The notes below the pieces were generated by a model. It saw nothing but the letters and a program-made list of their open reading frames with translations. It was not told the origin of the DNA and did not search any database. From an uncultured bacterium (GTDB lineage: Bacteria; Verrucomicrobiota; Kiritimatiellia; RFP12; UBA1067), in NCBI GenBank assembly GCA_902779075.1, contig CACZAK010000065.1, forward strand, positions 1 to 27,258: a stretch of DNA of 27,258 nucleotides, in the 5' to 3' direction. Each line of letters starts with the position of its first letter. The stretch's first letter is position 1. The position numbers and the translations under genes are program-made. Positions 1 through 27,258 of this stretch are shown here, piece after piece.

Positions 1-251
1 ATCGAAATGAGGCGGCGGATGTTCTGCGACACCTCGCGGCGGAGGTCGCCCTCCACGCGGTAATGGTCCTGAATGAAAGTCACGATCGCGTGAATCTCGT
101 CCTGGCTCAGATCGTCGGCCTTCTTCATCGGCTCGACATTGCACGCCGTAAGCACGTCATCTGCGCGCTTCGGCCCGATTCCGTGGATGTACCGGAGAGC
201 ATAGCGAACATGCTTCTTGCCCGGAATATCCACACCCATCAGTCTTGGCAT
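1..251 (-). CDS. rpsM: 30S ribosomal protein S13 (partial, C-terminus beyond window)
   Basis: This is the small-subunit head protein that contacts 16S rRNA and the tRNA/S19 region. The reverse strand gives MPRLMGVDIPGKK at the N-terminus, followed by the family hallmarks YIHGIGPKRA and RVEGDLRREV. Only about 83 of the usual ~120 residues are present because the gene runs off the left edge. The start is the ATG at 251, with an AGAGGA ribosome-binding site upstream. It lies 21 nt downstream of rpmJ on the same strand, the usual rpmJ-rpsM order of the alpha ribosomal operon (rpsK, rpsD, rpoA and rplQ would be expected beyond the window). Identification is from conserved sequence and synteny. Confidence 0.97.
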   Translation of the reverse strand, partial: MPRLMGVDIPGKKHVRYALRYIHGIGPKRADDVLTACNVEPMKKADDLSQDEIHAIVTFIQDHYRVEGDLRREVSQNIRRLIS

Positions 252-272
252 GGTTGTTTTTTCCTCTTTTTA

Positions 273-386
273 TTAGCCCTGACGCTGCTTATGGCGCGGG
301 TTTGTGCAGATCACACGCACCACGCCTTTGCGACGAATGATGCGACAGTTCTCGCAGATGCGGCGAACGGAACTACGTACTTTCAT
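273..386 (-). CDS. rpmJ: 50S ribosomal protein L36
   Basis: A 37-residue zinc-ribbon protein of the large subunit, beginning [15 protein letters not shown]. The zinc ligands C11, C14, C27 and H32 are all present, so this is the zinc-binding (C+) form. The ATG at 386 is preceded by an AAGAG-type ribosome-binding site about 5 nt away, and the gene ends in TAA. It is the first gene of the alpha operon here. secY and infA, which often precede it, are absent, and a promoter is visible directly upstream. Length and sequence are normal for the family. Confidence 0.97.
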
Positions 387-422
387 TGTTTAACTCTTCT
401 TTTTATGGTCGAACAGCGGATA

Positions 423-451
423 AGTATATCAAAAATGACGCGTTACCACAA
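423..451 (-). promoter_or_regulatory. Promoter of the rpmJ-rpsM operon
   Basis: On the minus strand the -35 TTGTGG and the -10 TATACT are separated by exactly 17 nt, with the -10 preceded by TTTTGA. Predicted transcription starts near 416, giving a leader of about 30 nt that contains the rpmJ ribosome-binding site. The same TGATATACT-type -10 recurs at other promoters in this window. Confidence 0.7.
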
Positions 452-472
452 GGGGGAAAATTACAAATTTGC

Positions 473-572
473 GAATGCGCGCAGTTGGCCATGTTTTCCG
501 CCAGAAATATCACTTTTTCACCATGCTTACATCGTAATCTCAGTTTCCGCCCACGCAAGATGCGAATGGTTA
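473..572. repeat. 100-bp perfect direct repeat, left copy
   Basis: These 100 bases are repeated without a single mismatch at 2598-2697, in the same orientation, so that the pair brackets the transposase gene. Immediately outside the repeat only scattered similarity remains (CAAATTTGC versus CAAACTTGG on the left). The simplest reading is a very long target-site duplication made by the transposon, which is known for IS1634-type elements. A multi-copy intergenic repeat is the alternative. Confidence 0.85.
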
Positions 573-590
573 TCTCTCGGACATCTATGT

Positions 591-596
591 TATAAT
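591..596 (+). promoter_or_regulatory. -10 box of the transposase promoter
   Basis: A consensus TATAAT lies about 37 nt before the transposase start codon, within TATGTTATAATTATCG. The matching -35 would fall at the edge of the 100-bp repeat (TGGTTA or GGTTAT) and is poor. The site is therefore weak or depends on where the element has inserted. Confidence 0.45.
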
Positions 597-632
597 TATC
601 GTCATGTCACCTAATTGCCTAAAGGAGCGGCG

Positions 633-2504
633 ATGCACATTGAGAGGTACAACAACAACGGAATCGACTACCTGAGGTTGGTCGAGGGCAAGCGCATGGT
701 TGCGCCCAACGGCAGGAGCCGCGTGGGCAAGAAGGTGCGGCTGTGCATCGGCGCGCTGGCCAAGTTCGACGATGGCAGGCCGGACTACCTCGGACGGCTC
801 AGGCAGTCGTTCCGGGACGGGAAGCCGCTGATACCCTCGCTCCAGCGGTTCGCGGGCGAGCCGCGGCCGAGGACGGTCACCGTCACGTTCGAGGCCGGGG
901 ATCCGAAGTGCCTTGGCAAGCCGAAGCTCATGGCGGCGACGATCCTCGATCCGGTGTTCAACGCGCTCGGGCTGGGAGCCCTCCTCGCGAGCGTCAAGCA
1001 TGCGTCGAAGTTGCGCTACGACCTGGCGGGCATCGTGCGGCTGCTCGTGTACGGCAGGATCCTCGATCCCGCGTCGAAGTGCGCGACCATGGCCCGGAAC
1101 GAGAAGTGGCTCGCCCCCGTCGTGTCCAGCAGCAACGGCGACAACGTCTACGACGCGCTGACGGTCATCGAGAGGAACCGTCGCCAGATCCTGCGGCGCA
1201 TGAACACGTGCATCACGCGCGGGACGGGGCGCAAGGCCGGCACTGTGTTCTACGACGTGACAAATTTCTTCTTCGAGGTCGAGGACGCCGACCCCGACGA
1301 GGAGGTGGAGAGCGTGGCGGACGACGGGACGAAGAAGGTCGAGGCGGTCAAGGGGCTGCGGCAGCGGGGCGTCAGCAAGGAGAACAGGCCCCAGCCCATC
1401 GTCCAGACGGGACTCTTCCTCGACGACCAGGGCATCCCCCTGTCCATCGAGGAGTTCCCGGGCAACACGCTGGACGCGCAGACGCTGAAGGACGCAATGC
1501 ACAGGACCGTCGACAACTTCGACATGGGGCGCTTCATCCTGGTCGCGGACCGCGGGATGTACAGCGGAACCAACATGCTGAAGGTGATCGACGGCGGAAA
1601 CGGCTACATCGTCGCCAAGAGCCTGCTCAAGAGCACGGCGACGGACCGGAAGTGGGCGACGGGGCCGAAGGACTGGGAGAGCGCCGGCAAGGACCTGAAG
1701 TACAAGTCCCGGACCGTCACGCGCAAGGCGGTCGACGGCAACGGGGACCCCGTTCTCGGCGAGGACGGAAAGCAGCGGGAATACACGGAGAAGGTGGTCG
1801 TGTACTGGAGCCGGGCCTTCTACGAGCGGCAGCGCCACGAGAACAGGTCGTTCCTGGAGTTCGTGGAGGAGCTCAGGAAGAATCCCAACGGGTTCCGGGT
1901 GACGAAGGCCAGCTACAGGAGTCTCCGGAAGTTCCTGAAGAAGAAGGTCGTCAACACCGAGACCGGCGAGGAGCTGGACGGGGCGAAGCTGCGGGCGATG
2001 ATAGACGACGAGAAGCTGGACGCATTCAGGGACCTCATGGGCTACTACCAGATCGTCTCGTCCGAGACGGGGATGCCGTCGTCCGAAATAATCGAGAAAT
2101 ACCACGGGCTCACGCAGATCGAGGACCAGTTCCGCGAGATGAAGGGCACGCTCCGGACCAGACCCGTCTACGTCAGCACGCGCGAACACATCAAGGCGCA
2201 CCTGCTCGTCTGCTTCATAGCGCTCACGATGATGCGGCTCATCCAGCGCAAGACCAAGGCCGCGCTCCCGGAATGCGCGGGAAAAGACGTGAGGTGGAGC
2301 TACGGCATACCCGGCGCCCGAATAGCCAGGGCGCTCAGGGAATGGAAGACCTGCGAGCTTCCCGAAGGGCAATACTACCAGATGCTGGACGCCGACGGCG
2401 AGGATGTCGGGGCGATCCTCAAAGCGTTCGGCGTGAACGTCACGCCCCAGGCATATACGAAAGGAGAACTGACCGGGCTGAAGTCGTCGATATCGGTCTT
2501 CTGA
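633..2504 (+). CDS. IS1634-family (IS4 superfamily) DDE transposase
   Basis: A 623-residue transposase of the IS4-superfamily DDE type that cuts and pastes the surrounding element. Visible landmarks are the first catalytic Asp in FYDVTNFFFE (about D208), the second in LVADRGMYSG (about D306) and the Glu region QIEDQFREMKG (about 496-505), with a long beta-strand insertion between the second Asp and the Glu. The length fits the IS1634 group (about 550-620). The ATG at 633 is chosen because AAAGGAG lies 5 nt upstream; an in-frame TTG at 615 is less likely. It appears intact, with no frameshift or stop. It is GC-rich, and the opposite strand is also open for almost its whole length, which is a codon-bias artefact. 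Confidence 0.9.
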   Translation: MHIERYNNNGIDYLRLVEGKRMVAPNGRSRVGKKVRLCIGALAKFDDGRPDYLGRLRQSFRDGKPLIPSLQRFAGEPRPRTVTVTFEAGDPKCLGKPKLMAATILDPVFNALGLGALLASVKHASKLRYDLAGIVRLLVYGRILDPASKCATMARNEKWLAPVVSSSNGDNVYDALTVIERNRRQILRRMNTCITRGTGRKAGTVFYDVTNFFFEVEDADPDEEVESVADDGTKKVEAVKGLRQRGVSKENRPQPIVQTGLFLDDQGIPLSIEEFPGNTLDAQTLKDAMHRTVDNFDMGRFILVADRGMYSGTNMLKVIDGGNGYIVAKSLLKSTATDRKWATGPKDWESAGKDLKYKSRTVTRKAVDGNGDPVLGEDGKQREYTEKVVVYWSRAFYERQRHENRSFLEFVEELRKNPNGFRVTKASYRSLRKFLKKKVVNTETGEELDGAKLRAMIDDEKLDAFRDLMGYYQIVSSETGMPSSEIIEKYHGLTQIEDQFREMKGTLRTRPVYVSTREHIKAHLLVCFIALTMMRLIQRKTKAALPECAGKDVRWSYGIPGARIARALREWKTCELPEGQYYQMLDADGEDVGAILKAFGVNVTPQAYTKGELTGLKSSISVF

Positions 2505-2597
2505 CTGGTGTAACCTAAATTATACGGCAAGGATGAAAAAAGCCGCATGACTATTGGGCCAGATGGACATTCTCCAAAAACGAAGTGGCAAACTTGG

Positions 2598-2697
2598 GAA
2601 TGCGCGCAGTTGGCCATGTTTTCCGCCAGAAATATCACTTTTTCACCATGCTTACATCGTAATCTCAGTTTCCGCCCACGCAAGATGCGAATGGTTA
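2598..2697. repeat. 100-bp perfect direct repeat, right copy
   Basis: This copy is identical over all 100 positions to 473-572. It ends 14 nt before the -35 box of the SGNH hydrolase promoter, so if the repeats are target duplications the transposon landed just upstream of that promoter and left it intact. Confidence 0.85.
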
Positions 2698-2710
2698 CTC
2701 CTTTCGGGAA

Positions 2711-2739
2711 TTGATGGTACGGCGAAAATGTGATATACT
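2711..2739 (+). promoter_or_regulatory. Promoter of the SGNH hydrolase gene, apparently leaderless
   Basis: TTGATG and TATACT are separated by exactly 17 nt, and TGTGA precedes the -10. The -10 ends at 2739 and the start codon begins at 2747, so transcription should begin on or next to the ATG. No ribosome-binding site is possible in that arrangement, which implies a leaderless mRNA. Confidence 0.7.
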
Positions 2740-2746
2740 TGCTGCC

Positions 2747-3541
2747 ATGAAAAACACCCCTCTTATCTCACTGCGCCGCTTCATGCTCGCCCTGGGCGCG
2801 GCCGCTGCTTTCTGCGCATACGCGGTCCCGGCCGCAAATGCACAATCCGATGATCTCCAGGCCAACCCCGTGCCCGCCATCGGACAGAACGCGAAGGACC
2901 AGAAGGCTTTCGACCCGGCGAAGAAAGGACCGCGCGTCCTCTTCGTGGGCAACTCGATCACGCTGCACGGTCCGCGCCCGCAGATCGGCTGGACGAACAA
3001 CTGGGGCATGGCCGCGAGTGCGCGCGACAAGGACTACGTCCACCTTCTGCAGAAGAAGATCGCCGCCGTGCGCCCAGACGCGCAGTGCTGTCTCCTCCAG
3101 GTGGCCAACACCTTCGAGCGGGCTTTCTTCAAGAAGGACTGGTCGTGCGAGCGCAACTTCAAGTGGGCACGCGAGTTCAAGCCCGACGTGATCGTGTTCT
3201 TCTTCGGCGCAAACGTACCGAAGACCTACGACGCTGGCACGATGTCGCCCGCCCCCGCGCGCACGTTCGGCGAGGCGCTCGACGCGTTCCGCACCTACCT
3301 CGACCCCGAGGGGCGGGCGCTCGTCCTCATTTCACATGGCTTCTACATCCGTCCGAAACTTGACGCAGAGAAAAAGGCCGTAGCGAAGAAGCACGGCGAC
3401 GTGTTCGTGAACATGGAGGATATACGTGCGCGCAAGGACGCGCACGGCCGCTTCAACCATCCCGGCGACCTCGGCATGGAGCTGATTGCCGAACGCTTCT
3501 GGCAGCACATCGAAAAGCGCGTCCGGGATGTCCGACGTTGA
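2747..3541 (+). CDS. Secreted SGNH/GDSL-type hydrolase-like protein
   Basis: A 264-residue protein with a signal peptide (positive ISLRR, hydrophobic core 12-28, cleavage likely after AANA near residue 32). Block I is VLFVGNSITLHG with the probable nucleophile Ser70; the GxND-like block is FFFGANVPKT and the terminal His lies in FNHPGDLGM. This pattern matches SGNH hydrolases that de-esterify carbohydrates or lipids in the periplasm or outside the cell. The Asn of block III appears displaced (GAN rather than GxND). The ATG at 2747 is chosen over the in-frame TTG at 2711 because the latter is the -35 box and the signal peptide fits the ATG. The gene is monocistronic and its stop codon lies within a strong hairpin. 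The substrate is unknown. Confidence 0.75.
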   Translation: MKNTPLISLRRFMLALGAAAAFCAYAVPAANAQSDDLQANPVPAIGQNAKDQKAFDPAKKGPRVLFVGNSITLHGPRPQIGWTNNWGMAASARDKDYVHLLQKKIAAVRPDAQCCLLQVANTFERAFFKKDWSCERNFKWAREFKPDVIVFFFGANVPKTYDAGTMSPAPARTFGEALDAFRTYLDPEGRALVLISHGFYIRPKLDAEKKAVAKKHGDVFVNMEDIRARKDAHGRFNHPGDLGMELIAERFWQHIEKRVRDVRR

Positions 3542-3555
3542 AAATGGACATCCCG
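3524..3555 (+). terminator. Hairpin overlapping the hydrolase stop codon
   Basis: A perfect 10-bp stem, CGGGATGTCC (3524-3533) with GGACATCCCG (3546-3555), encloses a 12-nt loop that holds the TGA stop. No U-run follows, so it is not a textbook intrinsic terminator. It may act as an mRNA 3'-end stabiliser or a Rho-assisted stop. Confidence 0.4.
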
Positions 3556-3622
3556 CCGTTGCCGTGGCTTTGTGGCTGTTCGCCCCCTCTACCGTCTTCA
3601 GGAATTCTGACGGATCCGGTAG

Positions 3623-3643
3623 GGCGCGCGCCCCGCGCGCGCC
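3623..3643. repeat. Strong GC-only hairpin
   Basis: GGCGCGCGC (3623-3631) and GCGCGCGCC (3635-3643) form a perfect 9-bp GC stem with a CCC loop in the gene-free stretch after the hydrolase. No U-tract follows. It could be an intergenic structural repeat or a transcription barrier. The rest of 3556-3802 shows no supported gene. Confidence 0.5.
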
Positions 3644-3802
3644 GCTAACTGGGAAAGCCGCCATCTTGGCAGCGCAACGAATGTTCATGCTCAACCATCT
3701 TTTGTACGTGGGAGCGTTAGCGAACCGGCGCGACTCGCTCTGTGACTGTATACCACATTTATGAGATGCGTTCAGTATCAAAAGTCCAAGCTACTCGCCT
3801 GA

Positions 3803-3827
3803 AATCACCTTTTGAGTCGGTGATTTT
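3803..3827. terminator. Possible bidirectional terminator
   Basis: AAATCACC (3803-3810) pairs with GGTGATTT (3820-3827) around a 9-nt loop. On the plus strand the stem runs into TTTT. It lies between the plus-strand hydrolase and the minus-strand small-protein pair, where a shared terminator would be expected, but the T-tracts are short. Confidence 0.35.
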
Positions 3828-3878
3828 GCTGACTTCGCGCATACGCGGGAAATCGTTGGCCACGACATCGCCGCCAAG

Positions 3879-4001
3879 TTACGCTTGTCGCGCCCAAACC
3901 CTTGCTTTCACACGATACCGCTTGTGCCATTTGTGCTTGAACCACCATGCGCTCAGGCGCAGGGTTAAACATGCCTTCGTTCCATGGATAGTCTTTGACA
4001 T
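3879..4001 (-). CDS. Small basic protein, 40 aa, unrecognised
   Basis: A short open frame starting MSKTIHGTKACL and ending in TAA. It is rich in Trp, Lys and Arg (AWWFKHKWHKRYRVK) and strongly basic, so nucleic-acid or membrane association is possible but not shown. It is supported mainly by its ribosome-binding site: GAGGAG lies 7 nt before the ATG at 4001. It follows the 71-residue frame on the same strand by 39 nt and the two probably form a pair. I do not recognise a family. It could be a spurious frame, since the surroundings look like decayed intergenic sequence. Confidence 0.4.
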   Translation of the reverse strand: MSKTIHGTKACLTLRLSAWWFKHKWHKRYRVKARVWARQA

Positions 4002-4040
4002 TCTAACTCTCCTCATGTTTTCTGATATCCGATGTGTCAA

Positions 4041-4256
4041 CTAGTCGCCATACTTCGAGTAGTTCCAGATTTCACATACTTCGTTACTCGTCGGAAAATC
4101 TATGGCCGTAATGTCATCCTGCAACCGGGCCCGGTTGCAGAGCGCGGTCGATCTAGCGCGGACCTTCCCATGCCAGATCTTCTTAAAACACTTGTCGGAT
4201 TCCCTTTCCCACCAGCACCTTCCGCGAAAGCGCATCAGTATATTTCTTCCTGCCAT
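4041..4256 (-). CDS. Small protein, 71 aa, unrecognised
   Basis: The frame starts MAGRNILMRFRGRCWW and has an unusually good ribosome-binding site, AAAGGAG 8 nt before the ATG at 4256. The N-terminal half is basic; the C-terminus (DFPTSNEVCEIWNYSKYGD) is acidic and aromatic; four Cys are present. A perfect 22-bp palindrome (4119-4140) lies within the coding sequence. It has no recognised domain. A second small basic protein with an equally good ribosome-binding site follows. The two Shine-Dalgarno sequences argue for real translation, but no homology could be checked. Confidence 0.45.
   Translation of the reverse strand: MAGRNILMRFRGRCWWERESDKCFKKIWHGKVRARSTALCNRARLQDDITAIDFPTSNEVCEIWNYSKYGD
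4119..4140. repeat. Perfect 22-bp palindrome
   Basis: The half-site CTGCAACCGGG is followed directly by its exact reverse complement, with no spacer, inside the 71-residue small gene. Perfect palindromes of this length are rare by chance. It could be a protein-binding site, a cruciform or a recombination scar. Confidence 0.8.
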
Positions 4257-4828
4257 TTCTGTTTCTCCTTTGAGTTCGCTTCAACAGCTGCTTCCACGAG
4301 CAAGCATCAGTGACATCAAATTAGCAACAACCATGCCAATCCGGCCCCAAAGGGACAATGCCGTCAAAAAAACGGACAATCCTGCCATTCCACCTTAATC
4401 TCGCACCCAACCATATTTACGCCGTCCTACAACAGCATATCCGATTTTATAGGCTTTATACCAGAATATACATATCGGATTTCTTGGATTACCTGACGCA
4501 CGCCCTTTTGCGGACATCTCCGGCCTACGTGTTTTAGACTTTTTATAAAACGTCTAAAGTACACGCAAGGGCATGACATGTTGACCAGATGTTTCAAATG
4601 TACACGCGAGGAAGTTGTAAAAACCAACATTCTGGGCTGGTGTTCTAGCGCGAGCCGCGGACGGCGATGGAACACCGTCCCTACCATGGTCGGTGCATAT
4701 TATGTGCCGCAGCGCATGGATGCCCCTCGTGTAGAAGGGTTTTGCAACCGCCTCACACATCAAAGGTGTTACGATCACCGCAAGTCAGGGGACAAGTACG
4801 TGTATGCTCAGCCGCAGGAACAACGAAA
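4257..4828. other. Gene-poor stretch with no convincing gene
   Basis: No frame on either strand here has both a ribosome-binding site and protein-like sequence. A 50-codon minus-strand frame (MSCPCVYFRR, start near 4577) has no ribosome-binding site. A plus-strand frame from 4578 runs antisense through the tRNA and is rejected. A 7-bp hairpin, TTTAGAC (4533-4539) with GTCTAAA (4552-4558), has an AT-rich loop. The sequence is lower in GC than its surroundings, consistent with decayed or acquired DNA. Confidence 0.5.
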
Positions 4829-4903
4829 TGGCTCGGATGGCTGGACTCGAACCAGCAACGGCCTCATTAACGGTGCGGTGTCCTACCATTGGGCAACATC
4901 CGA
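4829..4903 (-). tRNA. tRNA-Asn (anticodon GTT), degenerate
   Basis: The reverse strand folds as a cloverleaf. The 7-bp acceptor stem TCGGATG/CATCCGA and the T-arm GCTGG-TTCGAGT-CCAGC are perfect. The variable loop is 5 nt, and G73 plus CCA are encoded. The anticodon loop reads CCGTTAA, giving GTT (Asn). It is odd in three ways: position 33 is C instead of the near-universal U; the anticodon stem CCGCA/TGAGG has a G-A mismatch; and the D-stem GCCC/GGAC has a C-A mismatch. It may be a functional divergent tRNA or a decaying copy. An insertion sequence begins 10 bp upstream of its 5' end. Confidence 0.65.
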
Positions 4904-4912
4904 ATTTGTATA

Positions 4913-5966
4913 GATAGTGTCTGCCCATCAAAGGCTTGTTTTGGGCACGGGCGCGGACTTTCGCAACGCGCCCGCCGCCTCGCGGAGGTCTGAAAGTGCG
5001 GGGCTGGCGGCTTATGCGGCATCGTCCAGCACCTCCATGAGATGGACGGCCGGAACGCCGTCCGCTGCCTCCGCGAAATAGAAGACCAAAACAGAAAGAC
5101 CTGCGTCGAACAGGTTGGCCACAAGCACCGAAAGCGCGATGCTCACGAGCGTGGTCTTGGAGAACTTGTCCATGACCAGCCCCGCGCCGAAGCAGCGCTT
5201 GTCGCGGCTGAAGAAGCGCTCGACCTCTATGCGGTCGATTTCGTCCTTCCGCTCGGCTCGTTCGGCCCTGCGCCGCTCCTTCTTGTCCGCCGGTAGTCTG
5301 CCGGGCTTGCACCCTGACATCTTCACGCCGCGCCGCTCGTAGTATTTGCAGTTCTCCTTCGTCCTGTAGACCTGATCGACGAGTACGCGCTTCGGATAGT
5401 GCCCCGTCCTCTCCCGGCTCCACCTGTCCCTCTTCTCCACGAGGATCAGCACTTTGGCGAGATAGGCGTCCACGAAAACCATGTTGCGCTTCACCGCGCA
5501 CAGCAGGACGCGGACGAGCGAGCGCATCTTCTTTGCGGGGCACTTCTTCGCCTTCGCCATGGCGAGGCACTTCTTCCGCAGCACCCTGCGGTACGTGCGC
5601 GGCCTGCGGGACTCCTCGACCATCACGTGGAGCTTGTCGACCATCGCGTCGAGTTTCTCGTGCGCCTCGTTCAGCAACGAGAAGTCCTGCGGTTAACGTA
5701 TGTTCGAGGGCGAGCACGATGCGTCGAGGATCATCGTGCCGAGGTTGCCGTTCGGAGACGGCTTCTCCTCCTTATTGCTTGCATGCTCAGGCGTGGGCTT
5801 CGCGTTCTTCAACAGCGTCTCGTTGACGGCGAAGAGGAAGCCCATCCCGAAGCGCTTGCGCAGCTCGGACTGGACCCCGTGCTTGAACGGGCACTTCGTC
5901 TGGTAGGCCGCCATCCCGATGAAGTTGTGAATTTCATCATTTTAGATTTTATGGACAGACACTATT
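4913..5966 (-). mobile_element. IS5-like insertion sequence, internally deleted and inactive
   Basis: Terminal inverted repeats are visible: ATAGTGTCTGCCCATCAAA (4914-4932) and, reading inward from the other end, ATAGTGTCTGTCCATAAAA (5965-5947), matching at 17 of 19 positions. A TA dinucleotide flanks each end (4911-4912 and 5967-5968), a plausible target duplication for this family. The element is about 1.05 kb. The transposase inside lacks its N-terminal part and has an in-frame stop, so this copy cannot move by itself. It sits between a tRNA and the broken helicase. Confidence 0.8.
5012..5914 (-). pseudogene. IS5-family DDE transposase remnant
   Basis: Two halves in one frame are separated by a TAA at 5693-5695. 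The upstream half has the AYQTKCPF and ELRKRFG region and the first Asp in GTMILDASCSP; the downstream half starts PQDFSLLNEAHEKLD. The IS5-family consensus has IRYPxDxSLLNEA across this join, so TAA replaces a Tyr codon. The downstream half carries the second Asp (VLVDQVYRTKENCKYY) and the C-terminal Glu region (DRIEVERFFSRDKRCFG). The usual N-terminal 50-100 residues are missing, because the terminal inverted repeat lies only about 30 bp upstream of the FIGMAAYQT motif. This is a dead copy. Confidence 0.85.
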
Positions 5967-5981
5967 TAGAGCCAACTTTCT

Positions 5982-8689
5982 TCAAGCACTCATTCTCTGA
6001 GCACGCAAAAAGATCACGTTGCGCAACTTCTTGGCATAGTTACTCGCCCCGCATGAATCCGTAGCGGCAATCAGGGCGCGTATCGTTTCCTCATGGGTTG
6101 GTGCATCAATCTTTCCCAGACGCTCAAAATCGGCTGCTGTTCCCTTGACGGCATCAACCCACCGGACATCCCCAAAATCAAAGAGCGCCTGAGCCGTCCT
6201 GATTCGCAACTCGGGCGAGCGGCAATAGAGCCCATCGGCGAGACACGCCATCGCCTCGGCCTTGAGAGACGATTCCTTCGCCGCTGACTGGCAATAGCGC
6301 AAAGCTGCGCCCCACACCTCGTTCCGCATCACGCGTCTTGCCAACGCCCGAACCGCCTGCATGACCTCCCGGTCGCATCCAAAGCATGCGGAAAGACAAT
6401 TCACAAGTGTTTCAAGGCAGTCGCATGGGATGGACGGTCCCTGTGCCAATTCCAGGTAACGTTGCCGCAACGCCTCCCGATCCGGATGATACCGCATCAC
6501 CTTCAAGGTCATTCGCACAAGCGGGCCATTTGCCGAGCCAAGTGCTGCCGTCACCAACTCCTCTTGATACTTCGCCTCCAAGTTGAGAAAGGCCAGTTGT
6601 TCCCATGCGTAGAGCCAATCCCCAGATAAATCCTTCCCGTCGGCCTTTTGCAGATAGTAGTCGGCGTATTCTGGTGCGAAGCAAGGCTTCAGACGGCGGA
6701 AGACGGGCGTATCGGGGCACCCAAACAGCATCAAGTGCCGTTTCGCACGGCTCATGGCCACGTACAGCAGCCGACCTTCGCCTTGTGAATTGTCGAGAGC
6801 ACAATTTTCTCGTCGCCGATAAGCAACTCGGCCTCTTTCAACCTCCTCAGCCGATCCCATTCTGCAGAAAGGAAATCTCCCAATACCTTTTTCCCGCCTT
6901 GGCAGACGGAATCCACATATCGCAGAAACTTTTCGATCCGTTCCCGCGAATGCCCTTCCGCCTCCTCAAACGACTCTGTATCCGCATCGTCGCGTACGCC
7001 ACCCAACTCCGGCCACAATTCACGCAGGGAGTATCGTCTGGGCTTTCCAAATGCCACATCGGAAAACAACTTGAAGAGAGCGCGAATTGATTCCGCGTGC
7101 GCGAGAGTCGCCGTCCCGTCCTGCACCGCATCCCGCAATGTTTCACGAAGGGATTGCAATGTCTTGCGGTGGCGCCATACCCACATCCGCCGACGGTTCC
7201 CCGGGTAGGGGAATGAGGGGATGCGATTTCCTTTCTCCCACAACCCCATCGGATCAAACCCGGCTGCAAACATCTCGCGCACCAGATATCGCGCCGCCTT
7301 GGCGGAAAAGACGCCAGACGCAAATCGATGCATCAACCGAGCCCAGTCCGTGCGCGACGCCTTCCCCACCAACACGGAAACATACGCGATAAAATCGCGC
7401 ATCGCCGCGAACGCAAAGAGATCGACACCAGAAACCTTCGTATAGCGATAGCCCAGTTCACGCACGCGCATCTCGAGCAGATCGGCATCAAGATTGCGGC
7501 GGACGAGAATCGCCACGTTCGACGCCGTTCCCGAATCCAACAGCCTCCGTACGCATTGCAACACCCCCTCCTCGGTTGTCGCCCCCGTGGCGAACACCTC
7601 GCCGTTCGCGCGGCGAGCATCGGACGGCTGCGGAAGAAACGCCCATTCGGATCGCAAGGCGTCAAGGGAATAGCGCATCAGGATTTCCAGCAGCAGAGGC
7701 GTCGCGCGGAAATTCGTCTTGAAGAAATGGCGTTCGCACGTGCGCACGTTATCGGCGAAGTTTTCCTCCGAGGCGCCAAGAAAGGAGAAGATCGCCTGCT
7801 CGGCATCGCCGAAATACACGCTCACCGCCTGTGACGCCGTCAGCCCCTGCACGATCTGCCACTGTAGAGGATTCAGATCCTGCACCTCGTCGATCAGCAC
7901 CCAGCTGTAGCGCCGCTCGTCTGCGAGCGGCGACTGTTCCAGGTAGAGGTAGGCTTCGTTGATGAGGTCGTCGAAATCCACGCTGTAAAACTTGCGCTTG
8001 AGGCTGACGTAGGCACCGGACAACGCACGAACCACGCCATTTCGATCAAGCTCAAACAGTTCGGGCGGCATCGCCCGAAGGTAATGCCGGGGGATGCCGA
8101 TCCGCCGCTGATGCGCAATCTGCACGGCGGTAAGGAGGGCGGCATACGGCGACCGATCCTTCTCCGCGTATGTTGCAAAATATTCCTCTACCAGCTCGTG
8201 CAAGTGATCAACGCGCATCGCGTGGATTTCCCCTGCCGCATCCGTCACGACGCCCCTGATTGAACGCAAGACGGTGACGCCATGCACGCCCTTGCCTGCC
8301 GGCGCGCCCGCCTTCAATTCTGCCCGCAGCACATCGACGACCTCTTTCACGAATGAAAGCTGTTCGCATTCATCCAGTATGTGCCGCGTTGGCGAAAGGC
8401 GTTTCACCGAGCAAAGGAAACGGAAGCAGAAATGATGGAGGTTTCCCACTTCCGGCATTGCCGCTTCTTGGCAGTGCGCCTCCACGCGCGCGCGCATTTC
8501 AAATGCGGCGCGGTTGGTGAACGTCGCGCAGAGCATGCGCGCGGGGTCGATGCCGGATTCAACCGCGCGCACGATGCGCTGCGAGAGCATCTCGGTTTTT
8601 CCAGATCCGGGCGGTGCCAGCACGAGGTGCCGCCCGGCGGAAATCGCCACCACTTTCTGCTGTTCATCGGTGAGGTTCATTTTTTGCAT
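5982..8689 (-). pseudogene. UvrD/PcrA-type (superfamily 1) DNA helicase, frameshifted
   Basis: An ATP-dependent 3'-5' helicase of the UvrD/Rep group. The N-terminal frame (8689 to 6752) has Walker A LAPPGSGKT (about 24-32), motif Ia CATFTNRAA, Walker B LIDEVQDLN (about 270), FGDAEQAIFSFLGA, the TNFRAT motif and motif V IVLSTIHKAK. After HKAK the reading shifts: motif VI LLYVAMSRAKR continues in another frame ending at 5982, followed by a helical C-terminal extension. The roughly 40 residues that normally separate these motifs (GLEFD...EERR) are gone, so a deletion of about 100 nt, not a simple slip, caused the break near 6775-6790. The ATG at 8689 is fixed by GGAGG 7 nt upstream. The gene is probably non-functional. 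Confidence 0.85.
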
Positions 8690-8779
8690 GGTGCAACCTC
8701 CAGGTATGATCCTGTTACGATCAGCAGTAACCCCTCGCGGATCCTCTCCGCTGGTTGAATTGCCCCTGCCTCGGCTGCC

Positions 8780-8854
8780 CTACGGCCATCGCGGATTCAC
8801 GCCTTCATCACCGGAGCTCCAGCGCAAATTGCCCGCGTGTAAAATCAGCATCAT
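8780..8854 (-). CDS. Possible 24-codon upstream ORF in the helicase leader
   Basis: The frame MMLILHAGNLRWSSGDEG... lies between the putative promoter at 8913 and the helicase start at 8689. An AGGAG is 11 nt before the first ATG. It could be a leader peptide or a chance frame. The rest of 8690-9009 shows no other gene. Confidence 0.2.
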   Translation of the reverse strand: MMLILHAGNLRWSSGDEGVNPRWP

Positions 8855-8912
8855 TTCCGATGGCTCTCCTGCACGGCTTCTTAGGCCGCCTCCACTTCGG
8901 AGAAGCGCAGAT

Positions 8913-8941
8913 AGTATATCAAAACTCCGACGGACCGGAAT
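8913..8941 (-). promoter_or_regulatory. Putative promoter for the helicase gene
   Basis: On the minus strand a TTTTGATATACT -10 region (TATACT at 8913-8918) matches the -10 seen at rpmJ and the hydrolase. The -35 at 17 nt spacing is poor (TTCCGG). It would give an unusually long leader of about 215 nt. Confidence 0.4.
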
Positions 8942-9009
8942 GGAAAAATCAGCACAATTGTCGGGCGACGTGAAGCGGCGTATCGAGCGTGGAAAAAGCC
9001 CACTACCTA

Positions 9010-9819
9010 TTATTGAACGTCCACCGACATGGGACGCGGATGCGGAACGCGCGCGTAGGCGACGTCGGGAATGCCGAAAAGGAGAACCGCTCCGACTTCG
9101 TATCCGCGCGGCAGGTTGAGCGCACGACGGATCTTGCGCATCCACTTGAAGGCACGAACGGCGAAGCCGCTCCAGCACGTGCCGAGACCGTTCGCCTGTG
9201 CCAATAGGTCGAAGTAGCTGAGGGCGATCCATGGATCCGCCTCACGGCACGGCGCGCTTTTGGGCGTCGATGCCACGACCATGCACGGCGCGTTGCGAAA
9301 CACGACGTCGTCGCCCCGCATGACCTCGTCCATGTAACGGCGGATTTTCGGGAAGAAAAACTTCGGCAGGCGCGTGCGGATGATCGCCTGCAATGTCTTC
9401 AGCACCTCTCGACGGTACCAATCCATCTTCTCTCGGTCGCGTACGAGCGTGAAATGGAGCCGATGGTCATTGCATCCTGTCGGCATCCAGGCAAGGGCAT
9501 CGATCAGCCGCGTCCAGACGTCATCCGGAATCGGCGCATCCCGCCAGTGGCGAATGCTCCGACGCTGACGGACAAGCGCCGCCTCGGCACGTCCGTCTGG
9601 AAGCGGCTCGACGTCCAGTGTGTCGGCGAAACCGACGTCGTTGCACGTGACGGCGCCCCGCGCGCACACCGCGAGGCAATGCTGGCAATTCAGACAGAAT
9701 GGCTCGTTCTCCTTGCGGAACACGGGGAATCCGTCCTCACCCTTCGTCAGCACGTGGACGACGCAGTCTCGCACGCAGGCACCACAGGCCGTACATTTGG
9801 ATTTATCGATATGTATCAT
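9010..9819 (-). CDS. Ferredoxin-nitroreductase fusion protein
   Basis: A 269-residue protein with two [4Fe-4S] motifs at the N-terminus (C9-x2-C12-x2-C15-x3-C19 and C42-x2-C45-x2-C48-x3-C52), followed by a nitroreductase-family FMN domain starting near RQRRSIRHWRD (about 94). The domain includes MPTGCNDHRLHF and the C-terminal AQANGLGTCWSGF and LLFGIPD. Such fusions pass electrons from ferredoxin to FMN to reduce an organic substrate. The start is the ATG at 9819, with GGAGGAG 7 nt upstream. It overlaps the end of the epimerase gene by 17 nt and is the last gene of the coupled lipid-type operon, so a role as the pathway's terminal reductase is inferred. The substrate is unknown. Confidence 0.85.
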   Translation of the reverse strand: MIHIDKSKCTACGACVRDCVVHVLTKGEDGFPVFRKENEPFCLNCQHCLAVCARGAVTCNDVGFADTLDVEPLPDGRAEAALVRQRRSIRHWRDAPIPDDVWTRLIDALAWMPTGCNDHRLHFTLVRDREKMDWYRREVLKTLQAIIRTRLPKFFFPKIRRYMDEVMRGDDVVFRNAPCMVVASTPKSAPCREADPWIALSYFDLLAQANGLGTCWSGFAVRAFKWMRKIRRALNLPRGYEVGAVLLFGIPDVAYARVPHPRPMSVDVQ

Positions 9820-10768
9820 GGTGAAACTCCTCCAGTCCCGCTTTCGCAAGCCATGCGAGCATGCGCCGGTTGCTAAAATCGAGGTTGTGCGAAATCGTAT
9901 CGAGTGCGTACAGCGTCGGATCGAACAACGGCTTGCTTCTGGAGAGTGCCGTCGAAAGCGCGGCGATTGGACGTATCAGCGCCATCGGCAGCGTCATCTC
10001 GCGCAGGCGTTTCCCCGGCAGGAACTCCGCCGCGAGTTCGTGATAGTATTCGCTCACGGTGACGCGTCGCGAATCCAGCACGGTCACGCCCTCCCCACCC
10101 GCCTCCGGCAGGATCATCGCGGCGTGAAGAGTGCGGCAGACGTTCTCCACATGTGCGAGCGGCCAGCGGTTCCGTCCGCGCCACTTTCCAAAATGGAATA
10201 CGAGCGGCGAGTTCTTCAGGTACGCAACCGTTCGCGGCGTGATGGACGTATCGCCGCGTCCGTAGACGACGCACGGCCTCACGCAGCTAAAGCGCTCGCG
10301 CGGCAGATTTGCCGCGAGCCACTTCTCGGAAAGAATCTTGTACTTTGGATAAGGATTCTTCACGGTTTCGTCGAAGGCAAGCTCTTCCTCGCTCTCACCG
10401 TTGAAATCGTGAAGCCCGTAAACATCCGCAGTGGAAAGATAAACAAACCGCTTCACGCCATGTTCCATCGCAACGGACGCGAGACTCTTCACGGCCTCGT
10501 AGTTGGCCGCACGAAACCATTCATCGCGGCCAACGTCGCTCGCCCGTGCCGCGATATGGACGACGTAGTCGATCTTTTCCTCGAACAACCGCGATAAATC
10601 CGCCGCGTCCGCGAGATCGATCTTTATCGTCTTGATCCCAAGTCGCGTCAAGCGCTCCGCGATACGGTTGCGCACCGTGCCTATGACGCGGCACCCCGCA
10701 TTCACGAAGTATTCCGCCGCGTTCGAGCCGATATAGCCGCCGGCACCTGTAACAAGAATCGTTTCCAT
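9803..10768 (-). CDS. NAD(P)-dependent epimerase/reductase (extended SDR)
   Basis: A 321-residue extended short-chain dehydrogenase. It has the Rossmann motif TGAGGYIGS (7-15), an HIAARASDVG strand, Ser/Thr at LSTADVYG (112-113) and the catalytic Y140-x3-K144 in NPYPKYKILSE, followed by RPCVVYGRGD. Family members reduce or epimerise sugars, sterols or long-chain ketones. Reductases of this type serve as 3-ketosphinganine reductases in bacterial sphingolipid synthesis, which is the attractive role here given the serine-palmitoyltransferase-like gene in the same operon. The start at 10768 lies 3 nt after the stop of the ThiL-like gene. The specific reaction is inferred from context only. Confidence 0.8.
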   Translation of the reverse strand: METILVTGAGGYIGSNAAEYFVNAGCRVIGTVRNRIAERLTRLGIKTIKIDLADAADLSRLFEEKIDYVVHIAARASDVGRDEWFRAANYEAVKSLASVAMEHGVKRFVYLSTADVYGLHDFNGESEEELAFDETVKNPYPKYKILSEKWLAANLPRERFSCVRPCVVYGRGDTSITPRTVAYLKNSPLVFHFGKWRGRNRWPLAHVENVCRTLHAAMILPEAGGEGVTVLDSRRVTVSEYYHELAAEFLPGKRLREMTLPMALIRPIAALSTALSRSKPLFDPTLYALDTISHNLDFSNRRMLAWLAKAGLEEFHHDTYR

Positions 10769-10771
10769 AAT

Positions 10772-11698
10772 CTATCGCCAAAGCGAAGTCCAGTATGATG
10801 CCGTTTCTGCCAACCAGTTCTCGCGCGGGATTGAGCGATATTCCGGCGGCGGCGTGTACATGCGGCCAATCTTTCCGCCGTACATGATGCGGAAATCGCA
10901 TGCGCCCTGCGCGGCGAATCCGCCACGTCCGATTTTGACGGCATCGGCGACAGTCATCCCAGTGGGAACGGCGAATAGAAGCTCGTATTCGCCGACGCCG
11001 CCGACGAGCGCCCAGCCCTTCTCCACGCCGGGCGGGAGACTCCGCACGACTTCCGGCGAAACGGCGTGCTCCGCATCCAGTTCAAGCCATACGCCGGGAT
11101 TGACGCGGCGGAAGTTCTCCAGCGCATCGAAAAGGCCGCCGCTCGTATCGGTAGCGAAAAGCGCATTTCCAGAAACGGGGTCGCGAAGCGCAGGTTCTGG
11201 AACTGGACGCCCAAGAAACGCCGCGACATTTGCCGCACCGAGCGGCCCTGTCGCATACAAATCGAAATCTACGCGCTGCGACGCAACGCGGCGAATGGGC
11301 GTTTTACTGGACGCAAACACGGTGGCCGTCCAGCACCATTCCTTCGCCGTGCCGATGTCGCCGCCAATGACCTTTGCGCCGTAGTGCGACACAACCTGCT
11401 GGACGCCCTGCGCAACGCGCTCATAAAACCTTTCGTCGTGCGAGTCGTCTATGTTCCACGCCTGAATGAGGAAATCCGGTTCCGCCCCGCAGGCGAGAAT
11501 ATCCGCAATTGCGCCATACGCCATCACCCTTCCCATGGCTTCCGGCTCAAGACCTGAAAGGAAATCCTCGCGCTCGGAAAAGGAATCCGTCGTGACGAGC
11601 AGATTCGTGCCATCAAAAGGCACAACCTCCGCGTCCGCCCCGAAAGGCCGCGTACCGTGAACGCGGGAAAAGATTTCTATCAGCTTCTGTTCTTGCAT
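10772..11698 (-). CDS. ThiL/AIR-synthase-fold kinase-like protein
   Basis: A 308-residue member of the PurM/ThiL/HypE/SelD ATP-binding superfamily. Visible features are TTDSFSE (ThiL-type TTDxxxE Mg/ATP site, about 38-44), AYGAIADILACGAEP (family consensus NLSDLAAMGAxP) and VIGGDIGTAKEW (ThiL GGDTxxS). Canonical ThiL phosphorylates thiamine monophosphate, but no thiamine gene is nearby and several positions diverge, so a different phosphate-transfer substrate is likely. The start ATG at 11698 has AAGGAG 7 nt upstream; the ATG at 11704 is too close to it. It overlaps the lipid-kinase gene by 19 nt and is probably translationally coupled. A role within the lipid-type operon is inferred. Confidence 0.75.
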   Translation of the reverse strand: MQEQKLIEIFSRVHGTRPFGADAEVVPFDGTNLLVTTDSFSEREDFLSGLEPEAMGRVMAYGAIADILACGAEPDFLIQAWNIDDSHDERFYERVAQGVQQVVSHYGAKVIGGDIGTAKEWCWTATVFASSKTPIRRVASQRVDFDLYATGPLGAANVAAFLGRPVPEPALRDPVSGNALFATDTSGGLFDALENFRRVNPGVWLELDAEHAVSPEVVRSLPPGVEKGWALVGGVGEYELLFAVPTGMTVADAVKIGRGGFAAQGACDFRIMYGGKIGRMYTPPPEYRSIPRENWLAETASYWTSLWR

Positions 11699-12561
11699 CT
11701 GCATTCTCCTTCATTCTGGGGCACCACAAGGCGCAGACGGGTTGGGAACAAATCGACCGACACCGGCAGCGTCCCGTGAGGGTCGCCGTCGTACTCGACT
11801 GCAAGCGGAGAGGCGGACGAAATGATCGTCTTACCGCGAAGGACGCGGATTTCTCCGCAGGGCTTGCCGCGATACAGATTCCAGACAATCCGCAGACACC
11901 TGAAACGCGAAATATCTTTGACGAACCAAAGCGCATACTCGTCTTCTGCAAGCGGAGGAAGTGCCACCTTGAGCCCACCGGCGATCCGCGGCATCCGCGT
12001 GATGAGCGCATGGGCGACACCGCGGATTTCATCTTCATTGACCTTGATGTCGTATCTGCGTCCGCGCATTACTTCCCGCAGAACTGACCAAAGCGTTCCA
12101 AGGAAATCACCGAGCCTCGGGCGCAGCCTGTTGGCAGAAGCGGCAACAGCCGCGCCCATTCCTAAGTTCATTGAGCAGAAGAACGGTTCGCCGTTCGCGG
12201 TGAGTACGGGAATCTCTCGGACCACACCACCGCGCAAGACGGCGATTGCCTGTTCCGCATCCGTCGGGATGCCATGCGCGCGGCAGAAATCTGGACTCGT
12301 CCCCGTGTAGAGAACGCCGCACTTGAGAGATGCATCGCTATTCGCCAACACGCCTCGCGCGACGGCGTTGACCGTCCCGTCGCCGCCGCATGCGACCACC
12401 GCTTCATATCCCGACGCCTCGCGCGCAAGACGCGACGCCTCGTCGATATTCTCCAACACAACAAAATCGCCTTCGGGCAGAAGCGTGCGAAGGCGCGGCA
12501 AAATGCGGCCGGAGCGTCCACCGTGCGAAAGCGGATTGACCAAAACGAGGAATCGCTTCAT
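11680..12561 (-). CDS. Diacylglycerol/sphingosine-kinase-like lipid kinase
   Basis: A 293-residue DAGK-catalytic-domain protein. It begins KRFLVLVNPLSHGGRSG, has the nucleotide-binding ACGGDGTVNAVARG (58-70) and the later GTSPDFCRAHGIP (87-99, where most homologues read GTGNDFAR). A FCSMNLGMGAAV strand and a C-terminal VEYDGDP match the family's beta-sandwich. These soluble kinases phosphorylate diacylglycerol, sphingoid bases or ceramide at the membrane. Next to an SPT-like enzyme, a long-chain-base or related lipid is the best guess. The start codon overlaps the radical SAM stop (ATGA at 12561-12558). The GTS variant may alter substrate choice. Confidence 0.85.
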   Translation of the reverse strand: MKRFLVLVNPLSHGGRSGRILPRLRTLLPEGDFVVLENIDEASRLAREASGYEAVVACGGDGTVNAVARGVLANSDASLKCGVLYTGTSPDFCRAHGIPTDAEQAIAVLRGGVVREIPVLTANGEPFFCSMNLGMGAAVAASANRLRPRLGDFLGTLWSVLREVMRGRRYDIKVNEDEIRGVAHALITRMPRIAGGLKVALPPLAEDEYALWFVKDISRFRCLRIVWNLYRGKPCGEIRVLRGKTIISSASPLAVEYDGDPHGTLPVSVDLFPTRLRLVVPQNEGECRCKNRS

Positions 12562-13802
12562 CTGTAGATTCCCATTTTGTCGTAAACCTTCGTCGGCGTG
12601 CCGCCCTTCCATCCGGAAACGAGTTTCTCCGTCTCTGTCCAAGGAAGAGGAAGTTCATCGCCGGCATTCGCCGCGATTTCAGCGGCGCGTCGTTCGCACG
12701 TCCACTCCTCGCACGGCACAGCAAACGCCTTGCGCATACGCGCATACGCCGTTTCGAACGGCACTTCGGCGAGATTCCCGAACGAGATGTTGACGAACTC
12801 GCAGGGCTGGACGTCTCCGTTCGCGCCCACGTAGAAGCGGTCGATTCCGCCGCAGCAGCAACCGAGCATCTCCGCAGACTCCTCGTAGACCTGCGCCGTG
12901 AGAATCGTTGGAATGTGCGACTTGGCGGAATTGTAATGCCGCTGCGCCTCGCACGCGACGCGGACGGCTTCCGCATGCAGCGACTTGTCGAACGCCTTGC
13001 CCATCCACGCGCCGCACGCCTTCGGGTGGATAAGTTGAATGTAATAGCAGTTGTTTTCGGCGGCGAGCGACATAATGCGGTCGATTCCGCCGTCAACAAC
13101 TTCGCGGTCGGAAAGCACAGTATTGAATCCGACGAGCATTCCCGCCTCTCGGCAGTCGTGCAGGAAATCGAGCGCGCGGCGCCACGATCCCACAACGCCC
13201 GTGAATGCATCGTGCGCTTTCTCGTCAACGGAATGAATGGACGACATCACGCCCGTCACCTTCAATTCCGCGAGGCGGTGGATCTTCTCCGGCGTCGCGC
13301 CGTATCCCGTCGAGTTTACCCACACCTCCAGCCCCGCGATTTCCGCGAGAACCGCCTCCAGACGCTCAAAGCGGAGAAGCGGCTCGCCGCCTTCGACAGC
13401 CCACGCGACGATGCCGAAGTCGCGCATCTTGCGGACGTTCTCAATGAGCACGGGAAGTGGCAGTTCGTGTGGATCGTCCTTGCGCTGATAACAATGCGGG
13501 CACTTATACGCACATGCCTTTGCAATCGAGAGAACGACGCTGACGGGACGCGGCGGACGGCAGAGAACTTTATCATCAAGCGCAGTGAAGAACGCCTGCG
13601 ACGGATAACGCGGCAGATAGAAGTCGAGCTTGTATTCGCCACTTGCGAGTCTCTTCAGCTTGTGCTTGAAGAAGATGCGCGTCAGCTGCGACGCCTTCAT
13701 GAGCGCGGCGGGGTGACGCCAGTACCGCCACGCGCACGCAAGCGACATGAGCACATAGAAGAGAAACTTCCGAAAGCCCGTTATGTTCTCATTCCTTTTC
13801 AT
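12558..13802 (-). CDS. Radical SAM/SPASM-type enzyme
   Basis: A 414-residue radical S-adenosylmethionine enzyme. The cluster motif is C97-x3-C101-x2-C104 (ACAYKCPHCYQ), with the glycine-rich EGGEP (137-141) for SAM binding. The C-terminal cysteines CCCGG (315-319) and GDVQPCEF (C334), followed by SFGNL, look like a SPASM or truncated SPASM site for an auxiliary cluster. A hydrophobic, basic N-terminus (about 1-50, with FLFYVLMSLACAW) suggests membrane association. The reaction is unknown. The start ATG at 13802 overlaps the UbiA gene by 14 nt. Placement between a prenyltransferase and a lipid kinase suggests a lipid or isoprenoid substrate rather than a peptide. Confidence 0.85.
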   Translation of the reverse strand: MKRNENITGFRKFLFYVLMSLACAWRYWRHPAALMKASQLTRIFFKHKLKRLASGEYKLDFYLPRYPSQAFFTALDDKVLCRPPRPVSVVLSIAKACAYKCPHCYQRKDDPHELPLPVLIENVRKMRDFGIVAWAVEGGEPLLRFERLEAVLAEIAGLEVWVNSTGYGATPEKIHRLAELKVTGVMSSIHSVDEKAHDAFTGVVGSWRRALDFLHDCREAGMLVGFNTVLSDREVVDGGIDRIMSLAAENNCYYIQLIHPKACGAWMGKAFDKSLHAEAVRVACEAQRHYNSAKSHIPTILTAQVYEESAEMLGCCCGGIDRFYVGANGDVQPCEFVNISFGNLAEVPFETAYARMRKAFAVPCEEWTCERRAAEIAANAGDELPLPWTETEKLVSGWKGGTPTKVYDKMGIYR

Positions 13803-14712
13803 CGTTGTACCAGAGGAAGAGAAGCTGGATGGCAATAAGCGAGACGATGGCATACGGCCATGACGCTTTGAAGAAATGGAAATGTAGCAAGAGAACGCAG
13901 AGCTGGCAGTTCAAACACGTCGCGCGATGAAAGCGTGAACGCGAAACGGCAAGATGGAATGCTACCGCCAACACGGCAACAAGCACGGCAAACACAAGAA
14001 AACGCACGTTCAGAATGGCAGTAAACCCCGACAGTACAACAGCTAGAAAAACCATGGAATCAGAAAGCACCAACGCCACTGACGGACAGAGCGTCTGGAG
14101 CGTCCGCACACCCGCCGCGCGGTCACCTTTCACATCCTTGTAATAACTGTTGTGGCACATGAGAAAATGGACGGGCATGATCCAAGCCGCGACAAATCCG
14201 AACTCGTCCAGCGTCGGGCAGCGTTTCGCCATGCCGGCGATCGCGAACAGCGCACAGCACGAAATGGCGCAGGCGTAAACAAGGCAATTCAATACTGGCA
14301 CACGTTTCAGGAGCGAGTATGCGATATTCAGCGCCCCGCCAAGCGCGAGGAATGCAAGCGTCCAAGGCGACATCAAATACCCAACAACCGCAATGGCGGC
14401 GAGCCCTGCTACAGAAACCGCAAACGCCGGAAGCGGCTTCAGTTCGCCTGTCACCATCGGGCGGTGCGGTGCGTTGATCGCGTCCTCGTTCCTGTCACAC
14501 CAGTCGCTGAATATCTGGTTGAAGCCCCAGGCGAAGAATCCCATCGCAATCAGCGCCGTAGCGCGTAGCGTCCACCCTACGGGCCGCCATGCCGAATCCG
14601 CGCGAAATCCGAACCAATGCCAGTAATAGAGACCCGCCAGCACGGTTGTCGCGGTGACGAAGCCGTAGTAGAGCCGCATTGAGCGGAGGTAGTAGTAGAG
14701 AAACTTCAGCAT
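13789..14712 (-). CDS. UbiA-family membrane prenyltransferase
   Basis: A 307-residue integral membrane protein with about eight or nine hydrophobic segments. Both Asp-rich motifs of the UbiA family are clear: N65-x4-D70-x2-D73-x3-D77 (NQIFSDWCDRNED) followed by RPMVTGEL, and D193-x3-D197 in YYKDVKGDRAAGVRTL. These bind Mg-pyrophosphate of a polyprenyl donor; the enzyme transfers the prenyl chain to a quinone head, glycerol phosphate or a similar acceptor. The second motif resembles that of geranylgeranylglycerol-phosphate transferases and 4-hydroxybenzoate enzymes, so the acceptor is not decidable. The start ATG at 14712 overlaps the upstream stop by 7 nt. No ubiquinone or menaquinone genes are nearby. 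Confidence 0.9.
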   Translation of the reverse strand: MLKFLYYYLRSMRLYYGFVTATTVLAGLYYWHWFGFRADSAWRPVGWTLRATALIAMGFFAWGFNQIFSDWCDRNEDAINAPHRPMVTGELKPLPAFAVSVAGLAAIAVVGYLMSPWTLAFLALGGALNIAYSLLKRVPVLNCLVYACAISCCALFAIAGMAKRCPTLDEFGFVAAWIMPVHFLMCHNSYYKDVKGDRAAGVRTLQTLCPSVALVLSDSMVFLAVVLSGFTAILNVRFLVFAVLVAVLAVAFHLAVSRSRFHRATCLNCQLCVLLLHFHFFKASWPYAIVSLIAIQLLFLWYNDEKE

Positions 14713-15899
14713 TTGAGCGCCTCTGCTATTACGTCGGCAGCTTCTTCGACAAGCGCATTCGTGTGAGTCGCCATAAAACTCGTGCGGATGAGCGAATGTC
14801 CCTCCGGCACGCCTGGCGGAACGAACGGATTGACGAACACGCCGCCGTCGAACATCTTCTTCGCGGCGATGCATGTCTCCATCGTCCCGCCTGTCGGAAT
14901 CGGCAGAATCGGCGTGATGCCGTCCTTGGCAGAATCGACCAGCGGGATTCTGCGCTCCGCAAACGCCTTTCGTGCGAAATCGGCAACGCCGCGCAACCGC
15001 TCCGGCAGTTCTGGATGTGCCTTGAGATGACGTAGCGCCGCGAGCGCCGTCGCCGCGCTTGCCGGCGTGACGGCGGCGGAGAACACGAACGGGAACGAGG
15101 AATGGCGCAGATAGTCGATGACTTCGCGGCGACCCGCCACAAAACCGCCGAGTGAGGCAAGCGATTTCGAGAACGTGCCCATGACAAGATCCACATCCGA
15201 GTCGAGGCCGAAATGCGAGGCCGTGCCGCGTCCACCCTTCCCGATGACGCCGAGTCCGTGCGCATCATCGACCATCACGGCCGCGCCGTATTTTTTCGCG
15301 AGCCGACAGATCGACGGCAAATCGGCGAGGTCGCCTCCGACCGAGAACACGCCATCGACGACGACAAGGCACCCTGCGCCGTCCGGTACGGAGGCGAGAC
15401 GCCGCTCAAGGGATTCCATGTCATTGTGGCGATAGCGCAGCATCTTGCCGAAGCTCATCTGCGCGGCACAATAGATGCTCGCATGGTCTTCCGTATCGCA
15501 GACGACGTAATCGCCGCGTCCCACGAGCACGCTGATCACGCCGAGGTTCGTCTGGAAACCGGTTCCGAACGTGATGGCGGCTTCCTTGCCTATGAAGCCG
15601 GCAAGTTCTCGCTCGAGTTCAAGATGCAGATCGAGGTTGCCGTTGAGGAAGCGCGAGCCGGAGCAACCCGTTCCGTACTTCTCAATCGCCTTGATAGCCG
15701 CCTCCATGACCTCTGGGCACGACGTCAACCCGAGGTAGTTGTTGGAGCCGAGCATGATGCGGCGCTTGCTTTCCATGACGACAACAGCGTCCTGGCGCGA
15801 CTCGAGGCGATGGAAATACGGATAGATTCCCGCCTCGCGCGCCTCGTCTGCACGCCTATCAGCAAGCACTTTTTCAAAAAGCCGTTTCACCTCAGCCAT
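14706..15899 (-). CDS. Serine-palmitoyltransferase-like alpha-oxoamine synthase
   Basis: A 397-residue PLP enzyme condensing an amino acid with an acyl thioester. The PLP lysine is K245 (GTFSKSLASLGG), the cofactor-stacking residue is H139 (TEDHAS) and D211/H214 are in VDDAHGLGVIG. Segments such as GIYPYFHRLES, MLGSNNYLGLTSCPEV, GTGCSGSRFLNGNLDLH, RHNDMESLE and the C-terminal VFVNPFVPPGVP/LIRTSFMATHT resemble Bacteroidota and Sphingobacterium serine palmitoyltransferases more than BioF or KBL, by memory of those sequences. It would make 3-ketosphinganine or a related aminoketone. The ATG at 15899 overlaps the methyltransferase stop by 13 nt. No acyl-carrier protein or ceramide synthase is visible. 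Other AOS substrates remain possible. Confidence 0.85.
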   Translation of the reverse strand: MAEVKRLFEKVLADRRADEAREAGIYPYFHRLESRQDAVVVMESKRRIMLGSNNYLGLTSCPEVMEAAIKAIEKYGTGCSGSRFLNGNLDLHLELERELAGFIGKEAAITFGTGFQTNLGVISVLVGRGDYVVCDTEDHASIYCAAQMSFGKMLRYRHNDMESLERRLASVPDGAGCLVVVDGVFSVGGDLADLPSICRLAKKYGAAVMVDDAHGLGVIGKGGRGTASHFGLDSDVDLVMGTFSKSLASLGGFVAGRREVIDYLRHSSFPFVFSAAVTPASAATALAALRHLKAHPELPERLRGVADFARKAFAERRIPLVDSAKDGITPILPIPTGGTMETCIAAKKMFDGGVFVNPFVPPGVPEGHSLIRTSFMATHTNALVEEAADVIAEALKC

Positions 15900-16399
15900 A
15901 TCCCCTCATGCGCAAGGAGCGATACTTTATTTTCCAGTCCACCGCCGTAGCCGGTGAGGCTGCCGTCCGCGCCGATGACGCGGTGGCACGGAATGATGAT
16001 GCAGATCGGATTCCACCCGACCGCACCGCCGACGGCCTGTGCCGAAACCCTGCCCCCGCGCTTTTTCTCAATCGCCTTCGCGATATCGCCGTATGAGACT
16101 GTGGCACCGTACGGGATTCGCAGCATCTCGTCGATGACCGCCCGACGAAACGGCGTCAATCCATCAATGCGGTAGTTTGGCGTAAAGCCGGGATCATGTC
16201 CCGCGAAATACTCGTCAAGCCAACGACGCGTATTTCGGAACACCGGCGTCTCGCGCCTTTCGCACCCGCGCGTATCGCGCCAATCATCGCGCGAGCCCTC
16301 AAACCAAAGCCCAGTCAACGCTTCGTCATCCCCGCACATCACGAGATCGTCAAATCCCTCTGGCGTTTCGTATTTCCAGATGTAATCCATACCTGTCAT
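15887..16399 (-). CDS. ogt: Methylated-DNA-[protein]-cysteine S-methyltransferase
   Basis: A 170-residue suicide DNA-repair protein that removes O6-alkyl groups from guanine. The active site is PCHRV with Cys138, preceded by AVGGAVGWNPICIIIPC, and the DNA-binding region is RIPYGATVSYGDIAKAI (about 94-110). The C-terminal GYGGGLENKVSLLAHEG is standard. The ATG at 16399 is chosen for the AAAGG 4-5 nt upstream. The ATG at 16426, which overlaps the upstream stop, is an alternative that would add 9 residues. It is the first gene of the tightly overlapping lipid-type set, although its known role is DNA repair, so its place there may be incidental. Confidence 0.92.
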   Translation of the reverse strand: MTGMDYIWKYETPEGFDDLVMCGDDEALTGLWFEGSRDDWRDTRGCERRETPVFRNTRRWLDEYFAGHDPGFTPNYRIDGLTPFRRAVIDEMLRIPYGATVSYGDIAKAIEKKRGGRVSAQAVGGAVGWNPICIIIPCHRVIGADGSLTGYGGGLENKVSLLAHEGIWLR

Positions 16400-16418
16400 T
16401 AAACCTTTCGCTGTCCCC

Positions 16419-17291
16419 TCACTCATGAAAGGGAATGCTACAGGAAACGTGTGCCGTACCGTCTTCTGTGAAAGTGAGCGAATACTTGCCGCCCACAGGA
16501 CACGACGGGACACTCTTGCCGGCATTTCTAATCTCCATGCAAACATCCCCCATTGTAGGACGTCTCCCGTCGTGAGTCTGCATAAAATTTTGCGCCTCGG
16601 CCTGCAGCTCATATCGCTCACACGCACACTGTCTATACATCGGGAATCCGCCATTACTGCAACTAACGCCGCAATGTTCCTTCAACCACTTGTCAATGTG
16701 CTGTCTCGAGCTTGTCGCCAAGCGCCAATTGTAACCTTTCCCCTCGACACGGAGAGCTCTTCCATGATGAAGTGCCGACACTACTATCCGCTTCCCGTCT
16801 CGCCACCAGTCAACTCCTGGATATCCACAGCACTTGCACGGCAGACTTGTCCCCGAAAACTGAAACATCGAGTTGAATTCGGCTATCTCCGTCTTGTTGG
16901 TAATCACATAGAGCGATGGTTCCATGTCAAGTTTGGAATGGCAAAGCCCACCGCCATCACGAATCACAATCCGGTCGGCGTCCTTGACCATCGCTGCGAA
17001 ACGCGCGTTCATCATGATGCCGAAGTAACCAAGTATGAAATGAAGCCAAAGACCAACAATCGCAAGGTGAACTAACGCAAAGAAGCAGACGAGCGCTTGA
17101 AATCTTCCCGCAGGTCGCCGTGGGGACATTAGTCCAAGGACGATAGCCACAAACACAACGATAACAGGTACCGAGAGGAAATAAAAGGACACCTGGAAAC
17201 AGAGGCAGGCAACGTTTATAAAAAGCCCAGCACAGAGATACCGAGCGATGCCGTATAACCGCTGTTTAGCTGTTGTCTTGTTCTCTTTCAT
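16419..17291 (-). CDS. Membrane protein of unknown function, Cys-rich soluble domain
   Basis: Three hydrophobic segments lie near the N-terminus (about residues 17-36, 39-55 and 65-90), followed by a roughly 190-residue soluble part with many Cys (SLPCKCCGYPGVDWW, CGVSCSNGG, CACERYE). I recognise no family. Two starts are possible: the ATG at 17291, with AAGGA 10 nt upstream, or the GTG two codons earlier, with 4 nt spacing. The gene begins about 24 nt after the L,D-transpeptidase stop, and its own stop overlaps the alternative methyltransferase start (ATGAGTGA), so it is probably cotranscribed with both. A 15-bp dyad (TTAGAA-TAT-TTCTAA, 17305-17319) lies in the upstream gap. Disulphide formation in the periplasm is a possibility only. 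Confidence 0.6.
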   Translation of the reverse strand: MKENKTTAKQRLYGIARYLCAGLFINVACLCFQVSFYFLSVPVIVVFVAIVLGLMSPRRPAGRFQALVCFFALVHLAIVGLWLHFILGYFGIMMNARFAAMVKDADRIVIRDGGGLCHSKLDMEPSLYVITNKTEIAEFNSMFQFSGTSLPCKCCGYPGVDWWRDGKRIVVSALHHGRALRVEGKGYNWRLATSSRQHIDKWLKEHCGVSCSNGGFPMYRQCACERYELQAEAQNFMQTHDGRRPTMGDVCMEIRNAGKSVPSCPVGGKYSLTFTEDGTAHVSCSIPFHE

Positions 17292-17315
17292 CGCCACTTT
17301 TTCCTTAGAATATTT

Positions 17316-18044
17316 CTAAAACTTTCCATTCAGCGCAGTATGGATTTCATTACAGAGATTCGGATACCACTTGAGCGACGAGCGTTCCAGTTCCGGTTTG
17401 CGGCCTTTGCGCATGTCGTATGGCGCGATGACGACCGAGACGTTCTTTATCCCCACCGCCGACGCGAGATAGAAGATGTCTTCAATCGCGTCATCGCCGA
17501 CGGGCACGCACCCGATTGTAACCGCCTTGCCGTGGATCATGATGTCTCCGCCGAGATTCGTGCGCCCGTCCGCTTTCGCGCGCGCCCTGTCCGATGCGTT
17601 CGGATATGTCACCTTGAGCGAAAGATAGTAGCTCGAATTCGGGTTTAGGTATCCAATCCCGTAGATGCCCTCCGGTATTTGCCCGTCGCCCTCGCGTAGC
17701 TTCGGACCGAGCGTCCCGCTGAAGGCCGTCATCGGATAGATGCGCGGAGCTTTCCAGCCAGGTGCGTGGACTTCGACGGATCGTTCGTTCTTGAAGACGA
17801 GTATCCGCAGCTTTCCGCCCGCGTTTTTCGCCACGCCTTTCAACTGCGGCTTCTTCGCGAGAATCGCAGCCGTCCTGTCCGCGATCGTGTGCCGCGACGT
17901 CTTCGACGCAATCACGCCGGCGCCAAGCTCCACTGTTTCGCGGATAGACCAGACCTTCTGCCACGCCACCGCCGCCACGCCACCGGCGAAGATGACGCCG
18001 ACAACAACAATTCCGACTGCAATGTTTCTGATTTTCATGACCAT
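17316..18044 (-). CDS. L,D-transpeptidase (YkuD-domain) protein
   Basis: A 242-residue protein with one N-terminal membrane anchor or signal (residues 6-28) and a YkuD catalytic domain. H171 in GGDIMIHGKAV and the nucleophile C179 in TIGCVPVGDD form the HxGx...GC signature; GQIPEGIYGIGYLNPNS is the substrate-strand motif of the YafK-like branch. Such enzymes crosslink peptidoglycan 3-3 or attach or detach proteins from it in the periplasm. The start at 18044 is supported by AGAGG 7 nt upstream. An in-frame ATG two codons later is also possible. It follows abiEii by 31 nt on the same strand, with no promoter evident in the gap. Confidence 0.88.
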   Translation of the reverse strand: MVMKIRNIAVGIVVVGVIFAGGVAAVAWQKVWSIRETVELGAGVIASKTSRHTIADRTAAILAKKPQLKGVAKNAGGKLRILVFKNERSVEVHAPGWKAPRIYPMTAFSGTLGPKLREGDGQIPEGIYGIGYLNPNSSYYLSLKVTYPNASDRARAKADGRTNLGGDIMIHGKAVTIGCVPVGDDAIEDIFYLASAVGIKNVSVVIAPYDMRKGRKPELERSSLKWYPNLCNEIHTALNGKF

Positions 18045-18075
18045 TCATCCGCCTCTGTTTTTTCTGCTCTTTGCG

Positions 18076-18858
18076 TTAAAGCGTCTCGATAAACGCAGGG
18101 AAGCGCGTCACGAGCTCCGCGCGTTCATGATGAAAGAGCATGTGCTCCACGTCGCGCCGCTTGAGTTCTAGGTCTACGGATCGAGCCTTTGCCGTCAGCG
18201 CCGCCTTGAGCGACTTGAGGTCGGTGACTTCCGGATGCACTGTGGACAGGAACGGATAATCCGGTTCCGTTCGCTGCAACAGAAAGATGGCATCGTAGAA
18301 ATCCCGTCCCTTGCCGCGTGTCAAGAGCGCCGACAGCTTCATTGCGCAGAGCGTCGCCTCGTTCGGCACGCACACCGGGAAGAAGAACCCGCAACGCCGA
18401 ACGTCAGCGAAGACCCTCTCGTATTCCCTCCCTTGGTCCTGTACCTCAATTTTCATCATAAACCGTTCTTCTTTGAAAGCGGAAAGGCCTAAATCATGCA
18501 GCAAGCCCGGAAACATTATGCTCCTCCGCATCGCCGTCAGGCGTGAGGACTCCTTCTCCTTCGCCACGACGTTCAGTCCGTTACGCACAAGATAAGCAAT
18601 GAGCGCGTCGGTAAAACGAATGAAATCATCAAGGGCAAGTCCCTTGCAGTCGAAATCAAGATCTTCCGAGAATCTGTCGATATCCTTCGTCAAACGCAGG
18701 TTCGTGCCGCCGATGAACGTCAACTTTGCAGCCCACGGGCTCCTGGCAATCCATTCAAGTGCAAGGCACTCGATGTACTCCTTCAAGATGTGCTTTGCGA
18801 ACTGTCCAGCGCGAAGTTCTTCGGGGAAGAAGCCTCTTATCGACTCAAGCGAAATCAT
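18076..18858 (-). CDS. abiEii: AbiEii/AbiGii-type nucleotidyltransferase toxin
   Basis: A 260-residue toxin of the type IV AbiE toxin-antitoxin/abortive-infection family. Motif I is FIGGTNLR (48-55) followed by RFSEDLDFD (62-70), the nucleotidyltransferase Asp pair. Motif II is KIEVQ (136-140). Motifs III/IV are MKLSALLTRGKGRDFYD (173-189). Family members transfer nucleotides (to tRNA acceptor ends in related MenT toxins) and halt growth on phage infection. All active-site residues look intact. Its ATG overlaps the antitoxin stop (ATGA at 18858-18855), the usual order with the antitoxin first. Confidence 0.9.
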   Translation of the reverse strand: MISLESIRGFFPEELRAGQFAKHILKEYIECLALEWIARSPWAAKLTFIGGTNLRLTKDIDRFSEDLDFDCKGLALDDFIRFTDALIAYLVRNGLNVVAKEKESSRLTAMRRSIMFPGLLHDLGLSAFKEERFMMKIEVQDQGREYERVFADVRRCGFFFPVCVPNEATLCAMKLSALLTRGKGRDFYDAIFLLQRTEPDYPFLSTVHPEVTDLKSLKAALTAKARSVDLELKRRDVEHMLFHHERAELVTRFPAFIETL

Positions 18859-19472
18859 ACCACATACACCTCCTTGACAAGCCTGATCCTTCGCGCAAGT
18901 GCCTGTGAACCGAAGCGAGCCACAACGCCGTCAAGCGCGCTGTCGCGCGAAATCTCCTCCAACACGTCGGTATCAAGGCGCAGCGCCTCAATCTCCTCCG
19001 GCGTGTCGTACTGCGAATTGAGATACAGGAAGTCGCAAAGCGCCTTCGACGGCGTCGCGACATAGACCGGCAGTCCGCCGCCCACGGACTCCACGTCATA
19101 GCCGAACATCAGCTGCGGTTTGACGCTGCGGTACGAAAACTCCCCGAAGTCGTTCTTGAACGAAGTCGTCTTGAGCGAGGTGACGGACGTGAACTGCACG
19201 ACAGATTCTGGAATCAACCCAGCCCTTGCCATAACATACTCACACGAAAGATAGCTTGGCGAATACATCCTTCCCGCAAAGTAGTCTCCTATTCCTGGCG
19301 TACCTGCGACATCCGCAAAGGCGTACCACGAACGTCTAAGCCGCTTGATGTGCCCCTTTTCCAGCCAGGTTGAATAATTTCCTCTGTCGAAACGAGGAAA
19401 CGCCGCCACTACCTGCTCGTTGGAGAAGCAGGCAAAGTCATGAAATCGCTCTCTGAACGTTATGTAGTTCAT
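18855..19472 (-). CDS. abiEi: AbiEi-type antitoxin and autorepressor
   Basis: A 205-residue AbiEi-family protein. The N-terminal winged-helix region (about 1-60, NEQVVAAFPRFDRGNYSTWLEKGHIKRLRRSWYAF) is followed by the conserved GDYFAGRMYSPSYLSCEYVMARAGLIPE and YVATPSKALCDFLYLNSQ. AbiEi binds inverted repeats in its own promoter and represses the operon; neutralisation of the toxin is indirect. The ATG at 19472 has GGA 7-9 nt upstream and sits about 14 nt from the predicted transcription start. A perfect inverted repeat flanks the -10 box, fitting autoregulation. Confidence 0.9.
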   Translation of the reverse strand: MNYITFRERFHDFACFSNEQVVAAFPRFDRGNYSTWLEKGHIKRLRRSWYAFADVAGTPGIGDYFAGRMYSPSYLSCEYVMARAGLIPESVVQFTSVTSLKTTSFKNDFGEFSYRSVKPQLMFGYDVESVGGGLPVYVATPSKALCDFLYLNSQYDTPEEIEALRLDTDVLEEISRDSALDGVVARFGSQALARRIRLVKEVYVV

Positions 19473-19476
19473 TTTA

Positions 19477-19512
19477 TTTCCGAAACGCGGATATTATACC
19501 ACGTTTCGGAAA
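19477..19512. promoter_or_regulatory. AbiEi operator: perfect 11-bp inverted repeat
   Basis: TTTCCGAAACG (19477-19487) and CGTTTCGGAAA (19502-19512) are exact reverse complements separated by 14 nt. One arm lies in the -35/-10 spacer and the other covers the transcription start, so a dimer bound here would block polymerase. Paired inverted repeats in the promoter are the known operators of AbiEi repressors. Confidence 0.8.
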
Positions 19513-19522
19513 CGGAAGTCAA
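19493..19522 (-). promoter_or_regulatory. Strong promoter of the abiE (and possibly 12-gene) transcript
   Basis: On the minus strand TTGACT and a perfect TATAAT are separated by 18 nt. Transcription is predicted near 19486. This is the best promoter match between here and 9010, and downstream gaps never exceed about 31 nt, so it may drive everything from abiEi to the nitroreductase. Confidence 0.8.
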
Positions 19523-19546
19523 TGCACACATCGAAAACATCTTTTC

Positions 19547-19870
19547 TTATCGTGCCAGTTCCGGGCAGACTTCGGCGGAGTCTGGATTGGTCCATTCAAA
19601 GGGGAACGTTCGGCACTTCTCGGGCTTCACGGGATTGATGCGGCAGAGGTTGTTCTCCGTCAGATAGACGCACGAGCCGTCCGGACGGCTCTTGAGAATC
19701 AGGCTCTTGCGGTCTGGTGCGACTTCAGTCTCACGCTCGATGAACTCGGGCTCATCCATTCCAAGAAACGCCGCGATGCGCGCGATCTCCGCGTCCGAGA
19801 CGCGCACGATCCCGTCCTTGATGCGGCAGCACGCCCCGCACATCCGGCACTTGAAATCATCCAATTTCAT
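19547..19870 (-). CDS. YkgJ-family cysteine-cluster protein
   Basis: A 107-residue protein with the CxxCGACC signature (C8, C11, C14, C15) and later Cys at 67, 76, 86 and 102, the family pattern for binding zinc or an Fe-S cluster. The segment NLCRINPVKPEKCRTFPF is typical. Its function is unknown; members have been proposed to be metal chelators or maturation factors. The start codon overlaps the stop of a 13-codon frame (ATGA). The first about 26 codons are nearly duplicated in the chimeric gene at 21600-21779. Confidence 0.85.
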   Translation of the reverse strand: MKLDDFKCRMCGACCRIKDGIVRVSDAEIARIAAFLGMDEPEFIERETEVAPDRKSLILKSRPDGSCVYLTENNLCRINPVKPEKCRTFPFEWTNPDSAEVCPELAR

Positions 19871-19908
19871 CTTGGCGTATGTTGCATTTTGTTGAGCGCT
19901 TCATGCAT
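19867..19908 (-). CDS. 13-codon bridging frame between the XRE and YkgJ genes
   Basis: A minimal frame (MHEALNKMQHTPR) starts 8 nt inside the XRE stop region and ends in an ATGA overlap with the YkgJ start. It could serve only to couple translation of the two genes, or it could be the remnant of a lost partner gene. Confidence 0.2.
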   Translation of the reverse strand: MHEALNKMQHTPR

Positions 19909-20179
19909 GAACCCTCTTTGGAAGCTGCAAGTCCTGCAGTTCACGTCCAAGGACATCGTCCGCCGCGACCTTTTCAATGTCGGTGTGCATGTTGAGGCAG
20001 AAGAGAACGGACATATACCCGGCCATTGAAACCGATGGCTTGCCCTGCTCAATGGCTGTCAACGTTGCATGGCTTACACAGGCCCGTTCACACATCATGG
20101 CAGCGGATATCCGCCGGCGTATGCGAGCGAGCTTCAGGTTCTGGCCCAAAATCGCAAGAGATTTTTGGGCTTTAGGCAT
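19901..20179 (-). CDS. XRE-family HTH transcriptional regulator
   Basis: A 92-residue HTH_3/XRE protein. The helix-turn-helix occupies about 12-62 (LGQNLKLARIRRRISAAMMCERACVSHATLTAIEQGKPS), and the C-terminus (DIEKVAADDVLGRELQDLQLPKR) resembles HipB-type antitoxin regulators that pair with HipA kinases. No HipA gene follows, so this is an orphan. The ATG at 20179 is chosen because AAAGGA lies 8 nt upstream; the frame extends to a GTG at 20203. Possible promoters upstream are TTGCTT-N17-TAAAAT or TTGAAG-N16-TATAAG, about 20225-20265. Confidence 0.8.
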   Translation of the reverse strand: MPKAQKSLAILGQNLKLARIRRRISAAMMCERACVSHATLTAIEQGKPSVSMAGYMSVLFCLNMHTDIEKVAADDVLGRELQDLQLPKRVHA

Positions 20180-20333
20180 CAGCAATGTCCTTTTCTGTTT
20201 CACAATATCCTACTCCGTCCTTGATTTAATATCTTATATTTTAGCATTAGACCGCTTCAAAAGCAATAACCTAAGACAAAAGAATCTGCACATATTTTCA
20301 CTGCCTACATGCAGATCGTAGTCATCATGTACA

Positions 20334-21443
20334 CTAAAACATTTCAAGCGTACCTGCTAACGGCTCTGCCATGACGGTGAAGAACTGTCGCGCGTCGATG
20401 AGCCCGGTATCGACCAGGAGGGTCTTGCCCTTGAAATCAACTTTAAGTCCGTCCATCCACCCAAGCGCCATCTCCGTGCGCGCTATGTCACCCTGATTGC
20501 CTTGCGCTTTTGCCCGCGCAAGGTTTTCTTCCATCACGGAGCGAGTGGACGCCAAAGGCTTTTCGGCCTCGTACAGCGCCTTTGCCGCGTTCGCCTTCGC
20601 CTCGTCGAAGAAATCCACTTGAAGCCGCGCCCCGATTTTGCCATTTAAAAGGAATAACGAAATTCGGCATTCGTCTATCCCAGCCAAAGCCGGACCATAA
20701 GGTCGAACGTCCATGGCACCACGGCAAAGTAACGGAATTGCCTTGAGGTCTGTCACCACGACTCGGACAACTTCGCCCTTCTCAAGCTTGCCACAGCGCG
20801 ACGGACGCTCGTCAAGCATAGCTTTCCACTTCCCCTCGTTTGCATATACCCAGCCCATGTTTACACCTGTTCCCAGACACACCATGCCATCATCAGCAAC
20901 TGAAAATGAAAGCATACCAGCAAGGTATCCGCTGTCACCGAACCAACTCACACGATGGGAAACACCGCCAAACAACGGCTCACTCAGCCACCTAAGGCCC
21001 TTCGCCGAAGAATACTGCTCGATTCTCTTCCAGTCCAGCCTTTCCGCCGCAATCACCGCTCCCCACACGAACTGCGTCTGTAAATTGTCGCGCTGCATCC
21101 AGAAATGATGGTTGCGCGCCGCGAACATTGCCCAGTGGAAATCCTCGGGCTCCACCCCGCATTCCCTCTTTATTTCGGCAAGCCATGCCGCAGCCCTGTC
21201 AATGGGTTTCAATGCCGTATTCGTTTTTTCCGCGTGAATCATGCCGTTCGTTCCGCCATTCGCAATGGCTTTCCTAACAAACCCAATCAGAGTTGGAGTC
21301 TCGGCACGAATGGCGTCGACATCCACAGCGGCTGAGAGATAGCAACCTCTCGGAACGCGCATCTCCATCTCCTTTGGCGCAATGCCTGCAAGCGCCGATG
21401 TCATGACGGCGACAATGGCGCCCACTGTCATCATTCTATTCAT
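20334..21443 (-). CDS. Secreted/periplasmic protein of unknown function, 369 aa
   Basis: A signal peptide (MNRMMTVGAIVAVMTSALAG) is followed by a soluble protein with no family I recognise. The mature part starts KEMEMRVPRGCYLSAAVDVDAI and contains two similar-looking halves of alternating strands and helices, ending in LLVDTGLIDARQFFTVMAEPL. The start at 21443 is supported by AAAGGA 8 nt upstream and by the signal peptide. The frame remains open for 42 codons upstream, but that stretch contains a decayed lipoprotein leader. The block AAAGAAAGGAAAACG before the ATG is repeated before the lipoprotein gene at 23463. Confidence 0.65.
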   Translation of the reverse strand: MNRMMTVGAIVAVMTSALAGIAPKEMEMRVPRGCYLSAAVDVDAIRAETPTLIGFVRKAIANGGTNGMIHAEKTNTALKPIDRAAAWLAEIKRECGVEPEDFHWAMFAARNHHFWMQRDNLQTQFVWGAVIAAERLDWKRIEQYSSAKGLRWLSEPLFGGVSHRVSWFGDSGYLAGMLSFSVADDGMVCLGTGVNMGWVYANEGKWKAMLDERPSRCGKLEKGEVVRVVVTDLKAIPLLCRGAMDVRPYGPALAGIDECRISLFLLNGKIGARLQVDFFDEAKANAAKALYEAEKPLASTRSVMEENLARAKAQGNQGDIARTEMALGWMDGLKVDFKGKTLLVDTGLIDARQFFTVMAEPLAGTLEMF

Positions 21444-21481
21444 CTTCGTTTTCCTTTCTTTGCGTTCTTTGCGGCTAAACC

Positions 21482-21523
21482 TCATTGGCAACATTTTACG
21501 GCGATCCGTGCAAAGGGGTTCAT
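21482..21523 (-). pseudogene. Orphan fragment of a lipoprotein leader
   Basis: ATGAACCCCTTTGCACGGAT (MNPFARIAV) matches the start of the lipoprotein genes at 24314 and 26323 (MKHFARMILV, MKPFARMILV), preceded by a similar GAAAGGGG ribosome-binding site. It then diverges and stops after 13 codons. I read it as the scar of a deleted or recombined lipoprotein gene. Confidence 0.55.
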
Positions 21524-21599
21524 GGCTTACCCCTTTCGTCTGGTTTTGGATGATTTCTGTCATAGCCATTTACCTCTCAAATCAACGGGAATGCTGATC

Positions 21600-21779
21600 T
21601 TACTTTTCCTCCTTGAGAACGTCTGGCAGTGCTTCGCGCGGGCCGAGAAACTTGGGGCTACGGCGAAAGACAACGTCGGCGACTGCGGCAATCTTCGCGT
21701 CCGAGACGCGCACGATTCCGTCCTTGATGCGGCAACATGCCCCGCACATCCGGCACTTGAATCCATCTAATTCCATCAT
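21600..21779 (-). pseudogene. Chimeric gene: YkgJ N-terminus fused to SanA C-terminus
   Basis: The first about 26 residues (MELDGFKCRMCGACCRIKDG...VSDA) match the YkgJ protein at 19870 almost exactly. The next about 22 (KIAAVADVVFRRSPKFLGPR) match the C-terminus of the SanA-like protein ending at 26320. The join falls on a shared GCGAAGAT. Only four of the YkgJ cysteines and none of the DUF218 active region remain. The reading frame is open to TAA. An upstream ATG at 21797 overlaps the preceding lipoprotein stop (ATGA). It may be expressed as a 59-65 residue peptide or be a recombination by-product. Confidence 0.75.
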
Positions 21780-21793
21780 GCCTCGTAAAATAT

Positions 21794-22882
21794 TCATTCG
21801 CCTACCTTGCGATACTTTATCGACAATTTTTCGCTTAGTCTCTCAGCGGACGAGAATGGCCCTGGCGAAAGGTAGATTCCCTTTTCATCCTCTCCGAGAT
21901 AATAATCGCCTGACCAGCCTGGGAACGTTTTCTCATCAGAATTCTCTGCCAAACGAATACGCCAGACCCACTCCGCAGGCGGCTCGTTACGGTAAGAATC
22001 GTCCTTACCGCCAGTAACATTTCCATTTCGCTGTATGCTCCAAGAAGAATACCTAGGGCCAAGCTTGCTCTTGTCTTTGCCGAACCTATACCCGAATGGG
22101 ACGTATGCTACAGCAGAACCTGACTCATCAAGAGTCAAGCAATACCGCCCGGGGTCATTGGCGAATGAGCAATTGAAACCATCCATGAGCCATCTGCGGG
22201 ACTCCTTGTCCGCTGACCACTTACCGGGAATCAGTTTCTGCAACTCCTCGCGCGAAATGTCTTTCTTTGCTTTCCATCCTCCGGGATTCATCTTCGAAAG
22301 CGTATACTGAAACACGATCTTCCCGTCAGACTCGGCTTTCGCATTGGCCACATCGAAACCTCTGCTTTGATACCATGACGCATGATTGTCACAGGAAGCC
22401 CGGAAATGGCCCTTCACATCGTGCAAACGGTTGATCTTGAACTCGCCGACGGCGTCTGTCGTCCCAGAGAAAGCCTTCCCGACCAGATCAAAGTGACCAT
22501 GTATCTTGGCTCCCTGCACAGGTCGTCCGTCCTCATCGACAATCCGAAGGTAGCAGCCATGATACGGCTGACACAGATCGTAAGGCAGACAGACCAGATC
22601 CACCAGCGGCGAGACGACGCACTCGTCAACCACAAAACCCACCGCTGCAATGGGAATCCCCACAATGCCGATGGGTATCGTCCATTCTCCGCCGCGCTTC
22701 TGCACACCCCAAACCCACACCATCAGAGGTGCTGTGTAGATGTACAAACCGGGGCCTGGGCACATCCGCGTCGTCTGAAACAGTTCGCCGGTTCGCGGCG
22801 CAAACATCCCGGTCTTGCAACCGGAGCACATTGTTGCCAGCGCGAGTGATGAGACGAGAGTGATTCTTGCAAAGGATTTCAT
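21794..22882 (-). CDS. Lipoprotein, YceK-like N-terminus, paralogue A
   Basis: A 362-residue predicted lipoprotein. The signal MKSFARITLVSSLALA leads to MCSGCKTG; the acylated Cys is probably that of SGC, by alignment with LTGC in the paralogue. A region like the YceK lipoprotein family follows (GEWTIPIGIVGIPIAAVGFVVDE, PLVDLVCLPYDLCQP), then a carboxypeptidase-regulatory-like beta module (DEDGRPVQGAKI ... GTTDAVGEFKI, about 118-150) and a C-terminal domain shared with paralogue B (PGGWKAKKDISREE, LIPGKWSADKES, YYLGEDEKGIYLSPGPF). Function is unknown. The ATG at 22882 overlaps the upstream stop by ATGA, with AAAGGAG 6 nt before it. Confidence 0.75.
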   Translation of the reverse strand: MKSFARITLVSSLALATMCSGCKTGMFAPRTGELFQTTRMCPGPGLYIYTAPLMVWVWGVQKRGGEWTIPIGIVGIPIAAVGFVVDECVVSPLVDLVCLPYDLCQPYHGCYLRIVDEDGRPVQGAKIHGHFDLVGKAFSGTTDAVGEFKINRLHDVKGHFRASCDNHASWYQSRGFDVANAKAESDGKIVFQYTLSKMNPGGWKAKKDISREELQKLIPGKWSADKESRRWLMDGFNCSFANDPGRYCLTLDESGSAVAYVPFGYRFGKDKSKLGPRYSSWSIQRNGNVTGGKDDSYRNEPPAEWVWRIRLAENSDEKTFPGWSGDYYLGEDEKGIYLSPGPFSSAERLSEKLSIKYRKVGE

Positions 22883-23463
22883 GGGTTGCTCCTTTCAGCG
22901 GTATCGCTTTCTTCGCCCGTAATGACATTGATGTACACTTTGCCGGATCGGTCGTTGACCTGTATTATGTGTGGATTGTCAGTCTTCTCCCACAGAACAT
23001 TCCTATCGACCCTATCAAAACTTTCGTCATAGATGAGCCCATCCTGATCCGACCAGATTCGCAGGCGCATTTCCATGTCATCGGCCGACAAGATCTTGCT
23101 CGTAATGTATGCCCAGCGATCTGTGCCAGGCAAGTCATATACAGCCGGCCATTGGTCGTAATTCAGCAGTGGGAAGTGTCCGAACGCCCATATTTCGCTT
23201 GAATTGCCATTCGCCCTATAGTCGAATCTGGAATAAAGGAAATATGTCGTGCCAAACAATCCACCTTCTGGATTCAGACCCAGCACAAACAGATTCAAAT
23301 GCATCTTCTTGTGCACGATCTCTTGCGTCTGCCCGGATTCGCCTTCCCGTTTCGCCACGATCCTTTCACTTTCACACTCATAGCCGCACGGAATCAATAT
23401 GCACCCACCGACAAAAAGCGCGACCATCGCCGCGCACCCAAGTGCCATCATCAATTTCCTCAT
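22879..23463 (-). CDS. Small lipoprotein of unknown function, 194 aa
   Basis: A predicted lipoprotein with signal MRKLMMALGCAAMVALFVGGC, acylated at the Cys of VGGC. The mature part is rich in strands and aromatic residues (GTTYFLYSRFDYRANG, VYDLPGTDRWAYITSKIL, DGLIYDESFDR) and matches no family I know. The ATG at 23463 has AAAGGA 8 nt upstream in a leader block (AAAGAAAGGAAAACG) also found before the gene at 21443. It overlaps paralogue A by 4 nt, and its last codons (ERSNP) encode that gene's ribosome-binding site, so the two are coupled. Confidence 0.65.
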   Translation of the reverse strand: MRKLMMALGCAAMVALFVGGCILIPCGYECESERIVAKREGESGQTQEIVHKKMHLNLFVLGLNPEGGLFGTTYFLYSRFDYRANGNSSEIWAFGHFPLLNYDQWPAVYDLPGTDRWAYITSKILSADDMEMRLRIWSDQDGLIYDESFDRVDRNVLWEKTDNPHIIQVNDRSGKVYINVITGEESDTAERSNP

Positions 23464-23537
23464 CGCCGTTTTCCTTTCTTTAAGTTAGCGGTTCGCACCT
23501 AACACGCCAAGGGCTACAAACCAAGCAAAGGAAGTCA

Positions 23538-24314
23538 CTAATAATCCTTTTCGGACTTTTTCTTTGCGCGGCGCTTGATTTCGTCTTCAACATAGAGCGA
23601 GGCTATGCCAAGTCGCTTGAACTCGGCAAGTTGTTCGTCAGTAGCGCGTCCGCTCTTGGCGATACGCGCCCCAATATCACGCGACGCTAGTTCTCCTTCG
23701 CACCTCATCAAGTCAATCGCCTGAACATAAAGCCATTCAAAATCTGCGTCTGAAAGAGTACTTGCGTCAACTACACCATACAGCCGCTTGCAGAGCGACG
23801 GGGTCTTTCGCATGTTTGCGACAATGCAAGCCGCCTGTTCCGCGTTCAATTTGTCCTTCGCATTGTACCACAACCAAAACTTTAATGCTTCACTCTGTGG
23901 AGTATCCATAGTGAAGAACCGCTCGTCAGAGAGCGCAACATCTAGCTTCTCGTTCAAAAGTTCCTCCGCCTCATGAAATTCCTGACGCCTCTGCTCCTTT
24001 CTCACATACTCCTCACGATAGCAGAAGTAGTCGCATGGCAGACAAAGCGTGTCCCATACCGGCGCAAAGACGAATGCTTCTGCGCCAAACACGACAAAGC
24101 CCACTGGGACAAGCGGTAGAAGCGGAAATGGACACTCAATGCCAGCCATCGCGAAATATATTCCAAAGGAAGGATATACGTCACGATTATATCTCGTCTT
24201 GCCTACAAATGTCTTCGTCGCTACATAATATTCGCCGGTTCGCTCAATGGTGAAACATCCTCCCGCTGCAAGCGCGAGGGATGAGACGAGGATCATTCGT
24301 GCAAAGTGTTTCAT
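23538..24314 (-). CDS. Lipoprotein, YceK-like N-terminus, 258 aa
   Basis: The signal MKHFARMILVSSLALAAGGC carries a clear lipobox (AGGC). The N-terminal region (GEYYVATKTFVGKT, YPSFGIYFAMAGIECPFPLLPLVPVGFVVFGAEAFVFAPVWDTLCLPCD) resembles YceK/DUF1375-type lipoproteins. The rest is helical and charged (about 105-258) and ends KRRAKKKSEKDY. The leader is nearly the same DNA as at 22882 and 26323. AAGGAG precedes the ATG at 24314. Function is unknown. Confidence 0.65.
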   Translation of the reverse strand: MKHFARMILVSSLALAAGGCFTIERTGEYYVATKTFVGKTRYNRDVYPSFGIYFAMAGIECPFPLLPLVPVGFVVFGAEAFVFAPVWDTLCLPCDYFCYREEYVRKEQRRQEFHEAEELLNEKLDVALSDERFFTMDTPQSEALKFWLWYNAKDKLNAEQAACIVANMRKTPSLCKRLYGVVDASTLSDADFEWLYVQAIDLMRCEGELASRDIGARIAKSGRATDEQLAEFKRLGIASLYVEDEIKRRAKKKSEKDY

Positions 24315-24334
24315 GGGCTCTGTTTCTCCTTAAA

Positions 24335-25441
24335 TTACTGCTTCACCTTGCGGTACTTCAACGACAACTTCTCGCTTAAGTTATCCCACTCGGAAAATGG
24401 CCCCGGCGAAAGGTACGGCCCCTTTTCATCCTCACCAAGATAATAACTATCGGAACAAATCGTATTCTTGGGGCCGTCTGAAAGATGGACACGCCAAAGC
24501 CATCCTGATGGAAGACGCTCGTGATTCCTTCGCGCTTTGGCCTCGTCTACATCGTCCTTGCCTTCAAGCGTCCACACGGAATAGATCCCGTGATCCCAAT
24601 CATCATGACGAGCTCCAAAGTAAAACACATATTCGTGTGGAACATGAGAGTCAACCTTGCCGGATGCTTCAAGCGTGAAGCAGTGCCTGTCAAGATCATT
24701 CGCATACCGGCAGTTAAACCCGTGCTGAAGCCATACACGCGACTCATGATCCGCCGCCCATTTGCCAGGGAGTAGTTTCAGCACCTCCTCTCGCGCAATG
24801 TCTTTCCTGGCTTTCCATCCGCCTGGATTCGCCTTGGGCAACACAAACTGAATCACGATTCGTCCATCAGAACACGGTTTTACCTCCGCTGTCTTGAACT
24901 TCTTGTGGTTCCACCAACTTGCGTAGTCCGGACAAGATACCCAGCAATGGCCTTCCATAGGGAACGTTCCATCCAATGAGATCTCGCCTGCCGCATCCGT
25001 TGTTTCCTTGAACTTTTCTTCGCCCATCCAGTAGTAATCGGCTTTCTCGAGCCGTCCCCAAACCTTCACCCCAGAAATAGGCTTACCGAATTCATCGACA
25101 ACACGAATGTAGAAGCTGCGCTTCGGCTGGCAGAGGTCGTATGGCAGGCAGACCAGATCCACCAGCGGTGAGACGACGCACTCGTCAACCACAAAACCCG
25201 CCGCCGCAATGGGAAGACCCACGATCCCGATGGGGATCGTCCATTCGCCGCCACTCTTCTGCACGCCCCAAACTCCCACCATAAGAGGCGCTGTATAGAC
25301 GAACGAACCGGGGCCTGGACACATCCGCGTCGTCTGGAACAACTGTCCGGTACGTGGCGCAAACATGCCGGTCTTGCAACCTGTGAGCGTCATCACGAGC
25401 GTGAGAGATGAGACTAGGATTGCCTTTGTCAGTTTCTGCAT
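24335..25441 (-). CDS. Lipoprotein, YceK-like N-terminus, paralogue B
   Basis: A 368-residue paralogue of the 22882-21794 protein with the same domain order. Signal MQKLTKAILVSSLTLVMTLTGC has a good lipobox; then come KTGMFAPRTGQLFQTTRMCPGPG, the YceK-like segment, a regulatory-like beta module (DEFGKPISGVKVWG ... ETTDAAGEISLDG) and the shared C-terminal domain (PGGWKARKDIAREE ... YYLGEDEKGPYLSPGPF). The two are almost identical for the first 100 mature residues and at the C-terminus but differ in the middle. The ATG at 25441 has AAAGGAG 10 nt upstream. Function is unknown. Confidence 0.75.
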   Translation of the reverse strand: MQKLTKAILVSSLTLVMTLTGCKTGMFAPRTGQLFQTTRMCPGPGSFVYTAPLMVGVWGVQKSGGEWTIPIGIVGLPIAAAGFVVDECVVSPLVDLVCLPYDLCQPKRSFYIRVVDEFGKPISGVKVWGRLEKADYYWMGEEKFKETTDAAGEISLDGTFPMEGHCWVSCPDYASWWNHKKFKTAEVKPCSDGRIVIQFVLPKANPGGWKARKDIAREEVLKLLPGKWAADHESRVWLQHGFNCRYANDLDRHCFTLEASGKVDSHVPHEYVFYFGARHDDWDHGIYSVWTLEGKDDVDEAKARRNHERLPSGWLWRVHLSDGPKNTICSDSYYLGEDEKGPYLSPGPFSEWDNLSEKLSLKYRKVKQ

Positions 25442-25612
25442 GGTTCATTTACTCCTTTCTCTTGCCGCCGCAGGGCGCGTTCCTCACACGCGCAAACACG
25501 CGCCATCCGCGCTTCAACGTTATTGACTACAATCCTCATGGCGAACATTACACCACAAATCCACGTCTTAGACCTGGAAGTACAATGTAAGATACACTCA
25601 CGGCAAGGCACA

Positions 25613-25891
25613 TCAGACAATCTTGCTGTGATTAAGAACGTACTCGGGAGATATGTCGATGTCTCCATCGTTCCAAGTCAAGGTCTCGTAGTCAAGTTTC
25701 CAATCGGCGAACGCACTTGGATCGGACAAAGGAGCGAACACATCGCCGACAAGGTCATGACCGTCAAAGAGCCGCGTCTCCCCGTCGTCAAAGCGGACAT
25801 GCAGTAGGTGGTCGCCCACATTCTCCGCCGCAACGATCTTCACATGCCGCGCAGGTACATCTGGATAGCATACTCCTTCTCGGACAATCAT
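25613..25891 (-). CDS. DUF2442-domain protein
   Basis: A 92-residue protein that fits DUF2442: VRFDDGETRLFDGHDLVGD, FAPLSDPSAFADWKLDYETLTWNDGDIDISPEYV. The ATG at 25891 has AGGAGG 7 nt upstream. DUF2442 proteins commonly follow DUF4160 genes, as here, 13 nt after the DUF4160 stop. Their function is unproved; a toxin-antitoxin-like role has been suspected from gene pairing. The Trp/Asp-rich C-terminus is typical. The gene looks intact while its partner has a premature stop. Confidence 0.8.
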   Translation of the reverse strand: MIVREGVCYPDVPARHVKIVAAENVGDHLLHVRFDDGETRLFDGHDLVGDVFAPLSDPSAFADWKLDYETLTWNDGDIDISPEYVLNHSKIV

Positions 25892-25904
25892 GATGAACCT
25901 CCTG

Positions 25905-26171
25905 TCAGATTTTGGCCACGATCTTTTCAAAGTGCTTGCCCTGCACGGCGAGCTCCCACGCCGCATACACTTCTTCCTCATGGAAGGCAAGCCACCCAAC
26001 GAGAATCTTCATTTGCTTCTGGGGGAGCGAACCTATGAGCAGTTCTCCATCCACGCCGACGGATGCCTCAAACCCCTCATATTAGGCATGAACGTGCGGT
26101 TTGTGATGCCGCTCGTTATCACGATAGCGCATGCTTATCACCAATGCGCCGATTCTGTACAATTCACCCAT
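25905..26171 (-). pseudogene. DUF4160-domain protein with premature stop
   Basis: An 88-residue DUF4160 frame interrupted at codon 30 by TAA (26082-26084). Before the stop: MGELYRIGALVISMRYRDNERHHKPHVHA. After it, in the same frame: YEGFEASVGVDGELLIGSLPQ ... HEEEVYAAWELAVQGKHFEKIVAKI. This covers the whole family pattern HxPHxHxxYxxxEAS...W, so one base change broke an otherwise complete gene. No obvious restart lies after the stop. AGGAAGAG precedes the ATG. The promoter and an inverted repeat lie just upstream. A sequencing error is possible. Confidence 0.75.
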
Positions 26172-26198
26172 TGGAAACTCTTCCTTTCACTTTGTGAA

Positions 26199-26239
26199 CA
26201 ACGCCGTACATTATATCACAATTCGACGTACCGGCGTTG
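26199..26239 (-). promoter_or_regulatory. Promoter and inverted repeat for the DUF4160-DUF2442 pair
   Basis: On the minus strand TGTGATATAAT contains a perfect -10 (26210-26215); no good -35 is seen. Flanking it are CAACGCCGTAC (26199-26209) and GTACCGGCGTTG (26228-26239), reverse complements apart from one extra base, 18 nt apart. The geometry resembles the abiE operator and suggests autoregulation. Confidence 0.5.
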
Positions 26240-26323
26240 GATAAAATGAACGTGCGCTATTCGCCTATCCGCCGTCCCGAGCGTGAGGGATGAGACGAGA
26301 ATCATTCGTGCAAAGGGTTTCAT
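26216..26323 (-). pseudogene. Truncated lipoprotein leader after the SanA-like gene
   Basis: MKPFARMILVSSLTLG is nearly identical in DNA and protein to the leader of the lipoprotein at 24314, but after 16 codons it runs into unrelated sequence and stops at codon 36, before any lipobox. The ATG overlaps the SanA-like stop (ATGA), with GAAAGGA in the last SanA codons, the same junction design as 22882. It is a remnant of a deleted lipoprotein gene. Confidence 0.7.
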
Positions 26324-27024
26324 GGGGCGTTCCTTTCGGTTTGCGTTTCTTTGACAGGATTCGCACTGGCCGGCGGCGGGAGTGGCTCGCGCGGGCCGAG
26401 GAACTTGGGGCTGCGGCGAAGGACGACGTCGGCGACTGCGGCGATCTTCGCGAGCTGTTCGCGTATGGTCGTCTTGATCGAATAGCGCCCGTTCACGTCC
26501 TCCGCCGCGTAGCCGTAGGCGTCGCATCCGAACCCGCGCGCCGTGAAGACCGCGCGGCGGACGTGGTCGGGCTGCGAGACGATGATGAACGAGTCAAGCC
26601 CGAACACCTTCTTCGCCCGCACGACCGTGTCGAGCGTGCGGAATCCAGCGTAGTCGCAGACGATGCGGTCGGCGGGCACTCCGGCCTTCACGAGCGACTC
26701 CTTCATGTCGGACGGCTCGTCGTAGCCCTTCACATGGTTGTCTCCGCTCACGATGAGGCAATCCACCTTGCCGGCCTTGTAAAGCTCCGCCGCCGCGTCG
26801 ATCCGCCGCGAGAAGTAGAGGTTGTCGAGCCCGTTCGGAAGCGTCCTCACGCACCCCATCACGACCGCCGCGCGCTGACGCGGCACGGCGTCGATGCTCG
26901 CGCTGTCGAACACGCGCCCCGACGACACGGCATAGACGGCAATCGCCGAAGCGCCCCATGCGAGCAGCAGCAACGCCGCTGCCATCGCCGCAAACTTAAG
27001 GATTCTCAATCTTCGCTTCTTCAA
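26320..27024 (-). CDS. sanA: SanA/YdcF-like DUF218 membrane protein
   Basis: A 234-residue DUF218 protein. A basic start (KKRRLRILK) and one membrane anchor (about 11-33) precede the DUF218 core: RAAVVMGCVRTLPNG, YFSRRIDAAAELYKAGKVDCLIVSGDNHVKGYDEPSDM, SFIIVSQPDHVRRAVFTARGFG. The SanA-type end is REQLAKIAAVADVVLRRSPKFLGPR. Relatives affect envelope permeability and vancomycin exclusion. In this frame the first start is a TTG at 27024; an ATG at 27031 with a better ribosome-binding site (GGAG) is out of frame. Its C-terminus also occurs fused to a YkgJ fragment at 21600. Confidence 0.85.
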   Translation of the reverse strand: MKKRRLRILKFAAMAAALLLLAWGASAIAVYAVSSGRVFDSASIDAVPRQRAAVVMGCVRTLPNGLDNLYFSRRIDAAAELYKAGKVDCLIVSGDNHVKGYDEPSDMKESLVKAGVPADRIVCDYAGFRTLDTVVRAKKVFGLDSFIIVSQPDHVRRAVFTARGFGCDAYGYAAEDVNGRYSIKTTIREQLAKIAAVADVVLRRSPKFLGPREPLPPPASANPVKETQTERNAP

Positions 27025-27258
27025 CCTTCATCTACTCCTTTCGCTTGCCGATGTCGGTTCGGCAAATTGCGTTAGGGCTTCGGCAGCACAGAAAAGGGGC
27101 TTGCACATCGGCTTAACGTGTGCGATAGGAGAAATCCCGAAGGATGAAAACACGGTTGGCCAATGGCTCTTCGATATTCTCCATGAACCACTTAAGTCGG
27201 CTGTTTATGGCAGCACGGCTGGGTTGGTGGAGTGCTACAACCACAATCCCAGCATGTG
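27025..27258. other. Right-edge stretch, no certain gene
   Basis: A plus-strand frame is open from about 27029 to the edge and from GLHIGLTCAIGEIPKDEN onward reads like protein (GQWLFDILHEPLKSAVYGS), but it has no ATG. A different-frame ATG at 27144 follows AGGAG by 12 nt (MKTRLANGS...). One of them may be the start of a plus-strand gene that continues beyond the window. Confidence 0.25.

Follow-up and report, generated by a model that had tools for sequence, protein, structure and literature searches.

An SPT-like synthase in a conserved bacterial gene cluster with UbiA, radical SAM and kinase genes: a candidate undescribed lipid pathway

What is made by a gene set that places a serine palmitoyltransferase (SPT)-like synthase beside a UbiA prenyltransferase, a radical SAM enzyme and two kinases? 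Such a set lies in the window, the 27,258-nucleotide stretch of contig CACZAK010000065.1 (assembly GCA_902779075.1, an uncultured bacterium of the Kiritimatiellia) that was analysed here. SPT serves as a genomic marker of sphingolipid producers, and bins of 38 phyla with Spt-like proteins have been taken as potential producers (accessible part of PMC11334938). The cluster described here would imply a different product in some of the bacteria that carry SPT.

An operon-like unit on the minus strand

The initial annotation had described eight adjoining, mostly overlapping genes on the minus strand, and all eight proved to be uninterrupted reading frames that begin with ATG and end at the stated stops. 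Ogt (16399-15887) is followed by the SPT-like alpha-oxoamine synthase (AOS; 15899-14706, 397 aa), a UbiA-superfamily membrane prenyltransferase (14712-13789, 307 aa from the ATG at 14712), a radical SAM enzyme with a SPASM-like C-terminal part (13802-12558, 414 aa from the ATG at 13802), a DAGK/YegS-type lipid kinase (12561-11680, 293 aa), a ThiL-like kinase (11698-10772, 308 aa), an extended SDR (10768-9803, 321 aa), which is the proposed 3-keto reductase, and a 269-aa fusion of a two-[4Fe-4S] ferredoxin domain with a nitroreductase-family FMN domain (9819-9010). Pfam and NCBIfam agree with these family names. The overlaps measure 13 nt (Ogt/SPT), 7 nt (SPT/UbiA), 14 nt (UbiA/radical SAM), 4 nt (radical SAM/DAGK), 19 nt (DAGK/ThiL) and 17 nt (SDR/Fd-nitroreductase); the sole junction without overlap is the 3-nt gap between the ThiL-like and SDR genes. 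Judging from the overlaps, the genes are likely to be co-transcribed and translationally coupled. Scans for sigma-70 promoters (1 promoter-like site, 2.8 expected) and for terminators (8 terminator-like sites, 10.1 expected) performed no better than on shuffled sequences.

Ogt is present in only 3 of the 80 related loci described below, and it lies 0.3 kb from the SPT gene in L034 and 1.5 kb in L035. We therefore regard it as a passenger outside the conserved set. The eight genes stand as an operon-like unit, but the set proper consists of seven, and in the window's clade it opens with the SPT-like gene.

Recurrence of the gene set

Four genomes of the same genus (G001, G014, G011 and G013) have these genes side by side at 87-99% identity, within the limits of their contigs. 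Exceptions are the UbiA protein (69%) and the partial SDR (84%) of G011, and no nitroreductase was found next to the SDR of G013. A genome of another genus (G028) also has these genes together, at 33-43% identity. The wider sample consisted of 80 loci around the radical SAM gene, drawn from 11 named phyla; 36 of them, called wide, extend at least 9 kb to either side. Locus genes are open frames rather than annotations, and frameshifted genes are missed. The core six genes (AOS, UbiA, radical SAM, DAGK, ThiL-like and SDR) are complete in 27 of the 36 wide loci and in 45 of all 80. Gene by gene, the wide loci contain UbiA in 35 cases, DAGK in 34, SDR in 33, AOS in 32 and ThiL in 30. With a UbiA profile free of fused radical SAM frames, UbiA was found in 70 of the 80 loci. 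Both a DAGK and a ThiL gene occur in 66 loci, and in 60 of these the two are neighbours. Since the same genes stay together in same-genus genomes, in G028 and in other phyla, the arrangement is more than chance. The recurrence of the cluster is well supported, and the window's seven genes are best read as the clade version of a conserved lipid-biosynthesis cluster that is patchily distributed and probably horizontally exchanged.

The survey of neighbouring genes covers 79 of the 80 loci (L080 lies outside it). A ketosynthase-like gene occurs in 16/80 loci and an ACP-like gene in 12/80, with examples of these confirmed; some loci also carry an exporter of the MMPL type and a PKS-dehydratase match below the threshold. 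The reported lack of an ACP is true of the window's gene set, but it does not extend to all related loci.

The SPT-like synthase and a swap in its slot

The window synthase scores 496.9 bits with the CFB SPT model NF047600, 349 bits with bioF and 336 bits with the glycine C-acetyltransferase model PRK06939. As the first value is below the equivalog cut-off of 640, we use the label "SPT-like". Its nearest solved relatives are the SPTs 8guh and 3a2b (406 bits), followed at a distance by KBL (233 bits) and BioF (at most 190 bits). The sulfonolipid (capnine) pathway also begins with an AOS and leads to a sphingoid-like lipid, but its cysteate fatty acyltransferase (PDB 28eh) reaches only 204 bits. 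In an AOS tree built without ALAS, CqsA and cysteate AOS, the synthase falls into a 100/97 clade with the solved SPTs 3A2B and 2JG2, whereas E. coli BioF and KBL remain outside, which rules out a BioF or KBL identity. The relatives' AOS in this tree were obtained by tblastn, and 15 cluster rows (near-duplicates, one partial and one over-long frame) were excluded. From this placement, the enzyme is predicted to condense serine with a long-chain acyl thioester.

In the cluster of close relatives, the same slot is filled by a different AOS family. A quick radical SAM tree (44 rows, last 430 residues per frame) joins L050, which has the other AOS, with L055, which has the SPT type (SH-aLRT 96), whereas an AOS tree forcing both types together is rejected (p-AU 6e-66, for a group picked after viewing the tree). 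The conflict between the two trees indicates that a canonical-type SPT displaced the native AOS. As an SPT-clade enzyme could take its slot, the native family itself may act as an SPT with the same product. Ten AOS from beyond the window's clade were scanned, and in eight of them the top score goes to a model of the BioF or KBL type; the AOS of L112 is a tie between solved SPT (209 bits) and KBL (205 bits).

The accompanying enzymes

The UbiA protein has the Asp-rich motifs, the Y...K motif and the fold of its superfamily. Of 28 proteins, seven keep the middle Asp of motif 1, the window protein among them. The motif residues of the cluster UbiAs are conserved and largely match the DGGGPS motifs given in the accessible part of PMC9385802. 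Among solved UbiAs, the profile is nearest to DGGGPS (72 bits), followed by chlorophyll synthase (51 bits) and others (28 bits). The protein was not assigned to DGGGPS: the window protein scores 44 bits with model NF009521 (cut-off 296), Z is tied, and the UbiA tree neither joins nor firmly excludes DGGGPS (p-AU 0.051).

The radical SAM enzyme (PF04055, 62.1 bits) carries a CxxxCxxC motif and three more cysteines (332, 351 and 386 in the longest frame) that are invariant in 40/40 sequences. The Pfam SPASM score of 21.4 bits is marginally under the cut-off of 21.5; the top Foldseek rows for its model (pLDDT 90.1) are the SPASM enzymes SkfB and SuiB, and by cysteine motifs and fold the protein belongs to the Radical SAM/SPASM enzymes. 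UbiA and radical SAM form one frame in 3/80 loci, and both Pfam domains occur in 16 of the 120 database proteins listed, three of which were read.

The DAGK-type kinase exceeds the PF00781 cut-off clearly (72.3 against 23.6 bits), and its GGDGT and GTSPD motifs are invariant in 25/25 sequences. By profile, 4wer and DgkB are closest, then YegS, then sphingosine kinase 1. The best-scoring family of the second kinase is TIGR01379, with 90.4 bits; since this is below the cut-off of 184.15, the protein is only called ThiL-like. Its profile is nearest to solved ThiLs (118 bits), with HypE at 42 and SelD at 37 bits. Six Asp residues, which we take to be the ThiL metal/ATP site, are invariant in 26/26 sequences. 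ThiL itself converts a phosphate into a diphosphate. The ThiL-like kinase may have a thiamine role; a ThiL above the cut-off is encoded elsewhere in the genome in only 2 of 11 carriers.

The SDR (PF01370, 113.7 bits) has TGxxGxxG and YxxxK motifs that are invariant in all 24 aligned cluster SDRs; a comparison with solved structures gave no match at 1e-10. In G005, an SPT-SDR pair stands alone, and the SDR there is 49% identical. The Fd-nitroreductase (PF13187, 29.3 bits; PF00881, 69.1 bits) has eight cluster-type cysteines invariant in 10/10 sequences. It is found in 12/80 loci and an OYE-type flavoenzyme, also with conserved cluster-type cysteines, in 33/80, never both together. The Fd-nitroreductase counted in the original set is a clade-specific stand-in for the OYE-type enzyme.

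A proposed route and its alternatives

From these families we infer the substrates, the step order and the product of a possible route. The SPT-like synthase would join serine and an acyl thioester to a 3-keto sphingoid base, the SDR would reduce its ketone, and the DAGK-type kinase would convert the primary alcohol into a phosphate. The UbiA enzyme, acting like a DGGGP synthase, would prenylate this one-chain lipid phosphate at the free hydroxyl (or amine) and so give a two-chain lipid without a ceramide synthase. The flavin/Fe-S enzyme (Fd-nitroreductase in the window, OYE elsewhere) could reduce C=C bonds with ferredoxin-type electrons, the ThiL-like kinase could activate the lipid phosphate with a second phosphate, and the radical SAM enzyme, at times fused to UbiA, may alter a membrane-bound intermediate. 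The whole route, to a phosphorylated sphingoid-type lipid in which a prenyltransferase-added second chain replaces the ceramide synthase step, is a tentative reading to which we give somewhat less than an even chance. Thanks to the UbiA motifs and the SPT swap, the case for a prenylated sphingoid lipid is stronger than it could be in the initial annotation. The novel lipid pathway of that annotation holds as regards the operon-like unit, the SPT-like enzyme and the lack of a match in the open literature searched, while the amino- or prenyl-lipid product remains a prediction. It is doubtful, if conceivable, that the product is a lipid class bridging the divide between sphingolipids and archaeal lipids, that is, a phosphorylated sphingoid base with a UbiA-joined isoprenoid in place of the N-acyl chain, reduced with ferredoxin-type electrons, remodelled by the radical SAM enzyme and spread over at least 11 named phyla.

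Bacterial ceramide pathways use Spt, CerR, CerS, AcpR, AasR and the ceramide kinase CC_1160, and the Caulobacter phosphosphingolipid route also employs an ACP (accessible parts of PMC11324152 and PMC11334938). The cluster has in common with them an SPT-clade synthase with an adjoining SDR and a lipid kinase, joined by an ACP in other phyla, but adds UbiA, radical SAM, a ThiL-like kinase and an Fe-S flavoenzyme, a set not described for the ceramide pathway in those parts of the two papers. The resemblance of AOS, SDR and lipid kinase to the Caulobacter core route (PMC11324152, accessible part) would fit an ordinary ceramide-phosphate operon with unrelated passengers. We discarded this explanation as very improbable, since UbiA (35/36 wide loci) and the ThiL-like kinase (30/36) are too conserved for passengers. 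UbiA-radical SAM fusions exist, and neither "UbiA" nor "radical SAM" appears in the main text of PMC11324152. Searching without a CerS or CerR model and within the loci only, we recognised no CerS or AasR in the cluster and no conserved gene as CerS; the window operon thus lacks a recognised ceramide synthase, as claimed. Nor did the open literature searched link the four additional enzymes to sphingolipids. Among titles and abstract starts of the matches listed, the gene set is undescribed and UbiA together with serine palmitoyltransferase gave no bacterial pathway; no description of prenylated sphingolipids was found in the open literature searched.

Other readings keep the genes together and change the product. 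The AOS could supply a different alpha-amino ketone, whose cyclisation or aromatisation would lead to a pyrrole-, quinone- or pigment-like compound; UbiA would prenylate this compound, and the radical SAM and flavin enzymes would act on it. The BioF- and KBL-type scores outside the window's clade (with the L112 tie), the ketosynthase, ACP, exporter and dehydratase genes of some loci, and the aromatic rings that many UbiA enzymes prenylate (PMC9385802, accessible part) argue for such a non-sphingoid product. It is nevertheless rather unlikely, as an SPT-clade enzyme displaced the native AOS and a DAGK-type lipid kinase is nearly constant (34/36 wide loci). The archaeal diether pathway, with its DGGGP synthase step and ferredoxin-driven chain saturation, resembles the prenylation and flavin/Fe-S steps of the sphingoid route, and its UbiA has largely matching motifs and the top profile score; in contrast, no GGGP-synthase gene was recognised in the cluster (searched without a model), the proposed acceptor is a sphingoid base, and the tree does not join the UbiAs.

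Alternatively, the two kinases could serially turn a lipid alcohol into a phosphate and a diphosphate that serves as UbiA donor. The group that UbiA transfers would then be the AOS/SDR lipid itself, and the radical SAM enzyme would prepare the acceptor. Plant chlorophyll synthase can receive its substrate through two successive kinases, and phytol salvage to chlorophyll and tocopherol likewise ends in a UbiA prenyltransferase, although its kinases come from different families. The neighbouring kinase genes, the reaction of ThiL and the second place of chlorophyll synthase in the UbiA comparison are consistent with this logic. On the other hand, UbiA donors are allylic diphosphates, or PRPP in one branch, and a sphingoid 1-diphosphate with a saturated chain lacks the allylic character. 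Only the radical SAM enzyme is a conserved candidate for making the acceptor, and phytol salvage is not known to involve an AOS, SDR or radical SAM enzyme. We consider this scheme as a whole unlikely.

Carriers

The analysis identifies the gene set, an enzyme fusion and an SPT replacement that both occur in nature, and hosts that may be culturable; on this basis, the identity of the lipid can be addressed by mass spectrometry. In the plasmid collection, the radical SAM protein had no match at E 1e-40. Candidate cultured carriers, recognised from the radical SAM protein alone, are Desulfosporosinus orientis, D. hippei, D. fructosivorans, Petroclostridium sp. X23 and Acetivibrio alkalicellulosi. 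According to record titles, carriers also include rumen and gut bacteria, which makes the cluster relevant for host-microbe lipid exchange.

The gene cluster and its conservation across phyla

The eight minus-strand genes of the initial annotation (9010..16399) are all present as described: Ogt, SPT-like synthase, UbiA, radical SAM (rSAM), DAGK lipid kinase, ThiL-like kinase, SDR and ferredoxin-nitroreductase. Their family names agree with Pfam and NCBIfam. Measured from the ATG starts of that annotation, the overlaps are 13 nt for Ogt (15887-16399, an Ogt-type methyltransferase gene) and the SPT-like gene, 7 nt for SPT/UbiA, 14 nt for UbiA/rSAM, 4 nt for rSAM/DAGK, 19 nt for DAGK/ThiL and 17 nt for SDR/nitroreductase; ThiL and SDR are separated by a 3-nt gap. 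This geometry suggests that the genes may be translationally coupled. A promoter and terminator scan of the window gave hits at chance level.

A profile from a 40-row rSAM alignment was used to scan genome contigs, and the core genes were counted with one profile per gene in the best 80 of 153 stretches encoding a relative. UbiA was found in 70/80 of these loci, the alpha-oxoamine synthase (AOS) in 62/80, DAGK in 73/80, ThiL in 68/80 and SDR in 65/80; since the loci were found via rSAM, these counts tell how often the others accompany rSAM, not their occurrence without it. In the 36 wide loci, where rSAM is flanked by 9 kb or more on either side, the values were 35, 32, 34, 30 and 33, respectively. 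All six core genes occur together in 27 of the wide loci (the nine others being L041, L042, L064, L073, L086, L094, L096, L099 and L104). Altogether 45 of the 80 loci carry all six. They come from four records without a phylum label and from 11 named phyla (Lentisphaerota, Verrucomicrobiota, Kiritimatiellota, Elusimicrobiota, Bacillota, Rifleibacteriota, Auribacterota, Pseudomonadota, Ignavibacteriota, Fibrobacterota and Omnitrophota), although the label of a locus may be a binning error because most record titles denote metagenome bins. The eight genes adjoin in the window, but Ogt does not belong to the set: it occurs in 3/80 loci, 0.3 kb from the SPT-like gene in L034 and 1.5 kb in L035, and is a passenger.

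Variants of the cluster

UbiA and rSAM share one open frame in 3/80 loci, and 16/120 database proteins among the matches listed contain both Pfam domains. As flavoenzyme, 33/80 loci have an OYE-family FMN enzyme that carries a Cys cluster at its C-terminus and 12/80 the ferredoxin-nitroreductase, never both (0/80); 12/36 wide loci have neither. A ketosynthase-like gene is present in 16 of the 80 loci and an ACP-like gene in 12; Pfam confirmed one of the ketosynthases and two of the ACPs. An MMPL-type exporter, confirmed in one case, is found in seven loci, and six have a PKS-dehydratase match that stayed below the cut-off in the one scanned (21.5 of 27 bits). An ATPase-like gene, which we take to be of the DUF4143 type, is inserted between DAGK and ThiL in five loci (L039, L041-L044), and L029 has another at 3168-4379. 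These insertions read as a hot spot within the cluster.

Relatives within the phylum

An rSAM protein search of 59 relatives yielded near-identical orthologues (93-95% identity) in five genomes (G001, G011, G013, G014 and G027), one of 45% in G028 and a match of 28% in G022, around which no such cluster was seen within the 4.2-kb locus. The remaining, weaker matches were taken as other radical SAM proteins. When the neighbourhoods of the six orthologues were compared, the window gene order was repeated to the contig ends in G001, G014, G011 and two contigs of G013, where no nitroreductase was found beside SDR. G027, from another genus, has UbiA, rSAM, DAGK and ThiL, with an ATPase-like gene inserted before ThiL and a long frame of unrelated sequence after it; neither SDR nor nitroreductase turned up within the 16 kb read. 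In G028, also from another genus, the cluster stands at 33-43% identity, with the order UbiA, rSAM, DAGK, ThiL, OYE-family enzyme, AOS and SDR. The orthologue is patchy in the phylum (19/387 genomes, 14/197 genera; E 1e-70), which, together with the 92% rSAM identity in G027, suggests horizontal exchange of the cluster.

The same-genus genome G005, which yielded no close orthologue of rSAM, has a stand-alone SPT-SDR pair with overlapping frames (L128, contig C80, 2461-4607). At a second site in G001 (L130, end of contig C120) there are pieces of the SPT end, the UbiA frame, ThiL 101-310 and SDR. These may be what deletion left of a second copy, or an assembly error.

The synthase

Against the Bacteroidota-type SPT model the window AOS reaches 497 bits, below the cut-off of 640; bioF gives 349 bits and PRK06939, a glycine C-acetyltransferase model, 336. 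SPTs are its top PDB matches (406 bits, KBL 233). As the initial annotation had proposed, the window synthase is SPT-like: in a tree of 56 rows (15 cluster rows left out) it groups with two solved SPTs (100/97), and E. coli BioF and KBL lie elsewhere. Two further lineages of AOS that occupy this slot of the cluster fall outside this clade. Among ten cluster AOS scanned, the SPT model scores highest for L051 (window type) and L060; for the other eight a BioF- or KBL-type model is highest, with the SPT model 5-51 bits below. For the L112 AOS, a solved SPT and KBL tied.

The rSAM tree mixes these AOS kinds. For example, L050, with another AOS downstream of ThiL, joins L055, with an SPT-type AOS upstream of UbiA, at SH-aLRT 96. 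A grouping of SPT-type with Lentisphaeria-type rows and a single clade of all cluster AOS were rejected (p-AU 6e-66 and 8e-61); these groups were picked from the finished tree, a use for which the tool's p-values are, strictly speaking, not intended. Together, the mixing and the rejected groupings indicate that an SPT-clade enzyme has taken the native AOS's place in an otherwise homologous cluster. This can be read as a natural complementation test: the native AOS probably also makes a 3-keto sphingoid base.

The absence of an ACP noted in the initial annotation holds for the window clade, where none was seen, but not for the related loci with an ACP-like gene. According to published work, Bacteroidota SPTs use acyl-CoA, whereas the Rhodobacteria enzymes favour a dedicated ACP (PMC11324152). 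A Bacteroidota-type SPT with no ACP seen in the window clade fits such acyl-CoA use. However, an ACP was likewise not seen in some loci with the other AOS (e.g. L070-L079).

Proposed pathway

All enzyme families of the cluster are already known, and its SPT-SDR-kinase core is shared with the bacterial sphingolipid pathway; a new lipid class would be the bolder case. No description of this gene set turned up in the results listed from a collection of 5.39 million open-access papers. The substrates of the cluster enzymes are, every one, ones that we infer. In the reading favoured here, SPT, SDR and DAGK would yield a sphingoid 1-phosphate. Such a lipid phosphate has a single chain and a free amine and secondary hydroxyl, which makes it chemically similar to GGGP, the compound that DGGGP synthase uses as acceptor. 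UbiA would attach the second chain, a role played by N-acylation in ceramide. The Fe-S flavoenzyme may reduce double bonds, the ThiL-like kinase may convert the phosphate to a diphosphate, and the radical SAM enzyme, sometimes tethered to UbiA, may remodel the product.

Two main rivals have to be weighed against this scheme. Activation by two kinases, DAGK and the ThiL-like enzyme, could make the lipid the donor of UbiA rather than its acceptor, and DAGK indeed adjoins ThiL in 60/66 loci having both. Alternatively, the product could be a non-sphingoid aminoketone.

Other genes in the window

A UvrD-type helicase, split over two overlapping frames (5982-8689) and similarly divided in L026 and L027, represents either two genes or a conserved frameshift. 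An AbiEii-type nucleotidyltransferase gene and its overlapping partner (18076-19472) recur in diverged form (24-28%) in the corresponding position of L027. Close to the left end lies a DDE-type transposase gene (615-2504, PF01609). Two genes of ~360 aa (21794-22882 and 24335-25441), for which no Pfam family exceeded its cut-off, are both matched by one L027 stretch and are likely paralogues.
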